A stretch of DNA of 64,000 bases, from contig NC_007511.1 in the NCBI RefSeq assembly GCF_000012945.1, forward strand, positions 1,674,001 through 1,738,000, in the 5' to 3' direction. The stretch is from Burkholderia lata (GTDB taxonomy: Bacteria; Pseudomonadota; Gammaproteobacteria; Burkholderiales; Burkholderiaceae). Positions 1-64,000 of the stretch are shown here, one piece after another. The notes below the pieces were generated by a model. The model worked only from the letters and a program-made list of their open reading frames with translations. It did not search any database and had not been told where the DNA came from. Within the stretch, counting starts at the first letter, position 1; every line of letters begins with the position of its first letter. The position numbers and the translations under genes were made by a program.

Positions 1-1
1 G

Positions 2-256
2 GAACTGCTGCTGGAGCCGAGCGAGCACCCGGCGGTTGGCCCCTTCAAGCACGCGCTGGTCGAAGACGGCATACCCGCAGCCTCATTCCAGGTCGATGAT
101 CTGGACACCGAATGCAAGAAACTGCGCGCGAAGGACGTCAGGTTCCTCGTGGACCCGATGGATGCCGGCACGGTCCGCATGGCCGTGTTCGACGATACCT
201 GCGGAAACCTGATTCAGCTCATCGAGATGAAGGACAAGCAAGCGTCGTCACATTGA
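2..256 (+). CDS. VOC (glyoxalase/bleomycin-resistance fold) protein, C-terminal part
   Basis: Only the last 84 codons lie in the window; the start is off the left edge. The visible part has the second-half pattern of the vicinal oxygen chelate fold. A stretch reading ASFQVDDLDTECKKLRAKDV is followed by a strand-rich run ending FDDTCGNLIQLIEM, which carries the usual C-terminal metal-ligand glutamate (LIQLIE). The family includes lyases, dioxygenases and antibiotic-binding proteins, so the reaction cannot be assigned. The stop codon lies 16 bp before the flavin monooxygenase start, which suggests one transcript. Confidence 0.8.
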   Translation, partial: ELLLEPSEHPAVGPFKHALVEDGIPAASFQVDDLDTECKKLRAKDVRFLVDPMDAGTVRMAVFDDTCGNLIQLIEMKDKQASSH

Positions 257-272
257 TTTCGCGAGGTGGTCG

Positions 273-1772
273 ATGCAGGTTGCAGAACATGAGGTCGTCA
301 TCGCCGGAGGCGGACCCACCGGCTTGATGCTGGCAGGCGAACTGGCGCTGGCCGGCGTCGATGTCGCCATCGTCGAACGCCGCTCCGATCAGTCGCTTGC
401 GGGTTCGCGCGCCGGCGGGCTGATTGCGCGGACGCTCGAGATCTTCGATCAACGCGGCATCGTGGATCGGTTCCTCGCCGAAGGCCAGAAGGCGCAAGTC
501 ACTGGGTTTGCGTCGATTCGCCTGGACATCAGCGATTTTCCGACCCGGCACAACTACGTGTTGGGGCTGCGCCAGAAACACATCGAGCGCATTCTCGCCG
601 GATGGGTCGACGAACTGGCGGTGCCGATCTATCGCAGCTGCGAATTGACGGGTTTCGCGCAGGACGACACGGGCGTCACCATCGAGCTGTCCGGTCGCGC
701 GCCACTGCGGGCGCGCTATCTCGTCGGGTGCGATGGCGGCCGGAGTTTCGTCCGCAAAAGCGCCGGCATCGAGTTTCCAGGATGGGATGCGACGACCAGC
801 AGTATTCTCGCCGAGTGCGAGATGACCGAGGAGCCGCCCTTGGGCGTCCATCGCACGGCATTGGGCATCCATGCGTTCGGCCGTGAGGCGTACGAAATTC
901 GCGACGGCAAGATCGTCTTTGCCACCGAAGGCCCCGTCGGCGTCATGGTGACCGAAAAGGCGGTCGGCGCGAAAGCCGAGCCTACGCTGGACGATCTGAA
1001 GGAAGCGCTAGTCGCCGCATGCGGAACCGACTACGGTGCCCATAACCTGACGTGGATTTCCAGGTTCACGGACATGGCGCGGCAAGCGGCCACTTACCGC
1101 AAGGGCCGCGTTCTCCTGGCCGGCGATGCTGCCCACGTGCATTCTCCGGTGGGCGGAAAGGGCCTCAACATCGGCGTGCTGGATGCGGTGAATCTGGGGT
1201 GGAAACTGGCCCAGGTGGTGAAAGGAACGTCGCCCGACGGGCTGCTCGACACGTATCACGCGGAGCAACATCCGGTTGCGGCTCGCGTGCTGCGCACGAC
1301 GATGGCGCAGGTTGCGTTGCAGCGTACCGATGACAGCACCGAAGCATTGCGTGAAGTCGCGGCGGAATGGCTCCGCATGGATGAGCCTCGCAAGCGAGTC
1401 GCCGCCGAGATGTCCGGGCTCGGGCTCTGTTACGCACTCGGGGAAGGGCACCCACTGGTCGGTCGCCGCATGCCGGACCTCGATCTGATCACGGCCGACG
1501 GTTCCGTGCGCGTCTTTGCGCTGCTCCGGAACGCTCGGCCGGTGCTGTTGAATCTCGGCGTACCCGGAAGCGTCGATATCACGCGTTGGTCGGATCGCAT
1601 CGAACTGGTTCACGCCCGATACGACGGCCCATGGGATCTGCCCGCGCTTGGCCGGGTTGCCGCGCCGACGTCCGCTTTGATCCGGCCCGATGGATACGTC
1701 GCATGGGCGGGTATCGACACACAGGACGGCCTTCAGAATGCGATGAACACCTGGTTCGGGCCTCCCCGGTAG
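273..1772 (+). CDS. FAD-dependent aromatic-ring monooxygenase (PheA/TfdB, rifampicin-monooxygenase-like)
   Basis: This 499-residue protein is a class A flavoprotein hydroxylase. It shows the dinucleotide-binding GGGPTG at residues 12-17, the FAD/NADPH DG motif (GCDGG, about 152-156) and the GD motif (LAGDAAHVHSP, about 283-292) followed by GGKGLNIG. The roughly 100-residue tail resembles the thioredoxin-like C-terminal domain of the phenol and rifampicin hydroxylase group. A GAGG element about 8 bp upstream supports the ATG chosen. By family it would hydroxylate a phenolic or polyketide-type substrate with NAD(P)H and O2. The substrate is unknown. The VOC gene just upstream could be a ring-cleavage or tailoring partner. 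Confidence 0.9.
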   Translation: MQVAEHEVVIAGGGPTGLMLAGELALAGVDVAIVERRSDQSLAGSRAGGLIARTLEIFDQRGIVDRFLAEGQKAQVTGFASIRLDISDFPTRHNYVLGLRQKHIERILAGWVDELAVPIYRSCELTGFAQDDTGVTIELSGRAPLRARYLVGCDGGRSFVRKSAGIEFPGWDATTSSILAECEMTEEPPLGVHRTALGIHAFGREAYEIRDGKIVFATEGPVGVMVTEKAVGAKAEPTLDDLKEALVAACGTDYGAHNLTWISRFTDMARQAATYRKGRVLLAGDAAHVHSPVGGKGLNIGVLDAVNLGWKLAQVVKGTSPDGLLDTYHAEQHPVAARVLRTTMAQVALQRTDDSTEALREVAAEWLRMDEPRKRVAAEMSGLGLCYALGEGHPLVGRRMPDLDLITADGSVRVFALLRNARPVLLNLGVPGSVDITRWSDRIELVHARYDGPWDLPALGRVAAPTSALIRPDGYVAWAGIDTQDGLQNAMNTWFGPPR

Positions 1773-1937
1773 GCGCGTCGTCTTCATCAGGCCGGATGAC
1801 GTTTTCGACGTGGCGTACCCGTCGTCCAGGAGGCGCGGCCAGGGAGACGCATGACGCCGTCGAGTCGTGGCGGTTGGGATGAGACGGCCATGTTCGCTTC
1901 GCGGCCGAAGCAGCCGTTGCGCAAGCCCGATCGGGCG

Positions 1938-1965
1938 GGCCCCGGCGTATGTTCCGACCGGGGCC
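1938..1965. terminator. GC-rich hairpin between convergent genes
   Basis: Eight-base perfect arms (GGCCCCGG and CCGGGGCC) flank a 12-base loop. The hairpin sits between the convergent monooxygenase and btuB. There is no U-tract on either strand, so termination is only a guess from position. Confidence 0.3.
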
Positions 1966-2002
1966 GCGCCGCTCAGCACGTCAAGGCCGTCGCATTCCCC
2001 CG

Positions 2003-3931
2003 TCAGAACGTATAAGTCACCTTCCCGAACGCCGTCCGCCCGAGCGTGTTGTACCCATACGCGGTCATGTACTGCCGATCGAACAGATTCGACACCGTCG
2101 CCGATACCGTCACGTGCGAATTGATCCGGTACGACGCGCGCAGGCCCACCGTCAGGTACGAAGGCAGATAGGTCGAATTCGCCGGATCGTCGAACGTCGT
2201 GCCGCCATAAAGCAGCGACGCCCCCGTGCTCAACGCATGCAGGTGCAGTTCATCCCACGTGTGATCGATGTTGAGGCTGACCGTCTGGCGCGGCCGGCGG
2301 TTGAGCCACGAGTCGTTGGTCTCGTCCTGCGGATTCAGGATCCCGACCGCGACGCTCACCGGCGTCGAACGGCCGATCGTCCCCTTGTACGACAGGTCGA
2401 TCCCGCGAATATGCGCGCGACCGATGTTCATCGGCGAGAACGTCGCCGGGTTGTACGCGATCAGGTTGGTGACTCGCGTGTCATAGATCGCGGCCGTGAA
2501 CGTACCGTACGACGTGTTCGCATCGACCGCCGCCTCGACCGATGTGTTGCGTTCCGGGCTGAGATTCGGATTGCCGTAGCCGGGGTAATACAGGTCGTTG
2601 AACGTCGGCAGCCGGAACGCATTGCCGTACGACACGCGTGCCGTGTACACCGGCGTGATCGCCCACGACAGCGCCGCGTTACCCGTATTCACCGACTGCC
2701 CGGCGATGATTTCATGACGCCCCGCGAGGAACATCGTGACGCTGCCGAGCGTTGCCGACTGATGCAGCGAGAACGCGGAATCATTGCGCGTCGGCACGCC
2801 GTTCGGAATGTCGACCGGCAGGAATGCCTGCTCACGCGTGAAGTCGTACGTGAGCTTGGTTTCGCCCGACAGCGGCAGCCCGAACAGATGGAATCCGCGC
2901 TCCTGATGCGTCAGCGACGTCGACGTGCTGATGCGCTGCGAATTGATCTGGTCGGTCGGGATGGTCGGATCGCTCGCGTAGATGAACCCGCGATCGTTCG
3001 AATAACCGAAGGACTGGTCGAACTGCGTGTCCGGCGTGATGTCGAGATGGAACGCGATGCCGGTCGTCAGTTGATGATCGAGCTGGCGGTTCCCATAGCC
3101 GCTGTTGTCGTAGGACAGATCGGACCGGTGATACAGCGCGAACGTCGAGATCGACCAGTTGTCGCGCGCGTAGCCGAGGCGTGCATCGAGATCCTGCGCG
3201 TGGTACGGGTTGCGGCCCGCCTCATGCCCGTACGCAAAAGGGCGCGTCGCATCGATGCCGGCCGTGTTGTACGAGTGCAGGCCGAGCGAGTAGGTGAGCC
3301 CGCCGAGCGCGGCGAGCGGCCCGGTCGACGGCACCGTGCCCGACGTGCGGAGCTGCGTGTCGAACGTCTTGTTCGACCCGCCGCCGAACGACACGGTCGT
3401 CTGGTTCGGCTGGTTGGCGGCGCGGCGCGTGAAGAGCTGCACGACGCCGCCCATCGCATTGGCGCCGAACGACGCGGCGGCCGGCCCCGAGATCACTTCG
3501 ACACGCTCGAACGCTTCGGTCGGCAGGTCCGCCCACGGCGCGATACCGGTGGTCGACGAGCCGATCCGGATGCCGTCGATGAACACGGCGACCTGGCTTG
3601 CCGACGAGCCGCGGATGCTGACCGACGCGGACGAACCGGGCCCGCCGTTCTGCGAGACCGTCACGCCGGGCAGCGTCGCGAGCGCCTGCGTGATGCTCGG
3701 GTCGCTCGGTGACAGCCGGTCGAGATCGGTGCGCGTGAGCACCTGGGTCGTCGCATAGCGCTGGTCGAACGACTCGGGCAGCCGACGCGCGTCGGTCACG
3801 TTGATCGTCGGCAGGTCGGCGCTGTCGGCGGCCGGGGCCGGTTGCGAAACCGCAGTGTCGCCGGCAGCGTGGGCGAGCGGCGAGAGGAGCGCAGTCGCGG
3901 CGGACGTGGCAAGGAGGTGTCGAATCTTCAT
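2003..3931 (-). CDS. btuB: TonB-dependent vitamin B12 receptor BtuB
   Basis: The product is a 642-residue outer-membrane receptor that imports cobalamin using TonB energy. It has a signal peptide ending near AHAA, a short TonB-box-like segment (about 40-45, TINVTD) and a plug domain with SIRGSSASQVAVFIDG and GANAMGGVVQLFTRR. A beta-barrel follows, ending in the typical aromatic residue (KVTYTF). The ATG at 3931 is used because a signal peptide follows directly; the frame stays open upstream only through riboswitch sequence. The B12 assignment rests mainly on the cobalamin riboswitch in its leader, plus BtuB-like size and plug. No btuCDF genes are adjacent. Confidence 0.9.
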   Translation of the reverse strand: MKIRHLLATSAATALLSPLAHAAGDTAVSQPAPAADSADLPTINVTDARRLPESFDQRYATTQVLTRTDLDRLSPSDPSITQALATLPGVTVSQNGGPGSSASVSIRGSSASQVAVFIDGIRIGSSTTGIAPWADLPTEAFERVEVISGPAAASFGANAMGGVVQLFTRRAANQPNQTTVSFGGGSNKTFDTQLRTSGTVPSTGPLAALGGLTYSLGLHSYNTAGIDATRPFAYGHEAGRNPYHAQDLDARLGYARDNWSISTFALYHRSDLSYDNSGYGNRQLDHQLTTGIAFHLDITPDTQFDQSFGYSNDRGFIYASDPTIPTDQINSQRISTSTSLTHQERGFHLFGLPLSGETKLTYDFTREQAFLPVDIPNGVPTRNDSAFSLHQSATLGSVTMFLAGRHEIIAGQSVNTGNAALSWAITPVYTARVSYGNAFRLPTFNDLYYPGYGNPNLSPERNTSVEAAVDANTSYGTFTAAIYDTRVTNLIAYNPATFSPMNIGRAHIRGIDLSYKGTIGRSTPVSVAVGILNPQDETNDSWLNRRPRQTVSLNIDHTWDELHLHALSTGASLLYGGTTFDDPANSTYLPSYLTVGLRASYRINSHVTVSATVSNLFDRQYMTAYGYNTLGRTAFGKVTYTF

Positions 3932-4283
3932 GAGGCTGTCGTTGTTGTCGGGCTGCGCATGCGGCGATCGAGGGCGGGCGGCGGCAGCACCGGTTTTGTT
4001 ATCGGTGATCGGGCTATCGCGCGACCGGGCCAAGCGGGCCGCAGTCGCGGGCGTCGGCGCGGCATATGCCGGCGGACGCGATCGACAGGGAGCGGCACGC
4101 GCGAGCGGGCGGGCCGTGCATGCCGGCGGCGTGCCGGCGCGACGCTTCCGGTGCGGAAGCGGATGCGGTAATGGTGGACATCGGGCGGATCCTGAGGTCG
4201 GGCCGTCCATGCAACGGGCACCGCCAAAGGCGGTGTTGGCGCATCGGGACACCCCGCCCGGTGCGGCTGCTTGGACCTCGGGT

Positions 4284-4450
4284 CGATGGCAGGTCTCCTG
4301 GCTCGCGGGTCCTGATTCGTGCCGGCCTTCCCGGTTTCCCAGTGGCATGCAGTGGCACGGATTCGCCGCTCACAGTTGCGGGGGCAGCCGCAGATTCGAG
4401 GCGCTGCCTCTCCTGCGTTCCCTTTTGATCCCGTTTCCGGGAACCATCAG
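4284..4450 (-). ncRNA. Cobalamin (AdoCbl) riboswitch controlling btuB
   Basis: Read on the minus strand, the leader has the hallmark core: GCTGCCCCCGCAACTGTGAG near 4365-4384, then the B12 box region with GCCACTG near 4345-4355. It closes with CAGGACCCGCGAGCCAGGAG near 4295-4315. An A/G-rich 5' segment (GGAAACGGGATCAAAAGGG) precedes the core. Downstream, before the btuB ATG, a small CACCGCC/GGCGGTG hairpin (around 4219-4235) could belong to the expression platform. Known behaviour of the class is repression of the receptor when adenosylcobalamin is plentiful. The exact edges are approximate. Confidence 0.95.
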
Positions 4451-4552
4451 CGCGCAAGGGTAATGGCGTGCGCTCCGGCGCGTCAATTGTCCGGCCGCGC
4501 GGGGATGCGAAAAAACGTCATTACCGCGCAAATATTTTCGAAATCCTTTCTT

Positions 4553-5611
4553 TTATGCGTCGGCGCCGCGTTTCATGTCTGACGAAACGGGTGGATTCGC
4601 TGCGATGCAATCGCGCCGGAACCGGCTCGGCGCGATACCCGTCCACCGCACGAACGCGCGGCGAAACGCCTCCTCGCCGCCGAACCCGAGATGCGCGGCG
4701 ATCCGCGCGACCGGCCAGTCCGACTCGCGCAGACAACGTTGTGCGGCTTCGGCGAGACATTGCTCCCGGAGTGCGTGATAACCGGTGTGCTCGGCCACCA
4801 GCCGCCGCCGCAGCGTTGCCTCGCTGACATCGAGCCACGTGGCCAGCTCGGCGAGCACCGGCAACGCCTGCTCGTGCGCAAGCGCCGCATCGAGAAAGCC
4901 GCGCACCTGCTGCGCCCACGACACGACAGCCGGCGCCGCATCGATCAGGCGAAACGGAAAATCGACGAGAAACGCGTCGAGCTCGGCCGGCTGGCGGATC
5001 ACGCGGCATTCGAGCCGCGCCGCATCGAACGCGAAGCCGTAGGTCTTGCGGCCCACTTCGACCGGCGCATTGAACAGCCCGAGCAGCGGCATCGCGTCGT
5101 CGCGGCGCGGATGGCCGAGCCACACGTCGGTCGGCCGCAACGGCTGCCCGATCAGCCAGCCGAACAGTTGCAGATAGCAGAACAACCCCGTCAGGTCGAC
5201 GAGGCACGCGGCCGGACTGCGCGTGCGGCGCAGCGAATCCATCCGGAACGTCGCACGCCCGTCGCGCACGGTGAGCGACAGCGCGCCGGCGCGCGGCGTC
5301 AGCATCTCGCCGAATTCGCGCGCACAGCGGATCGCGTCGGCGAGCGTCGCGCAACTCAGCAGGCAGCGGCACATCAGATCGACTTCGCGCTTGCGCATCG
5401 GCGGGTGGCCGTCGCCGCGTGCGACCTGCGCCTCGAGGCGTTCGATCGCGTCGCGGTACAGCGCGACGAAATCGCCCGATGTCGTTGCCGGTTGCGGCGG
5501 CTGCGCATCGCGATCGGCCGGCGGCGCGCCGCTGCGCGTGAGTTCGCTCAGCAGGCGCGCGCCGAGGCCCGGCAGGACGCGGCCGCGGGTTGGCATGGCG
5601 CGTTGTTTCAT
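4553..5611 (-). CDS. AraC-family transcriptional regulator (arabinose-binding-like N-terminal domain)
   Basis: This 352-residue regulator has a large N-terminal sensing domain of the type found in the OruR/ArgR-like AraC group. Its C-terminal double helix-turn-helix lies at about residues 250-335 (LDVSEATLRRRL, then IAAHLGFGGEEAFRRAFVRW). The ATG at 5611 is chosen because GGGAGA sits 5-10 bp upstream; more distal in-frame starts lack a ribosome site. It is transcribed away from the operon beginning at 5779, with 167 bp between the two starts, so it is the likely regulator of that operon. The ligand is unknown. Confidence 0.88.
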   Translation of the reverse strand: MKQRAMPTRGRVLPGLGARLLSELTRSGAPPADRDAQPPQPATTSGDFVALYRDAIERLEAQVARGDGHPPMRKREVDLMCRCLLSCATLADAIRCAREFGEMLTPRAGALSLTVRDGRATFRMDSLRRTRSPAACLVDLTGLFCYLQLFGWLIGQPLRPTDVWLGHPRRDDAMPLLGLFNAPVEVGRKTYGFAFDAARLECRVIRQPAELDAFLVDFPFRLIDAAPAVVSWAQQVRGFLDAALAHEQALPVLAELATWLDVSEATLRRRLVAEHTGYHALREQCLAEAAQRCLRESDWPVARIAAHLGFGGEEAFRRAFVRWTGIAPSRFRRDCIAANPPVSSDMKRGADA

Positions 5612-5778
5612 GAGTCTCCCGATCTGAGCGTTGCGACAGGGGCCGGTGAGCGGGCCGGTAGGGGTCGGCTGACCGTCGCCACGCAAGAATGCTATCCACG
5701 CCGACTGCCTTCGGCCTCGCCGGAACGGCGTAGGCCGGCTGCGCATCCCTGTCACCAACGACCACGGACGACACGCGA

Positions 5779-6123
5779 ATGATCCAGATCGTAGACGAAA
5801 TCACGCTCGCGCCCGAGCGCATTCCCGACGTGCTTGCCCTGCTGCGCGACCGTTACCTGCCGGGCCATGCGGCACGCGGGCTGACGGCGGCCGGCCGCTG
5901 GGTGTCGCCGCCCGTCGCGGTGCCGGGCCAGCCGAGCACGCTGTGGCTGACCTGGCATGTGGCCGACGCGCCGGCCTACTACCGGATGCGCGCGTTGACC
6001 GATGCCGACGTGGTCGGCTTCTGGATGGCCGTCGACGCGCTGTGCGACGTGCGCCGCCGCCATGTGATGACGGACGCCGCTGCGCCGCTGCCGGTGCCGA
6101 CGGAGGTCGACCATGCGGCATGA
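5779..6123 (+). CDS. Small NIPSNAP/ABM-like alpha-beta barrel protein
   Basis: A 114-residue protein. A sequence such as MIQIVDEITLAPERIPDVL followed by a helical stretch and TLWLTWHVADAPAYY fits the dimeric alpha/beta-barrel (NIPSNAP/antibiotic-biosynthesis-monooxygenase-like) fold. Such proteins act as small cofactor-free monooxygenases, decarboxylases or lactone-handling enzymes in catabolic operons. It is the first gene of a five-gene operon and overlaps the next gene by 11 bp, so translation is probably coupled. The function is an inference from fold and context only. Confidence 0.75.
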   Translation: MIQIVDEITLAPERIPDVLALLRDRYLPGHAARGLTAAGRWVSPPVAVPGQPSTLWLTWHVADAPAYYRMRALTDADVVGFWMAVDALCDVRRRHVMTDAAAPLPVPTEVDHAA

Positions 6124-6745
6124 CACGGCACAGGTATTCGTGTCGGCGGATTGCCATGCCGGCGCGATCGAACATGCGTTGCACGAGGCCGCGCACGCGC
6201 TGGCCGGTGCGAAACGCGTGGCACTCGCACGCAATCTGGACGGCAGTTGGGGCGCGGGCGACTACACGCTCGACGTGCTGCGCGACGAGTCGGTGGCCTG
6301 CGACACAGCGGACTTCGCCGCATTGGCGCAACTGCCGGGTATCGCGCGCATCGACGGCGCAGCGTGCCGCGCGATCGGCGGCGGCCTGCGCGAACCGGCG
6401 TTGCGCGACGGCGTATGGCGCACGCTGATGCTGCGTGCGCGGCCGCAGGCCAGCGCAGCACAGATCGCCGCGCTCGAACGCGAGCTGTTGCTTATGCCCG
6501 CGTTCATGCCCGGTATCCGCAACTGGCGGCTGAGCCGGATCGAGACGCCCGGCGCGTGGACGCACGTGTGGCAGCAGGAATTCGCGCACGTCGGCGATCT
6601 CGTCGGCGAATACCTGATGCATCCGTATCACTGGGGCTGGGTCGATCGCCGGTTCGATGCCGAAAGCCCCGACTGGACGGTCGATGCGATCTCGCATGCG
6701 TTCTGTCCGCTCGCGTCGAGCCTGCTGGCCGATACGGCGGCGTGA
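6113..6745 (+). CDS. Two-domain Dabb-like (stress-responsive A/B barrel) protein
   Basis: This 210-residue protein appears to be two ferredoxin-like halves. The C-terminal half carries the recognisable segment MPAFMPGIRNWRLSR, then WTHVWQQEF and YLMHPYHWGWVDRRF (about residues 128-182). The YLxHPxH pattern is typical of Dabb-domain proteins. The start overlaps the preceding gene. Dabb members include olivetolic acid cyclase-type enzymes and many uncharacterised catabolic proteins. Its exact role is unknown, but two small alpha/beta-barrel proteins side by side suggest sequential or heteromeric use on one substrate. Confidence 0.75.
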   Translation: MRHDTAQVFVSADCHAGAIEHALHEAAHALAGAKRVALARNLDGSWGAGDYTLDVLRDESVACDTADFAALAQLPGIARIDGAACRAIGGGLREPALRDGVWRTLMLRARPQASAAQIAALERELLLMPAFMPGIRNWRLSRIETPGAWTHVWQQEFAHVGDLVGEYLMHPYHWGWVDRRFDAESPDWTVDAISHAFCPLASSLLADTAA

Positions 6746-6793
6746 CGCGCCGCACACATCAAGCTGACAACACACAACCCTGGAGACACGAAG

Positions 6794-7786
6794 ATGCGAG
6801 CTTTGTTGATCGACCGCGTCGGTCATTCCGACGCGTTCCGGATGGCCGACGTGCCGGCACCGACGCCGGGCCCCGGTGACGTGCTGATCCGCGTTGCGTA
6901 CGCGGGCATCAATCCCGCCGACTGGAAATGCCGCGAAGGCTACCTCGGTGCATTCATGCAATACACGTTTCCGTTCGTGATCGGCTTCGACGCGGCGGGC
7001 GTGGTCGAAGCGGTCGGCGACGGCGTCGACAGTTTCGAACCCGGCATGCGCGTGTTCGCGCAGACCGACGTCGGCGCGGGGCGCTGGGGCGCGTATGCGG
7101 AATACGTAGCCGTGCGCCACGACTCGGTCGTGCGCGTGCCCGATGCGTTGAGCCTGGCGGAAGCCGCCACGGTGCCGACGCCTGCGCTGGCCGCGTGGGC
7201 CGGCCTGTTCGACGACGGCGGGCTGCGGGCGGGCCAGTGCGTGCTGGTGCACGGCGGCGCGGGCGCGGTCGGCACGTTCGCGATCCAGCTCGCGGTGCAG
7301 GCCGGCGCGCGCGTCGCGGCGACGTGTTCGGCGCGCAACCGCGAGACGGTCGAATCGCTGGGCGCGGCGGCGAGCATCGACTATCGCGCGCAGGACATCG
7401 CCGCGGCGCTGCGCGCCTGGGCGCCCGGCGGTGTCGACCTCGTGCTCGACGCGGTCGGCGGCGACACGCTGCCCGATGCGCTCGACCTGCTGGCACCGGG
7501 CGGCACGCTGGTGAACATCATGACGCTCGCGGCCGGCGATGCGGAGCGGCTCGCTGCGACGGCCGCCGAAGCCGCACGGCGCGGCCTGCGCACGGCGATG
7601 ACCTACAGCCGGATGCCGAGCGGCGGCACGCTCGGCCGGCTCGCAGAGTTACTTGAAAAGCGCGCGCTGCGCGTGCCGCGTTTCGACCGTTTTCCGCTCG
7701 AACAGGCGGCCCGCGCACTCGATCTCGTTCAAACGGGCGAGGCGAAAACGAAGCTGGTGCTTCATGTTGCGGATATCGCCCGCTGA
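6794..7786 (+). CDS. Zinc-independent MDR oxidoreductase (NADPH:quinone reductase-like)
   Basis: This 330-residue medium-chain dehydrogenase/reductase has a GroES-like N-terminal domain with NPADWKCREG. A Rossmann domain follows with VHGGAGAVGTFAIQLA (about 153-168). The catalytic zinc cysteines of alcohol dehydrogenases are absent, so it belongs with quinone reductases and enoyl reductases that reduce activated C=C bonds or quinones with NADPH. GGAGACACGAAG lies just before the ATG. It is the third gene of the operon, followed after 31 bp by an SDR. Confidence 0.9.
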   Translation: MRALLIDRVGHSDAFRMADVPAPTPGPGDVLIRVAYAGINPADWKCREGYLGAFMQYTFPFVIGFDAAGVVEAVGDGVDSFEPGMRVFAQTDVGAGRWGAYAEYVAVRHDSVVRVPDALSLAEAATVPTPALAAWAGLFDDGGLRAGQCVLVHGGAGAVGTFAIQLAVQAGARVAATCSARNRETVESLGAAASIDYRAQDIAAALRAWAPGGVDLVLDAVGGDTLPDALDLLAPGGTLVNIMTLAAGDAERLAATAAEAARRGLRTAMTYSRMPSGGTLGRLAELLEKRALRVPRFDRFPLEQAARALDLVQTGEAKTKLVLHVADIAR

Positions 7787-7817
7787 GCGGCCCGCACGCA
7801 CATCACAGGAGACAACG

Positions 7818-8693
7818 ATGACCGATACCCGAACCGGCGTACTGGCCGGCAAGTGCGCGCTCGTGACGGGCGCAAGCCGCGGCATTGGCCGTGCGATCGC
7901 GCAGCGCCTCGCGTCCGAAGGCGCGACCGTCGTCGTGACGGCGCGCAGCCTCACGCAATCGGCGACGACCGCCGGCACGCTCGCCGAAACGGTTGCGCTG
8001 ATCGAGCAGGCCGGCGGCCGTGCGATTGCGCTCGCGGCCGACCTGTCGAACGCGGTCGAGCGCGATGCACTCGTCGGGCGCGCGGCGCAAGCCGCCGGCG
8101 GCCTCGACATCCTCGTCAACAACGCGGGCGTGGCCGACTACGCGTGCGTCGACGCGATGCCGATGACGATGTTCGACACGACGATCGAGCACTATCTGCG
8201 GATTCCGTTCGCGCTGGCGCAGGCCGCGATCCCGCTGATGCGCGCCCGCGGCGCCGGCTGGATCGTGAACGTCGGCTCGGTGACGGCGCTGCCGCCGCTG
8301 CGGCCGTTCGACGATTTCTCGCGTGTGGGCGGTGCGACCGTCTATGCGGCCGTGAAGGCGGCGCTGTCGCGCTTCACGCAGGGGCTCGCGGCCGAGCTCG
8401 AAGCCGACGGCATCGCGGTGAATCTCGTCGCGCCGAGCACGGCGATCCGCACGCCGGGCGCGGCGCGCTACATCCCCGAAGGCTATCCGACCGAGGACGT
8501 CGCGTATCTCGCCGAAACCGCGCTCGCGCTGTGCCGCCTGCCGGCGCGCGAACGCACGGGCCTCGTCACGCACAGCCTGCATTTCCCGCTCGCGCAGCAA
8601 CTCGCGGTGCGTTCGCTGGACGGCCGCACGGCGCTGCCGCCGCCGGTGATTCCCGCGTATGCGCATCCCCACATCGACCCGACAGGACTTTGA
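7818..8693 (+). CDS. Short-chain dehydrogenase/reductase
   Basis: This 291-residue SDR has the cofactor motif TGASRGIG, the NNAG motif (LVNNAGVAD), a catalytic Ser (VGSVTALPP) and Tyr-Lys as YAAVK. The C-terminal tail, after the position where many SDRs have DGG, is longer than usual and reads through a proline-rich end. The ATG at 7818 follows AGGAGACAACG, a good ribosome site; upstream in-frame starts lie inside the preceding gene. It probably oxidises or reduces a hydroxyl/keto group of the operon's substrate. Confidence 0.9.
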   Translation: MTDTRTGVLAGKCALVTGASRGIGRAIAQRLASEGATVVVTARSLTQSATTAGTLAETVALIEQAGGRAIALAADLSNAVERDALVGRAAQAAGGLDILVNNAGVADYACVDAMPMTMFDTTIEHYLRIPFALAQAAIPLMRARGAGWIVNVGSVTALPPLRPFDDFSRVGGATVYAAVKAALSRFTQGLAAELEADGIAVNLVAPSTAIRTPGAARYIPEGYPTEDVAYLAETALALCRLPARERTGLVTHSLHFPLAQQLAVRSLDGRTALPPPVIPAYAHPHIDPTGL

Positions 8694-8698
8694 TTGAT

Positions 8699-9523
8699 AT
8701 GACGAATTCGATTCGCTTCGACGGCGGCACCGCCGTGATCACCGGCGCGGCCAGCGGCATCGGCAGCGGGCTCGCGCGCCACGCCGCCGGGCTCGGCATG
8801 CGCCTCGTGCTGGCCGATCTCGACCCGGCGAAGCTCGACGCATTCGCGGCGACGCTCGACGCCGACGTCCTGTGCGTGCCGACCGACGTCAGCCGGCCGG
8901 AAGCCGTCGACGCACTGGCGGAAGCGGCCTGGCAGCGCTTCGGCGGCGTCGACCTGCTGTTCAACAACGCGGGTGTGATGGCGACCGGCTTCAGCTGGGA
9001 AATCACGCCGGAACGCTTCGAGCGCAGCTTCGCGATCAACGTGCACGGCGTGCTGAACGGGATCCGCAGCTTCGTGCCGCGGATGCTCGAGCGCAACGTG
9101 CCGGCGCGCGTCGTGAATACCGCGTCGGTCGGCGGGTTCCTGCCGAGCCCGCTGATGTCGCCTTACTCGGCGACGAAATTCGCGGTGGTTGCGCTGACGG
9201 AATCGCTGTACGGAGAACTGAAGATGTTGGGCGCACCGGTCGGCGTGTCGTTGCTCGCGCCGGGCCCCGTGCACAGCAGCATCTTCAACGACCCGTTCGG
9301 CGATGCGCACGACCGGCCTGAGGTGCGCGGCTTCGTCGACACGATGCGCTCGATGCTGAACGCGCACGGGCTCACGCCCGACGCGTTCGCCGAGCGGGTG
9401 TTCGACGGCATCCGGGAAGGGCGCTACTGGCTGATTCCGCAACCGGAGACGATCGACGGCGCGCTGCAGCGGCGCACCGACGACATTCTCGCTTCACGCG
9501 ATCCGTCGCTGCCTGCGTTCTGA
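8699..9523 (+). CDS. Short-chain dehydrogenase/reductase
   Basis: This 274-residue SDR has TGAASGIG near the N-terminus, LLFNNAGV, a serine in NTASVGGF and YSATK as the Tyr-Lys pair. It begins 5 bp after the previous SDR stop, so the two are co-translated. The sequence C-terminal to the active site (LLAPGPVHSSIFND) matches the classical SDR group that acts on larger alicyclic substrates. It is the last gene of the AraC-linked operon. A 7-bp GC hairpin (9526-9550) follows the stop codon but lacks a U-run. Confidence 0.9.
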   Translation: MTNSIRFDGGTAVITGAASGIGSGLARHAAGLGMRLVLADLDPAKLDAFAATLDADVLCVPTDVSRPEAVDALAEAAWQRFGGVDLLFNNAGVMATGFSWEITPERFERSFAINVHGVLNGIRSFVPRMLERNVPARVVNTASVGGFLPSPLMSPYSATKFAVVALTESLYGELKMLGAPVGVSLLAPGPVHSSIFNDPFGDAHDRPEVRGFVDTMRSMLNAHGLTPDAFAERVFDGIREGRYWLIPQPETIDGALQRRTDDILASRDPSLPAF

Positions 9524-9558
9524 GGGCCGGGCGGGGCAGCCGCGCCCGGCGTGCGCCG

Positions 9559-9807
9559 TCACATGTGCGTGCCGGCGTGCGTGCGGCCGCTCGGGTCGCC
9601 GCCGCGATCGGGTGGCGTATTGTTCTGATCGATCTTCGCGAGTACGAAGCCGGCGTGCGGCAACGCGGCGGGCGAGCGGTGCGTCGCTTGCGCGACGGCG
9701 TCGTGCGGCGACGCAGCGGGGAAACCGGATGACGTCACGCCCGGTTGAGCGAACGCCGAAAGGGAAGCAGCCGCCAGGGCGGCGGCGACGATCGCGTGCG
9801 ATTTCAT
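9559..9807 (-). CDS. Small exported protein of unknown function
   Basis: An 82-residue product with a clear signal peptide: MKSH, then an alanine-rich hydrophobic core, then a cut near SAFAQ. The mature part is about 60 residues, rich in Ala, Pro, His and Gly. Small DUF4148-type exported proteins of Burkholderia look similar, but I cannot confirm membership. GGAGCC lies just upstream of the ATG. No function can be assigned. Confidence 0.6.
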   Translation of the reverse strand: MKSHAIVAAALAAASLSAFAQPGVTSSGFPAASPHDAVAQATHRSPAALPHAGFVLAKIDQNNTPPDRGGDPSGRTHAGTHM

Positions 9808-9924
9808 GGTGGCTCCTTCACGACTGACGACGGGACAACCTAATCAGTCTAGGGCGCGAAACTTAACGCGACGTGAAGGAGTAGTGCGGCGCGTATGACG
9901 GAATATTCATGCGCGCCGCGACGT

Positions 9925-10899
9925 TCATGCCGGCGCCGACACCAGCGCGCAGAAGTTCTCGAGATCGACGTTGCCGCCGCTGATCACCACACCCACCCGT
10001 TTGCCTTTAAGCGCATCCTTCATCCGTCGCACGGCGGCGAACGACAGGCAGCCGGTCGGCTCGACCACAATCTTCATACGCGTGGCAAAGAAGCGCATGC
10101 AGTCGACCAGTTCCGCGTCCGTCGCGGTCAGGATGTCGTCGACGTCGCGGCGGATGATCGGGAACGTCAGGTTGCCGAGGTGTTGCGTCTGCGCGCCGTC
10201 GGCGATCGTGCGCGGCGTGTCGATGTGCACGATCGCGCCGGAGCGGAACGATTGCTGGCCGTCGTTGCCGGCTTCCGGCTCGACGCCATACAGCGTCGCG
10301 TGCGGCGACAGCGCGCGTGTGGCGAGCGCGGTGCCCGACAGCAGCCCGCCGCCGCCGAGCGGCGCGAATACCGCGTCGAGCGGGCCGACTTCGTCGAACA
10401 GTTCCTTGGCCGCCGTGCCCTGGCCGGCGATCACGTCCGGGTGGTCGTAGGGCGGGATCAGCGTGAGCCCGTGCTGCGCCGCGAGATCGCGCCCGATCTG
10501 TTCGCGATCCTCGGTGTAGCGGTCGTAGGTCACGACCTTGCCGCCATAGCCGCGCGTCGCGGCCATCTTCGCGGCCGGCGCATCCTGCGGCATCACGATC
10601 GTCGCGGGAATGCCGAGCATGCGCGCCGACAGCGCGATCGCCTGCGCATGGTTGCCGGACGAGAATGCGACGACGCCGTTGCGGCGCTGTTCCGCGTCGA
10701 AACGCGACAGCGCGTTGAACGCGCCGCGGAACTTGAATGCGCCCATGCGCTGCAGGTTCTCGCACTTGAAGAACACTTGCGCGCCGAGTGCTTCGTCGAT
10801 CGTCCGCGACGTCATCACCGGCGTGCGGTGCGCATGGCCTTCGAGCCGGGCCGCGGCAGCGGCCACGTCATCGTATGTGGGGAGAGTCGGAGAATTCAT
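9925..10899 (-). CDS. PLP-dependent threonine/serine dehydratase-like enzyme (possibly 3-hydroxyaspartate ammonia-lyase)
   Basis: This 324-residue fold-type II PLP enzyme has the PLP lysine in FKFRGAFNA (K56), the substrate loop SSGNHAQ (80-86) and the phosphate-cradling GGGGLLSG (about 182-189). Length and motifs match catabolic threonine dehydratase, serine racemase and threo-3-hydroxyaspartate dehydratase, which cannot be separated by eye. The regulatory ACT domain of biosynthetic IlvA is absent. It is the last gene of a three-gene minus-strand operon, 61 bp after the DauR-type regulator, which favours a catabolic role on a hydroxy amino acid. Confidence 0.9.
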   Translation of the reverse strand: MNSPTLPTYDDVAAAAARLEGHAHRTPVMTSRTIDEALGAQVFFKCENLQRMGAFKFRGAFNALSRFDAEQRRNGVVAFSSGNHAQAIALSARMLGIPATIVMPQDAPAAKMAATRGYGGKVVTYDRYTEDREQIGRDLAAQHGLTLIPPYDHPDVIAGQGTAAKELFDEVGPLDAVFAPLGGGGLLSGTALATRALSPHATLYGVEPEAGNDGQQSFRSGAIVHIDTPRTIADGAQTQHLGNLTFPIIRRDVDDILTATDAELVDCMRFFATRMKIVVEPTGCLSFAAVRRMKDALKGKRVGVVISGGNVDLENFCALVSAPA

Positions 10900-10960
10900 G
10901 GGTTGCCCGGTGGTCGTGAGAATCGGTCAGCAGGAGAGCAGCGCGTGCCACGCGCTTGCG

Positions 10961-11599
10961 TCATTTCGCATCGTTGTAGACGGTCGCGCGCGAGACGCCG
11001 AGATGCTGCGACACGATCTCCATCGCGCGGCGCACTTCGAGGAAACCGTCGGCCTTCAGCGTCTGCATCAGCTCGCGGCGCTGGTCGGTCTTCAGTTCGC
11101 GCGGCGTCGTCGCGAGGCGCATCGCGAATGCGTCGATGCGTTGCCGGATCGCATCCGCGCCGGCGGGGTCGAGCGTTTCCGCGACGGCTTCGCCGTCCGT
11201 GCTGCAGAACTGGTTCAGCATGCCCTGGAAGCCGCGGAACAGCGTGACGTCGGCATTCAGGCACAGCGCGGCCACATAGCGGCCGGTCGAATCCTTGATG
11301 CCGATCGACGTGCTTTTTGCAGTGCGGCCGTCGGCGAAGCGGTTCGGGTAGTTCGCGAGCACGGGCGGGAAATCGTCGTCCGCGATGCGGGCGAGGCCGA
11401 GCTCGGTCGCAGGGTCGCCGACTGCGCGCCCCGACAGGTTGTTGTGGATCGCGAGGATCGCGTGCTTCGGCGTGCGCAGGTCGTGAACCACGACCTCGGT
11501 GAACGGCGCGAACATCGCGCCGAGCCCCTCGGCAATGCGCTGCACCTGTTCGATCAGCGAGGCCTGTTCGGACAGCACGAGTTTCCGGGTGGTGGTCAT
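10961..11599 (-). CDS. YheO/DauR-type transcriptional regulator
   Basis: This 212-residue protein has an N-terminal PAS-like YheO domain (FAPFTEVVVHDLRTPKHAI, about 30-48; IGIKDSTGRYVAALCLNAD, about 99-117). A C-terminal DauR-type helix-turn-helix follows (SQHLGVSRATVYNDAK at the extreme end). The domain order is that of DauR, which controls D-arginine catabolism in Pseudomonas. The ATG at 11599 is chosen because the YheO domain begins soon after; the frame is open further upstream without a good start. It lies between the deacylase and the PLP enzyme and probably senses an amino acid to control this operon. Confidence 0.88.
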   Translation of the reverse strand: MTTTRKLVLSEQASLIEQVQRIAEGLGAMFAPFTEVVVHDLRTPKHAILAIHNNLSGRAVGDPATELGLARIADDDFPPVLANYPNRFADGRTAKSTSIGIKDSTGRYVAALCLNADVTLFRGFQGMLNQFCSTDGEAVAETLDPAGADAIRQRIDAFAMRLATTPRELKTDQRRELMQTLKADGFLEVRRAMEIVSQHLGVSRATVYNDAK

Positions 11600-11661
11600 G
11601 ATGGTTTCGCGGTCAGGTTTCGGATCGATGCGACGGTTTCGGGAACGGCGCAACCGGCGTG

Positions 11662-12165
11662 TTACTCGCCGTCCGCCGCTTCCGGCCGCGTGATGTCGGC
11701 AAGCAGCGGCTGCGCGATCCGCACGTAGTCGGCGGCGTCGAGCACGACGGAGCGGTCGAGGCGGCCCGCGTTGAACGCGATCTCGGTGTTGCGTTCGACC
11801 AGTGCGGGATCGACCACGAGCGTCACGCTGGAGTCGAACACGAACGGCGGCACGGCACCCATCACGCAGCGCGTGACGGTGGCCGCGAGGTCGGGCGACG
11901 CGAGGGTGGCCTTGCGGCGGCCCACCGCATCGGCGACCTTGCGGAAATCGATCTTCAGGTGGCCGGGAATCACGGCAAGCGCGGTGGTGTCGCCGCCATC
12001 CTTGAACGTGCACAGCATCGCCTTCGCGCCCTGTTCGGGGCGTGTGCCGCGCAGCGCGGCGATCGCGTCGGATTTCCCTTCGGCCGGGTGCTCCAGCACG
12101 CGGAACCGCGCGCCGGACGTGTTCAGCAGATCGCAAAGCGTGTCGAAAACGGGGTAGTCGCTCAT
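11662..12165 (-). CDS. YbaK/ProX-type aminoacyl-tRNA deacylase
   Basis: This 167-residue protein has the YbaK fold. FRVLEHPAEGKSD is followed by the conserved lysine-containing AKAMLCTFKDGG and by GAVPPFVF near residues 103-110. These proteins hydrolyse mischarged tRNAs such as Cys-tRNA(Pro) or Ala-tRNA(Pro). The operon partner is a PLP enzyme for a small hydroxy amino acid. A speculative reading is that the deacylase protects translation from that amino acid. It is the first gene of the operon, 62 bp before the regulator. Confidence 0.85.
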   Translation of the reverse strand: MSDYPVFDTLCDLLNTSGARFRVLEHPAEGKSDAIAALRGTRPEQGAKAMLCTFKDGGDTTALAVIPGHLKIDFRKVADAVGRRKATLASPDLAATVTRCVMGAVPPFVFDSSVTLVVDPALVERNTEIAFNAGRLDRSVVLDAADYVRIAQPLLADITRPEAADGE

Positions 12166-12304
12166 GTCGCTCCAGGCAGGTGAGGCCGGGGAATCGGGGC
12201 GCGCTCGGATTCGAATGCTTCGGCGTGCCGGTCGATGGATTGTCCAATTATAGACGTTTTGTCATGAGTGTGGCAAAGAGACCGGAACGCACCACCGCCC
12301 GCCG

Positions 12305-13666
12305 TTACTTCGTCAATCCGCGTTCCTCCCATCGATCCCACGTCTTCAGTGCCTGACGGGCCACCCGGCCAAACAGAAACGACAGGGTGTCGCTCTTCAT
12401 CGACATTGATTTCCTGTTCACGATCCAGAAGTCCGTCAGAGCCGATTGCTTTCCGCTCAGCAGATCCGCGATCGTCCGGCCATTGAGGTGCGTCAGGGCG
12501 ACGCCATGACCGAAACATCCGCCCGAGTAGATGATGCGTTCGTCATCGATGAAGCCGATTTCCGGCGCCATGTCCATCGTCACCGAAACCGGGCCGCCCC
12601 ATCGGTAGTCGATGCGCGTGTTGCGCAGCTGCGGGTAGATCCATTTCAGGTGTGCTTCGCAATGCCGCCACGCTGCGGGGGCGGGAACCTCGTCCATTGC
12701 GTCCGTCCGGTAGCTGATCGCATCGCCGCCGCCCATGAGAATGCGGCCATCGGCTGTCGGCCTGAAATAGTGCAGCATCTGCCGGTTGTCCCCGAACGAC
12801 TGTCGTTCCTTCCAGCCGATGCTTTCCCATTGCGCATCGCTCAAGGGTTCGGTGACGACCTGATACGTCCAGAGCGGATACTGGCGCGCTTTCAGCTTCG
12901 ACGAGCCGGGAACCTCGCGAGAATAGGCATTCGTCGCCACGACGATCCGGTCCGCCTCGATCCGGCCGTGCGGCGTCGCGATGCGGACCGCCAACGGCGT
13001 TCTTTCCAGGCTCGTGACAGGTGTCAGCTCATAGATCGACACCCCGCTCGACATCGCCAGGGCCTTCAGCGACCGGACCTGCTTGCAGGGGTTGAGATAG
13101 CCGGTGTCCGACTCGTAGATGCCGCCTGCGAAACGTTCCGAATGGAAGTCCTGCTGGAACTGATGCGCGCTGCGCCACGCCATGTCCGCGTCGATGCCCA
13201 GCTTCTGGAACAACTCGAGCGTCTTCTGCATGCGGCCCAATTGCTGCTTCGTGTAGCTCGCGCGGACCAGGCCGCCATGGCAGTAGTCGGACTGAAAGCC
13301 ATGCTCCTCGATGAGGTGCCGGGTGTGCGCCACGGCGAGCTTCAGGTAGTGATGGGCATCGACCATCTTTTGCTTGCCCCAGCGCAGCAGGACCATTTCC
13401 GGCTCCAGGCCGAACATTTTTGTGCTGAACCCGGCGTTGCGGCCGCTGGCGCCGAATCCCACGACGGCGGCTTCCAGCACGACGACTCGCGCGTTGGGAT
13501 TGTCCTTCTTGAATTGAAACGCGGTGTTCAGCCCGGTGAAGCCGCCTCCGATGATGGCGACATCGACCTTGAGATCCCCGGACAGCGATGGATTGGGCGA
13601 ATATTCTCCGTAGGCGTGCTGCCAGAACGACCTGGCCTGAAGCAGTGATGTTTGATCGAGTGCCAT
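12305..13666 (-). CDS. DAO-family FAD-dependent amine/amino-acid oxidase (PuuB-like)
   Basis: This 453-residue flavoprotein has the Rossmann motif VAIIGGGFTGLNTAF (about 36-50) followed by FGASGRNAGF. A C-terminal FAD contact, YSGGCFGHGVALTHLNG, matches the gamma-glutamylputrescine-oxidase and related DAO group. It would oxidise a secondary or primary amine with O2 as acceptor. The ATG at 13666 is chosen; a GTG four codons upstream is possible, and neither has a clear ribosome site. The next gene upstream is an unknown helical protein and then a divergent TetR gene, so the oxidase and helical protein probably form one TetR-controlled unit. Confidence 0.85.
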   Translation of the reverse strand: MALDQTSLLQARSFWQHAYGEYSPNPSLSGDLKVDVAIIGGGFTGLNTAFQFKKDNPNARVVVLEAAVVGFGASGRNAGFSTKMFGLEPEMVLLRWGKQKMVDAHHYLKLAVAHTRHLIEEHGFQSDYCHGGLVRASYTKQQLGRMQKTLELFQKLGIDADMAWRSAHQFQQDFHSERFAGGIYESDTGYLNPCKQVRSLKALAMSSGVSIYELTPVTSLERTPLAVRIATPHGRIEADRIVVATNAYSREVPGSSKLKARQYPLWTYQVVTEPLSDAQWESIGWKERQSFGDNRQMLHYFRPTADGRILMGGGDAISYRTDAMDEVPAPAAWRHCEAHLKWIYPQLRNTRIDYRWGGPVSVTMDMAPEIGFIDDERIIYSGGCFGHGVALTHLNGRTIADLLSGKQSALTDFWIVNRKSMSMKSDTLSFLFGRVARQALKTWDRWEERGLTK

Positions 13667-13751
13667 GGCGAAGCTCACAGGTGGGGAGGTCCGGTCGCCG
13701 CTCGATGAACGATGAAAGGGCGCAGCGGCAGATCTCACGGGTTGCAAAGGC

Positions 13752-14267
13752 TCACGCCTGTTGGTGATGGTGATTAATTTCGGTATGCATAATTATTTGC
13801 TCGTGCCGATGAATGAACGCGTCGACACGGCTTGCCAGCACGGCGTCATCTCCCTCCAGCGAGCGCTTCATCATGTCGATCTGAAATTCCTCCTGATCGA
13901 CCATGTAATTCAGCAGGGCGCGCGAATCGGAGGGGCCGATGTCTCGTAGGTGCCGCAACGTTTCGCAGTAGGCGATCGTCTGTGCGTACACGTATTTCAG
14001 GAGTGGCTTCAGCACACACGTCGGGACTGAACCGATTACCCATGCCTTCACCCGCGTAGCCAACCTGGGCGAATCATCCATGCCCCAACGAGTTGCCGCA
14101 GCATGGTAGATCGGCGCATTGAACGCTTCCAGTTTCAGGTAGGCAGCCCAAAGTCGCTGACGAGGATCGCCGTCGAGACGCCCCGCAAGTCTTCCAATGG
14201 CACGCAAGGCGAAGGCGCGGTTCTGGATCTCGTAGTGAAATCCATCGGTAAATGCGTTGGTCGGCAT
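13752..14267 (-). CDS. Conserved-looking helical protein of unknown function
   Basis: A 171-residue soluble protein, almost entirely predicted helix. It has acidic and histidine positions such as YLKLEAFNAPIYHAA (about 44-58) and NYMVDQEEFQIDMMKRS (about 121-137). The spacing of Glu and His is suggestive of a ferritin-like bundle, but I cannot verify metal ligands. The ATG at 14267 is used; a TTG one codon earlier is also in frame. It lies 85 bp upstream of the DAO oxidase on the same strand and is likely its partner. Confidence 0.65.
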   Translation of the reverse strand: MPTNAFTDGFHYEIQNRAFALRAIGRLAGRLDGDPRQRLWAAYLKLEAFNAPIYHAAATRWGMDDSPRLATRVKAWVIGSVPTCVLKPLLKYVYAQTIAYCETLRHLRDIGPSDSRALLNYMVDQEEFQIDMMKRSLEGDDAVLASRVDAFIHRHEQIIMHTEINHHHQQA

Positions 14268-14370
14268 CAAGGTTTTCCGCTCGTGTAGGGCCGGTGCCTG
14301 ACCAGGAGAGCCTGCTCCCCGTCATGCCGGCATGTCGATCGATTCGAACAAGCACAAAGCAATCCTAATG

Positions 14371-14393
14371 ATTGAGGTCTGACATCTCTCAAT
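14371..14393. promoter_or_regulatory. Inverted repeat upstream of the helical-protein gene
   Basis: ATTGAG and CTCAAT are separated by 11 bp, about 105 bp upstream of the minus-strand start at 14267. It could be an operator for the TetR protein encoded further right. Arms of only six bases make this weak. Confidence 0.3.
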
Positions 14394-14942
14394 GGTCGGA
14401 TCAATGGGCTACGTACTCAATTGCTGGAAACGCCGTCCGTCCCGCGCTCGACACCTTTCGTATCGTTTCCTGAAAGGCAAGCGATCCTCCTGAGCGCGCA
14501 TTGAGTGACGCCGGGCAATCTGCCCCGCGTACCGTCGCCGGGGCGTATTGACGATAATATGTCACATGACCTATTTGTGCAACATCGGCGCTGAACGTGC
14601 ACCGTGGGCAGCGAAACCTGGTTGCGGCCGTCCAGCCCGGCGCCACGAGGCTGGGGGCGTGCTTCTTGAGTCATGGAGCGGTGCCTTGCCACTGCGCCGG
14701 ACTGTTTTCCCAGCGAGGATTTGCGCAAGTGGAAGACAAGCATGGATTCCCCGTGCAGACGGATGGACAACCTGTCTTGTGTGCGTTCGCCAATGGACAG
14801 CGTCTCGTCTCCTCCGTTTTGAAACCTGCGTAGAATGTCGCCGTCAGGTTCGGCGTCTCGGCTGCCACAGTGGAACCGAGGCCTTGAAACCGGCGGCAAA
14901 TGCGGGTCGACCGACACGGCCCGATGTCGGGTAGCGAAGTTT
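14394..14942. other. Intergenic region without a convincing gene
   Basis: The stretch between the two divergent genes contains open frames on both strands, but they are Arg/Cys/Ser-rich, lack ribosome sites and show no family features. I see no RNA gene. GGTCGACC occurs at 14905-14912 and again at 14954-14961, the second copy within the promoter spacer described separately. Confidence 0.5.
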
Positions 14943-14971
14943 TGCAAAATCCGGTCGACCAACCTATATTC
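14943..14971 (+). promoter_or_regulatory. Sigma-70-type promoter for the TetR gene
   Basis: TTGCAA at 14943-14948 and TATATT at 14966-14971 are 17 bp apart, the ideal spacing, about 120 bp upstream of the TetR start. A GGTCGACC palindrome lies in the spacer, where a repressor would block polymerase. Confidence 0.55.
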
Positions 14972-15092
14972 CCGCTCGCGGTGTTTCGAGCGGACCCGAC
15001 TCGCGCGGTATGCGACCGGGCATGAGCGGCGCCGAAGCGTCATCAGTACCATCGCCCCGGGGCATGCGCGCACGGGGCAGCAGGAGGAATTC

Positions 15093-15713
15093 TTGAAGAG
15101 GGCGGCTCTCGATAATGGACGCGTCTTGACCGAACGCGGCAAGAACGCGGTGAACAAAATTATGGCCAGTGCGATCGAGATCTTCGTGGACGAAGGCTAC
15201 GGCGGGCTGACCATGCGGAAGGTCGCGGCAAAGGCGGGATTGGCGCTGTCGAACCTGCAGCACTACTTTCCCACGCGTGAAGACATCTTCGAGGCCATCC
15301 TTGCCGTGACGAGGGAGGCGTACGCCAATACGTACGACAGCGTGCGCGCGGACACGTCGCTGACACCCGAGGGCCGCCTGGAGAAAGTGGTCCGCCTGTT
15401 GCTCGAAGACGGAAAGCAGCCCAAGACCCAAAGCCTGTTCGTGAACTTCTGGGCACTGGCCCAGACCCAGGAGTTCGCGCGGAAAATGCTCGAAGAGGGA
15501 TATGGATTTCAGCGGAGCGTGATCGCGGGATTCATCGAAGCCGTGAACCCGGCGCTGTCACCGGCAGTGCTGACCCGGCGAGCTGCACTGGTGACGGCGC
15601 AGATCGAGGGGCTCATCGTGTTGATCCCGCAAAGGAATCGGTTCCCGTCGGATATCAAGGGAATCGAGGACGACGTGGTGATGGCCATTCTGGCTTTGGC
15701 CAAGGCGCCATGA
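15093..15713 (+). CDS. TetR-family transcriptional regulator
   Basis: A 206-residue regulator with the N-terminal TetR helix-turn-helix: IFVDEGYGGLTMRKVAAKAG, then LSNLQHYFPTREDIF (about 23-57). The helical ligand domain that follows resembles the TetR_C_6/BetI-like group. A TTG start at 15093 is chosen because AGGAGGA lies 6 bp upstream, and the reading frame further left is unlike protein. It is divergent from the helical protein and flavin oxidase and probably represses them until an amine-type ligand binds. Confidence 0.88.
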   Translation: MKRAALDNGRVLTERGKNAVNKIMASAIEIFVDEGYGGLTMRKVAAKAGLALSNLQHYFPTREDIFEAILAVTREAYANTYDSVRADTSLTPEGRLEKVVRLLLEDGKQPKTQSLFVNFWALAQTQEFARKMLEEGYGFQRSVIAGFIEAVNPALSPAVLTRRAALVTAQIEGLIVLIPQRNRFPSDIKGIEDDVVMAILALAKAP

Positions 15714-15958
15714 GCTGAATCGCTGCGGCGGCTTGGCGTCAGGCCGGATTTGACGCGTCTTCAGAACACGGACGATGCTGCGCGCCGACGCTCGCCGAGG
15801 CGCGGCGTTATCCCGCGCAGGCCACGAGAGGCCGTTCGACGACGGACGTGGCAAGCGTTCGAGTCGTCGGAGCCCATCAAGGCAAACGCAGAGTCGCGGG
15901 CCCGGCGAGGCTTGCCGGCAACTGGCTGGAAAATGGATCGACGGGGAGTACACGGGCA

Positions 15959-16834
15959 ATGGTGACCAGTACGCAGGAACACCGCGAAGCGGATTCATCG
16001 TCGGCGCGGCGATATCCGGGCATCCGAACAAGCAAGACGCGCCACTTCTACGTACAAACGGTGCTATCGCTCATGCTCGCGCTTGTTGCGCATTGCACGT
16101 TTGCCTCGAGCGACGTGAGCGACGAGGCTCAGCAGCAAGCTGCGTTGCGTGCCCTGATGGGCAAGGATCCCGCGCCGGCGGATAGTGTCAAGGGCATTGC
16201 GCTGTCGCCATGGGCGCATGGGCCGTCGGCTTCAGGGCCGCTGTGGGTCGTGTCGGCTTTGGTCCAACGTTCGAACGAGAACGTTGACGCGGAGTTGTGG
16301 ACGGGTGTCCTGACCCGCGACGAGCAGGGGTTCCGCCTGCTCGCGAGCGATCGAAGCGAGCGCGTCGATACGTCGCCGATGTTGTGGAATGCAATCCTGA
16401 TCATGGACGTCATTCCCTATCGCATCAGTGCGCAGGAAACCGCCTTTGGCGTTCGCTTCAACAATAACTACACATCGACTTCTTTTAGCGATTCGACCGA
16501 GATACTGAGCCTGTATCGCTATGCCGATGCACGCGTTGTACCCATCTTCACGGCAGTTACCGACTGGTCGACCTATGACAAGGACGGGGCTGCGACGTGT
16601 GTCGCGGGGAAGGTCGGAAAAGGCAAGGATCCGGGCGACGCACGGCAGGATGCGTGTGATGCGAAAAATACGGAGGAGGTTCATTACGTGTTGTCGTTTA
16701 GCCCTCGTATGACCAACGGGCACTACGACCTCCTTGTGCGTCCGAAAGGCAAGGCCGCGTCGGGCAAGTCCGCGCGGTTTACCTGGAACGAGAAGACGTA
16801 TCAGCCGCGTCGATTCTCCGGCGACTTGCATTGA
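15959..16834 (+). CDS. Exported protein of unknown function
   Basis: From the ATG at 15959 the product has 291 residues with a late hydrophobic segment (VQTVLSLMLALVAHCTFASS, about 33-52) that reads as a signal peptide or anchor after a long polar N-region. The mature part carries LWVVSALVQRSNENVDAELW and a strand-rich domain; I recognise no family. Codon usage is less GC-biased than in most of the window (AAT, TCT and TTT appear often), consistent with a more recently acquired segment. The true start is uncertain. Confidence 0.6.
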   Translation: MVTSTQEHREADSSSARRYPGIRTSKTRHFYVQTVLSLMLALVAHCTFASSDVSDEAQQQAALRALMGKDPAPADSVKGIALSPWAHGPSASGPLWVVSALVQRSNENVDAELWTGVLTRDEQGFRLLASDRSERVDTSPMLWNAILIMDVIPYRISAQETAFGVRFNNNYTSTSFSDSTEILSLYRYADARVVPIFTAVTDWSTYDKDGAATCVAGKVGKGKDPGDARQDACDAKNTEEVHYVLSFSPRMTNGHYDLLVRPKGKAASGKSARFTWNEKTYQPRRFSGDLH

Positions 16835-17030
16835 ATTCAACTGCGGCCGAAATGATCGGCCGCCTCCGCTCGGCTTCACGCCCCTGTTCGTTTGCTCGTG
16901 CTACGATTCGCGATGCCTGAATGACGGGCCGAAAGCCGGTATTGCCCAACCCGTAGCGAACTGCAAAAGACCTTACCCGAACAATGTACGCAGCTGCCTG
17001 GCCTCCCTCGAAAACGCACTGAAAACGAGT

Positions 17031-17053
17031 GTCGATGCAGCGATTGCATCGAC
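17031..17053. repeat. Perfect inverted repeat 1 upstream of proline dehydrogenase
   Basis: GTCGATGCA and TGCATCGAC (9-bp perfect arms) flank a 5-base loop (GCGAT). It lies 105 bp before the proline dehydrogenase ATG, 13 bp from a second and longer palindrome. Confidence 0.7.
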
Positions 17054-17066
17054 CTTGGTATTCGTC

Positions 17067-17092
17067 CCGGACTGTTTTGGAAAACAGTCCGG
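17067..17092. promoter_or_regulatory. Perfect 12-bp-arm palindrome upstream of proline dehydrogenase
   Basis: CCGGACTGTTTT and AAAACAGTCCGG are perfect complements separated by only GG, 66 bp before the ATG at 17158. The symmetry fits a dimeric-repressor operator better than a terminator: the loop is too tight and there is no U-tract. The neighbouring 9-bp inverted repeat makes a two-element structure. The binding protein is unknown; a proline-responsive regulator would be the natural guess. Confidence 0.6.
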
Positions 17093-17157
17093 CGATGTCG
17101 TTCGAATTGACCGATCGTGTCTGTATTCGTGCGACTGCGTTTTCAAGAGACCACAAC

Positions 17158-18078
17158 ATGCGTATTCTCAATACGATGGCGGCTCGCGCCATCCCGCTCG
17201 TTCCCCGTTCGCTGATCCGCAAGATCTCCCGCCGCTATATCGCCGGCGAAACGCTTTGCGATGCTCGTACGCGCATCCGGGCGCTCCACGCAGCAGGCTT
17301 CCGAACAACCGTTGATGTGTTGGGCGAGAGTGCGTCATCGTCTGAACAGGCGGAGTCGATGACTCGCGAGTATCTCAATCTGATCGATGCGCTTGGGGCG
17401 GAGCGTGAACCCACCGAGCTGTCAATCAAATTGACTGCGCTCGGGTTGCATCTGGACAAAGACGCATGTATGACGCGAGTCGCGGCAATACTGCAATCGG
17501 CAGCCGCGCACGGGATCAATGCATGCATTGACATGGAAGATATCCGTTTCACCGCGAAAACGCTCGACGCGTTCTCGAAGTTCGAAGCCGACGGATATGC
17601 GATCGGAATCGCACTGCAAGCGTATTTGAAGCGCACGAGCGATGACCTCGTTCCACTGCTTGCGCGCAAAAGCAGCATGCGTATTTGCAAGGGGATTTAC
17701 GCGGAGGCGAACGAGCATCTCGTCGACGGTGCGTCAAGGGATCGGGCGGCGATCAATGCGCACTTCGTCCGGCACGTTTCGACGGCATTGGAGGCGGGAT
17801 CGTTCGTCGGCATTGCAACGCACGATGCACCATTGATCGATGTGCTGACCGGTTGGTTGCAGCGAGCGCAGATCGACAGATCGAGGTTCGAATTCCAGAT
17901 GTTGCTGGGCGTGTGCGAACCGATGCGTGATGCGCTTCGTGCGCAAGGATTCAATGTGCGGATCTATGTGCCGTACGGCCAGGACTGGTACGGCTACAGC
18001 ACCCGGCGAATCAAGGAAAATCCGCGAATCGCCGGATATATTCTGGCCGCGATGGTACGTGCCGATCGGATGCGTTAG
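17158..18078 (+). CDS. Monofunctional proline dehydrogenase
   Basis: This 306-residue FAD enzyme would oxidise L-proline to pyrroline-5-carboxylate and pass electrons to the quinone pool. The barrel motifs are plain: LSIKLTALGLHLD, DMEDIRFTAKTLDAF (about 122-136), LQAYLKRTSDDL, ICKGIYAEANE, GIATHD, FEFQMLLGVCEPMRDAL and the C-terminal YVPYGQDWYGYSTRRIKENP. Length matches single-domain bacterial PRODH rather than bifunctional PutA. The start MRILNTMAARAIPLVPRSLI follows the family N-terminus; a weak AAGAGA precedes it, and an in-frame ATG at 17095 directly abuts the palindrome. No pyrroline-5-carboxylate dehydrogenase is adjacent. Confidence 0.92.
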   Translation: MRILNTMAARAIPLVPRSLIRKISRRYIAGETLCDARTRIRALHAAGFRTTVDVLGESASSSEQAESMTREYLNLIDALGAEREPTELSIKLTALGLHLDKDACMTRVAAILQSAAAHGINACIDMEDIRFTAKTLDAFSKFEADGYAIGIALQAYLKRTSDDLVPLLARKSSMRICKGIYAEANEHLVDGASRDRAAINAHFVRHVSTALEAGSFVGIATHDAPLIDVLTGWLQRAQIDRSRFEFQMLLGVCEPMRDALRAQGFNVRIYVPYGQDWYGYSTRRIKENPRIAGYILAAMVRADRMR

Positions 18079-18101
18079 CCACCGCGGCATGATCGACAGA
18101 T

Positions 18102-18127
18102 CGGGGCCAGCCAGAGCGGTGGCCCCG
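18102..18127 (+). terminator. Hairpin after proline dehydrogenase
   Basis: CGGGGCCA and TGGCCCCG flank a 10-base loop, about 24 bp after the stop codon, followed by a short CTTTC. An outer ATCGACA/TGTCGAT pair could extend it. It is a weak intrinsic terminator because the U-tract is poor. The rest of 18128-18416 holds no gene I can support. Confidence 0.45.
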
Positions 18128-18416
18128 CTTTCATGTCGATCGAGGACGTTCATAAAGCGATGGCTTATCGCCTGGTAGCCCAGGTTGCGAACGGCTGCTT
18201 CAGGGCGGCTGGGGTGGCCGGCGCGGGGGGCTACTCAGTCCACCGCAACCGGCGGGTGCGGATTCTCGACGCAACTGCGTTCATCGTCGACAATTGATCC
18301 CCGAGTTGCCAAAACGTCGTTGCCATTCTTGAATCAAATCGCCTCTACTGTTTCAAGTACCGTGGGAACCAACGACGGCGGTCATCACACTTCATGCGAG
18401 AGATTCTCCATAAACC

Positions 18417-19325
18417 ATGCAGACGGAAATCGAAGCGCCGGGCCCAGCCGGCCCGTTGAAAGGCACGCTCTTGTCCCCGGACACCGCTGATGTTCCGGTG
18501 GTGCTGATCGTGCCGGGCTCGGGCGCGACCGACAGAAATGGCAATGCGCCGAGCTGGCTTCAGGCGTCGACTTATCGATTGCTCGCGGAAGGATTGTGCG
18601 AAGAAAGTATCGCGTCGGTACGAATCGACAAGCGCGGCATGTACGGCAGCGCGTCGGCGATACCTGATGCCAATGACGTCACGATCGAGGACTACGCGGC
18701 CGACATTCACGCGTGGGTCGCCGCCATCCGGGCGCGGACAGGTGCTTCCAGCGTGTGGGTGTTGGGGCACAGCGAGGGCGGTTTGGTGGCGTTGCTGGCG
18801 GCGCGGCAATCGGCCGATATCGCAGGCCTGATCCTGGTTGCCACGCCGGGACGCCCGCTAGGGCCCGTATTGAGGCAGCAACTGCGATCGAATCCGGCAA
18901 ATGCACCGTTCCTGGAAAATGCAATGTCGATCCTCGATTCGCTGGAAGCAGGAGATCGGGTAGATGCAGCCAGGATCGATCCAGTCCTCATGCAGTTGTT
19001 CCGGCCGCAAGTCCAGCGCTTCCTGATGAGCGAATTGACTGTCGATCCGGCAGCGCTGCTGGCCGATTACATGAAGCCCGTGCTCATCGTGCAGGGTGCG
19101 CGGGATATCCAGGTTGGCGTACAGGACGCGGAACTGCTGAAGCATGCCAATCCGCGGGCCGAAATGGCGCTGATCGCCGACGCCAATCACGTGCTCAAGA
19201 CGGTTGGGACGGTGGATCGGCAAGAAAACCTCGCCGCTTATTCGAACCCGGATTTACCGCTGGCGAAGGGTGTCGTGACGGCGATTTCGGCATTCGTGCA
19301 GGCATCGACAGCGAGCCAGCGCTAG
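18417..19325 (+). CDS. Alpha/beta-hydrolase
   Basis: A 302-residue hydrolase with an oxyanion-hole stretch PGSGATDRNGN (about 31-41) and the nucleophile elbow GHSEGG (Ser at about 121). Near the C-terminus are an acid region (IVQGARDIQV) and a catalytic His in DANHVLK. Domain layout matches the cytosolic dienelactone hydrolase/BAAT-like esterases. There is no signal peptide. The substrate is unknown and the neighbours give no pathway hint. Confidence 0.85.
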   Translation: MQTEIEAPGPAGPLKGTLLSPDTADVPVVLIVPGSGATDRNGNAPSWLQASTYRLLAEGLCEESIASVRIDKRGMYGSASAIPDANDVTIEDYAADIHAWVAAIRARTGASSVWVLGHSEGGLVALLAARQSADIAGLILVATPGRPLGPVLRQQLRSNPANAPFLENAMSILDSLEAGDRVDAARIDPVLMQLFRPQVQRFLMSELTVDPAALLADYMKPVLIVQGARDIQVGVQDAELLKHANPRAEMALIADANHVLKTVGTVDRQENLAAYSNPDLPLAKGVVTAISAFVQASTASQR

Positions 19326-19513
19326 TCCCGGTCGAATCCGGCTCGTCCGTTGGGGCGGCCTATACCAGGACAGACAACCGCCAGACGACATCAAGCGTGG
19401 CGGTCGGGAAGCAGGCGTGGCCGCTGCAGCCCGCGTCGGCCGAACACGTCTAGCAGGAGTCGGCCGGCAGGTGACATTCGGCGTACATCCGTAAATCGCC
19501 GGAAATTGCGGCA

Positions 19514-19933
19514 TCAACGACCCAGATAATCAGTCACGCGAGCCTGCAAATGCGGGATCGCATCGGTGAGCCGCAGATACGCGTCGACATCCATCAGCGC
19601 CCATTCCTGGCCTTCGTCGCCGAAACGGATCGCGCCGATTTCCGCACCGCTCAGCCAGCTGGCAAAGAACCAGTGTGGCAGGCGGTCCGGTCGATTCGAC
19701 GGATAGACCCGCGACCAACCGATCCGGCTGCCCGGTATCGTCAATCCGAATTCCTCATGGAGTTCACGTAGCACGCAAGCTTCGGGCGTCTCGTTCCCTT
19801 CCCGGCCTCCGCCCGGCAGGTCCCACAGACCGGGAAACGGTATGTCGGGCTTGTCGTCGCGTCGATAGACGAGGATTTCCCGGTCCTTGAAGAGCGCGAT
19901 TTTCGAACCACTGAAGGGGGCGGGCGATTCCAT
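19514..19933 (-). CDS. Nudix hydrolase
   Basis: A 139-residue protein with a Nudix box starting GGGREGNETPEA and ending RELHEEFGL (about 41-64), with all essential Gly, Arg and Glu residues. DLPGGG precedes it, as in MutT and ADP-ribose pyrophosphatase relatives. It would cleave a nucleoside diphosphate linked to another group. ATG at 19933 gives the typical length; the frame is open further upstream without support. It is convergent with the hydrolase and divergent from the GNAT gene at 20107. Confidence 0.88.
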   Translation of the reverse strand: MESPAPFSGSKIALFKDREILVYRRDDKPDIPFPGLWDLPGGGREGNETPEACVLRELHEEFGLTIPGSRIGWSRVYPSNRPDRLPHWFFASWLSGAEIGAIRFGDEGQEWALMDVDAYLRLTDAIPHLQARVTDYLGR

Positions 19934-20106
19934 GCAGGATCCATATCGTGGAAGCGGGGTTGTCAGTGTAGATTCTCGGACATCGACGCGTACGCTCGAT
20001 TTAATATAAGCATCCGTTCGGCACGACAACGATGATCCGGCAGGCGCTCGCGTAGCCTGAAAATTAGCGTCGGCCCGGGGCCGGGCATATTCCGCATATA
20101 GACGAG

Positions 20107-20619
20107 ATGAACGCGATGGTGTCGATCAGAGCAGCGAGGCAGGCAGACGCCGCGCGTATTGCCGTGCTCGGCGCACATGTTTGGGTGGACACCTACGCAG
20201 CGGCGGGCGTGTCCGAGGTCATTGCACAGTACGTGCTGAGGACTTTTACGACCGAACGAATCCTGACTCTGGTGAACGATCCTGGCGCCGTCCTGCTGGT
20301 TGCCGAGGCTGACGGGAATCTTGCCGGATATATGGTCATCCGCTTGGGTTCGCACCATGCAGATGTCCCGGTCGAGATTGAAACGCTCTACGTCCAGGCG
20401 ACCTTTTCCGGTCGTGGAATCGGATCGTCACTGCTGACGCATGCGAGCGGCATTGCAGAGGAGAGAACCGGAAGTCGGTCACTCTGGCTCAGCGTCAACT
20501 CGCAAAACGAGAAGGCCATCGCGTTCTACCGTTCCCGGGGAATGGCGCAGGAAGGGACTGCGTACTTTGAGCTTGGCGGGATCCGGCACGAGAACAAGAT
20601 CATGGTCGCCCGGGGCTGA
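20107..20619 (+). CDS. GNAT-family N-acetyltransferase
   Basis: A 170-residue GCN5-related acetyltransferase. The acetyl-CoA pyrophosphate loop reads FSGRGIGSSLL (about 100-110) after the strand IETLYVQ. The C-terminal LSVNSQNEKAIAFYRSRGM is the usual motif-B region with Asn and Tyr. The acceptor substrate cannot be told. It is a monocistronic-looking gene in the less GC-rich part of the window. Confidence 0.85.
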   Translation: MNAMVSIRAARQADAARIAVLGAHVWVDTYAAAGVSEVIAQYVLRTFTTERILTLVNDPGAVLLVAEADGNLAGYMVIRLGSHHADVPVEIETLYVQATFSGRGIGSSLLTHASGIAEERTGSRSLWLSVNSQNEKAIAFYRSRGMAQEGTAYFELGGIRHENKIMVARG

Positions 20620-20773
20620 CAGGGCTCCTGGCGTCGTGAAGCGCTGTCGAGCGCCGGGAAGTGTGCTGCATCGACGGGTTGAATCCGCAACGAACATGGC
20701 GGGCCGTTGAGGTGCGAGGCCGCCGCTGGCCGGTACCGGTCAACCACCGATGCACGGAAACAAAAAACGAACC

Positions 20774-21139
20774 ATGACAAACCTGATTCGATTCCGCGTC
20801 CGACCGGTATTTCACGGTAGCGATCTTCTAGTCGAGGTACTTGACGACCATCGGACGGTGGATTTTCCAAACGTCGCTGCGATCCTGCAAGATACGCTGC
20901 ATTCGGTCCAGGTCCCGCATCCGGACGGCCTGGATGAACCCGAGGTCGCATTGTCTCAAGACCGCTACTTCAGCTATTGGACATACGCTCGGGGCAGCTA
21001 CGAAATAGACGACGATATCTGGGGCCTGTTCGTCACGGCAACGATCAACAACTTGCCCATCGTCGCGGACATCGAAAAAGCCCTTCTTTCAACGGGAAAG
21101 TTCGTCAAGGAAGAAGTGGATTTCAGTGCGTTCAGGTGA
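20774..21139 (+). CDS. Hypothetical protein (121 aa)
   Basis: A compact acidic protein starting MTNLIRFRVRPVFHGSDLLV, with mixed strands and helices and no signal or membrane segment. An ATG 8 codons upstream is equally possible; neither has a clear ribosome site. It resembles small single-domain proteins found beside toxin or acetyltransferase genes, but I recognise no family and assign no function. Confidence 0.6.
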   Translation: MTNLIRFRVRPVFHGSDLLVEVLDDHRTVDFPNVAAILQDTLHSVQVPHPDGLDEPEVALSQDRYFSYWTYARGSYEIDDDIWGLFVTATINNLPIVADIEKALLSTGKFVKEEVDFSAFR

Positions 21140-21211
21140 GTTGAAACGAGCCGGCGACGCACCCAAGCGCTCCACCGGCCCGCAACAGAACACCGCAATC
21201 CATCCGGGGAA

Positions 21212-21236
21212 AGGTGATCGCACCACGCGATCACCT
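21212..21236 (-). terminator. Terminator of the EthD gene
   Basis: AGGTGATCGC and GCGATCACCT (10-bp perfect arms) flank a 5-base loop, starting 4 bp after the EthD stop codon. Read on the minus strand the stem is followed by TTTCCCC. It lies between convergent genes and could act in both directions. Confidence 0.6.
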
Positions 21237-21240
21237 GACT

Positions 21241-21957
21241 TCACCCCCGCACAGCCTTCACCACATACTGACTCGTCGGCACCACATCGATCTTGTCGAA
21301 ATCGATGAAGCGCCCGCAGCTATCCATCATCTCCGCCACGTTCCGCTGGAATTTCTCATCATCACCGACCGCGTCGAAGAACGCGTGCGGATCGGTCATC
21401 GCGGCGGCGGGGAAGCATTCCTCGACGATCGCGTCGTACCCGGGCGCCGCATGCGTGAGCGCCCGCACAACGACGTTCTGCACGTACAGGAAATTGTCCT
21501 GCGTATCGATCGCGACGCGCGTGTGATGTCCGTGCCACACGTCTAGCCATGCTTCGTGCGTCAGCCGCGGTGGCCGCTTCAAGAACGCGAGCTGCGAAAA
21601 ACCCGTAGTGCGCTCGCCCGGCCGCGCCGGAAAGCGCGTATTCGGAATCGGCTGCGACTCGGTGACGAGATACGCCGCCATGTGCGGGACCACGGCGCGC
21701 ACCGCGTCGTCGAACGGCTGGCGGAACATCGCGTTCGCGCTGTCGACCCACACCGCGACGATCCCGTCGATGCCCGGGTGCGTGTTGGTCTGCTTCAGGC
21801 CGGCGGCCGGTGCGACATCCGCATCCGCGACGTTCACCTGCACGCCGTGCGCACCGAGCGACAGCAGCTTGTCGGCGAGCTGCGCGCGCACCGTGCGGTT
21901 CCACTGATCGGGTGCGACCTGCGCGTCGCGCCACAACACGTAAATGACTTTCTCCAT
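21241..21957 (-). CDS. EthD-domain protein (two-repeat)
   Basis: A 238-residue protein whose second half carries the EthD signature region: FLKRPPRLTHEAWLDVWHGH, then VRALTHAAPGYDAIVEECF (about 126-185). The first half (MEKVIYVLWRDAQVAPDQW) looks like a diverged repeat of the same ferredoxin-like fold. EthD proteins accompany cytochrome P450 or SDR catabolic genes and often act as small lyases, cyclases or chaperones of unstable products. It follows the NTF2-like gene by 50 bp on the same strand, in the catabolic block flanking pckG. Confidence 0.82.
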   Translation of the reverse strand: MEKVIYVLWRDAQVAPDQWNRTVRAQLADKLLSLGAHGVQVNVADADVAPAAGLKQTNTHPGIDGIVAVWVDSANAMFRQPFDDAVRAVVPHMAAYLVTESQPIPNTRFPARPGERTTGFSQLAFLKRPPRLTHEAWLDVWHGHHTRVAIDTQDNFLYVQNVVVRALTHAAPGYDAIVEECFPAAAMTDPHAFFDAVGDDEKFQRNVAEMMDSCGRFIDFDKIDVVPTSQYVVKAVRG

Positions 21958-22007
21958 TGCTCCGGCTCCAGGGGGAATGACGGGATCGGCGGCGGGGCCG
22001 CCGGGGT

Positions 22008-22520
22008 TCAGGAAGCGGTTTCAGGCGATCCGGCCGCCTGGTGCGCGCCCGGTGCGAACCGGTTCGCGGTCAGCGAGAACGACGGCGGGATCGGCGACGT
22101 GACGGTTTCGAACAGCCGCTCGTGGCGCGTCGCGTGAATGCGCCATACGCCGTCGCGTTTTACGTACTGGTCGTCGTAGAACGCGGTGCCGTGCAGCAGG
22201 TAGTTATCCTCAAGATTGATCGCGTGATCCTCGAGAAACCACACACCGCACGCGTGATCGGCCGAGACCAGCGTGAGCTCCGGATGATGGCCGTGATGCA
22301 TCGTCAGGAAGGTCGGCTTGCCGATCAGCTCACGCAGGCTCGATACGAACGCGTCACGGCCGTCGTACGCATAGCGGCCGCCGTACAGCCGCGCCTCGCA
22401 GTCTTCGGTCAGGCAATCGGCGAGCAGCGCCCAGTCGTGCGTGTCGACCGCGCGGAAATACCGGTACTTCAACTGTCGGATCTGCTCGTACTCATGGAGC
22501 GTGCGGGTCGTGTCGTCCAT
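22008..22520 (-). CDS. NTF2/SnoaL-like protein
   Basis: A 170-residue protein with an NTF2-like cone fold. A YRYFRAVDTHDWALLADCLT helix pair is followed by strands including HHPELTLVSADHACGVWFLED and YYDDQY-type motifs (AFYDDQYVKRDGVWRI). Related proteins are ketosteroid isomerases, dehydratases and hydroxylating-dioxygenase small subunits. It is transcribed divergently from a second NTF2-like gene at 22733, with a 27-bp inverted repeat in the shared promoter region. Confidence 0.85.
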   Translation of the reverse strand: MDDTTRTLHEYEQIRQLKYRYFRAVDTHDWALLADCLTEDCEARLYGGRYAYDGRDAFVSSLRELIGKPTFLTMHHGHHPELTLVSADHACGVWFLEDHAINLEDNYLLHGTAFYDDQYVKRDGVWRIHATRHERLFETVTSPIPPSFSLTANRFAPGAHQAAGSPETAS

Positions 22521-22629
22521 CGCCGGGTCTCGTGGTGGTGTCGTTCGATGGTAGGAACGAAGGCGCCTGCGTCACATCGTCTGTTCGGACGAATGCCGTT
22601 GTCGAACATGAACGGCGCCGCCGAAACGA

Positions 22630-22656
22630 ATCACCGGTTTCATCCGAACGGGTGAT
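22630..22656. promoter_or_regulatory. Inverted repeat in the divergent NTF2/NTF2 promoter region
   Basis: ATCACCGGTT and AACGGGTGAT are complementary at 9 of 10 positions with a 7-base spacer, 77 bp before the gene at 22733 and 110 bp before the one at 22520. A regulator binding here could coordinate both directions. No regulator gene is found in this block. Confidence 0.45.
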
Positions 22657-22732
22657 GGCCGCCGCATCGTGCGGCGGTAACGTGGCATCGACGCGGCGTT
22701 CGAACCGCGCCGGCACCGAACAAGGAGACAGG

Positions 22733-23233
22733 ATGACCCTCATCGAATCGCTGGAAGCGCGCGTGCGCCGGCTCGAGGACGCCGACGCAATTCGCCGGCT
22801 GAAGGCGCGCTACTTCACGTGCTGCGACCGCAAGGATCCGGAAGGCATGCGCGACTGCTTCGCGCCCGGCCACGTGCCCATCGACTACGGCGTGATCGGC
22901 ACGTTCGACACGCGCGACGCGCTGGTCGACGTCTTCGCGCAACTCGGCTGCCATCCGCACATCGTCGAGATGCACCACGGCGTGAATCCCGAGATCGATG
23001 TGCTCGACGCGACGCATGCGCGCGGCACGTGGGGCCTGCACTACCAGATGATCGACACGAACGCACGCACGCTCACGCAGCTCGGCGCGTACTACGACGA
23101 CGAATACCGGAAGGTCGACGGCGAATGGAAGATCGCGGGCACGCGCTGCGTCGTCACGTCGACGCTGTCGGCCCGCTACGAAGGCGATGCGCCGGGCGTG
23201 CTGTTCGCCGGCGCGCAGCCGCCGGCCGCCTGA
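22733..23233 (+). CDS. NTF2/SnoaL-like protein
   Basis: A 166-residue NTF2-fold protein: RLEDADAIRRLKARYFTCCD (about 13-32), then IVEMHHGVNPEI, WGLHYQMID and YYDDEYRKVDGEWKIAGTRC. ATG at 22733 follows AAGGAGACAGG. It has the same fold as the divergent neighbour but is only modestly similar. The buried His and Asp positions suit an isomerase or dehydratase, though the catalytic residues cannot be proven. It is the first gene of a four-gene plus-strand operon ending at 25802. Confidence 0.87.
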   Translation: MTLIESLEARVRRLEDADAIRRLKARYFTCCDRKDPEGMRDCFAPGHVPIDYGVIGTFDTRDALVDVFAQLGCHPHIVEMHHGVNPEIDVLDATHARGTWGLHYQMIDTNARTLTQLGAYYDDEYRKVDGEWKIAGTRCVVTSTLSARYEGDAPGVLFAGAQPPAA

Positions 23234-23283
23234 CGCACGCCAGTGCCACCCACGTGGCGCACATTCCACAGGAGACATCGAAC

Positions 23284-24150
23284 ATGACACAGAAACACGA
23301 TGCGCCGGTTGCCGTCGTGACGGGCGCATCGCGCGGCGCGGGCAAGGGCATCGCGCGCGCGCTCGGCGCGGCCGGCATGACCGTCTATGTAACGGGCCGC
23401 TCGCAAAACGAAGGCGATGCGCCGCTGCCCGGCACGATCCACGAGACCGCACGCGAGATCGATGCGCTTGGCGGCCGCGGGATCGCAGTGGCCTGCGACC
23501 ACGCGGACGACGCGCAGGTGAAGGCGCTGTTCGAGCGTGTCGAACGCGAAAGCGGGCGGCTCGACATGCTCGTCAACAACGCGACCTACCTGCACGATCA
23601 GCTGATCCTGCCGGGCCCGTTCTGGGAGAAGTCGCTCGACCTCGTCAACATCCTCGATGTCGGGCTGCGCTCGGCCTATGTCGCGAGCTGGCACGCGGCG
23701 CGGCTGATGGCCCAGCGTCGCAGCGGGTTGATCGCGTTCACGTCGTCGTTCGGCGCGAGCTGCTACATGCACGGCGCGGCCTACGGTGCGCAGAAGTCCG
23801 GCGTCGACAAGTTCGCGAAGGACATGGCCGTCGATCTGAAGCCGTTCGACGTCGCGGCCGTGTCGATCTGGATGGGCCCGCTGCGCACCGAGCGCACGAC
23901 GCGCGTGTGGGAAGAACACCCGGATCTGTACAAGGAATTCTCGCTCGTCGCGGAAAGCCCGGAGTTCACGGGCCGCGTGATTCATGCGATCCACGGCGAT
24001 CCGCAACGCATGGCGCTGTCGGGGCAGGTGCTCGTCGGCGCGGAAGCCGCGCTGCGGTACGGCATCGCCGATCTCGACGGCAAGCAGCCGCCGTCGTACC
24101 GCGAACTGCTCGGCGGGCCCGTGCAGGCGCATCCGGCGATCGTCGCCTGA
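23284..24150 (+). CDS. Short-chain dehydrogenase/reductase
   Basis: A 288-residue SDR with TGASRGAG (about 13-20), the NNA motif as NNAT rather than NNAG, a serine in TSSFGAS and YGAQK as Tyr-Lys. The C-terminal 60 residues (AALRYGIADLDGKQPPSYRE) differ from classical SDRs and match the large SDR group sometimes called DHRS1-like. Good ribosome site: GGAGACATCGAAC before the ATG. It is the second gene of the operon. Confidence 0.88.
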   Translation: MTQKHDAPVAVVTGASRGAGKGIARALGAAGMTVYVTGRSQNEGDAPLPGTIHETAREIDALGGRGIAVACDHADDAQVKALFERVERESGRLDMLVNNATYLHDQLILPGPFWEKSLDLVNILDVGLRSAYVASWHAARLMAQRRSGLIAFTSSFGASCYMHGAAYGAQKSGVDKFAKDMAVDLKPFDVAAVSIWMGPLRTERTTRVWEEHPDLYKEFSLVAESPEFTGRVIHAIHGDPQRMALSGQVLVGAEAALRYGIADLDGKQPPSYRELLGGPVQAHPAIVA

Positions 24151-24159
24151 GGAGCGTAC

Positions 24160-24915
24160 ATGGGCATCCTGACAGGCAAGGTCGCGCTCGTGACGGGCGC
24201 GGGGCAGGGCGTCGGCCAAGGCGTTGCGCAGGCACTCGCTGCGGAAGGCGCGCAGGTCGCCGTGGTCGGTCGTACGCGCGACAAACTGCTCGCGACCTGT
24301 GAAGCGATCCGCACGCGCGGCGGTGTAGCGGAGCCGTTCGTGTGCGACGTGATGGACGCAACGCAGATCGAGCAGTGCGTCGCCAGCGTCGTCGCGCGGT
24401 TCGGTGGCGTGCAGATCCTGATCAACAACGCGCAGGTCGTGCCGCTCGGCCGCCTGCTCGACGTGACCGATGCGGATTTCATGGCGGGGCTCGAATCGGG
24501 GCCGATCGCGACGCTGCGGATGATGCGCGCGTGCCATCCGTATCTGAAGGGCGATGGCGTGATCGTCAATTTCGCGTCGTCGGCCGCGGTGCGCTGGGAT
24601 GCGTCCGGCTACGGCGCGTATGCGGCGACCAAGGAGGCGATTCGTGCGTTGACGCGCGCGGCCGCCTGCGAATGGGGCGTGGACGGCATCCGCGTGAACG
24701 CGGTCGCGCCGCATGCGTTGTCGCCGGGGCTGAAAGGCTGGGTCGATGCGAATCCGCAGGAAGCCGCGGCGTTCTTCCGCACGATTCCGCTCGGCCGCGT
24801 CGGCGACTGCGAGCAGGACATCGGGCGCGCGATCGTATTCCTGGCGAGCCGCGATGCCGCGTACCTGACGGGCGCGACGCTGCCGCTCGACGGCGGGCAG
24901 GCTTACTGGGGCTGA
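24160..24915 (+). CDS. Short-chain dehydrogenase/reductase
   Basis: A 251-residue classical SDR. It has TGAGQGVG, NNAQ, a serine in FASSAAV, YAATK as the active-site Tyr-Lys and a closing LPLDGGQAYWG. It begins 9 bp after the previous SDR, with GAGGAG 7 bp upstream of the ATG, so the two are co-expressed. Probable NAD(P)-dependent alcohol or ketone enzyme of the pckG-flanking pathway. Confidence 0.88.
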   Translation: MGILTGKVALVTGAGQGVGQGVAQALAAEGAQVAVVGRTRDKLLATCEAIRTRGGVAEPFVCDVMDATQIEQCVASVVARFGGVQILINNAQVVPLGRLLDVTDADFMAGLESGPIATLRMMRACHPYLKGDGVIVNFASSAAVRWDASGYGAYAATKEAIRALTRAAACEWGVDGIRVNAVAPHALSPGLKGWVDANPQEAAAFFRTIPLGRVGDCEQDIGRAIVFLASRDAAYLTGATLPLDGGQAYWG

Positions 24916-25025
24916 CGGCGGGGGGCCGACGGCGCGCGGCGCTGGCCGCGTACCAATCATGAACCGGCAAGCACGCGCCCACATGCGCGCGGCAGCCGGA
25001 AAACCGGATTCGAAGAGAGGACGAC

Positions 25026-25802
25026 ATGGGTCGACTGGAAGGAAAGGTAGCGATCGTCACGGGTGGTGCGCGTGGCATGGGTGCGGCGACGTGCCGGTTG
25101 TTCGTCGCGGAGGGCGCGTGCGTCGTGATCGGCGACGTGCTCGACGCGGAAGGCGAAGCGCTCGCGCGCGAGCTTGGCGACGCGGCGCGCTTCATGCGGC
25201 TCGACGTCGCCGACGAAGCGAACTGGGTGCGCGTGACCGACGCGACGATGGAGCAGTTCGGCCGTATCGACGTGCTGGTCAACAATGCGGCCGTGCTGAC
25301 GTTCGGCGGCATCACCGAGCTGTCGAAACGCGATTTCGAACGCGCGGTGTCGATCAACCTCGTCGGGACGTTCGTCGGCATCCGGACCATCGCGCCGCAC
25401 ATGATCGCGCAGAAGAGCGGGTCGATCGTCAACATCTCGTCGGTGGACGGGCTGCGCGGCGTGAACGCGCTGGCCGCGTACGTATCGAGCAAGTGGGGCG
25501 TGCGCGGGCTGACGAAGGTCGCGGCGCTCGAACTCGGCCACCAGGGCGTGCGCGTGAATTCGATCCATCCGGGCGGCGTGAACACCGCGATGTCGAACCC
25601 GACCGGCGCGCCGCTCGAGGAAATCAACAAGCACTACGCGAACGTGCCGCTGCAGCGCGTCGGCCTGCCCGACGAAATCGCGCGCGCGACGCTGTTCCTC
25701 GCGAGCGACGACGCGTCGTACTGCAACGGCGCCGAGCTGGCCGTCGACGGCGGGATGGCGGCAGGCGCGTATTACCCCGGATTGCCTGGCGCACCGTTTT
25801 GA
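25026..25802 (+). CDS. Short-chain dehydrogenase/reductase (3-alpha/20-beta-hydroxysteroid dehydrogenase-like)
   Basis: A 258-residue classical SDR with TGGARGMG, LVNNAAVL, NISSVDGL, YVSSK and LAVDGGMAAG. The motif order is close to the 3-alpha(20-beta)-hydroxysteroid dehydrogenase group, in which a Gly-Leu after the catalytic Ser (VDGLRG) is common. GAGAGGACGAC precedes the ATG. It is the fourth and last gene of the plus-strand operon. Confidence 0.88.
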   Translation: MGRLEGKVAIVTGGARGMGAATCRLFVAEGACVVIGDVLDAEGEALARELGDAARFMRLDVADEANWVRVTDATMEQFGRIDVLVNNAAVLTFGGITELSKRDFERAVSINLVGTFVGIRTIAPHMIAQKSGSIVNISSVDGLRGVNALAAYVSSKWGVRGLTKVAALELGHQGVRVNSIHPGGVNTAMSNPTGAPLEEINKHYANVPLQRVGLPDEIARATLFLASDDASYCNGAELAVDGGMAAGAYYPGLPGAPF

Positions 25803-25918
25803 GCACGGGCGCTCGTCGCACGCTCCTGTCAGATGTTTGTGTACGCAACCTAATTCGGGGTTTCCCGCAGTAGCGAAAACGCGAATTCGCACGGCTTGCG
25901 TTGGCGTTTGCGAAGCGC

Positions 25919-25984
25919 GGGAGCGGCAGGCCGATTTTGCCGCTCCCACGAAACCCTTGCCGGACGGCCGTCCCGGCCGTTTTG
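25919..25984 (+). terminator. Two hairpins after the SDR operon
   Basis: The first hairpin has 10-bp arms GGGAGCGGCA and TGCCGCTCCC (25919-25947). The second, ACGGCCG-TCC-CGGCCGT, runs 25964-25980 and is followed by TTTG. The second looks like an intrinsic terminator for the SDR operon, 160 bp past its stop. The rest of 25985-26327 is the pckG leader, in which I see no convincing promoter or RNA element. Confidence 0.5.
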
Positions 25985-26327
25985 TCCCCAAAGCGCACGC
26001 AATGGCGCGGTAAAAAGCACGCACAGGCAACCGGCGTGCCGGCTCGCCGACATAGTTGTTTCTTGTTGCAACGCAACGTTTGCCGAATAACGGCGATGGT
26101 ATGCTGGCCGTCATGGAGTTGTACGGCAGGTTGCTTGTATGGCGAAACTCGCGTTCGCAATTACTAAAGAGACATCACCTTCTCTCGCATGCATCGCGGC
26201 ATCGACGCGCGCTCCGCTCGCGCGTCTCGCCCTGCGTGCCGCCGCACCCTGCGCTCCAATCGCATCCCCCATCTCGCGGGCTCGCCCCGCAACCCCCATC
26301 CCCGCCCAATAATCTGGAGACATCCTC

Positions 26328-28193
<1,866 letters not shown>

Positions 28194-28220
28194 CGGTCCG
28201 CATCGACGGCGTTGTCCTGA

Positions 28221-28262
28221 CGTCCCGCCGCCGGCATGCATCGCCGGCGGCGGGACGTTTTT
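28221..28262 (+). terminator. Intrinsic terminator of pckG
   Basis: A 15-bp perfect GC-rich stem (28221-28235 with 28243-28257) with a 7-base loop is followed by TTTTT. It lies 28 bp after the pckG stop. The convergent minus-strand operon ends at 28291, but on that strand there is no U-tract. Confidence 0.93.
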
Positions 28263-28290
28263 GCATCGGCTCTACACGCGCACCGTTCGC

Positions 28291-29199
28291 TTACTGCGCG
28301 CGGCAATGCGCGACGACTTCATCCACCGCGCGCTGCACGTCGCCGCGCCGGTAGCGCAGCAGCGCGCTGTCGGCCGGATCGGGCTCGTACGACACGACGT
28401 TGCCGCGCCCCGTGTAGATCGCCATGTCGGGCAGCAGCGGATGCTCCTGGTCGAGCGACGGCACGTCCTGCGGATTGCCGGCCGCGCGGAAGAAGGCCGC
28501 GAAGTAGTCGGCAAAGCTGAGGTTCTCGTCGCCGACGAGGTAGGCCTTGCCCGTTTCGCCGCGCTGCAGCGCCCCCCAGATCGCTTCCGACAGCGATTGC
28601 GTCGAGATGAAGTTGCTGCCCCCGGCCGGCCCGAACACGGGCAGCCCCGCGAACTGACCCTGCGCATAGCCCGTGTAGGCAGCGAACATCTCGTTGTGCA
28701 GCCCCGGCACCGATCCGACGACGAACGGTGCATTGACGCTGCAGACGGCAAACGACGGCGTCGCGAGCGCACGCACGCGTTCGTCGGCGAGATGGCGCGA
28801 GCGCACGTACGGCACCGTGTCGACGAGCGCCGGCGCGACTTGCGGATAGAAGCTGCCGACCAGCACCGCACGCTTCACGCCCGCGTCGCGTGCGAGCGCG
28901 AAGAAGCGCGGCACCGCGTCGACGTTCGCGCGTTCCCAGTGCGCAGCTTCGTCGGTGCCGGGCGGCAGGTGGCGGATGTCGTTGCCGGCGGCGAACACCA
29001 CTGCATCGAACGGCGCGAGATCGTCGCGCGTGAAGTTGCCGGCCACGTAGTCGCGCAGCAGCAAGTCGAACTGCGCGAGCGCGCTGCCGGGCGCGGGCGG
29101 CTTGCGCGCGGCGAGCGTGACGTGGTTGCCCTGCGCGTGCAGGTACAGCGCGGCATGGCCGCCAATGAGGCCGGTGCCGCCGACGATCAGGATCTTCAT
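28291..29199 (-). CDS. Atypical NAD-dependent epimerase/dehydratase
   Basis: A 302-residue extended SDR with GGTGLIGGHAA at the N-terminus. The usual YxxxK reads YVRSR at the corresponding position after the GSFYP strand, so the catalytic lysine may be missing or displaced. FVVGSVPGLHN and LVGDENLSFADYF follow. ATG at 29199 is used with GGGAGACACC upstream. It is the last gene of a five-gene minus-strand operon. The non-canonical active site argues for an NmrA-like or lactone/hydroxy-acid role rather than sugar epimerisation. Confidence 0.8.
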   Translation of the reverse strand: MKILIVGGTGLIGGHAALYLHAQGNHVTLAARKPPAPGSALAQFDLLLRDYVAGNFTRDDLAPFDAVVFAAGNDIRHLPPGTDEAAHWERANVDAVPRFFALARDAGVKRAVLVGSFYPQVAPALVDTVPYVRSRHLADERVRALATPSFAVCSVNAPFVVGSVPGLHNEMFAAYTGYAQGQFAGLPVFGPAGGSNFISTQSLSEAIWGALQRGETGKAYLVGDENLSFADYFAAFFRAAGNPQDVPSLDQEHPLLPDMAIYTGRGNVVSYEPDPADSALLRYRRGDVQRAVDEVVAHCRAQ

Positions 29200-29257
29200 G
29201 GTGTCTCCCGTAGCGGCGCAACCGCGCCGCGTGAAATGAACAGGCGAGCGGTGCCGC

Positions 29258-30094
29258 TCAGAAGTTGAAGCCGTTGCCCGTGACGACGGGCATGTTGGTC
29301 CAGAAGCCGTTCGGGTCGCGATACCAGCCGGCCGCCGCGAGCGCGCCGCCGTCGACATGCAGCGTCGTGCCGGTGATCCACGCGGCGAGCGGGCTCGCGA
29401 GGAACAGCGCGGCGCCCGCGATATCGCCGGCCGCGCCGAAGCGCCCGAGCGGGATCCAGCGCGGGATGTGCTCGCGATGCTCGGCCGCGACCATTGCGCT
29501 CACAGGCACCTGAGGCGTCTCGGTGGTCTCGGGAGCGATCTGGTTCACGCGAATGCCGGCCGGCCCGAGTTCGACGGAAAGGCTCTTCGTGAATCCGGTC
29601 AACGCAGCCTTGAACGACGCGTACACGGTGCAGTTCGGAATCGCGCGAAAGCCTTCGATCGACGACACGCCGACGATGCTGCTGCCCGCACCGCGCTTGC
29701 GCAGCAACGGCAGCATCGCGCGCGTGACGATGAAGACCTGGCGCAGGTTCACGTCGAACAGTCGCGCGATGTCGTCGTCGGTATAGTCGTCGAACGGTTT
29801 CGCGATCTGCAGGAAATCGCCCACATTGTTGACGAGCACGTCGAGGCCGCCGAAACGTGCGTCGACGGTTCGCGCGAATGCATTGACCTCGTCGCGGCGC
29901 GTGACGTCCACGGTGCCGACGAGCGCATCGACGCCCGCCGCTTCGAGCGCCTGGCGCACGTCCTGCGCGCGGGCCGGGTCGATCTCGGCCACTGCGACGC
30001 GCGCGCCGGCCGCGCCGAACGCTTCCGCGCACGCACGGCCGATGCCAGCGCCGCCGCCGGTGATCAGCACGGTCTTGCCGGTGAATGAAATCAT
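29258..30094 (-). CDS. Short-chain dehydrogenase/reductase
   Basis: A 278-residue SDR with TGGGAGIG, LVNNVGDF, VGVSSIEG, YASFK and TLHVDGGALAA. The C-terminus has an extra 25-residue tail (WYRDPNGFWTNMPVVTGNGF). An AAAGGAGT ribosome site precedes the ATG at 30094. It is the fourth gene of the operon, 58 bp before the epimerase gene, and a likely hydroxysteroid- or cyclohexanol-type dehydrogenase by subgroup. Confidence 0.88.
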   Translation of the reverse strand: MISFTGKTVLITGGGAGIGRACAEAFGAAGARVAVAEIDPARAQDVRQALEAAGVDALVGTVDVTRRDEVNAFARTVDARFGGLDVLVNNVGDFLQIAKPFDDYTDDDIARLFDVNLRQVFIVTRAMLPLLRKRGAGSSIVGVSSIEGFRAIPNCTVYASFKAALTGFTKSLSVELGPAGIRVNQIAPETTETPQVPVSAMVAAEHREHIPRWIPLGRFGAAGDIAGAALFLASPLAAWITGTTLHVDGGALAAAGWYRDPNGFWTNMPVVTGNGFNF

Positions 30095-30131
30095 CGATGG
30101 ACTCCTTTGAACGGGAAGGCAGGGCGTCGCG

Positions 30132-30890
30132 TCACAGCGACGACACCAGTTGTGCGTTGTCGATCCGCAGCTCCGCACCGTTCACGAAACGCGATTCGTC
30201 GGACGCGAGGAACAGCACGAGATTCGCGACGTCCTGCGGGTCGCACATGCGCGCCATCGGATCGCTGCCGATACCGAGCGCGGCCGGGTCGAGATCGGGC
30301 ATCAGCGCCTGCGTCATCGGCGTCCAGATCCCGTCCGGATGGATCGAGTTGCAGCGGATCCGGTAACCGCTGCGTTTGCAGTGCACGGCGACGCTGCGCG
30401 CGAGCGCCGTCACCGCGCCTTTGGACCCGGTGTATGCGCACATCATCGGCAACCCGCCGAGCGCGGCGACCGACGACATCATCACGATCGAGCCCGGCGT
30501 GTCGTTCCCCTTCATCGCGCCGATCGCATACTTGCAGCCGAGGAAATAGCCATCGGCATTGGTGCGCATCACGCGCCGCCACGTGTCGAGGCTCGTGTCC
30601 TCGATCGAACCGACCGGGCAGATCGCCGCGTTGTTGACGAGCACGTCGAGACGGCCGAAGCGGTCGAGCGTCGATGCGATCGCATGCTGCCAACCGGCTT
30701 CGTCGGCGATGTCGTGGCGGACGAACAGCGCCGCGTCGCCGATCTCGCGTGCGAGCGCACGGCCCGCGTCCTCGTCGATGTCGGTCAGCACGACACGCGC
30801 GCCTTCGGCGGCGAGCAGCAGCGCATCCGCGCGGCCGACGCCGCTTGCCGCGCCGGTGACCAGCGCGACCTTGTTTGCGACTCGATTCAT
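30132..30890 (-). CDS. Short-chain dehydrogenase/reductase
   Basis: A 252-residue classical SDR with TGAASGVG, LVNNAAIC, MMSSVAAL and YTGSK. The usual C-terminal DGG is replaced by LRIDNAQ. ATG at 30890 is chosen for the Rossmann start NKVALVTG; the frame remains open upstream. The segment NSIHPDGIWTPM fits the steroid/alicyclic-alcohol dehydrogenase group. Third gene of the minus-strand operon. Confidence 0.88.
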   Translation of the reverse strand: MNRVANKVALVTGAASGVGRADALLLAAEGARVVLTDIDEDAGRALAREIGDAALFVRHDIADEAGWQHAIASTLDRFGRLDVLVNNAAICPVGSIEDTSLDTWRRVMRTNADGYFLGCKYAIGAMKGNDTPGSIVMMSSVAALGGLPMMCAYTGSKGAVTALARSVAVHCKRSGYRIRCNSIHPDGIWTPMTQALMPDLDPAALGIGSDPMARMCDPQDVANLVLFLASDESRFVNGAELRIDNAQLVSSL

Positions 30891-30930
30891 GGTCGGTCGA
30901 ATTCCTTTGAGGTTGAAAGAAGGCCGGCAC

Positions 30931-31788
30931 TCATGCGGCGCCCGGCACGCGGCCGGCCTTGATCGCGTCGAGCGCGGCCGTGCCGTAGATCTGCGCGATC
31001 GTGTCGTCGACGCGCGGGTTGGTGCGCAGCTCATGGCCGCCGTCGACCGCGAAGCTCTGGCCGGTCACCCAGCCCGACTCGGGGCCGGCGAGATAGCGCA
31101 CTGCATGCGCGATCGCTTCCGGCTCGCCGAGCGTGCCGAGCGGGATCTGTTCGAGAAAGCTGTCGACGAGCGCGCGGTTGTCGAACATCGGCGCGGTGGC
31201 TTCGGAGCGCGTGAGGCCCGGGCGCACCGCGTTCACGCGGATCTTCGCGCCGGCCAGTTCCTCGGCCGCGCCGCGCACGAGCGCTTCGAGCGCGGCCTTC
31301 GCGGTGCAGTACGCGGACAGCCAGCGGAAATTGATCTGCGCGGCCGTCGACGAAATGCAGACGATCGCGCCGCCGCCGCTGTCGGCGAGCCGCGGGGCGG
31401 CATGACGGATCGCAGCGAACGCGCTGTGCAGGTTCAGGTCGATTTCGGCGCGGAAGGTGTCGGCGTCGTGCAGCAGCAGCGGCCGGAAGCCCGCACCGCC
31501 GACCGTCGGCACGACGATGTCGAGGCGCTTGTCGAGTGCCCATGCGCAGTCGAGCGCGGCTTGCAGGTCGGCCTCGTCGCAGGCGTCGCCCGCATGGATC
31601 GCGACGCGGCTGCCGGGTACCGCGTCGGTCAATTGCCGCTGCGTGCGTTCGAGCGCATCGCGGCGGCGGCCCATCAGCACGACGGCCGCGCCGTCGGCGA
31701 CGAGCGCGTGCGCGCAGGCCGCGCCGATGCCGCCGGCGCCGCCCGTCACGAGCGCGGTGTGGCCGTTGAGGGGAGCAGGGGTGCGCAT
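30931..31788 (-). CDS. Short-chain dehydrogenase/reductase
   Basis: A 285-residue SDR with TGGAGGIG. At the structural NNAG position it has PTVGGAG, an unusual substitution. Active-site residues are SST and YCTAK, and VDGGHE closes the cofactor domain. A 30-residue C-terminal extension follows. It begins 3 bp after the NTF2-like gene, so the two are translationally coupled. Second gene of the operon. Confidence 0.86.
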   Translation of the reverse strand: MRTPAPLNGHTALVTGGAGGIGAACAHALVADGAAVVLMGRRRDALERTQRQLTDAVPGSRVAIHAGDACDEADLQAALDCAWALDKRLDIVVPTVGGAGFRPLLLHDADTFRAEIDLNLHSAFAAIRHAAPRLADSGGGAIVCISSTAAQINFRWLSAYCTAKAALEALVRGAAEELAGAKIRVNAVRPGLTRSEATAPMFDNRALVDSFLEQIPLGTLGEPEAIAHAVRYLAGPESGWVTGQSFAVDGGHELRTNPRVDDTIAQIYGTAALDAIKAGRVPGAA

Positions 31789-31791
31789 CGT

Positions 31792-32208
31792 TCAGCCCTC
31801 CAGCGGCAGGTCTTGGGCCCAGTCGACGTGCAGCGTGCGCGCGGCGAAGCGCCACGTGCCGCTGTCGAACACGCAGCGGTCGCGATAGCGCAGCCCCCAG
31901 TCGAGCTTGCGCTTCACGCCGTCGCGCACGTAGACGTGGCAGGCGACGCCGTAGGTTTCGACATCGGCCTCGCCGCCGTCGAGCGTGACGAGCTGGTTGT
32001 GCACGTGATGCTGGGTCGCTTCGTAGCGCTCGATCACGCGCATGCCCGCGACGATCGCGTCGCGGTCGTCGAAGCGGAAGCCGGGGCCGGCCAGGTTGGC
32101 ATCGGGGGTGAAGAGTGCGGTGAGGCGTGGCCAGTCGCGCCGGTCGACGGCTTGCGCGTAGCGGCACGCCAGTTCGTACAGCGCGTGGCGGGGATTGGAA
32201 TCGGTCAT
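31792..32208 (-). CDS. NTF2/SnoaL-like protein
   Basis: A 138-residue NTF2-fold protein: CRYAQAVDRRDWPRLTALFT (about 15-34), then FDDRDAIVAGM, HHVHNQLVTLDG and RTLHVDWAQ. It is the first gene of the minus-strand five-gene operon and pairs with the following SDR as in the plus-strand operon. Ketosteroid isomerase-like or dehydratase-like chemistry is plausible; the substrate is unknown. Confidence 0.86.
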   Translation of the reverse strand: MTDSNPRHALYELACRYAQAVDRRDWPRLTALFTPDANLAGPGFRFDDRDAIVAGMRVIERYEATQHHVHNQLVTLDGGEADVETYGVACHVYVRDGVKRKLDWGLRYRDRCVFDSGTWRFAARTLHVDWAQDLPLEG

Positions 32209-32669
32209 GCGTTGGCTCCCGTGGAAGAACGGAACGCGTCGGCCGCGCGAGGCGGGCCGACGCGGCGGCATTGCGACGTCGACGCGCAGGTTCGCACCGG
32301 GCAGGCCGGGATTCATCATCCATACGGAGCAGGGCAAGGGTCGGGGAAAACACCGGGTCAGGCCGTGACGCGTCACATGAGGACGCATGGATGGTGCGGC
32401 GCAGCGACCGGCGCGCGACATGCGTCAGACGATTCGTGTGGCCGGCTGCGACAGGCGCGCGACGTGCCGCGTTTCATCCATGTGAGCGAAGCCGCGGTGC
32501 GCGATGTTGCGATGCGGCAGGTCGCGCATCGTCCGCTCAGCGTTTGCCCCTAGTCGAAACGGACGATGGCCGGTGGCCGGGCGCTGGCTACCGTGCAGTC
32601 ATCCGGTGCCGCATGCGATGCACGCCGGACACGAACCGCACCAGCGGACAACCGGAGGGGACGACGATC
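32209..32669. other. Divergent intergenic region without a gene
   Basis: Between the NTF2-like start and the small exported protein I see no supported gene, RNA or clear operator. Frames crossing it are Arg/Ala-rich shadows. Promoters for the minus-strand operon must lie here. Confidence 0.5.
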
Positions 32670-32879
32670 ATGAGACTGACGACTCGCAAGCTGTGCGTAT
32701 TGGCGATAGGCACGTTCGCTGCCATGGCGATGGCGCGATACGGCGCCGATCAGATCCCGTCGCCGCCGTATGCAGCCGGCATCCTGCAATGCCGCTCGGT
32801 CGACGCGAATGGTTTGCCGATCGGATGCGTGCCGATCGATCCGTCGCACTTCGGTTTCGCCGCGATGCGCGGCATGTGA
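32670..32879 (+). CDS. Small exported or membrane-anchored peptide
   Basis: A 69-residue product. The N-terminus (RLTTRKL, then a hydrophobic core to about residue 22) looks like a signal peptide or anchor. The remainder, about 45 residues, has two cysteines (QCRSVDANGLPIGCVPI) that could form a disulfide outside the cytoplasm. CGGAGGGGACG precedes the ATG. No family recognised; it lies between the NTF2 operon and the flavoprotein. Confidence 0.55.
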   Translation: MRLTTRKLCVLAIGTFAAMAMARYGADQIPSPPYAAGILQCRSVDANGLPIGCVPIDPSHFGFAAMRGM

Positions 32880-33173
32880 CGCCAGTGCCGACGCCGGCGC
32901 CGATGCGGCCGCGCGTCGCGCAGCGCGGAAGCCGTGGCGCGCGATGGCGTACGGATGTCTTTTGCTACGCCCACGGTTGCATCACCTTGGGGCGATCCGG
33001 TTTCACGCGGTTCGACTTCATCCGGACATGAGGCGGTGAGCGTCTGGCACGCGCGCCGTCTCGCAACCATCCCGGCAACAGGGCATTGCGACGACGTCCA
33101 CGCTGCAACGTCTGTCAGGCCCTCGTCACATCCGCCGCTTTCCGCAGATTTCCCCAACGCTGACCCATTCCTC

Positions 33174-34670
33174 ATGTCATCCGACTATTCCCTGACTCAC
33201 CCCCTGAATACCCGCGACGTGCATCACTGGGACGCCGAACACGATGTCGTGATCGTCGGCTTCGGCGCGGCCGGCGCCTGCGCGGCGATCGAGGCCGCGA
33301 GCGCCGGCGCCGACACGCTGATCGTCGAGCGCGCATCGAGCTATGGCGGCACGAGCGCGCTGTCGGGCGGCGAGATCTACCTCGGCGGCAGCGGCGGCAC
33401 GCCTGCCCAGCGGCAGGCCGGCTTTACCGACGACACCGAGGATCTGTACCGCTACCTGATGCTGGCCGGCGGCCGCGACGCCGACGACGCGAAGGTGCGC
33501 CTCTACGCGAACGAAAGCCTGGCGCACCACGACTGGCTCGTCGCGCAAGGCCTCACGTACAAGAACACGTTCATCGCAGAGCGGATCGTCGAACCGGAAA
33601 CCGACGACTGCCTGATCTGGTCGGGCAGCGAGGAAGCCTGGCCGTTCAGCGAGGCCGCGAAGCCGTGCCCGCGCGGGCACACGCCGCAATGGCCGGGCTG
33701 GGGCGGCGGGCAGATGCTGATGCGCGTGCTGGCCGAACGCGTCGCGGCGCTCGGCGTCGCGACGCGCTACGACACGCGCGCGCTCGCATTGATCGTCGAT
33801 GATGGCGGCACGGTGCGCGGCGTCGTGCTGCGCGCCTATGGCGAGACGGCGTTCGTGCGGGCGCGTCGCGCGCTGATCCTGTGCGCAGGCGGCTTCGCGA
33901 TGAACCGCGAGATGGTGCGCCGGCACGCGCCGCAGTTCCTGCGCTCGGACGAACCGATCGGCAGCCCCGGCGACGACGGCTCGGGCATCCTGCTCGGCCA
34001 GAGCGCGGGCGGCGCGGCGATCCACATGGATCAGGGCTTCGTCAGCCTGCCGTTCTACGCGCCCGAAGCGCTGATCAAGGGCATCTTCGTGAACGCGCGC
34101 GGCCAGCGCTTCATCAACGAGGACGGCTATCACGGCCGCACGGGTCATCACGCATTTCACCAGGCCGACGACCGGATCTACCTGCTCGTCGACCAGGCGA
34201 CGTATCAGGAGCCGCCTGCGATCGCGCGGATCGGCATCGCGGCGGCTGGCGAAACGTGGGAGGAAGTCGAACGCGACCTGCAGATGCCGGCCGGCACGCT
34301 GACGGCGACCGTCGACGTGTACAACCGCCATGCGGCCGAAGGTGTCGATCCGCTGTTCCACAAGGCGAAGAAGTGGCTGCAGCCGCTGATCGAGCCGCCG
34401 TTCGTCGCGCTCGATTGCCGGATCGACTATGCGTTCTATCCGCACTTCACGCTCGGCGGGCTCGACACGCTGCCGACCGGGCAGGTGGTCGATGCATCAC
34501 GCGCGCCGGTGCCGGGGCTCTATGCGGCGGGCCGTACGACCTGCGGGCTGCCGCGCTGGGGCGCCGGGTACAGCTCGGGGCTGTCGCTGGCCGACGCGAC
34601 GTTCTTCGGCCGGCAGGCCGGGCGTCACGCCGCGCAAGTGGAGTGCGACGCAGTGCGCCGCGCCGCGTAG
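33174..34670 (+). CDS. 3-Ketosteroid-1-dehydrogenase-like FAD flavoprotein
   Basis: A 498-residue flavoprotein of the fumarate-reductase/KstD superfamily. It shows VVIVGFGAAGACAAIEA (about 25-41), SYGGTSALSGGEIYLGGSGG, LILCAGGFAMN (about 238-248) and the C-terminal FAD contact GLYAAGRTTCG, then WGAGYSSGLSLADATFFG. These fit 3-ketosteroid delta-1-dehydrogenases and related ring desaturases more than soluble fumarate reductase, since no heme domain or Tat signal is present. It would introduce a double bond next to a ring carbonyl. An in-frame upstream extension exists; the ATG at 33174 is preferred. It closes the SDR/NTF2 block. Confidence 0.82.
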   Translation: MSSDYSLTHPLNTRDVHHWDAEHDVVIVGFGAAGACAAIEAASAGADTLIVERASSYGGTSALSGGEIYLGGSGGTPAQRQAGFTDDTEDLYRYLMLAGGRDADDAKVRLYANESLAHHDWLVAQGLTYKNTFIAERIVEPETDDCLIWSGSEEAWPFSEAAKPCPRGHTPQWPGWGGGQMLMRVLAERVAALGVATRYDTRALALIVDDGGTVRGVVLRAYGETAFVRARRALILCAGGFAMNREMVRRHAPQFLRSDEPIGSPGDDGSGILLGQSAGGAAIHMDQGFVSLPFYAPEALIKGIFVNARGQRFINEDGYHGRTGHHAFHQADDRIYLLVDQATYQEPPAIARIGIAAAGETWEEVERDLQMPAGTLTATVDVYNRHAAEGVDPLFHKAKKWLQPLIEPPFVALDCRIDYAFYPHFTLGGLDTLPTGQVVDASRAPVPGLYAAGRTTCGLPRWGAGYSSGLSLADATFFGRQAGRHAAQVECDAVRRAA

Positions 34671-34690
34671 CGTTGTCAGGCCGGAAATGA

Positions 34691-34727
34691 ACGACGCCCC
34701 GGGCAATCGCATTGCCCGGGGCGTCGT
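34691..34727. terminator. Bidirectional-type hairpin between convergent genes
   Basis: A 17-bp perfect stem (34691-34707 with 34711-34727) has a 3-base loop (CGC) and is followed by CGTTT on the plus strand. It lies between the convergent flavoprotein and phosphoesterase genes and probably ends both transcripts. Confidence 0.75.
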
Positions 34728-34779
34728 CGTTTCCAGCAGTCAAGCGGTCAAGCCGCCAACCAGTCAGGCCAGTCGGCGC

Positions 34780-36444
34780 TTAGCCGAGATCGAGCGCATT
34801 CGTCAGATCACCCGGCGGCGTCGCGCCGCGCGCGGCGAACGCCTTGTTGCGCGCGACCACGCCGTCGAGCGGCGCGAGCCCGTGCACGCGGCTGATGAAG
34901 CGCAGGATCGAGTTCGTGTCGTACAGCGTGTGATCGACGAAACCCTTCTTCGCGAACGGCGAGATCACGAGCGCCGGAATCCGCGAGCCCGGCCCCCAGC
35001 GGTCGCCTTCCGGCGGCGCGACGTGATCCCACCAGCCGCCGTTCTCGTCGTGCGTCATCACGATCACGGTGTTGTCCCATTGCGGACCGCGCCGGATATG
35101 GTCGATCACGGTCGCGATGTGACGGTCGCCCGATTCGATGTCCGCGTAGCCGGCGTGCATGTTCAGGTTGCCCTGCGGCTTGTAGAACGTGACGGCCGGC
35201 AGGCGGCCGGCATCGATGTCGGCGATGAAGTGGTTGGTCGACGGCGCGTCGCCGAGCCCGGCGTCGCGCAGGTGCTTGCTGCGCGCGTCGGTGCCGGGCG
35301 CGTAGTTCGCGAAATAGTTGAACGGCTGGTGGTGGTACTGGAAATCGGGCACGTTGCCCGTATCGCGATGTTCGAGCGCGTACTGCCACGCGCCGCTGTA
35401 CCACGCCCAGTCGACGTTCTTTTCCGACAGGCGGTCGCCGATCGTCGCATAACCCTGCGGCGGCATCACGCGATGGTCGGCCGGATCCGCATACGCGGCG
35501 TTGCCCGGATCGGGCGGCGGCACGTAGCTCGGCTGGTACGGCGGCGCCATCGTGTTCACGCCGTAGCCGTCCGGCGTCAGCGCGCCGTCGGCGGCGAACT
35601 TCGGCGGGCCGTCGAGCGCGGACGCAGGCGAATTGTCGGCGAGTTTCAGGCGCGTACCGGCGGGATCGTCGCCTTCGACCTTCGACAGCAGTTTCGCCGC
35701 ATGCGGATGCTTGTGCGCGTCCGGATACAGCGGCGGCTGCGCGGAGATCAGGAACATGTGGTTCATCCACGAACCGCCGAAGGCCGCCATGAAGAAGTTG
35801 TCGCACAGCGTGTATTGCCGCGCGAGATTCCACAGCCGCAGCGTGTCGGCCGAGTTGCGATAGTGGCCCATCACGAGGCCGCCCGAATCGGCCCACGCGG
35901 CGAACTGGTTGTTGCGGCCGGCCGCGATCTGCATCTGGTTCTGGTAGAAGCGGTGCCACAGGTCGCGCGTGATCACGCCGTTCGGCAGCGCCTTGCCCTG
36001 TGCGTCCGTAATCAGGAACGGCGCATTCGGCAGCTTGTCGATGTCGCGCTCGGCGATCGCGTAGCGCTTGCCGTCCACTTCCTGCGCCTGCGGCACGAGC
36101 CCGCCCCAGATCTTCGGCAGCACGGGCAGCGGCGTCTTGCCGTCGCGATCGAGCTGCTGCGCGTGTTCGGGCCGCACCTCGCTCAGCGGATGGCGCACGC
36201 CCGGGAAATCGCCGTACAGGTTCGCGAAGCTGCGGTTTTCCGCATAGATCACGACGATGTGGCGCACGCGCTGGCGCAACGCTTCGTCGATGCGCAGGTC
36301 GGCGGCGGAACGCGGCGCGCTGCCTGCCGTGGATTCACAGCCGCTGAGCGCGACACCCGCACCGAGCGCGGCGAGGCCGCCGAGCACTCGGCGGCGGTCG
36401 GGATCGGCGGGAAGGTCGTCGGGGCGATCGGGGGTGTCGTTCAC
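34780..36444 (-). CDS. Tat-exported phosphoesterase (AcpA acid phosphatase / phospholipase C family)
   Basis: A 554-residue periplasmic or surface phosphoesterase. The N-terminus has the twin-arginine DRRRVLGG, a hydrophobic run and the lipobox-like LSGC, so a Tat-exported lipoprotein is possible. Family motifs are IVVIYAENRSFANLYG (about 63-78), DNFFMAAFGGSWMNHMFLI and VIVMTHDENGGWWDHVAPP near the C-terminus. A GTG start at 36444 is chosen: GAGGAA lies 8 bp upstream and the signal follows. AcpA-type members dephosphorylate organic phosphates. A PhoB-like box about 120 bp upstream faces the other way. Confidence 0.88.
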   Translation of the reverse strand: MNDTPDRPDDLPADPDRRRVLGGLAALGAGVALSGCESTAGSAPRSAADLRIDEALRQRVRHIVVIYAENRSFANLYGDFPGVRHPLSEVRPEHAQQLDRDGKTPLPVLPKIWGGLVPQAQEVDGKRYAIAERDIDKLPNAPFLITDAQGKALPNGVITRDLWHRFYQNQMQIAAGRNNQFAAWADSGGLVMGHYRNSADTLRLWNLARQYTLCDNFFMAAFGGSWMNHMFLISAQPPLYPDAHKHPHAAKLLSKVEGDDPAGTRLKLADNSPASALDGPPKFAADGALTPDGYGVNTMAPPYQPSYVPPPDPGNAAYADPADHRVMPPQGYATIGDRLSEKNVDWAWYSGAWQYALEHRDTGNVPDFQYHHQPFNYFANYAPGTDARSKHLRDAGLGDAPSTNHFIADIDAGRLPAVTFYKPQGNLNMHAGYADIESGDRHIATVIDHIRRGPQWDNTVIVMTHDENGGWWDHVAPPEGDRWGPGSRIPALVISPFAKKGFVDHTLYDTNSILRFISRVHGLAPLDGVVARNKAFAARGATPPGDLTNALDLG

Positions 36445-36566
36445 GTCGTGGGTTCCTCGAATGGGCGGGTGGACGGGGGCGTGATGCGTGGCGGTGTCGC
36501 ACAGGCTGCCGCGCCGCGGGATGGAAAGCAACGGCCCGTGTTGCATCCGGGCAGGTGCGATGCGTC

Positions 36567-36598
36567 TGTCACAAAAATGTCACGAACGCGACTATAAC
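36567..36598 (+). promoter_or_regulatory. PhoB-type promoter (phoA-like)
   Basis: Two TGTCAC half-sites (36567-36572 and 36578-36583) are 11 bp apart with an A-rich spacer, the classic pho box. TATAAC (36593-36598) follows after 9 bp, the normal spacing to a -10 element. The direction is plus, towards the ftsH-like gene at 36920, leaving about 315 nt of leader. The divergent phosphoesterase would be the natural Pho target but lies on the other strand. Confidence 0.55.
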
Positions 36599-36919
36599 GC
36601 GGCAACGGGGGCGGGTGAAAGGTGTTTGTCGGACGATTCGAGTCGCGCCTCGGGCGATGCGCGACGCTCGCGCGCGAGCTAGACTGGATTCAGGGGCGGC
36701 GCGTCGCAGCGTGCCGCCCGGGCGAGGATTGCCCGGCGGCGCCGGCCGACGGCGTCGTCGCGGTGCCATTGATGCGACGAACGAGGCGATGAGGCGAGGC
36801 GACGATGGCGCGCATGAATGCCGCTTCCGCATGGCCGCCGATGGCGCGCGCCGGCTGCGCGTGCGCCCGCACACGTCCGCCGTGCCGCGCAACGTAGCGT
36901 GCACGTCCGGCCCGATGCC
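36599..36919. other. Leader region before the second ftsH
   Basis: No convincing gene. A GGGCGGC/GCCGCCC hairpin occurs near 36695-36721. If the pho-type promoter upstream is real, this is a roughly 315-nt untranslated leader or holds a small RNA; I cannot distinguish these. Confidence 0.4.
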
Positions 36920-38896
36920 ATGGACAGGAAATTCGACTACCCGGGATTGCTGATCGCGGCGGGCTTCTTCGTGCTGTTCGCCGCGCAGTTGCTGATGCTG
37001 CATCCGACGTCGGCGTCGATCGCGTACAGCGATTTCCACCGGCTTGTCACCGCGCGGCTCGTCGACGATCTCGAAGTCGGCCCCGCAGCGATCTCGGGCA
37101 CGCTGAAGATGCCGCAGGCCGGCACGATGCTGCCGGCGTCGGAAGTGGCGGCCGTGCAGCAGGCCGGCGCACCGTGGCGCTTCACGACCAACCGCGTGAC
37201 CGACGAGCACCTGACCGACACGCTGACCGCCGCCGGCATCCGCTATCACGGCGCGCCCGATACCAGCTGGATCGCATCGCTTGCCTCGTGGCTGCTGCCG
37301 CTCGTGCTGTTCGTGTTCATCTGGAACATGATGTTGCGCAAGCGCGGCGGGCTGCAGGATTTCACCGGGATGGGCAAGAGCCGCGCGCGCGTGTACGTGC
37401 AGCAGGAAACCGGCATCACGTTCGACGATATCGCGGGCATCGACGAAGCGAAGGCCGAACTGCAGCAGCTCGTCGCGTTCCTGCGCAACCCCGACCGCTA
37501 CCAGCGGCTCGGCGGCAAGATCCCGAAGGGCGTGCTGGTGGTCGGCGCACCGGGCACCGGCAAGACGCTGCTTGCGCGCGCGGTGGCCGGCGAGGCAGCC
37601 GTGCCGTTCTTCTCGATCAGCGGCTCGGCGTTCGTCGAGATGTTCGTCGGTGTCGGCGCGGCGCGCGTGCGCGACCTGTTCGAGCAGGCGCAGCAGAAGG
37701 CGCCGTGCATCGTGTTCGTCGACGAGCTCGATGCGCTCGGCAAGGTGCGCGGCGTCGGGCCGATGTCGGGCAACGACGAACGCGAGCAGACGCTCAATCA
37801 GTTGCTCGTCGAGATGGACGGTTTCCAGGCCGGCTCCGGCGTGATCATCATGGCTGCGACGAACCGCCCCGAGATCCTCGATCCCGCGCTGCTGCGGCCG
37901 GGCCGCTTCGATCGCCACATCGCGATCGACCGGCCCGACGTGAACGGCCGCAGGCAGATCCTCGGCGTACACGTGAAACGCGTGAAGCTCGCCGCCGACG
38001 TCGATCTCGGCGAACTCGCGTCGCGCACGCCGGGTTTCGTCGGCGCCGATCTCGCGAACGTCGTCAACGAGGCGGCGCTGCATGCGGCCGAACTCGGCAA
38101 GCCGGCGATCGGCATGGCCGACTTCGACGAGGCGATCGACCGCGCGTTGACGGGCCTCGAGCGCAAGAGCCGCGTGATGAACGCGCAGGAGAAGCTGACC
38201 ATCGCGTATCACGAGGCCGGCCACGCGCTCGTCGCGGAAAGCCGCGCGCATTGCGATCCGGTGAAGAAGGTGTCGATCATTCCGCGCGGTGTCGCGGCGC
38301 TCGGTTATACGCAGCAGGTGCCGACCGAGGATCGCTACGTGTTGCGTCGAAGCGAGCTGCTCGACCGGATCGATGCGCTGCTCGGTGGCCGCGTGGCAGA
38401 GGAACTCGTGTTCGGCGACGTGTCGACGGGCGCGCAGAACGATCTCGAACGCGCGACCGCGATGGCGCGCCACATGGTCATGCAGTACGGGATGAGCGAG
38501 AAGATCGGGCTCGCGACGTTCGACGACGGCGATGCGCGCCAGGGCATGCCCGGCGCATGGCATGCGGGCGACGGCCGCTGCAGCGAGCACACCGCGCGGA
38601 TGATCGACGACGAGGTGCATACGTTGCTGACCGACGCACATGCACGGGTCGCGGCGACGCTCGCCGACCGCCGCGAGGCGCTCGAACGCATCGCGCAACG
38701 GCTACTGCAATGCGAGGTGCTCGAACGCGACGCGCTGCAGGCGCTGATCGACGGGCGCGTCGAACCGTCGCCGGCAAAGACGGCGGCGCCGGACGACGAA
38801 GCCGGCGCACGCGGCGGCGCGGTCGAAACGGAGCAGGCGTCTTCGGTCGAGCGCGATTTCGTCGCGTACGGGCCGCCACGCGAACCCGATCGCTGA
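36920..38896 (+). CDS. ftsH: Membrane-bound ATP-dependent zinc protease FtsH (second copy type)
   Basis: A 658-residue AAA protease. TM1 is at about 8-27 and TM2 at about 118-140. Walker A GAPGTGKT is at 209-216, Walker B IVFVDELD at 264-271, the second region of homology has RPGRFDR, and the zinc motif HEAGH is at 431-435. It degrades unassembled or damaged membrane proteins and some regulators. The C-terminal 60 residues are Ala/Glu-rich and unlike standard FtsH. Its neighbours (OsmC, trehalose synthase, phosphatase) are not those of the essential ftsH beside rlmE/folP, which suggests an accessory, stress-related copy. Confidence 0.9.
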
Positions 38897-38979
38897 AGAT
38901 GCCGCAAACCTGCGAGCGGCGCGCGTCGAAGCGACTGCGTGCCGGCATTCCTTTCCCCGATGATCATCACGGAGTCGCC

Positions 38980-39447
38980 ATGAGCGAGGCGCACGTATCG
39001 GTCGATGTCGCGCAGCAGGCGCGTTTCTGTTTCGAAGTTTCATTTGCCGGCACGACGCTGGCGCCGGTGCTGACTGACGAACCGCCGCCGCTCGGCGACG
39101 GGCGCGGGCCGAACCCGATCCGGTTGCTGGCCGCGGCCGTCGCGACCTGTCTCGCGGCGAGCCTGCTGTTCGCGCTGGAAAAGCAGCATGTCGATCCGCA
39201 GCCGATTGCCGCGCATATCGACGTCGACATGGTGCAGAACGAAGCAGGCAGGGTGCGGGTGGGCGCGATGTCGGTACGGTTGTCGATCGGCAAGACGTGG
39301 GCCGATCTCGCGGCCGCGACGCGCGTGCTCGATCAGTTCGATGCGTATTGCGTGCTGACGGAGAGCCTGCGCGAAGGCATTCCGGTGTCGGTCGACCTGT
39401 GCGACGTGAACGGCGCGGCGCTCGAATACGCGGCGACGGACGCGTGA
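38980..39447 (+). CDS. OsmC-family peroxiredoxin-like protein
   Basis: A 155-residue OsmC-fold protein. The two conserved cysteines are present in AAAVATCLAASLL (about Cys57) and DQFDAYCVLTESL (about Cys124). The layout fits the OsmC/YhfA group that reduces organic hydroperoxides or acts on thiol-linked substrates. It follows the ftsH-like gene by 83 bp on the same strand, suggesting a shared stress role. Confidence 0.87.
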   Translation: MSEAHVSVDVAQQARFCFEVSFAGTTLAPVLTDEPPPLGDGRGPNPIRLLAAAVATCLAASLLFALEKQHVDPQPIAAHIDVDMVQNEAGRVRVGAMSVRLSIGKTWADLAAATRVLDQFDAYCVLTESLREGIPVSVDLCDVNGAALEYAATDA

Positions 39448-39454
39448 GCGCGCG

Positions 39455-40861
39455 TCAGGATTCGGTCGCGGCCGCGACTTCGGCGGCTTCGGCGAGCGCG
39501 TCGAGAAAGCGCGTACGCCACCAGTGCACGTCGGTCTTGCGCACGATCGCCATCAACGCCGCGTGACGCTGGCGGCGTTCTTCGAGCGGCATCGCGAGCG
39601 CGCGCTGAATCGCCTGTGCGGTGCCTTGCGTGTCGTACGGATTGACGAGCAGCGCCGACTTCAACTGTTCGGCCGCGCCGGCGAAACGCGACAGCACGAG
39701 CACGCCCGGATCGGCGGCGTCCTGCGCGGCGAGGAATTCCTTCGCGACGAGGTTCATCCCGTCGCGCAGCGGCGTGACGAGCGCGACGCGGCTCGCACGA
39801 TAAAGGCCCGGCAAGCGCTTGCGCGCGACGGTGCGGTGAATGTAGCGCATCGGCATCCACTCGAGCTCACCGTAGTCGCCGTTGATCGCGCCGCACAGGC
39901 TGTCCATCTCGCGCCGCAGGTCGTCGTACGCGCCGAGATCCTCGCGGCTCGGCGCGGCGATCTGGATCAGCGTCGCGCGGTTGCGATTCTCCGGATACTG
40001 CTCGAGCAACTGGCGGAACGCATGCACGCGCTGCGGCAATCCCTTCGTGTAGTCGAGCCGGTCGACGCCGACCAGCAGCTGGCGGCGCGAATACTCGTCG
40101 CGCATCCGCTCGAACATGTCGATGCCGTCGCGATCGCGCGCGAGCGATTCGAACTCGTCGACGTTGATGCCGATCGGGAATGCGCCGGCCGACAGCGTGC
40201 GGCCGAACGCGCGCAGGCGGCCGTCGGGTAGCCGTGCAGCGCCGGCTTCCGCTTCGACGTAATGCTCGAAGTGGAGCAGATCCGACTCGGTCTGGAAGCC
40301 GACGAGATCGTAGGCGAACAGCGAACGCATCAGCCATTCGTGTTCCGGGATCGCGGCCATGATCGGCGGCGGCGGCATCGGGATGTGCAGGAAGAAGCCG
40401 ATCGGATTCGTGCAGCCCATCGCGCGCAACTCGGCGGCGAGCGGAATCAGCTGGTAGTCGTGGACCCAGATGGTGTCGTCGGGCCGCAGCAGCGTGCGCA
40501 GCTTGCGCGCGAACAGCTGGTTGACGCGCCGGTAGCCGTCGGCGAAGCGGCGGTCGAACTGCGCGAGATCGAGCCGGTAGTGAAACACCGGCCACAGCAC
40601 GTTGTTCGAATAACCGAGGTAGTACGCGTCGTAATCCTGCGGGTCGAGATCGATCGTCGCGAGCTGGATGCCGCCGACGTTCTGGATCTGCACCTCGTCG
40701 CCATGCGTAGGTTGATCGTCGCCGCCGCGCAGCCTCCCGCTCCAGCCGAACCAGACACCGCCGGATTCCTGCAGGCTGTCTTTCACGGCGACGGCGAGCC
40801 CGCCGGCCGCGGCTTTACGAGGATCTGCAATGCGATTGGATACGACGACGAGTCGGCTCAC
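39455..40861 (-). CDS. otsA: Alpha,alpha-trehalose-phosphate synthase (UDP/GDP-forming)
   Basis: A 468-residue GT20 glycosyltransferase making trehalose-6-phosphate from UDP-glucose and glucose-6-phosphate. All landmark motifs are visible: SNRIA and GGLAVAV at the N-terminus, [57 protein letters not shown] and the C-terminal [21 protein letters not shown]. Length matches E. coli OtsA. No otsB phosphatase is adjacent in the window. It is convergent with the OsmC gene, 7 bp apart. Confidence 0.95.
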
Positions 40862-41506
40862 CAGCTCTCCTGACGATTGTTGGGGGAAAGGTTCGTGCGG
40901 CCGTGGCGCGAGAAGCAGACGCCGCCATCGATACGCAGTGTGCGCAGCGATGGGGCCGCAATGCGATCGGACGGGAGTCAGGGCACGCGATTCGCCGTCC
41001 GAACGGGGAGTGCTTTTTTAAGCATACTCGTCATTCGTGCGTTTTAAAAGTCTGCATCGGCGAGCGGTGCGCGTGCGCATGCAGCGCGATCTCCATGTCG
41101 CCGGTGTGGCAACGCGCGATACACGGGCGGGATCGAAACTTGCGCGACGCTGTAGACGCAGCGTGCGCCATGCGATGCGGAAGCGGGCGTATCACGTGCG
41201 ATCGTGCGTGACGATGTGCAGATCGCGACGCGCGCACGAAGCCTCTCACCGGTCGGTAGAAACGACCGTCGATACGGCGGCTGCGCCGATGCGCGAGCTA
41301 CACCGAGCTACACGTATGCGTGCCGCGAGCGCGCGACGCGAATCGGCGAGGCACGATGTCGTGCATGCGAACCTGCCGCGCCGGACGGTGACGATGCGCA
41401 GCCGCACCGCGTGCCGCGTGCGGCCGCGCTTCGCGCGGTGCGCGCACGCGTGACGCAGGCAGTACGGCGGAACAGCGTGCGCATCGTCGCCTCCTTGCGG
41501 TATCGG
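40862..41506. other. Intergenic region without a gene
   Basis: These 645 bp hold only Arg/Cys/Ala-rich shadow frames. An A/T-rich patch near 41010-41050 probably carries the otsA promoter on the minus strand. A 10-bp tandem repeat (GAGCTACACC/GAGCTACACG, 41295-41314) is the only other structure I see. Confidence 0.5.
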
Positions 41507-43126
41507 TTACGCAGTGGCCGGTTGCCAGTGATGCGCGACGGGCTCTTGCGCGTATGCGCCCGGCGACGTCACGTGCGTGCCGGACGGCATCCGGAATGCG
41601 GCAACCGTTTCGGACAGCTCGCGGCCCTGCGCCTCGAGCGACTTCGATGCGGCCGCGGCCTGCTCGACGAGCGCCGCGTTCTGCTGCGTCGTCTCGTCCA
41701 TCTGCGTGATCGTCAGGTTCACCTGGTCGATGCCGCGGCTCTGCTCGGCCGATGCGGCCGCGATCTCGCCCATGATGTCCGTCACGCGCGCTACGGCCTG
41801 CGTGACGTCCGACATCGTCTTGCCGGCTTCGCCCGCGAGTTCGGACCCGTCGCGGATCGTCTGCACCGACGCGGAGATCAGTTCCTTGATCTCCTTCGCG
41901 GCCGTCGACGAACGTTGCGCGAGACTGCGCACCTCGCTCGCGACCACCGCGAAACCGCGACCCTGTTCGCCGGCACGTGCCGCTTCGACGGCCGCGTTCA
42001 GCGCGAGGATGTTGGTCTGGAATGCGATGCCTTCGATGATGCCGGTGATGTCGGCGATCTTCGACGAGCTGTGGCCGATCTCCGTCATCGTGTCGACCAC
42101 GCGGCCGACCACCGAGCTGCCGCGCTGTGCGACGTCCGATGCGTTCGCGGCGAGCGAGCTGGCCTGTTGCGCGTTCTCCGCGTTCAATCGCACCGTCGAC
42201 GTGAATTCCTCCATCGTCGCGGCGGTTTCCTGCAGCGACGCGGCCTGTTCTTCGGTGCGCTGGCTCAGGTCGAGGTTGCCCGACGCGATCTCGCCGACCG
42301 CGTGCGCGATGCTGTTCGACGAATCGCGCACGCGGCCGACGATGCCGATCAGCCGCTCGTTCATCGTTCGCAATGCGTCGAGCAGATCGCGCGTCTCGTC
42401 GTTGCCGCTCACGTCGATGCGGCTGCCGAGATCGCCGTTCGCGACCGTGCGTGCGACGTCAACAGCCGAGCCGATCGGCACCGTGATCTTGCGCGTCAGC
42501 CACAGGCCGCCGCATGCCGCGACTGCGACTGCGATCAGGCAGATGCCGGCCAGCAGGTTGCGCTCCATCGCATAGCGATCCGCGAATTGCTGCGCGATCG
42601 CGAGTTCGCGCTCATGCGTATAGGTCGCGTATGCGTCGGTGGCGCGTACCAGTTGCGCGAGCAGTGGGCGGCAGTTGTCGTCGATGTCGGCGGTCGCCTC
42701 GTCCTTCTTGCCGGCCTGCGCGAGGCCGACGATGCGCAGCGCGACGGGCCCGTAGCTGCCTTCGATGCGCACAATGTCGCCCACCAGTTCGCGCGCGCGA
42801 TCGGAGGTATCGGTCGCGTTCGCCATCATGTCCTTGAGCTTCGCGAGATGGTCCTGCACGTCCTTGTGCGCCTGGTTCACCTCGGCCAGTTCGAGCTCGA
42901 GGTCGGACGGTTTGGTCACGAGTACGAGGTTGCGCGCGGCGATCGCGCGCCGGTCGACCGCGGTGCGGATTTGCGCGGAAAGGGTCGCCCGCGCATTGAT
43001 GCCGTTCATGTAGCGGGAAAACTCGGCGTTCGTATCGGATAGCGCCTTGAGTGCCATGCCCGACACGATCACGACGACCGCGGCGAGCAGGCCGAAGCCG
43101 CCAAGGAGTTTTGTTTTGATGCTCAT
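41507..43126 (-). CDS. Methyl-accepting chemotaxis protein
   Basis: A 539-residue transmembrane chemoreceptor. A short N-terminal TM (about 8-28), a four-helix-bundle ligand domain (about 30-185), TM2 (about 188-208), a HAMP domain and the signalling hairpin are present. The hairpin tip reads [20 protein letters not shown], then [15 protein letters not shown], as in all MCPs. The C-terminus lacks the NWETF-type CheR/CheB tether. An upstream GTG (43141) with GAGG before it is an alternative start. The ligand is unknown. Confidence 0.92.
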
Positions 43127-43286
43127 TCTGGCGATTTTCACAGTGTGCCTCTGTGCGTGTGGTTAGCGAATTGAAATTATTGTTCGACCAGATACGGGCT
43201 CGTGCCGGCATTAACGGGTATACCGGATGATTCTTTACCCGTTGAAAACCCTGATATTAGTTTTTTTAGCACTGAAAACCTTACCA

Positions 43287-43319
43287 GGCGGGCGTTCTTG
43301 ATTTCGATCAAAACCCGCC
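43287..43319. repeat. Stem-loop with UUCG-type tetraloop upstream of the chemoreceptor
   Basis: Outer arms GGCGGG/CCCGCC and an inner TTGAT-TTCG-ATCAA hairpin occur in an unusually A/T-rich region. It lies 160 bp upstream of the chemoreceptor start and 275 bp downstream of the ZnuD-like stop. It could terminate or attenuate transcription. The rest of 43127-43594 holds no gene I can support. Confidence 0.4.
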
Positions 43320-43594
43320 AGCGCGCCCGTGATTCAAAGGTTTATACGTGGAATTTGAAACCGGTTTTATTGGGCGAAACAAAAAATGTCTGTTTGCTAA
43401 TAATCGTCTGATGAATTTGATTCGATTTATGGATGAATAAAAGGATTTTTGTTGGACGCTAATTGGGGAGGGAACCGAGTGGCGGCATCGGCGTGTGCCG
43501 CGCGATTGGCGGTAATGGCCTATAAACGGATATTCGCGGCGGAGTGGGGGCGCCGGAAAGCGGCCCGCGGCGGGCGCCGCGGACCGTGAGAGGG

Positions 43595-45673
43595 TCAGAA
43601 CGTGGTGCGCAACCCGGCCATCACGCTGCGGCCGCCTTCCGGTGCGAAGCCGCGCACGACCGAGGTCGAGTAGCGGATCTCCTGGTTCGTCAGGTTGTCG
43701 CCGCGCAGGTACGCGAGCCAGTGCGTCGGGCCGACGCGGAACTTGTAGGTGAGCATCACGCCGAGCGACGTGTAGCCATCCGTCGAGAAGTCGTTGTCGG
43801 GCACGCGATGCTGCGACCACGCATGCGTGACTTGCGCGCGCGCGCCGAACGGGCCGTAGCCGTAGTCGGCTGCGAGCGTCGCGCGCAGCGGCGCGATGCG
43901 CGGCAGCGGCTGGCCCGTGTCGACGTTGCGCGCATGCGTGTAGTCGGCCGTCAGCTCCAGGTCGACCGTATGGCCGCGCCGCGCGAACGCGCGCCACTTG
44001 CCGTCCAGCTCGATGCCGTAGAACTCGGCGCGCACGCCACGGTAGATCGCCTCGTTGAGCGAGCCGTCGGTACCGGGCGCGACCGGTTCGCCGTCGTCGT
44101 CCACGACGCGGCCCGTGTTGTACTCGGTCAGGTAGTTGGAGAAGCGGTTGTAGAACACGCCGACGCTGCCGCGATTCGGGCCGCTCGCGTAGCGCAGCGA
44201 CAGGTCGGTCGACACGGCCTTTTCCTTCGACGCGTTCGGGTTGCCGATCAGGAACTGGCCGGTCGCATCGTGCGGGCCGTTCGAATACAGCTCGTAGAAG
44301 GTCGGCGCGCGTTCGGTGTACGCGACGTTGGCTGCCACCGACCACACGGGTGTCAGCGAGAACAGCGCGCCGGCCGACAGGCTGCCCGCGTTGAATTCGC
44401 GCGGCTGCGCCCCTGCGAATTTCTCGACGCCGGCGGGATCGGGATCGACCTTCACGTGCTCGAAACGGCCGCCGAGGCTCAGCTTGAGCGCCGGGACCAC
44501 CTGCCATTCCTCGAGGCCGAACAGCGCGACGCTGTTCGTGCGCGTGGACGGCACGAGCATCTCGTCACCCAGCGCGGAGAACGTGTTCTGGCCGAACTGC
44601 ACGCCGATCGCGCCTTCGAACGGGCCGATCTTGCGATGCGTTGCCTCGATGCGCGCCTCGTAGCCGCGATTGCGGAAGGTGGTCGCGGTCTCGCCGTTGT
44701 CGACTTCCTTGTGGCGGTAGTCGGTGTATGCGAAGTCGAATTTCAGCTTCGTGAACGGGCCGCTCAGGTTGCGCATCTCGGACGCGAGTGCAAGGCGTTC
44801 CTGGCGCATCCGCAGCCGCACGTCGCTTTCCGCGACGGAGCCGTAGTTCGATTCGTAGCCGCTGTAGGACAGGCCCGCGAAGCCGTCCGCCCACGTGTAC
44901 GACGCGCCGACCGCGCCACCGTGCACGCGGCCGTCGCTGTTCGGTACGTTGCCGTACGGCTGCGGCGTGTCGGGGCCGTCGATCGCGCGTTGTGCGCTGC
45001 TGCGCGCGTAGCCGGGAATTCGCAGCTTGCTCGTTTCGCGGTCGAACGCGTCGACGTGGAACGCGAAGCGGCCGTTGCCGCCTTCGACCTGCGCGGCGCC
45101 CGCGCGTACCGAGTTCGCGCCGCCGTAGCGCGCGTCGAGCGCCCCCGTCACGCCCTGGATCGCTTCGCGCGGGATCCGGTTGTCGATCGTGTTGACGACG
45201 CCGCCTACCGCGTTGCCGCCGTACAGCAGCGCAGCCGGGCCGCGCACGATCTCGACGCGTTCGATCGACAGCGGGTCCTGCGGCACCGCGTGGTCGTACG
45301 ACAGCGACGACGCATCGTAGGCCGCGACGCCGTTCTGCAGCAGCCGGATCCGGTCGCCATCCATCCCGCGGATGATCGGGCGGCCGACCATCGGCCCGTA
45401 GGTGGTGGTCGACACACCGGGCAGCCCGTTCAGCGTTTCGCCGAGCGAATCGGCCTGGCGGCGCGTCAGCGCATCGCCAGAAAGCTGGACGGTCGGCGCG
45501 ATCAGTTCGCTGTCGCCGAGCGGGTTCGCGGTCACGAAGATCGGGGCGAGCGCAGTGGTCGGCGGCGTGCCGGACACGGCGGGTGGTTCGGTCTGTGCGT
45601 GCGCGACGGCGGCGAACAGGATCAGCGAAAGGGACGAGAGCGGGCGAAGCGGTAGACGAGGGAGGTCGCGCAT
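43595..45673 (-). CDS. TonB-dependent receptor, ZnuD-like (zinc uptake)
   Basis: A 692-residue outer-membrane receptor with a signal peptide (cleaved near AVAHAQ). The plug begins APIFVTANPLG and contains RPIIRGMDGDRIRLLQNGV and GPAALLYGGNAVGGVVNTID. The barrel ends RSVMAGLRTTF. The plug pattern is that of ZnuD/heme-siderophore-type receptors, and it lacks the cobalamin-receptor features of the first TonB protein. ATG at 45673 precedes the signal directly. A near-perfect Zur-type operator lies 160 bp upstream, so zinc-regulated zinc or zincophore import is the best reading. Confidence 0.85.
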   Translation of the reverse strand: MRDLPRLPLRPLSSLSLILFAAVAHAQTEPPAVSGTPPTTALAPIFVTANPLGDSELIAPTVQLSGDALTRRQADSLGETLNGLPGVSTTTYGPMVGRPIIRGMDGDRIRLLQNGVAAYDASSLSYDHAVPQDPLSIERVEIVRGPAALLYGGNAVGGVVNTIDNRIPREAIQGVTGALDARYGGANSVRAGAAQVEGGNGRFAFHVDAFDRETSKLRIPGYARSSAQRAIDGPDTPQPYGNVPNSDGRVHGGAVGASYTWADGFAGLSYSGYESNYGSVAESDVRLRMRQERLALASEMRNLSGPFTKLKFDFAYTDYRHKEVDNGETATTFRNRGYEARIEATHRKIGPFEGAIGVQFGQNTFSALGDEMLVPSTRTNSVALFGLEEWQVVPALKLSLGGRFEHVKVDPDPAGVEKFAGAQPREFNAGSLSAGALFSLTPVWSVAANVAYTERAPTFYELYSNGPHDATGQFLIGNPNASKEKAVSTDLSLRYASGPNRGSVGVFYNRFSNYLTEYNTGRVVDDDGEPVAPGTDGSLNEAIYRGVRAEFYGIELDGKWRAFARRGHTVDLELTADYTHARNVDTGQPLPRIAPLRATLAADYGYGPFGARAQVTHAWSQHRVPDNDFSTDGYTSLGVMLTYKFRVGPTHWLAYLRGDNLTNQEIRYSTSVVRGFAPEGGRSVMAGLRTTF

Positions 45674-45832
45674 GGTCGGTGAATCGGTTGGAATCGGATC
45701 GGATAACGAGCGATGCGAGTCACGGCTGGATACGATATATTGTTGCGTCAGCGACGCGCAGTGACCCGTTGGAACATGGCTCGGCGAGGCTCGGCCACCC
45801 AAAGTGGAACGGCGTCGGGCGGACGAGCACGC

Positions 45833-45855
45833 GAAATGATATGTTATATCATTTC
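45833..45855. promoter_or_regulatory. Zur-type operator
   Basis: Two perfect 10-bp arms, GAAATGATAT and ATATCATTTC, flank GTT. This is very close to the known proteobacterial Zur box (GAAATGTTATA-N-TATAACATTTC). It lies between the ZnuD-like receptor (minus) and the FMN riboswitch/ribH (plus) and would repress the receptor under zinc sufficiency. Whether ribH is also affected is unknown. Confidence 0.85.
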
Positions 45856-46043
45856 AAATTCCAAGCCGAATGGCAGGTCGTCGCAAGGTTTCCGTCGGAT
45901 CGGCGAAAAGGCGACTGGAGCGGCGAGCCGATCGCGGGAAAGGCGGGCCGTGGGTTCGTCCGGTGCACGGAACGAGCGGTGACGTCGAAGCGCCAGTGCG
46001 ACGGGAGTGTGATAGATTTCCGGCGCGGCCAATGTGCCGCGAA

Positions 46044-46195
<152 letters not shown>

Positions 46196-46263
46196 GGTTC
46201 GTTGCGTACGCAAGGTACGCGGCTTGTCCCTGTGCGCCCATTCAACTCACACAGGACCTATCG

Positions 46264-46773
46264 ATGACCCAACTTGCTTCCCCCTCCCGCACTGCCGCTC
46301 CGCGTATCGCCTTTGTCCAGTCGTGCTGGCACAAGGAGATCGTCGACCAGTGCCGAAACGCGTTCGTCGACGGACTCGTCAATGCGAACCTGAGCCAGGC
46401 GGATTGCGATTTCTTCGAAGTGGCAGGCGCTTTCGAAATTCCGCTGCATGCCAAACTGCTCGCGAAAACCGGCAAATATGCGGCCATCGCGTGCGCCGGC
46501 CTGGTCGTCGATGGCGGTATCTATCGCCACGACTTCGTCGCGCAAGCGGTGATTTCCGGTCTCATGCAGGTGCAGCTCGAAACCGATGTGGTGGTGCTGT
46601 CGGCGGTGCTGACGCCGCATCATTTCCACGGGTCGGCCGAGCATGTCGGATTCTTCCACGAGCACTTTCTCGTGAAGGGCGCGGAACTCGCGCACGCGTG
46701 CGTCGATACGATCGGCAAGGTCGCGGCGCTGAAGGCGGGATCCGTGGCCGCTGCGCTGCCGCAGGCTGCCTGA
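46264..46773 (+). CDS. ribH: 6,7-Dimethyl-8-ribityllumazine synthase, type II (RibH2-like)
   Basis: A 169-residue lumazine synthase that condenses 5-amino-6-ribitylaminouracil with dihydroxybutanone phosphate in riboflavin synthesis. The start RIAFVQSCWHKEIVDQCR, then FEVAGAFEIPL and CAGLVVDGGIYRHDFVAQAV, match the Brucella-type decameric RibH2 rather than the main RibH (which has GAVIRG-type motifs). VLTPHHFH near residue 120 is also RibH2-like. It stands alone, away from ribE/ribBA, directly under an FMN riboswitch. Confidence 0.92.
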   Translation: MTQLASPSRTAAPRIAFVQSCWHKEIVDQCRNAFVDGLVNANLSQADCDFFEVAGAFEIPLHAKLLAKTGKYAAIACAGLVVDGGIYRHDFVAQAVISGLMQVQLETDVVVLSAVLTPHHFHGSAEHVGFFHEHFLVKGAELAHACVDTIGKVAALKAGSVAAALPQAA

Positions 46774-46785
46774 GCCTGACCGGGT

Positions 46786-46818
46786 ACGTGCCGCTGCGTC
46801 GTTTGCGCCGCGGCACGT
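46786..46818 (+). terminator. Hairpin after ribH
   Basis: ACGTGCCGC and GCGGCACGT (9-bp perfect arms) with a 15-base loop, 12 bp after the stop codon. No U-run follows, so it is a weak terminator candidate. Confidence 0.4.
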
Positions 46819-46877
46819 GAGATCACGCGTACGGCGTGACTCGGAAGGCGGTGACGACACGGCGTCTTCGCCGCCGC

Positions 46878-47309
46878 TCAGCGTTCCACCGGAAACCGCT
46901 CCTGCAGCGCATGCAGCCAGCGCGCGACGACATCGAGTTCGTCGTCGGAAAACCCGTCGCACAGCTTGCCGTTGAGTTCGCGCAACAGCACGCGCGCACG
47001 CTTGAGTGCCGCGTGGCCTTCGTCGGTCAGGTATAACCGTGTCGCGCGGCCGTCGTCCGAATCGGCATGACGCGTGATCAGGCCGGCTTTCGCCATCCGG
47101 TCGGCGAGCCCCGTCATCGCGGACGGCGCAAGCTGCAGCGCGGCGCCGACTTCGCCGATCAGTGCGCCATCCTGTTTCGCGAGGCAGAACAGCACGCCGG
47201 CCTGCGCGGCGCTCGCACGCGTCTCGGTCTCCGCCTTGCGGTCGATCCAGCGCTGCACGCGCCGCTGGCCGATGTTCAACATGAAAAACAGTCGTCGGTC
47301 TTCGCTCAA
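46878..47309 (-). CDS. MarR-family transcriptional regulator
   Basis: A 143-residue MarR protein. A helical start (SEDRRLFFMLNIGQRRVQRW) is followed by the winged helix: ALIGEVGAALQLAPSAMTGL, then ADRMAKAGLITRHADSDDGR with the conserved DxR wing (about 45-85). A TTG start at 47309 is chosen. It overlaps the hydrolase stop as TTGA, implying coupling, and GGGAACC lies just upstream. It probably represses its own operon through the paired ATTTCG/CGAAAT sites upstream of the hydrolase. Confidence 0.88.
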   Translation of the reverse strand: MSEDRRLFFMLNIGQRRVQRWIDRKAETETRASAAQAGVLFCLAKQDGALIGEVGAALQLAPSAMTGLADRMAKAGLITRHADSDDGRATRLYLTDEGHAALKRARVLLRELNGKLCDGFSDDELDVVARWLHALQERFPVER

Positions 47310-48223
47310 GCTGGGTTCCCGGCTGCAATGGAAAGGGAAGGACGGCCCGCGGCTCGCGGCGTGTCGAGTGCCTGCGCGAGCCAGTCGGCCACGTCGGGCC
47401 ACAGCACGGTGCCGGGGCGGCTGCGGAAGAAGCCCATGTGCCCGACCGGGCCGCTGCCCGCCGTGTGCGGATCGATCTGGCGGCGTTCGACCGCCGCGCG
47501 GGTCAGATAGCTTACCAGCAGCCCGATCGCAGTCGGGTTCGCCCACGGGTCGTCGTCGAAGCCGAGCGCGAGGATCGGCAACTGCTGTTTCGCGTAACGC
47601 TCGGCCGCGCCGAGTGTCGGATCGTCGAAGAAATAGTGCGGCAGCGTCGTCCAGCGGCTCCATTCGCGGAACACGCCGGCCGGCATGTCCTCGCCGAGCC
47701 CGAGCCGCTTGCCGGGCACATAGCCGAGCAGCGCCGACATCAGCGGGCCGAGCACGCGCAGGATCAGCCGCACCTTCAGGCGTTCGGCTGCCTGCGTGAT
47801 CAGCCGTGTGCTGCCCGCATGCGCGGCGATGAGCACCGCCGCGCGCAGGTGCGGCGTCGCGGCCGACAGCCCGATCGCATGCCCGCCGACGCTGTGCCCG
47901 ACCGCCAGCAGCGGCAATCCTTCGTACGCCTGCCGCGCCCACGCGGTCGCGCCGCCCACGTCGAGTTCCATCCAGTCGCGCATGCGGGCCTTCAGCGCGC
48001 CCAGGCGCGCGGGGCGAGATGCACCGATCCCGCGATAGTTGTAGGTAAGCGCTGCGAAGCCGCGTTCGGTCAGGAAGCGCGCGAAGCCCGCATACAACCG
48101 CTCCGGCACGGCCGTTGCCGGATGGATCAGCACCAGCGCGCGCGGCTCGGCGTCCGGCGACCACAGTGTGCCGCGCAGCGCGTAGCCGTCTGCGGCGGAA
48201 AACTCGATGGGTTGGGAGGTCAT
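47306..48223 (-). CDS. Alpha/beta-hydrolase
   Basis: A 305-residue hydrolase with HPATAVPERLYAGFA near the oxyanion region, the nucleophile elbow GHSVGGHAIG (Ser at about 106) and a late HMGFFRSRPG stretch around the expected catalytic His. It belongs to the YheT-like/serine aminopeptidase-type hydrolases. ATG at 48223 follows GAGGATGGCC; an ATG two codons upstream is possible. It is the first gene of the MarR operon and probably handles the compound that relieves MarR repression. Confidence 0.85.
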   Translation of the reverse strand: MTSQPIEFSAADGYALRGTLWSPDAEPRALVLIHPATAVPERLYAGFARFLTERGFAALTYNYRGIGASRPARLGALKARMRDWMELDVGGATAWARQAYEGLPLLAVGHSVGGHAIGLSAATPHLRAAVLIAAHAGSTRLITQAAERLKVRLILRVLGPLMSALLGYVPGKRLGLGEDMPAGVFREWSRWTTLPHYFFDDPTLGAAERYAKQQLPILALGFDDDPWANPTAIGLLVSYLTRAAVERRQIDPHTAGSGPVGHMGFFRSRPGTVLWPDVADWLAQALDTPRAAGRPSLSIAAGNPA

Positions 48224-48244
48224 GGCCATCCTCGTCCGGGTAGT

Positions 48245-48292
48245 TATTTCGTATGCGAAATATAGTCCGTGATTTATTTCGCGCACGAAATA
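48245..48292. promoter_or_regulatory. Tandem MarR-type operators
   Basis: Two copies of the inverted repeat TATTTCG-N4-CGAAATA, at 48245-48262 and 48275-48292, are exactly 30 bp apart (nearly three helical turns). They lie 22-69 bp upstream of the hydrolase start. A TATATT -10 candidate for the minus strand overlaps the first copy. Identical paired operators at a MarR-encoding operon point to autoregulation. Confidence 0.78.
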
Positions 48293-48523
48293 TCTGTCGA
48301 GGATTCATTCGAACCGGGTTTCCATGAGCGCGACGGGCGGCATCCGGCGCTGCCGGTCAATTCATAAAATATTTGCATCTTTGCATAGAAGAATATTGCG
48401 TTTGTTTCATGATCCAGATCGACGTATCGTCACCGGTTCCATCCGTTCCGCCGGCCGCCCTGCACGGCGGACCACCGGGCGCCGCCGTCGTGCGGCCGCC
48501 CGCCAACCCTCCGGGAGATCACG

Positions 48524-49489
48524 TTGCTGAGCCGAATCGTCACGGCATTCTTGCTGGCGCTTGCCGCGCAGCCGGGCATTGCCAAGGACACCGTCACGCT
48601 GCGCGTCGGTGAACAGAATTACTTCAACATCCAGGCGTCGATGGAGGCGTCCGGCGTGCTGAAGGACCTGCCTTACACGATCGAGTGGAAGCATTTCCAG
48701 GCCGCTGCGCCCGTTGCCGAGTCGCTGAACGGCAACGCAATCGACGTCGGCTTTCTCGGCGATTCCGCGCTGCTCACGCTGGCCGCGCGCGGCGCGCCGG
48801 TGAAGGTGGTTGCCGTGTCGCGGCAGAGCCTCGACGGCGTCGCGATTCTCGTGCCGAAGGATTCGCCGGTGCGCACCGTGGCCGACCTGCAGGGCAAGAC
48901 CATCGCCGTATGGCGCGGCGCGTGGAGCCAACAGCTCGTGCTGCGCGCGCTCGAACATGCGGGCTTGCGCGCGGACTCGGTCAAGTACGCGTACCTGATG
49001 CCGATCGATGCGACCAACGCGTTCGCGAACGGCTCGGTCGACGCGGTGTCGCTGTGGGAGCCGTTCGTCAGCACGCTCGCGTTGCGGCAGGGTGCGCGGC
49101 CCGTGACGACCGCGCAGGGGCTGATGCCGGCGCTGAGCTTCGTTGCCGCGAACGAGCAGGCCGCCTCCGGCAAGCGCGCCGAGATCACCGATTTCCTGCG
49201 ACGCGTGGTGGCCGCGCGCCAGTGGGTCGACAGCCATCCGCGCGAGTACGCGGACCTGTGGGCGAAGCGCGCGAAGCTCGAACCCGACGTCGCGTATCGC
49301 TGGCTCAACAACGCGAAGCAGCGCGTCGGCCCGGTCGACGAGACGGCCGCGAAGGATGCGCAGAACACGGCCGACTTCCTGCACAAGGCCGGGGTGATTC
49401 CGGCGGCGTACGACACGTCGAAGCTGCTCGACCGCTCGTATGCGGGCGCGTTCGCGGCGCCTGCGCAGAAGACGGCCGCCGCGCAGTAA
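48524..49489 (+). CDS. Aliphatic sulfonate/taurine-type ABC transporter substrate-binding protein (SsuA-like)
   Basis: A 321-residue periplasmic binding protein. A TTG start at 48524 with GGGAG 8 bp upstream gives a proper signal peptide (cleaved near PGIAKD). The fold motifs RVGEQNYFNIQASMEASGVL, VDVGFLGDSA and LQGKTIAVWRGA match the SsuA/TauA/nitrate family. It captures sulfonates for import under sulfur limitation. No permease or ATPase follows, so it must use a transporter elsewhere or the fused one opposite. TTTGCAT occurs twice, 8 bp apart, at 48372-48386, and may belong to the regulatory region. Confidence 0.86.
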   Translation: MLSRIVTAFLLALAAQPGIAKDTVTLRVGEQNYFNIQASMEASGVLKDLPYTIEWKHFQAAAPVAESLNGNAIDVGFLGDSALLTLAARGAPVKVVAVSRQSLDGVAILVPKDSPVRTVADLQGKTIAVWRGAWSQQLVLRALEHAGLRADSVKYAYLMPIDATNAFANGSVDAVSLWEPFVSTLALRQGARPVTTAQGLMPALSFVAANEQAASGKRAEITDFLRRVVAARQWVDSHPREYADLWAKRAKLEPDVAYRWLNNAKQRVGPVDETAAKDAQNTADFLHKAGVIPAAYDTSKLLDRSYAGAFAAPAQKTAAAQ

Positions 49490-49541
49490 GCGGGCCGTCC
49501 TCGACACGATTTCCGATCGACAACCACAAGGACACCCCGAC

Positions 49542-50636
49542 ATGCCTGTCGACATCATCGGCATGATCACCGCGACACCCGGCGCGGAGGTCGACGTACC
49601 GGGCGGCGCAGCCGTCCAGCCCGACTATGTGCGCCGCTTCGCGCAGGCGCACGAGGCGGCCGGCTTCGACCAGATCCTGGTCGGCCATTTCAGCAATGCG
49701 GCGGACGGCTTCATCGTCGCGTCGTTCGCGGCCGCCGCGACCGAACGCATCCGCATCCTGCTCGCGCACCGGCCGGGCGTGATCGTGCCGTCGGCCGCCG
49801 CACGGCAGATCGCGACGCTCGACGTTTTCAGCGGCGGCCGGCTCGCGCTGAACGTCGTGTCGGGCGGCGACGATGCGGACCTGCAGCGCGACGGCGATTT
49901 TGTGCCGCACGATGCGCGCTACCGTCGCACCGGCGAATATCTCGACGTGCTGAAGCGGATCTGGCAGGCCGACGCGCCGGTCGACCACGACGGCGCGTTC
50001 TACCGGCTGCGCGGCGCGTCGCCGCTCGTGAAGGGCGCGCAGCGGCCGCATGTGCCGATCTATTTCGGCGGCTCGTCGCCGGCCGCACTGGCGGTAGCGG
50101 GCGAGCATGCGGACGTCTACATGACGTGGGGCGAGCCGCTTGAGTCGGTGCGCGAGCAGGTCGCGCGGGTGCGGGCTGCCGCCGCGCCGTTCGGGCGGGC
50201 GCCGCGCATCAGCGTGTCGTTCCGGCCGATCGTTGCCGACACCGAGGCGGCTGCATGGGAGAAGGCCGAGGCGATTCGCGAACGCGTGCGCGCGGCGCGG
50301 CTCGCGAACGGCCAGCCGATCGCCGGCCATGCGCCGCAGAACGCGGGCTCGCAACGGTTGATGGCCGCCGCCGCGCAGGGCGACGTGCTCGACGAGCGGC
50401 TGTGGATGGGCGTTGCGAACCTGACCGGCGCGCGCTGGAATTCGACCGCGCTGGTCGGCACGCCCGAACAGGTCGCGCGGGCGCTCGGTGCGTATTACCG
50501 CCTCGGCGTGTCGACGTTCCTGATTCGCGGGTTCGATCCGGTGGACGATGCGCTCGATTACGGGCGCGACCTGATTCCGGCGATTCATGCGCAGGTCGCG
50601 GAACTCGACCGGTATCACGCGGCGGTGTCGGCGTAG
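49542..50636 (+). CDS. FMNH2-dependent alkanesulfonate monooxygenase (SsuD-like)
   Basis: A 364-residue bacterial-luciferase-like flavin monooxygenase with an SsuD-type layout. GFDQILVGHFSNAADGFIVA is followed by RPGVIVPSAAARQIATLDVF, SGGRLALNVVSGGD and YFGGSSPAAL, as in desulfonating LLM enzymes. It would release sulfite from alkanesulfonates using FMNH2 from a reductase encoded elsewhere. It follows the SsuA-like gene by 52 bp, forming a two-gene scavenging unit. Confidence 0.88.
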   Translation: MPVDIIGMITATPGAEVDVPGGAAVQPDYVRRFAQAHEAAGFDQILVGHFSNAADGFIVASFAAAATERIRILLAHRPGVIVPSAAARQIATLDVFSGGRLALNVVSGGDDADLQRDGDFVPHDARYRRTGEYLDVLKRIWQADAPVDHDGAFYRLRGASPLVKGAQRPHVPIYFGGSSPAALAVAGEHADVYMTWGEPLESVREQVARVRAAAAPFGRAPRISVSFRPIVADTEAAAWEKAEAIRERVRAARLANGQPIAGHAPQNAGSQRLMAAAAQGDVLDERLWMGVANLTGARWNSTALVGTPEQVARALGAYYRLGVSTFLIRGFDPVDDALDYGRDLIPAIHAQVAELDRYHAAVSA

Positions 50637-50670
50637 GCGCCGCGTTAGATCCAATGATGCTGTTTCGACG

Positions 50671-50704
50671 CGCCCCGGCATTGCCATCATGGAATGCCGG
50701 GGCG
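50671..50704. terminator. Perfect hairpin between convergent sulfur operons
   Basis: 12-bp perfect arms (50671-50682 and 50693-50704) with a 10-base loop lie between the SsuD-like stop and the convergent binding-protein stop. A bidirectional terminator is likely from position; the U-tract is poor. Confidence 0.6.
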
Positions 50705-50736
50705 ATGTCATGTCGGGCATCGTCCCGTCGACGCGC

Positions 50737-51672
50737 TCAGAACGACGGCAACCCCGGCGGATTGGTCTCCGCATGCGCGATCGCCTCGCTCTGCAAACCC
50801 CAGCGCGCGAGCGCCTGCCCATAGCGGCCACTCCCGATCAGCGCGTTCGTCGCGAGCGTCAGCGCGGGCGCGAGCCCGCTGCCGCGCCGCGTCGCGATCG
50901 CCACGTCGGCATTGGCCGGCCAGCCCGCATTGACGACGCCGACGAGGCGGATCTTGCCCGTGCGCGCGGCCTCGTACGCGAGCGACGCATTCGGGTTCAA
51001 CTCCGCATCGGCGCGGCCCGACAGCAGCGCGACGCGCGACGCCGCATCGTCGTCGAAATAGAGCAGCTCGGCCGGCTTCAGCCCCTGCGCCACGTTGCGC
51101 TTGTTCCACTCGAGCAGGATGCGCTCCTGGCTCGTCCCCGCGCCGGTGATGATGCGCAGGCCGGCGATGTCCTTCGGCCCGGCGATCTTCGCGATCGGGC
51201 TGCCGGTGCGCACGTAGAAGCCGTGCAGCCCGAGCCGATAGGTCGTGAAATCGTATTTTTCCTTGCGCTTCTCGGTCACGCCGACGTTCGAGATCACCGC
51301 GTCGTACTTGCCGGACGTCAGCCCGAGCGGCCAGTCGGCCCACGCGATCGGCAGCAGCACGAGCGTGCGGCCGAGTGCGTCGGCGACGAGCTGCGCATAG
51401 TCGGGATCGGCGCCGACCACGGTGCGCGCGTCGGTCGCGTAGGTCGACACGGGCGGCGCGTGTGGTGAGATTGCGACCGTGAACGCGCCGTCGCGTACCC
51501 AGCGATAGCCCGCTGCCTCATGAACGGCTGCGTCATCGCGTGTGGCGCGAATGCGGCCAGCCTGGCGCGGATCGAGGTCCGCGGTCGCGGCGGCTGCATG
51601 TGCCGCGCGCCATGCAAGGGTGCCCGCTGCCGCGACCATCGCGGTGGTCATGAACCGGCGTCGGTCGTTCAT
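50737..51672 (-). CDS. ABC transporter substrate-binding protein (amino-acid-type), paralogue 1
   Basis: A 311-residue periplasmic binding protein with a Tat-like N-terminus (DRRRFMTTAMVAAAG). The core (AWADWPLGLTSGKYDAVISN, then TYRLGLHGFYVR) is of the polar amino-acid/HisJ family. It closely resembles the other binding protein of this operon (start 56986): both end in the motif NPPGLP. ATG at 51672 is used. It is the last gene of the operon, 34 bp downstream of the fused transporter gene. Confidence 0.87.
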   Translation of the reverse strand: MNDRRRFMTTAMVAAAGTLAWRAAHAAAATADLDPRQAGRIRATRDDAAVHEAAGYRWVRDGAFTVAISPHAPPVSTYATDARTVVGADPDYAQLVADALGRTLVLLPIAWADWPLGLTSGKYDAVISNVGVTEKRKEKYDFTTYRLGLHGFYVRTGSPIAKIAGPKDIAGLRIITGAGTSQERILLEWNKRNVAQGLKPAELLYFDDDAASRVALLSGRADAELNPNASLAYEAARTGKIRLVGVVNAGWPANADVAIATRRGSGLAPALTLATNALIGSGRYGQALARWGLQSEAIAHAETNPPGLPSF

Positions 51673-51706
51673 CGTGCCGCACCTCGCAGGTCGGGAACTG
51701 CGCGCA

Positions 51707-53497
51707 TCACAGCACCCTCGACAGGAACGCGCGCGTCCGCGGATGCGACGGCGCATCCAGCACGACGGCCGGCGCCCCGGCTTCGACGATGCGCCCGCGC
51801 TCCATGAACAGCACGTTGTCGGCGACTTCGCGCGCGAAGCCGATCTCGTGCGTGACGATCACGAGCGTCGTGCCCGAACGCGCGAGTTCCTTGATCACGT
51901 CGAGCACCTCGTTGACGAGCTCGGGATCGAGCGCCGACGTCGGCTCGTCGAACAGCAGCACCTTCGGGCGCAGCGCGAGCGCCCGCGCGATCGCGACGCG
52001 CTGTTGCTGGCCGCCGGACAACTGGCGCGGGTATGCATCGGCTTTATCCGCGAGACCGACACGTACGAGCAGCGTGCGGGCGATACGCTCGGCGGCGTCG
52101 CGCGTGATGCCGCCCACGACGACCGGCGCCTCGACCAGGTTCTCGAGCACCGTCAGGTGCGGGAACAGGTTGAAGTTCTGGAACACCATCCCGACGGCCG
52201 TGCGCCGCGTCAGCACGTCGCGTTCCTTCAGCTCGTAGAGCACGTCGCCGTCGCGGCGATAGCCGATCAGTTCGCCGTCGATGTCGATGAAGCCGTCGTC
52301 GACGCGTTCGAGATGGTTGATTGTGCGCAGCAGCGTCGACTTGCCCGAGCCCGACGGCCCGATGATCGCGGTCACGCTGCCGCGCGGTGCGACGAACGAG
52401 ACGTTGTCGAGCACGCGTTGCATGCCGAACTGCTTCGATACGCCATGCACGGCCACTTCGCCACCGGCGCGCGGTGCGACGGCGGTCGCGGTGTCGCTAT
52501 CGCCGTGAGCCTGCGCGACCGATGCGGTGTGACGGGACGCGACACGCCGCCACAGCACGCCGAGGCGCGCAAGCGCGAACGTGATGACGGACGGCGGCGG
52601 GTTGCGCAGCGCCCCGCGCGCATAGTGCCGCTCGACCTGCACCTGGATGGCCGACAGCACGGTCAGGATGATCAGGTACCAGACGGTGGCGACCATCAGC
52701 AGCGGAATCACTTCGAGATTGCGGCGGTAGATCACCTGAACCGTATAGAACAGCTCCGGCATCGCGAGCACGTAGACCATCGACGTGCCTTTCGCGAGCA
52801 TGATCAGGTCGTTGAATGCGGTCGGCAGGATCGCGCGCATCGCCTGCGGCAGCACGATCCGCGTGGTCTGGCGGCCGCGCGGCAGCCCGAGCGCGGCGGC
52901 CGCTTCGAGCTGGCCCTGGTCGACCGCGAGAATGCCGCCCCGGATCACCTCCGCGGAAAACGCCGCATGGTGCAGCGTGAGGCCGAGCACGGCCGCGAGG
53001 AACGGGCTGATCAGGTCGGTCGTCGGCGTGTCGAACCACACGATGTCGGTGAACGGCACGCCGAGCCGCACGTGCTCGTACAGGTAGCCGAGGTTGTTCA
53101 GGATCAGCAGCAGCACGATCAGCGGAATCGAGCGGAACAGCCACACGAACGTCCACGCGCTCGCCGACAGCAGCCGCGATCGCGACAGCCGGGCCAGCGC
53201 GACGAACGCGCCGAGCACGAGGCCGGACACCGCGCCGAGCAGCGTCAGCACCAGCGTGCGCGCGAGCCCCGACAGCACCGGCGGCGACAGGAACCATTCG
53301 GCGAACACCGGCCAGCCCCATTGCGGGTTGCCGAGAATCGAATGCAGGACGATCGCGATCAGCGCGACGGCGAGCACGGTGCCGGCCGTGCGCGAACGGT
53401 GGCGCGCGGGCACGATCCGGAAACGCGTGGCGGCGTCGCGCGCGCCGGGGGAAGAGAGCGGCGGCAGCGCGCCGCCGAGGTGGGTCGTGTCGCTCAT
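51707..53497 (-). CDS. Fused ABC permease-ATPase (amino-acid-type importer)
   Basis: A 596-residue fusion. The N-terminal permease (about 35-320) has several TM segments and the EAA loop (EAAAALGLPRGRQTTRIVLPQ trimmed at its ends). The C-terminal ATPase (about 350-596) has GPSGSGKST, VFQNFNLFPHLTVLENL, LSGGQQQRVAIA, VLLFDEPTSALDP and an H-loop VTHEIGF. Most importers encode these parts separately, so the linker makes a two-chain transporter. It sits between the binding proteins and the monooxygenases and would import the substrate for both. Confidence 0.93.
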   Translation of the reverse strand: MSDTTHLGGALPPLSSPGARDAATRFRIVPARHRSRTAGTVLAVALIAIVLHSILGNPQWGWPVFAEWFLSPPVLSGLARTLVLTLLGAVSGLVLGAFVALARLSRSRLLSASAWTFVWLFRSIPLIVLLLILNNLGYLYEHVRLGVPFTDIVWFDTPTTDLISPFLAAVLGLTLHHAAFSAEVIRGGILAVDQGQLEAAAALGLPRGRQTTRIVLPQAMRAILPTAFNDLIMLAKGTSMVYVLAMPELFYTVQVIYRRNLEVIPLLMVATVWYLIILTVLSAIQVQVERHYARGALRNPPPSVITFALARLGVLWRRVASRHTASVAQAHGDSDTATAVAPRAGGEVAVHGVSKQFGMQRVLDNVSFVAPRGSVTAIIGPSGSGKSTLLRTINHLERVDDGFIDIDGELIGYRRDGDVLYELKERDVLTRRTAVGMVFQNFNLFPHLTVLENLVEAPVVVGGITRDAAERIARTLLVRVGLADKADAYPRQLSGGQQQRVAIARALALRPKVLLFDEPTSALDPELVNEVLDVIKELARSGTTLVIVTHEIGFAREVADNVLFMERGRIVEAGAPAVVLDAPSHPRTRAFLSRVL

Positions 53498-53565
53498 GTC
53501 GGTGGAAATCCTCGAATCGGTCGGGCGGGCGGGCGCGCCGCGCACGGGCGGCGCGGCAGCGGGCA

Positions 53566-54918
53566 TCAGGCGTGCGCTTCGGCCGCCGTTTCGTGCGACG
53601 CGTCAGGCACCGCGTGGCGGCTGACCTTGCGCGGCAGCCCGAGGTGGTCGCGCAGCGTCGCACCGGGCAGATCGCGGCTGTAGCGGCCGCGCGCCTCGAG
53701 CGCCGGGATCACGAGTTCGACGAAATCCTCGACGCCCTGCGCCTGCACCGCAAAGCCGAGGATGAAACCGTCGCCTGCGCCCGCGTCGTGCCAGCGGATC
53801 AGCTCGTCGGCGACATGCTCGGCCGTGCCGATGAAGTTCGGGCGCGGCGTGGCGACCGCGAGCGCCGTCTCGCGCAGCGACAGGCCTTTCTGCTTCGCGT
53901 CGGCCTTGATCCGGTCGGTGGTCGAGCGGAAGCTGTTGCGGCCGAGCTCGCCGAGTTCCGGGAACGGCGCATCGAGTGCGTACTGCGTGAAATCGTGGTG
54001 ATCGAAATAGCGGCCGAGATACGCGAGCGCCTCGTCGATCGTCAGCAGGTTGCGGATCGCCTGGTATTTGTCCTCGGCCTCGGCCGCCGTGCGTCCGACG
54101 ATCGGCCCGATGCCGGGGAAGATCTTCACGTCGCTGCCTTGCCGGCCGTGCTCGATCGCGCTCTGCTTCACGCGCCGCGTGAACGCGGCCGTTTCGTCGA
54201 GCGACGGCGAATGCGTGAACACCGCATCCGCATACTTACCGGCGAGCCCGATGCCGGTGTCGGACGAACCGGCCTGGAAGATCACCGGCTGGCCCTGCGG
54301 GGAGCGCTGGATGTTGAGCGGGCCCGCAACCTGGAAGAAGCGGCCGTGGTGGTCGAGCGTGTGGAGCTTGTCGCGATCGAAGAAGCGGCCGGTCGCGCGG
54401 TCGCGCACGAATGCGTCGTCGTCCCAGCTGTCCCACAGGCCCTGCACGACGTCGAGGTATTCGTCGGCGATCTCGTAACGCAGTTCGTGGTCGGGATGCG
54501 CCTTGCCGAAATTCTTCGCGGTGCCTTCGAGCGGTGTCGTCACGACGTTCCAGCCCGCGCGACCGCCGCTGATCGTATCGAGCGACGCGAGCTGGCGCGC
54601 GACCGTGAACGGCTCGCTGTACGACGTCGAGATCGTGCCCGCGAGCCCGATCTTCTTCGTCGCGACCGCGAGCGCCGACAGGACGGTCAGCGGCTCGAAG
54701 CGGTTCAGGAAGTGCGGGATCGACTTCTCGTTGATGTAGAGGCCGTCCGCGACGAACGCGAACGCGATGCCGGCGGCTTCCGCCTTGCGTGCGATGCCGA
54801 TCGCGAAATCGAGGTTGATGCTCGCGTCTGGCGGGTTGCTCGGATGCCGCCATGCGTTCATGTGGCTGCCTGCGCCTTGCAGCATCAGGCCGAAGGGGAT
54901 CGATCGTCGGGTCGTCAT
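53566..54918 (-). CDS. LLM-class flavin monooxygenase (NtaA/SnaA/DszA-type)
   Basis: A 450-residue flavin-dependent monooxygenase of the NtaA/DszA subgroup, recognised from its long length and the motifs FGLMLQGAGSHMNAWRHP, FAFVADGLYIN, GTISTSYSEPFTVARQLASL, WNVVTTP and PVIFQAGSSDTG. Members use FMNH2 and O2 to open C-N or C-S bonds of compounds such as nitrilotriacetate or sulfones. Here, with a dedicated transporter, an organosulfur or amine substrate is likely. Third-from-last gene of the operon. Confidence 0.9.
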   Translation of the reverse strand: MTTRRSIPFGLMLQGAGSHMNAWRHPSNPPDASINLDFAIGIARKAEAAGIAFAFVADGLYINEKSIPHFLNRFEPLTVLSALAVATKKIGLAGTISTSYSEPFTVARQLASLDTISGGRAGWNVVTTPLEGTAKNFGKAHPDHELRYEIADEYLDVVQGLWDSWDDDAFVRDRATGRFFDRDKLHTLDHHGRFFQVAGPLNIQRSPQGQPVIFQAGSSDTGIGLAGKYADAVFTHSPSLDETAAFTRRVKQSAIEHGRQGSDVKIFPGIGPIVGRTAAEAEDKYQAIRNLLTIDEALAYLGRYFDHHDFTQYALDAPFPELGELGRNSFRSTTDRIKADAKQKGLSLRETALAVATPRPNFIGTAEHVADELIRWHDAGAGDGFILGFAVQAQGVEDFVELVIPALEARGRYSRDLPGATLRDHLGLPRKVSRHAVPDASHETAAEAHA

Positions 54919-54925
54919 GGGAGCG

Positions 54926-55975
54926 TCACGCGTTCTGGTCAGGGGAAAGGGAGCGGTCGGCCGCGAGGGCCGCCTGCAACGGCGTGGCCGACAGCGCGCC
55001 GCCGAGCCATTCGGCCGATGCGAGCCGCGCCGCGTAGTCGGTCACCGGCGAATCGATCACGAACGCATCGACGTCGAGCCGCCGGCTCAGTGCATCGAGC
55101 GCGCGGTGGATGCGCTCGGGCGTATCGGCGAGCACCGTCGGGCGCAACTCGTCGATCCGGTAGTCGGACGCGCCGCTCTGCCGCGCAAATTCGGCGGCTG
55201 CCTGCGCGCTGGTCAGGTTGAAGCTCTGGCCGCCCGCGAACTGCAGCTTGAAGATTTTCATTGGCCCGATCAGTTGCTCGGCTTCGTCGCGCGTCGGTGC
55301 GGCCACCGCGTACAGCGCGACCAGCGGCCGTGTGCCATCCGCGCTGCGGTATGCGTCCAGCGAGCGTTCGAGGTTCGCGTCGTCGCCGTTGAAATGCCCC
55401 GCGTAGCAGAAGCGCCAGCCGTTGCGAGCGGCCAGCGCGCCGCTGTCCGGCGAGCCGCCGAGCAGGATGCGTTCGGGCGGCTGCGGCGGCACGGGCAGCG
55501 CGACCGCGCCGGCAAGCGGGTGATCCTCGGCGACGCCCCAGCCGAGAAACGCGTCGAGCTCCGCCAACTGGCCCGCGAAGTCCGGCTTGCGCGCCTTGTC
55601 GTGGAACCACTGCAGCGCGCGCGTGGTCAGCGGCAACCCGCCGGGCGCCTTGCCGATGCCGAGATCGACGCGGCCCGGCGCGAGCGCGGCCAGCACCTTG
55701 AAGGCTTCGGCGACCTTGAACGGGCTGTAGTGCTGCAGCATCACGCCGCCCGAGCCGACGCGAATGCGCGACGTATGCGCGAGCAGGTGTGCGACGACGA
55801 TTTCCGGCGCCGAGCTCGCGAAACCCGGCGTGCCGTGATGCTCGGCGACCCAGAAGCGTTCGTAGCCGAGCTGTTCGACGCGTTGCGCGAGCGTCGTGGT
55901 GAAGCGCAGCGCGTCGGCGGCGTTCGCGCCGTCGGCGATCGGACTCTTGTCCAGCAGCGAAAGCGAATAAGACAT
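54926..55975 (-). CDS. LLM-class flavin monooxygenase (MsnO8-type)
   Basis: A 349-residue luciferase-like protein of the MsnO8 subgroup: LSLLDKSPIADGANAADALR at the N-terminus, then RFWVAEHHGTPGFASSAPEI, IRVGSGGVMLQHYSPFKVAE and GRVDLGIGKAPGG. It is 7 bp upstream of the NtaA-type gene, so the two flavin enzymes are co-expressed. Two LLM enzymes of different subgroups in one operon suggest successive oxidations of the same imported substrate, or two substrates sharing a transporter. Confidence 0.9.
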   Translation of the reverse strand: MSYSLSLLDKSPIADGANAADALRFTTTLAQRVEQLGYERFWVAEHHGTPGFASSAPEIVVAHLLAHTSRIRVGSGGVMLQHYSPFKVAEAFKVLAALAPGRVDLGIGKAPGGLPLTTRALQWFHDKARKPDFAGQLAELDAFLGWGVAEDHPLAGAVALPVPPQPPERILLGGSPDSGALAARNGWRFCYAGHFNGDDANLERSLDAYRSADGTRPLVALYAVAAPTRDEAEQLIGPMKIFKLQFAGGQSFNLTSAQAAAEFARQSGASDYRIDELRPTVLADTPERIHRALDALSRRLDVDAFVIDSPVTDYAARLASAEWLGGALSATPLQAALAADRSLSPDQNA

Positions 55976-56038
55976 GGTGGGCGGCGTTCCTGCGTGAGCG
56001 TGGGGAGAGCGTGAATGGACGGTAGGCGGGCGCGGCGC

Positions 56039-56986
56039 TCAGCTCTTCGGCAGCCCCGGCGGATTCGTGCGCGACTGGTCGATCGCTTCGGACGCGAGGT
56101 TCCAGCGGTCAAGCACCTGCTGGTAGCGGCCGTTCCTGATCAGCCCGTTCAGCGCGACGGTGAGCGGATCGGCGAGCCCGCTGCCGCGGCGCGTCGCGAT
56201 CGCGATATCGGCCGTGCGCGGCCAGCCGCCGCTGATTGCGCCGACGAGCCGTGTCTTGCCTTGCTGCGCGCTCTGGTACGCGAGCACCGAGTTCACGCTG
56301 AACACGACGTCGGCACGGCCCGACTGTACGGCGACGATGCGCATCGCCTGGTCGTCGTAGTACTGGATCTGCACGGGTTTCAGCCCGTGCGCGACGTTCT
56401 CGCGATCCCATGCGAGCAGGATCTTTTCCTGGTTGGTGCCGGCGTCGGTCACGACACGCAGCCCCGCGACGTCCTTCGGCTCGCGGATCGCCTGGATCTT
56501 GCTGTCGTTGCGCACGTAGAAGCCGACCTGGTCCTTGCGGTAGGTCGAGAAATCGAACTTTTGCTTGCGCTCCTCGGTGACGGTGACGTTCGAGATCACC
56601 GCGTCGACTTTCCCGGATTCGAGCGCGAGCGGCCAGTCGGCCCACGCGAGCGCGACGATCTTCAGCTTGCGGCCGAAGCTGTCGGACACGAGCTGGCCGA
56701 CGTCGGCGTCGAAGCCGATCACCGTGCGCGCGTCGGTCGCATACGAACTGATCGGCGGCAGGCTCGGCGCAACGCCGATCGTCAGCGTGCCGGGTTCGGC
56801 GAACTTGAACGACGCGGGCACTGCGCGCTCGACGGCCGCATCGGCCACGCCGCGCGGGCGGCCGCGCTGTTCGGGGCTCAGGTCGAACGTGGCGGCGGCC
56901 GCGGCTGCGGCGAATGCGGTCAGGCCGATCAGTGCGGCGGCCAGCGTGCGCGCAGCACGGGAAGAAAGCGGTACGGCTCGTTGCAT
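56039..56986 (-). CDS. ABC transporter substrate-binding protein (amino-acid-type), paralogue 2
   Basis: A 315-residue periplasmic binding protein with a Sec signal peptide (cut near AAAAAAATF). The body shares long segments with paralogue 1 (WADWPLALESGKVDAVISN, RRGSGLADP) and the same NPPGLP ending. It is the second gene of the operon, following the GNAT gene, and lies 63 bp before the MsnO8-type gene. Two receptors for one fused permease-ATPase imply a broadened substrate range or a recent duplication. ATG at 56986. Confidence 0.88.
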   Translation of the reverse strand: MQRAVPLSSRAARTLAAALIGLTAFAAAAAAATFDLSPEQRGRPRGVADAAVERAVPASFKFAEPGTLTIGVAPSLPPISSYATDARTVIGFDADVGQLVSDSFGRKLKIVALAWADWPLALESGKVDAVISNVTVTEERKQKFDFSTYRKDQVGFYVRNDSKIQAIREPKDVAGLRVVTDAGTNQEKILLAWDRENVAHGLKPVQIQYYDDQAMRIVAVQSGRADVVFSVNSVLAYQSAQQGKTRLVGAISGGWPRTADIAIATRRGSGLADPLTVALNGLIRNGRYQQVLDRWNLASEAIDQSRTNPPGLPKS

Positions 56987-57042
56987 GAAGGCGTCCTGTG
57001 GTGGCAAGCGGAGATCGGAGGGATGCAGGGAGGCGGTCGCGG

Positions 57043-57609
57043 TCAGCGCGACAGCACCGGTTCGGGCACGGGCGCCCACAGGTCGGCCAGCGTCGACGTG
57101 CGCGACGGATCGGCGAGATCCTTGCCGAACCGCAGGTGGAAATACGCCTCGGGTGCGATCGACGAATCGAACAGCCGCGTATAGCCGGTGCGGTCGTACA
57201 GCGCCCATGCTTCGGGCTGGCGAAAACCGGTGGTCAGGTAGATGCGGCGATAGCCTTGCTGCGCGGCGCGCAGTTCGAGCGCCTCGACGATGACGCGTGC
57301 CAGGCCCTGGCGGCGCAGGTCCGAGCGGGTCCAGATGCGTTTGAGTTCGGCGGTCTGCGCGTCGTAGCGCTTGAACGCGCCCCCGCCGATCGTCTCGCCG
57401 TCGCGCAGCAGCAGCACGAAAGCGCCTTCGGGCGGCGCGAACAGTTCGGCCGGGTAGCGTGCGAGTTCTTCGCGTGCGGACGCGTGGCTGTCGGGGCGAT
57501 CTGCGTGGTAGCGGGTCGAATATTCGTCGATCAGCGCGTCGATCAGCGGTTGCGCGCGGACGTCGAGCGTCGTCGTGTCGATGATGCGGTCGGTCGTGGC
57601 CATGGGCAT
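57043..57609 (-). CDS. GNAT-family N-acetyltransferase
   Basis: A 188-residue acetyltransferase. The acetyl-CoA loop lies in LRRQGLARVIVEALE (about 99-113) after LKRIWTRSD. The last part, YRRIYLTTGFRQPEAWALYD, is the usual final strand-helix. It is the first gene of the sulfur operon, 56 bp upstream of paralogue 2. Acetylation of an imported amine or amino-thiol is a natural role, but unproven. The ATG two codons downstream (57603) is an alternative start. Confidence 0.84.
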   Translation of the reverse strand: MPMATTDRIIDTTTLDVRAQPLIDALIDEYSTRYHADRPDSHASAREELARYPAELFAPPEGAFVLLLRDGETIGGGAFKRYDAQTAELKRIWTRSDLRRQGLARVIVEALELRAAQQGYRRIYLTTGFRQPEAWALYDRTGYTRLFDSSIAPEAYFHLRFGKDLADPSRTSTLADLWAPVPEPVLSR

Positions 57610-57923
57610 CGCGAAGGGCGCGCGATGCGGACATTCCTGGCGGGGTGCGGGCACGCGGCCCGTCCGGTCTGTTCCGTTATCGCGACGCGGTTGTCGTGAT
57701 GGCGGCGGCCGGTGCACGTCCTGCTGGGATGCAGATGGCGGGCCGCCGCCGTTTTGAACACGTTAGCGGCGCGGCCGGCAAAGGCGAACGAAGCAATTTC
57801 GATAAGGATTTCGCAGCGGACGTCAGAAGGCTTGCAGGGGGAGTGGGGTGAGTATTGCGACGGGAGCGCGCAGGCGTCGAAGCCCGCGCTTGACGCATGC
57901 GCGTGATGCCGACGGGCGAGTGC
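57610..57923. other. Intergenic region without a gene
   Basis: The sequence between the sulfur operon start and mqsA holds no supported gene. The operon promoter must lie here on the minus strand, but I see no consensus elements. Confidence 0.5.
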
Positions 57924-58325
57924 CTATGCCGCTCGAACTTCGGCGAGGAGATCGGGGTGACGATCCAGGAGCTTCAGCAATTTCACGAGGGCGAGCGGCG
58001 GATTCGTCTTGCCCGTTTCGTAACGGGAGAACGCGTTGACGCCGCCGCCGAAGATCTCGGCCGCCTCGCGCTGATCCAGCCTCAGCTTCTTGCGCACCTT
58101 CGCGATGTACTTCGGGTCGACGATGGTGGCGTTCACCTGCTTGTTGAACTCGGTGATCGCTTCGCCGAGACGGGTCGCCTCGTCGAGATCCAGGACCGAT
58201 TCCCCGCAGGCCGGGCAGAAATCGCCGGTGATATCGCGGACGACAGTCGACTGGCCTTTATAGGTATAAGGGATGTCTCGCGTGTCGCGGACCAGCTTGG
58301 CGGCACCGCATGCAGGGCACTTCAT
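57924..58325 (-). CDS. mqsA: MqsA antitoxin
   Basis: A 133-residue antitoxin with an N-terminal zinc domain (CPAC at 3-6, CPAC at 37-40) and a C-terminal Xre-type helix-turn-helix. The latter reads KLRLDQREAAEIFGGGVNAF, then SRYETGKTNPP (about 76-106). The domain pair is diagnostic of MqsA, which neutralises MqsR and binds the operon promoter. It follows mqsR by 2 bp, the normal toxin-first order of this system. Confidence 0.96.
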   Translation of the reverse strand: MKCPACGAAKLVRDTRDIPYTYKGQSTVVRDITGDFCPACGESVLDLDEATRLGEAITEFNKQVNATIVDPKYIAKVRKKLRLDQREAAEIFGGGVNAFSRYETGKTNPPLALVKLLKLLDRHPDLLAEVRAA

Positions 58326-58327
58326 GT

Positions 58328-58624
58328 TTATCGCTCCTTGAAAGACACGATCAGCACATCGTCGATCACCGTCAGCTTCAGGTACACGTCGCCGCGCACC
58401 GTGAAAGGCCGGTAGACGTCCTGCCAGATCGTGTGGTCGGCGTACGTCGTCATGCTCTTGTGGAAGTCGAGATCGGTCAGCGACAGCACGACACCGAGCG
58501 CCTCCCTTTCCGTGAAACCCAGTTGTCGAGCGCCGAGTACCGCACTCGTGGTCAACCGGACCTTGCCGGATTCGACGAGCGCTTTGACGCGAAGCAGCTT
58601 GCAATGAGGCGTTCTCTTTTCCAT
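58328..58624 (-). CDS. mqsR: MqsR mRNA interferase toxin
   Basis: A 98-residue MqsR/GCU-specific mRNA interferase. The catalytic positions known from E. coli MqsR (Lys56, Gln68, Tyr81) are present at the same numbers here: HK56, WQ68 and VY81. The toxin halts growth by cleaving mRNA until bound by MqsA. The start codon lies 6 bp after a good -10 element and has no ribosome site, so the message is probably leaderless. Confidence 0.96.
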   Translation of the reverse strand: MEKRTPHCKLLRVKALVESGKVRLTTSAVLGARQLGFTEREALGVVLSLTDLDFHKSMTTYADHTIWQDVYRPFTVRGDVYLKLTVIDDVLIVSFKER

Positions 58625-58629
58625 CTGCG

Positions 58630-58665
58630 ATCATAACCAAGTAAGTTAATTTGTCAAGTTGGTTA
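58630..58665 (-). promoter_or_regulatory. mqsRA promoter and candidate MqsA operator
   Basis: On the minus strand, TTGACA (58652-58657) and TATGAT (58630-58635) are 16 bp apart, a strong promoter. TAACCAA (58634-58640) and TTGGTTA (58659-58665) form a 7-bp inverted repeat spanning it. MqsA in E. coli recognises AACC-type palindromes, so autorepression is expected. Confidence 0.82.
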
Positions 58666-58727
58666 ATGGCGAGCGCATGCCGTCCGCCATGACTGGCAGA
58701 CAGCAAGGAAAGGAGATGGGTCCGGAT

Positions 58728-59768
58728 TTAGGCCGTCTGGCCGATGCTCGGCGGCGTCGACAACTCGGCCAGCTGAAACAGGCAATCGCCGCGCTGCACC
58801 TGCGCGGGCACGCGCTTGCACACCACTTCGCCGTCGCCCTTGAAGCGGTGCAGCACCGGTTCGCGCAGCGGCGTATCGGGGAAATGCACCCACGCGGCCG
58901 GCTGCCCGGCCTTCACTTGATCGCCGAGTTCGACGAGCGGCTCGTACAGCCCGCGCTCGTACGCGTAGACGAAATGGCGCTCGCCGTCGACCCGCATGAA
59001 GCGCGTGACGGTCGGCGGCGCATCGGGCACGAGCGCGCCGTGCAGCAGCCCGATATGGCCGAGGTAGTGCAGCAGCCCGTGGCGGCCCATCCGGATCAGC
59101 GACGGATCGGCCATGCCCGCACCGCCGAGTTCGGTCACGATCGAGATCGCACCCTGGCGCCGCGCGGCCGACGCCGAATGCACGGGGTTCGGTGCGTGCA
59201 GCAGCGCGTTGTGCAACCCGAACGCGACCAGCAGCCCGTTGAGCTTCGCGGCTTCGTCGGCGTCGAGCGGATCGATCGCGAGCATGTTGCCGCCCTGGTA
59301 CAGCAGCGAGCTGCCGCCCGAGTGCAGGTCGACCAGATACTCCGCGCGCGACAGCAGCGCATGCTCGATGTAGTGGGCGATCATCTGCGTCGGCGTGCCG
59401 GTCGGGTCGCCGGGGAAGCTGCGGTTCAGGTTGCCTTCGTCGAGCGGCGACACGCGCAGGCCGGCATCCGCCGCGGGGAAATTCGCCATCGGCAGCAGGA
59501 TCAGCTGCCCGCTGACCATCTCCGGCTCGATCTCGCGCATCAGTTGCGACACGATGATCTGGCCTTCGTACTCGTCGCCGTGATTACCGGCCATCACGAG
59601 TGCGACCGGGCCGTCGCCGTTGCGGATCGACGCGATCGGGATCGGCAGCCAGCCGTACGCCGAGCGGTGCACGGAATGCGGCAACCGCAGGTAACCCGCG
59701 TGCTTGCCGGGTGCGTCGAGATCGATTTCGCAGTGGATGGGATTGCGTTGCGAGGAAGAGGCGGTCAT
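58728..59768 (-). CDS. Succinylglutamate desuccinylase/aspartoacylase-family zinc deacylase (DoeB-like)
   Basis: A 346-residue M14-type zinc amidohydrolase. Zinc ligands are visible as GNHGDEYEG (His63, Glu66) and VDLHSGG (His149). The C-terminal beta-rich part (VTRFMRVDGERHFVYAYERG) is typical of the family. It is closest in layout to DoeB, which removes the acetyl group of N-acetyl-diaminobutyrate in ectoine breakdown, but other acyl-amino acids are possible. No ectoine genes are adjacent. Confidence 0.88.
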   Translation of the reverse strand: MTASSSQRNPIHCEIDLDAPGKHAGYLRLPHSVHRSAYGWLPIPIASIRNGDGPVALVMAGNHGDEYEGQIIVSQLMREIEPEMVSGQLILLPMANFPAADAGLRVSPLDEGNLNRSFPGDPTGTPTQMIAHYIEHALLSRAEYLVDLHSGGSSLLYQGGNMLAIDPLDADEAAKLNGLLVAFGLHNALLHAPNPVHSASAARRQGAISIVTELGGAGMADPSLIRMGRHGLLHYLGHIGLLHGALVPDAPPTVTRFMRVDGERHFVYAYERGLYEPLVELGDQVKAGQPAAWVHFPDTPLREPVLHRFKGDGEVVCKRVPAQVQRGDCLFQLAELSTPPSIGQTA

Positions 59769-59979
59769 GGCGGCATCGTTCGATGAACGGAATTCGCCAT
59801 CTTATCGGGAAACGACCGCCGCGCGCCGTGCCCGAAGCGCGCAACGCCGAACACCATCAACCGGCAAGCGCATGGATGCGTACGGGCGAGTTGCAAAGCC
59901 GATACGCGAACTCCTTGCGATGTTGCAGCGATGAACGCATGCCGGTGGGTCGGCCGGCCGCATTCGGGCCTGATGTTTC

Positions 59980-60011
59980 GCGCCGGCCCCTTGCCGCGAC
60001 AGGGCCGGCGC
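59980..60011 (-). terminator. Hairpin after the small hypothetical gene
   Basis: GCGCCGGCCC and GGGCCGGCGC (10-bp perfect arms) with a 12-base loop, 12 bp past the stop at 60023 on the minus strand. No U-tract; terminator by position. Confidence 0.5.
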
Positions 60012-60022
60012 GTGCAGCCGGC

Positions 60023-60298
60023 TTACCGGCTCGATGTTTCAGCTTCGAGACGTCCTTCTTCCCACAGTGCCCAGAAACGGCTGCCGGCACGATACGGATT
60101 CGCGCGGCGCGCGACGTGATCGGCGACGCCCTGGCGAAATGCGCCGTACAGCGTCAGCGGTGGATTGTCGACGCATCGGGTCTCGCGTGCGGCCGGCATG
60201 CGGCGTTCGGACACGAGCCGGCGGATCAGCGATGCGCCGTCGATCACATCCAGTTCGTCGATGGTTTCGCTGCGGCTGAGGACTTCGACGGTATTCAT
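60023..60298 (-). CDS. Small hypothetical protein (possibly DUF2866)
   Basis: A 91-residue basic protein: NTVEVLSRSETIDELDVIDG, then SLIRRLVSERRM and YGAFRQGVADHVARRANPYR. The pattern recalls the Burkholderia-specific DUF2866 family, though I cannot confirm this. It has no signal or TM. GGGAGACCCAAC precedes the ATG. Function unknown. Confidence 0.65.
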   Translation of the reverse strand: MNTVEVLSRSETIDELDVIDGASLIRRLVSERRMPAARETRCVDNPPLTLYGAFRQGVADHVARRANPYRAGSRFWALWEEGRLEAETSSR

Positions 60299-60555
60299 GT
60301 TGGGTCTCCCTGACAACCTGTTTCCCTGACAGGGAGCAATAAGAGTGCCAGGCTTGAAAAGCCTTGCGCCGTGTCGATCGTGCCGGCTTCTGCAGCCAAC
60401 GTGACGAGTGGCGAGCGGCGATGTTACGGAACACGTCACGTGACACGCGAACGCGCAACGCCACGAGCGACCACGCAAAGCGTTTCGGAATTGAATCGTC
60501 GGGAGGATGCGGAGGCGGGAGAAAGCGGGCGATGCAGCCGGGGTGCGCAGTCGGG

Positions 60556-62106
60556 TCAGCTCGCGGTGACCGGCGTGACCCGGCTGCTGCCGCTCGAATA
60601 GAAGCGGTAGATTCCCTTGCCGGCCGACTTCGCGTCGTACAGCGCGCTGTCGGCCTGCCGGATCAGTTCGTCGGGGGAGCCGTGCCCGTCGTCGAGCGCG
60701 ATGCCGATGCTGATCCCGAGGTTCACCGTCTCGCCGATCGACAGCGTGTACGGTGCCGAGATCTGCCGGATGATGCGCGCGGCGAGGAGCGAGCACGCGT
60801 GCATCGTCGTGTCGTCGATCGCGACGACAAACTCGTCGCCGCCGATTCGCGCGGCCAGCTCGCCGGGCGACAGCGTCTTGCCGAGCCGCACGGCGACCTG
60901 CGTCAGCACGTCGTCGCCGGCCTGGTGGCCGAACCGGTCGTTGATCGCCTTGAAGCCGTCGAGGTCGAGGTACATGACGGCGAGCGCGGCGTCCGGCGCG
61001 CGCGGCCGGCGCGCGAGCATCCGCTTGAGCTGGGCATGCAGTTCGTGGCGATTCGGCAAACCCGTCAGCGCGTCGTGTCGCGCGAGATGCCGGATGTGCT
61101 GCTCGGTCTGGCGGCGCGCGGTGACATCCTCGACGATGATCACCGCGTTGCCGTCCGGCACGCGATGGCGCGTCAGTTCGAGCTGGCGGCCGTCGCCGAG
61201 CACGACGTCGAGCGGCACCGGTTCATCGCAGGTCAGCCAGACCTCGCACTGAGCGGCGAGACTGGCGCCACCGGGATCGGTCGTGTCGTTCGCGCCGAGC
61301 GCAGCGATGACGGCGGGCAGCGGCGTATCGAGCATGATCTCGCGCGGCGAGCCGAACAGTTGCGCGGTGCGCCGGTTCGCGACGATCACGCGGCGCTCGC
61401 CGTCGATCATGCACAGGCCGTGCGGCATATAAGTGAGCGCGGCGTCGAAGCGTGCGACGAGTTCGGCGTTGCGCTGGCGCGCGGCGATCAGCGCGACGAG
61501 CACGCGATAGTGACGCTGGACGACCGTACGCATCGCGGCAAGATAGATCGCGAGCGGCGGCAGCAGTAGCCACGCACCCGACCGGTGGGCCAGTAGCGCA
61601 CCGACGCCGATCGGCAGCACGCCGAGCGTGACCTGCATCATCGCGAGCCGCGGCAGCGCGGAATTGCGCGACGCGATCCCGCCGAACACGCCGCCCGCGA
61701 CCATCACCGACAGCGTGCCGAGCTCGACGTCGACGGCCTGCACGCAGCCCATCACGCCGAGGCCGAGCACGAAGCACGCGACGAGCGACACGGGCGCGTA
61801 GTGCATCGCCCAGTATTCGGCGCGGTCGTCGCCGGCGTCGCGCTGAACCGTATAGGCACGCGCGATCGAGAGCCGCGCGATGAGCAGGCCGGCGTCGACG
61901 ATCAGCCACGCGAGGCACCAGAGCTGCTGCAGCCGGATCAGCGCGACGGCCGCAACGAAGCCGCTCGCGAGCCCGGAGAGCGCCATCGGGCGGACGTCTT
62001 CGAACAGCGTAACGAGCATCGACGGGCGCAGCGCGGCCGTCACACGGTGGTTGCCGGAGGGGGGAGTGGCGAGAACGGAGTGCAGGAGAGATGTCCTGAC
62101 TGCCAT
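60556..62106 (-). CDS. Membrane-bound PAS-GGDEF diguanylate cyclase
   Basis: A 516-residue protein. Five to six TM helices (about 40-200) are followed by a PAS domain (about 216-330; FDAALTYMPHGLCMIDGER) and a GGDEF domain with RHDALTGLPNR, DLDGFKAINDRFGH and an intact IGGDEF at 421-426. The allosteric RxxD inhibitory site is absent (SPGE at that position), so product inhibition may be lost. It makes cyclic di-GMP in response to a membrane-sensed signal. ATG at 62106; a long upstream frame is not supported. Confidence 0.9.
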   Translation of the reverse strand: MAVRTSLLHSVLATPPSGNHRVTAALRPSMLVTLFEDVRPMALSGLASGFVAAVALIRLQQLWCLAWLIVDAGLLIARLSIARAYTVQRDAGDDRAEYWAMHYAPVSLVACFVLGLGVMGCVQAVDVELGTLSVMVAGGVFGGIASRNSALPRLAMMQVTLGVLPIGVGALLAHRSGAWLLLPPLAIYLAAMRTVVQRHYRVLVALIAARQRNAELVARFDAALTYMPHGLCMIDGERRVIVANRRTAQLFGSPREIMLDTPLPAVIAALGANDTTDPGGASLAAQCEVWLTCDEPVPLDVVLGDGRQLELTRHRVPDGNAVIIVEDVTARRQTEQHIRHLARHDALTGLPNRHELHAQLKRMLARRPRAPDAALAVMYLDLDGFKAINDRFGHQAGDDVLTQVAVRLGKTLSPGELAARIGGDEFVVAIDDTTMHACSLLAARIIRQISAPYTLSIGETVNLGISIGIALDDGHGSPDELIRQADSALYDAKSAGKGIYRFYSSGSSRVTPVTAS

Positions 62107-62508
62107 GGTTTTTAACCTCGACACGATGTCGCGTAATGTCGCGATGGCTGGCGGCGCCCGCACGGCACATGGCGGAAGCCCGGCCAGGCCGGATGCGCAC
62201 GACATTACCATGAAACACGGGCGGCGCGGGTTGCCCGGGCAAGCCGGCGGCACCGGGCGCCGTATCGGCCAATAGTCGTAAACCACGCCCGCGAAAGTCT
62301 TGCGCATTCGCCGGCGCGGGGGCAGCATCGTTGCGAACGGAATGCGTCGCGGCGACCGGCAGGAGACCGGCGTCATGCACTGCGCGCATGCCCGTCGGGC
62401 GCGGTCAAACCGATCGAAACCGCTGCAAACGAGGGCGCGATGCAGACGAATCGCGTCCCGCGACCGGCTGTCGCAGCCCGGCTGAATGCCGTTATAAGAA
62501 ATTCAATA
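62107..62508. other. Divergent intergenic region without a gene
   Basis: The sequence between the GGDEF gene and the molybdenum hydroxylase holds no supported gene. Shadow frames only. The AT-rich right end carries an inverted repeat described separately. Confidence 0.5.
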
Positions 62509-62530
62509 AGTATTTCATGTGAGAAATACT
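62509..62530. promoter_or_regulatory. Inverted repeat upstream of the molybdenum hydroxylase
   Basis: AGTATTTC and GAAATACT (8-bp perfect arms) flank a 6-base spacer, 96 bp before the ATG at 62626, in the only strongly A/T-rich stretch nearby. It is a candidate operator or a UP-like promoter element; no regulator gene is visible. Confidence 0.45.
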
Positions 62531-62625
62531 ATAGGCGATATATCTAAAACAATGCCAGAATGCGCGCCGCTCCGAACGTCGCGACACCCGATCGCCGTCC
62601 GAGCCGCATCAGGAGGTTCCCCCCA

Positions 62626-64000
62626 ATGAAAAACCACGGCCTGTCACGGCGGGGTTTTCTGAAAGCCAGCGTGCTGGCGGGCGTCGCAGTGTATGTCGCG
62701 CCCCTGGGCAGCCGCGCATTCGCGGCGCTCTTCGAAGAAAAACTCCTCACCCCCGTCAAATGGGATAGCGTCACCGGCATCCCCCAATTCCGCATCGACG
62801 GCATCGCGAAGGTCACGGGCTCGAAAGTGTTCGCCCGTGACGTGCGCGCAGCCGACATGCCTCACTGGCCGCAGCAGCAGTCGCATGCGCTGATCCTGCG
62901 CGTCACGCAGGCCGACCGCACGTACGAAGGCTTCGACCTGTCGCTGCTCGGCGACGACCTGAAGCCGGACCGCGTGGTCACGGCCGACGATCTCGCGCGC
63001 GACGGCGTCGCGTTCCCGACGTTCTACGGCGACGACATGTTGCTGCCGGCCGGCAAGACGCCCGCGTATCTCGGCCATGCGGTCGCGATCCTCATCTACC
63101 ACGACTTCGCGCGCTTCCGCTTCGCGAAGAACGCGCTCAAGTTCCGCGACGATGTGATCCGCTACGGCGCGGTCACGGGCCCGCTCGAGCGCGATCCGTG
63201 GGGCACCTTCCGCTACGTGCGGGTGGGCGGCAAGACCGCCTATGACGACGACGTCTATTCGAGCCTGAAGGACGCGCCGATCTTCCCGAGCATGATGCGC
63301 AAGCACCTGCCGGTGTGGCCGGACGGCAAGGAGCACGGCAAGCTCGACGAGCAGGGCATGTTCCTGGCCGGGCAGATCGCCGGCGAGCTCGACCATCCGT
63401 CGGCCGACTGGCTCGTGTTCGACCGCGAGTACAACACGCAGTCGGTCGACACGTCCGCGCTCGAGCCCGACAACGCGAACTGCTGGTACGACAGCGCGAC
63501 GCAGTCGCTGCACCTCGTCGTGCCGACCCAGTCGCCGCTTGAAGTGGCGGAGAACGCGGCCGCGATGGTCGCGAAGTGCCGCTTCCCGGTGAAGAAGCTG
63601 TTCGTGCATCCGTGCTACACGGTCGGCTACGGCTCCAAGGATCACTTCAACGTGCCGTTCTACGGCCTCGTCTGCGCGCTGTACGCGGACGGCCGCCCGG
63701 TGCGTTTCGCGAACGACCGCTACGAGCAGTTCCAGACGTCGCTGAAGCGTCACGCGTTCAAGATGCATTACCGGATCGCGGTCGACCGCAACACGGGCCT
63801 GCTGCAGTCGTTCAAGGGCGACTTCGAAGCGAACGGTGGCGGGCGCTCGAACTTCTCGCCGTCGGTGGCGATGGTGGGTGCGACGGCCGCGCAATCGATC
63901 TATTACTTCCCGAAGAGCGACCTGGCTGCCGTCGCGATCGCGTCGCGCGCGATCGATGCCGGCTCCGCGCGTGGCTACGGCACGCTGCAGAGCATGGCGG
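62626..64000 (+). CDS. Tat-exported xanthine-dehydrogenase-family molybdopterin-binding subunit (partial)
   Basis: The window ends inside this gene, so only the first 458 codons are seen. A twin-arginine signal SRRGFLKASVLAG is followed by FRIDGIAKVTGSKVFARDV (about 54-72), the usual first domain of the large subunit. Later come FVHPCYTVGYGSKD and GGGRSNFSPS, which fit the molybdopterin-cytosine contacts of the IorB/aldehyde-oxidoreductase group. Periplasmic oxidation of an aldehyde or N-heterocycle is expected. AGGAGG lies 8 bp before the ATG. The Fe-S subunit probably follows downstream. Confidence 0.88.
   Translation, partial: MKNHGLSRRGFLKASVLAGVAVYVAPLGSRAFAALFEEKLLTPVKWDSVTGIPQFRIDGIAKVTGSKVFARDVRAADMPHWPQQQSHALILRVTQADRTYEGFDLSLLGDDLKPDRVVTADDLARDGVAFPTFYGDDMLLPAGKTPAYLGHAVAILIYHDFARFRFAKNALKFRDDVIRYGAVTGPLERDPWGTFRYVRVGGKTAYDDDVYSSLKDAPIFPSMMRKHLPVWPDGKEHGKLDEQGMFLAGQIAGELDHPSADWLVFDREYNTQSVDTSALEPDNANCWYDSATQSLHLVVPTQSPLEVAENAAAMVAKCRFPVKKLFVHPCYTVGYGSKDHFNVPFYGLVCALYADGRPVRFANDRYEQFQTSLKRHAFKMHYRIAVDRNTGLLQSFKGDFEANGGGRSNFSPSVAMVGATAAQSIYYFPKSDLAAVAIASRAIDAGSARGYGTLQSMA

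Follow-up and report, generated by a model that had tools for sequence, protein, structure and literature searches.

A gene block around pckG in Burkholderia lata as a probable accessory module of steroid catabolism

Closest described systems and the core steroid genes

Steroid degradation by the 9,10-seco pathway is described in Comamonas testosteroni, Rhodococcus, and M. tuberculosis. Enzymes that act on particular steroid positions include the 3-ketosteroid Δ4-(5α)-dehydrogenases of R. jostii (4at0) and C. testosteroni (TesI), the 7α-hydroxysteroid dehydratases BaiE and Hsh2, which have an NTF2 fold, and the 7β-hydroxysteroid dehydratase Hsh3 (WP_097093216.1) of Sphingomonadaceae. The Hsh3 locus, found in Sphingobium sp. 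Chol11 and on plasmid pNL2 of N. aromaticivorans, lies outside the main steroid clusters (PMC12175502). Here we analyzed a window of 64,000 nucleotides from B. lata that contains a twelve-gene block around pckG, in which, as in the Hsh3 locus, a gene for an EthD-domain protein is accompanied by short-chain dehydrogenase/reductase (SDR) genes.

A near-complete 9,10-seco gene set was found on the same replicon, outside the window and 37–92 kb upstream of the block (C3:1603–1658 kb). It includes a KshA-type Rieske oxygenase gene at C3:1640266 (PF19298, 248 bits against a cut-off of 23.3; Rieske domain present) and a Δ1-KstD gene (L151:11620–13380), whose product is closest among solved structures to the 3-oxosteroid 1-dehydrogenase 7p18 (E 1e-196) and stayed under the NCBIfam equivalog cut-offs (591 of 788). 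The best solved relative of HsaA was 2rfq, labelled "3-HSA hydroxylase, oxygenase" (E 2e-82), with 3afe at E 4e-78. The HsaC-like protein had HsaC as its best NCBIfam model at 311.8 bits, under the cut-off of 450, and its best solved relative was 2zi8 (E 1e-73), which is labelled BphC and which we take to be M. tuberculosis HsaC. The HsaE/F/G-type hydratase, aldolase, and dehydrogenase scored above the cut-offs of TIGR03220, TIGR03217, and TIGR03215, families that are not steroid-specific, and FadD3 for rings C/D reached 834.1 bits with NF005801 (cut-off 657). An IpdA-like protein matched 6co6 (E 2e-73), labelled CoA-transferase alpha subunit and presumably IpdA itself. In the profile search of the core region, the IpdB candidate matched no family, and none of HsaB, HsaD, and IpdB was confirmed by a specific model; the HsaD candidate is an α/β hydrolase by family (L154:2933–3769).

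The core genes found here (KshA, Δ1-KstD, HsaA, HsaE/F/G-type, and FadD3, with HsaC-like and IpdA-like candidates) correspond to those of the described 9,10-seco systems. The block itself lies away from the core, and 15 of 25 genomes with HsaC also have kstD, which makes it an optional addition. An earlier note on this DNA had proposed a ring oxidation whose entry steps lie elsewhere unless the substrate is already oxidized; the chemistry is indeed of a steroid-like kind, and the entry and ring-opening enzymes are those located 37–92 kb upstream. Its classification of the whole as a candidate undescribed pathway is unsupported: the core belongs to the 9,10-seco route, which is established and has already been predicted for Burkholderia (PMC4810484).

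Layout and distribution of the block

According to ORFs and Pfam, the block runs in the order EthD/NTF2 pair, NTF2 gene with three SDR genes, pckG, NTF2 gene with three SDR genes and an epimerase gene, and the gene for a KstD-like enzyme. By Pfam family, six of the products are classical SDRs and one is an extended SDR (Epimerase); three are SnoaL_4/NTF2 proteins, and EthD and FAD_binding_2 are represented once each. Gene starts were trimmed after ORF calling, and the Pfam, ORF, and trimmed-start results bear out the gene positions and families given in the earlier note for the surroundings of pckG.

With a threshold of 70% identity and coverage, 9–12 of the 12 block genes were retained around pckG with their order kept in 32 of the 64 other Burkholderia genomes; the grouping is therefore not due to chance. 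The comparison of gene order across Burkholderia that the earlier note had suggested thus found the two halves together in half of these genomes. The condition by which the note would have been refuted, halves that never occur together, therefore does not hold, and its view that the KstD-like enzyme and both halves belong to a single unit is borne out. A 33rd block-bearing pckG locus was broken off by a contig end, and 31 of the 67 fetched loci contained no block gene at this threshold. At the 32 block-bearing pckG loci, sdr5 was absent from eight and at least one of sdr4–sdr6 was absent or broken in nine, indicating that some of sdr4–sdr6 are dispensable.

The distribution of the block follows that of the core. 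Among 65 Burkholderia genomes, kshA was present in all 35 with a near full-length kstD and in only one of the 30 others, the exception (G052) having a truncated kstD. Of 8 independent pairs on the pckG tree, 7.9 showed a joint change of kstD and kshA (p 0.008). HsaC was detected in 15 of 15 kstD genomes versus 10 of 185 others in a 200-genome family sample, and a near full-length HsaC relative in 17 of 19 kstD-bearing genomes outside the genus. In the family sample, kstD is missing from 10 of the 25 genomes with HsaC, so the module is optional. One draft assembly (G024) contained kstD and kshA and gave no HsaC match, and two genomes (G026 and G059) each showed block remnants together with only partial hsaC matches. 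Loci of Ralstonia, Cupriavidus, and G052 combine block genes with relatives of core-region genes. kstD also travels alone: at 9 of the 19 loci from outside the genus, it had no other block gene (≥45%) nearby. Membership of the block in steroid catabolism is well supported. The sequences themselves show the encoded families and their nearest relatives, the presence and loss of the block together with the core, and a set of genes common to the block and the pNL2 stretch.

Predicted enzymes and their counterparts on pNL2

The product of kstD (33174–34670, plus strand) had 4at0 as its best solved relative (E 1.1e-121 over 480 residues; next 2e-39) and scored 914.9 bits with NF005510 (cut-off 481). 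In the alignment to 4at0, it keeps the Tyr of EDxYxGR and the Tyr/Ser of GYxSG, for which we assume active-site roles. kstD is thus a candidate 3-ketosteroid Δ4-(5α)-dehydrogenase gene by homology, its product resembling 4at0 in these residues, although its sequence has clearly diverged from that enzyme.

The divergent pair at the left end encodes two different dehydratase candidates. The ethD product (21241–21957, minus strand; PF07110) carries the EthD domain and showed full-length similarity to listed Hsh3 homologs, with which the comparison was made: 48.8% identity over 231 of 238 amino acids with the published homolog WP_011906908.1 and 50.5% over 216 amino acids with that of the WP_234810817.1 gene. 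Its neighborhood contains hydroxysteroid dehydrogenase-like genes (sdr3 and sdr5) and SDR neighbors common to pNL2, and ethD may therefore encode an Hsh3-like 7β-hydroxysteroid dehydratase. The NTF2-fold product of ntfA (22008–22520, minus strand; PF13577) had three BaiE sequences as its best solved relatives (E 4e-20 to 8e-17). Five aligned BaiE positions, presumably the catalytic residues, are conserved not only in ntfA but also across five orthologs and two remoter relatives. We regard ntfA as a candidate gene for a BaiE/Hsh2-like, 7α-type hydroxysteroid dehydratase, but its overall similarity to BaiE, the member compared, is low (75 bits). The second and third SnoaL_4/NTF2 proteins (both PF13577), encoded by ntfB (22733–23233, plus strand; 35% identical to ntfA) and ntfC (31792–32208, minus strand), lack the full set of BaiE active-site positions, keeping only three of the five and differing at two.

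Of the six classical SDRs, the products of sdr3 and sdr5 were compared with solved structures. That of sdr3 (25026–25802, plus strand) was closest to the 3α,20β-hydroxysteroid dehydrogenases 2hsd and 1hdc and to 1nff (Rv2002), at E 1e-68 to 5e-66 (next 1e-50), and that of sdr5 (30132–30890, minus strand) to the 3β/17β-hydroxysteroid dehydrogenase 1hxh (E 1.6e-62; next 7e-53). The extended SDR/epimerase-family protein of epi (28291–29199, minus strand; PF01370) had only weak solved relatives (E 1e-6). Relatives of eight block genes (sdr3, sdr2, ethD, sdr1, sdr4, ntfC, sdr6, and epi) lie within one 13-kb stretch of pNL2 at 34–67% identity. The classical SDR gene sdr1 (23284–24150, plus strand; adh_short) showed 57% identity to an SDR gene in this Hsh3-homolog stretch and immediately precedes kstD in Cupriavidus (L126, L128), Ralstonia (L127, L129), and Pandoraea (L135) loci. 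sdr2 (24160–24915, plus strand; adh_short_C2) was 62% and 58% identical to the SDR genes that immediately precede the Hsh3 homologs of N. aromaticivorans and S. herbicidovorans, respectively. Identities to pNL2 SDR genes were 66.5% for sdr3, 60% for sdr4 (29258–30094), and 50% for sdr6 (30931–31788; the latter two minus strand, adh_short_C2), and epi was 57% identical to the epimerase gene of the stretch. ntfC matched a pNL2 NTF2 gene (34.5%) that sits between two SDR genes beside an epimerase gene. Relatives of kstD, ntfA, ntfB, and sdr5 were not found in the 13-kb stretch, although pNL2 carries a relative of ntfA at another site. Unlike the block, the pNL2 stretch also encodes a sulfotransferase, a P450, and a ferredoxin as well as a Rieske protein. 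Steroid-type genes adjoin the stretch on pNL2.

Proposed role and alternative readings

Judged by homology and gene distribution, the block is very probably an accessory module that converts hydroxylated, probably 5α, steroids into substrates of the core pathway. We infer its substrate, catalytic activities, C7 position, 5α specificity, and order of steps as follows. The products of sdr3 and sdr5, and perhaps other SDRs, would oxidize steroid hydroxyls to ketones, and the kstD enzyme would introduce the C4–C5 double bond into 5α-H 3-ketosteroids. The ntfA and ethD pair would eliminate water from ring carbons with α- and β-configured hydroxyls, C7 being the likeliest position, in conjugation with the C4–C5 double bond. 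The product would then enter the core, where Δ1-KstD and KshA would open ring B, HsaA and HsaC would cleave ring A, and HsaE/F/G and FadD3/IpdAB would complete the breakdown. According to PMC12882949, cholate did not induce the Hsh3 homolog of C. tardaugens; the steroids handled by the module may therefore be different ones.

An accessory steroid module could also work at another stage or position, such as inversion and removal of the 12-hydroxyl (SteA/SteB, Hsh1/SteC, Sor1/SteD) or on C/D-ring (HIP) intermediates, instead of C7 dehydration and 5α-desaturation. One NTF2 and three SDR genes per half would suit an oxidation, an inversion, and a dehydration step, and two of the five BaiE positions are changed in ntfB and ntfC. 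SteC too is an NTF2-family dehydratase, with SteA/SteB dehydrogenases preceding Hsh1/Sor1 (PMC13101464, PMC8399759). We nevertheless consider this rather unlikely given the kinship of ethD with the 7β-dehydratase family and of ntfA with the 7α-dehydratase BaiE, SteA–D, Hsh1, and Sor1 being considered here from their published descriptions. The near-strict co-occurrence with kshA and hsaC, the loci of other genera that combine block and core steroid genes, and the specific steroid-enzyme relatives of kstD, ntfA, ethD, sdr3, and sdr5 make it very improbable that the block serves an undescribed pathway of the kind raised in the earlier note, with a terpenoid or a non-steroid alicyclic compound as its substrate, even though SDR, NTF2, and EthD are broad families. 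Among the best 25 models for each, sdr2–sdr5 passed no substrate-specific NCBIfam cut-off, the one model passed by sdr3 and sdr4 being PRK07231, a subfamily model (glucose 1-dehydrogenase); the top NCBIfam model of sdr3, 4-hydroxycyclohexanecarboxylate dehydrogenase, was under its cut-off. Both points would suit a non-steroid substrate.

Hydroxysteroid dehydrogenases and dehydratases can work alone, as in gut bacteria, and the block might transform steroids solely to modify signals or to detoxify, with nothing passed on to catabolism. This is highly improbable, since the block was gained and lost along with the degradation core, and since block remnants and merely partial hsaC matches fall in the same two genomes, G026 and G059. 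Sugar synthesis from steroid carbon would require PEP carboxykinase, and the converging halves enclose pckG (26328–28193, plus strand; GTP PEP carboxykinase, NF003253, 1025.9 bits, cut-off 504) in 34 of 65 Burkholderia genomes, window included. Still, the claim that the block product enters gluconeogenesis through pckG as a working part is extremely unlikely. pckG occurs in all 65 genomes, including 29 that yielded neither kstD nor kshA (among them the incomplete assembly G057, which holds some of the block genes); the left and right pckG flanks were retained at 18 of 22 blockless pckG loci examined; and the block occurs without pckG in all 19 out-of-genus loci mapped and in G016, G024, and G052, whose pckG loci are among the 31 blockless ones. 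pckG is a housekeeping bystander inside the block, not a member of it.

Returning to the accessory module for hydroxylated steroids, we tentatively suggest as a possibility that it represents a conserved, undescribed route for 5α, multiply hydroxylated steroids of plant, fungal, insect, or allo-bile type. Such a route would join a Δ4-(5α)-KSTD, stereo-complementary but unrelated dehydratases (NTF2-fold and EthD-fold), and hydroxysteroid dehydrogenases, with parts common to Burkholderia, Cupriavidus, Ralstonia, Pseudomonas, and Novosphingobium and a distant counterpart in Rhodococcus. If so, the Hsh3 family would reach beyond Sphingomonadaceae, and unassigned NTF2, SDR, and epimerase genes would receive their first roles.

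A 69-codon ORF upstream of kstD (32670–32879, plus strand), overlooked in the earlier note, is conserved but unannotated and encodes a hydrophobic N-terminus. Its product matched no Pfam family. It gave tblastn matches in 35 of the 67 fetched loci, and its 27 full-length copies showed 273 synonymous versus 204 non-synonymous codon differences.

Gene content of the block and its synteny in Burkholderia

Pfam scans, ORF lists, and start trimming confirmed every gene that the earlier note had named in the block around pckG (window 21241–34670): ethD and ntfA (minus strand); ntfB, sdr1, sdr2, and sdr3 (plus strand), followed by pckG; epi, sdr4, sdr5, sdr6, and ntfC (minus strand); and finally the FAD-enzyme gene kstD (plus strand). 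The two halves converging on pckG are alike in composition, each encoding one NTF2-like protein and three SDRs. A simple duplication was ruled out because the closest pair within the block, sdr3/sdr5, shows only 42% identity, and the closest NTF2 pair, ntfA/ntfB, only 35%.

A conserved 69-codon ORF, overlooked in the earlier note, lies between ntfC and kstD (32670–32879, plus strand) and encodes a hydrophobic N-terminus. It had matches in 35 of 67 fetched loci, and its 27 full-length copies showed 273 synonymous versus 204 non-synonymous codon differences; the Pfam scan found no family for it. Considering a shared operator, we inspected both divergent intergenic stretches and their conservation by eye and saw no obvious palindrome. 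Upstream of the block (window 15714–21240), codon-position GC indicated few confident ORFs, among which only a hydrolase gene (18417–19325) stood out.

A near full-length kstD relative (at least 84% identity) was present in 35 of the 65 genus genomes, and kstD fragments were present in three (G026, G052, and G002). We compared gene order in 67 loci fetched from the 64 other genus genomes, with a threshold of 70% for identity and coverage. The result upheld the treatment of both halves as one block in the earlier note: 9–12 of the 12 block genes were found at pckG in 32 of the 67 loci, with all 12 genes in 23 and 9–11 in nine. One locus cut by its contig (L039) carried three block genes, three loci without pckG carried 5–6, and 31 carried none at this threshold. 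All 32 uncut block-bearing pckG loci retained ethD, ntfA, ntfB, sdr1, sdr3, epi, ntfC, and kstD. The genes missing or broken were sdr5 (8 loci), sdr6 (5), sdr4 (3), and sdr2 (1); therefore, the SDRs of the minus-strand operon are the most dispensable part of the block.

Relationship of pckG to the block

The earlier note had placed pckG at the exit of the pathway. However, pckG was found in all 65 genus genomes, in two pieces in G024. At the 22 blockless pckG loci that we examined, the window genes were kept on both sides in 18, on the right only in two (G016 and G040), and on neither side in two (G035 and G052). Block remnants stood beside an intact pckG in seven blockless genomes (L054, L068, L071, L078, L085, L062, and L065), namely G037, G033, G026, G002, G059, G039, and G041; the remnants in the last two are short stretches of ethD. 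The block was located elsewhere, without pckG, in G016, G024, and G052, and pckG was found within the block in none of the 19 mapped loci from other genera. The exit role was dropped because pckG occurs in all genomes, mostly keeps its flanks without the block, and is absent from the blocks that stand elsewhere and from the mapped out-of-genus loci. Thus, pckG is a bystander of the block, and the position of a gene inside a catabolic block need not imply a metabolic link. That pckG moved into the block recently was not kept as a simple account either, because the right-hand genes are common to genomes without the block there (G016 and G040). The G052 block (L102), which lacks pckG, has a truncated kstD and a broken sdr6, and KshA is encoded on the same contig, ca. 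9 kb away.

Predicted enzymes and the Hsh3 link

The nearest solved relative of kstD was 4at0, a 3-ketosteroid Δ4-(5α)-dehydrogenase (E = 1e-121; runner-up, 2e-39). Three residues that we take to be catalytic in Δ4-(5α)-dehydrogenase are conserved in kstD: the EDxYxGR tyrosine and, in GYxSG, the tyrosine and the serine. The nearest solved relatives of ntfA were BaiE. Five alignment positions that presumably correspond to the BaiE catalytic residues were conserved in ntfA, five orthologs, and relatives from N. aromaticivorans and R. gordoniae; ntfB and ntfC differed at two of them, and the truncated ntfC of G052 at three. By their solved-structure relatives, sdr3 is similar to 3α,20β-HSD and sdr5 to 3β/17β-HSD. 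The only match of ntfC among solved structures was a putative scytalone dehydratase (E = 3e-5), and epi had no informative relative there.

Hsh3 is a 7β-hydroxysteroid dehydratase that has an EthD domain and does not belong to the NTF2-like superfamily, which includes Hsh2 and BaiE (PMC12175502); its EthD-fold family was described in 2025, the sources being sphingomonads and metagenomes from the environment. In that paper, a move of the absorption maximum from 245 to 290 nm indicates the dehydrated product. Table 2 of that paper gives three Hsh3 homologs, including WP_234810817.1 (84%) and WP_011906908.1 (62%). Searching plasmids with ethD returned 21 records, 18 of them from sphingomonads, and matched the genes of both proteins. 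ethD was 50.5% identical to the WP_234810817.1 gene over 216 residues and 48.8% identical to WP_011906908.1 over 231 residues, and the proteins align along their full length. The best 120 of 2914 matches include close relatives of ethD from Cupriavidus, Ralstonia, Pandoraea, Paraburkholderia, and Pseudomonas.

The likeness extends to the surroundings: on Novosphingobium pNL2, the Hsh3 homolog shares its SDR, NTF2, and epimerase partners with ethD in Burkholderia. A 13-kb stretch around it matched sdr3 (66.5%), sdr2 (62%), sdr4 (60%), sdr1 (57%), epi (57%), sdr6 (50%), and ntfC (34.5%), and VOC, flavin monooxygenase, and Rieske genes adjoin this stretch. The surroundings of the S. herbicidovorans homolog were less similar to the block (sdr2, 58%; others, 28–42%). 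In the actinobacterium R. gordoniae, plasmid pDND3A (L159) carries consecutive EthD-like, SDR, NTF2, and FAD genes with 27–38% identity to the block. The main text of PMC12175502 does not mention Burkholderia. Among the matches listed, the passages using Hsh3 in this sense came only from that paper and PMC12882949, a passage of which reports that the C. tardaugens Hsh3 homolog was not induced by cholate.

Association with steroid degradation genes

In the 8.68-Mb genome of B. lata, the replicon carrying the block (C3) also has what looks like a near-complete 9,10-seco steroid degradation set outside the window (L151–L154; C3:1603093–1657769). It consists of genes for an LLM-type flavoprotein (1603093), HsaA (1604299; solved relatives 2rfq and 3afe), Δ1-KstD (1605620; 7p18, E = 1e-196), a PaaE-like reductase as a KshB candidate (1607911), FadD3 (1609012), an HsaC-like protein under the NCBIfam cut-off for HsaC (1621450; 2zi8), an IpdA-like protein (1622356; 6co6), an IpdB candidate with no family match (1623260), a nitronate-monooxygenase-family protein (1624989), an acyl-CoA dehydrogenase (1626909), a thiolase (1634986), KshA (1639897; direct match at 1640266), HsaF/G/E-type proteins (1650008–1652751), DUF1302 (1654294), and an alpha/beta hydrolase as an HsaD candidate (1656933). 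Such sets, lacking most cholate side-chain genes, have been predicted for Burkholderia, Ralstonia, and Cupriavidus (PMC4810484), and the same paper confirmed that Cupriavidus metabolizes steroids.

kshA (at least 86% identity) was found in 36 of the 65 genus genomes, namely all 35 with a near full-length kstD and G052 with its truncated kstD (Fisher p = 1e-17, ignoring kinship). On a pckG tree of 64 rows, which left out G024 for its broken pckG, with G057 excluded from the counts as an incomplete assembly, kstD and kshA changed in parallel in 7.9 of 8 independent pairs, counting supported branches (p = 0.008); hsaC gave the same outcome as kshA. HsaC was near full-length in 35 of the 65 genomes and partial in G026 and G059, which also carry block remnants; it was not found in G024, though kstD and kshA are present there. 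In a 200-genome family sample, kstD occurred in 15 genomes and HsaC in 25, including all 15 with kstD. Outside the genus, HsaC occurred in 3 of 3 kstD genomes (hypergeometric p = 3e-4, with 177 of the 200 genomes counted as non-members of the genus on the basis of the rows listed).

A kstD scan of genome contigs identified 42 loci. Nineteen belong to taxa other than Burkholderia, namely Paraburkholderia, Cupriavidus, Ralstonia, Crenobacter, Pandoraea, Pseudomonas, Solimonas, Stenotrophobium, and Steroidobacteraceae. Of these 19 genomes, 18 had an HsaC match at E = 1e-40, nearly full length with at least 49% identity in 17 and partial in one; the 19th, a MAG, had none. These counts indicate that the kstD marker is optional for steroid degraders but is seldom found in their absence.

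Neighbor families outside the genus were assigned by Pfam on one member per cluster. In Ralstonia, Crenobacter, and one Pseudomonas, the neighbors of kstD included a KshA-type Rieske gene. Block genes were joined by MMPL transporter and thiolase-type genes in Ralstonia and by DUF1302 and DUF1329 in Cupriavidus, and relatives of the genes so joined lie on the same replicon as the window in B. lata. At L130, L133, L134, L136–L140, and L147, kstD had no second block gene at 45% identity or above, and its scanned neighbors included no steroid-type family in C. pinatubonensis (L134) and Solimonas (L139). The kstD relative of Cupriavidus sp. UYMMa02A (L147) matched in several separate pieces and is apparently damaged.

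On the co-occurrence and neighborhood results, a non-steroid alicyclic or terpenoid pathway was dropped. Steroid-like ring chemistry, as the earlier note proposed, stands, but its new pathway class with pckG as the exit does not. The literature describes nucleus hydroxyls being oxidized, inverted, or eliminated during degradation (PMC8399759), SteC as an NTF2-family dehydratase for the 12β-hydroxyl (PMC13101464), and 5α-type Δ4 dehydrogenases (KstD4, KstD of R. jostii, and TesI) as differing from the 5β type (PMC8044976). Within this frame, we interpret the block as HSDs, a Δ4-(5α) desaturase (kstD), and two dehydratases of complementary stereochemistry, all of which would feed the 9,10-seco set. 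Specificity for C7 and for 5α is predicted from the nearest relatives. New here are the assignment of the block, its nested distribution among steroid degraders, and the link to the Hsh3 family; our search, covering parts of open-licence PMC papers, found no publication describing the module. An unexplained block beside pckG thereby becomes a testable steroid module, in which the SDR, NTF2, and epimerase partners of ethD are candidates for uncharacterized steps in hydroxylated-steroid breakdown, relevant to steroid biotechnology and to the removal of steroids from the environment.

The kstD loci of Crenobacter and one Pseudomonas include genes for an acyl-CoA ligase and an Old Yellow Enzyme. 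The Crenobacter Old Yellow Enzyme gene, considered as a possible 5β-type desaturase, had six relatives at 44–49% and eight at 30–36% identity in B. lata (E = 1e-20), none inside its steroid region. One Old Yellow Enzyme-family match (C3:559614–560711) contains two in-frame TGA codons and is possibly a decayed gene.
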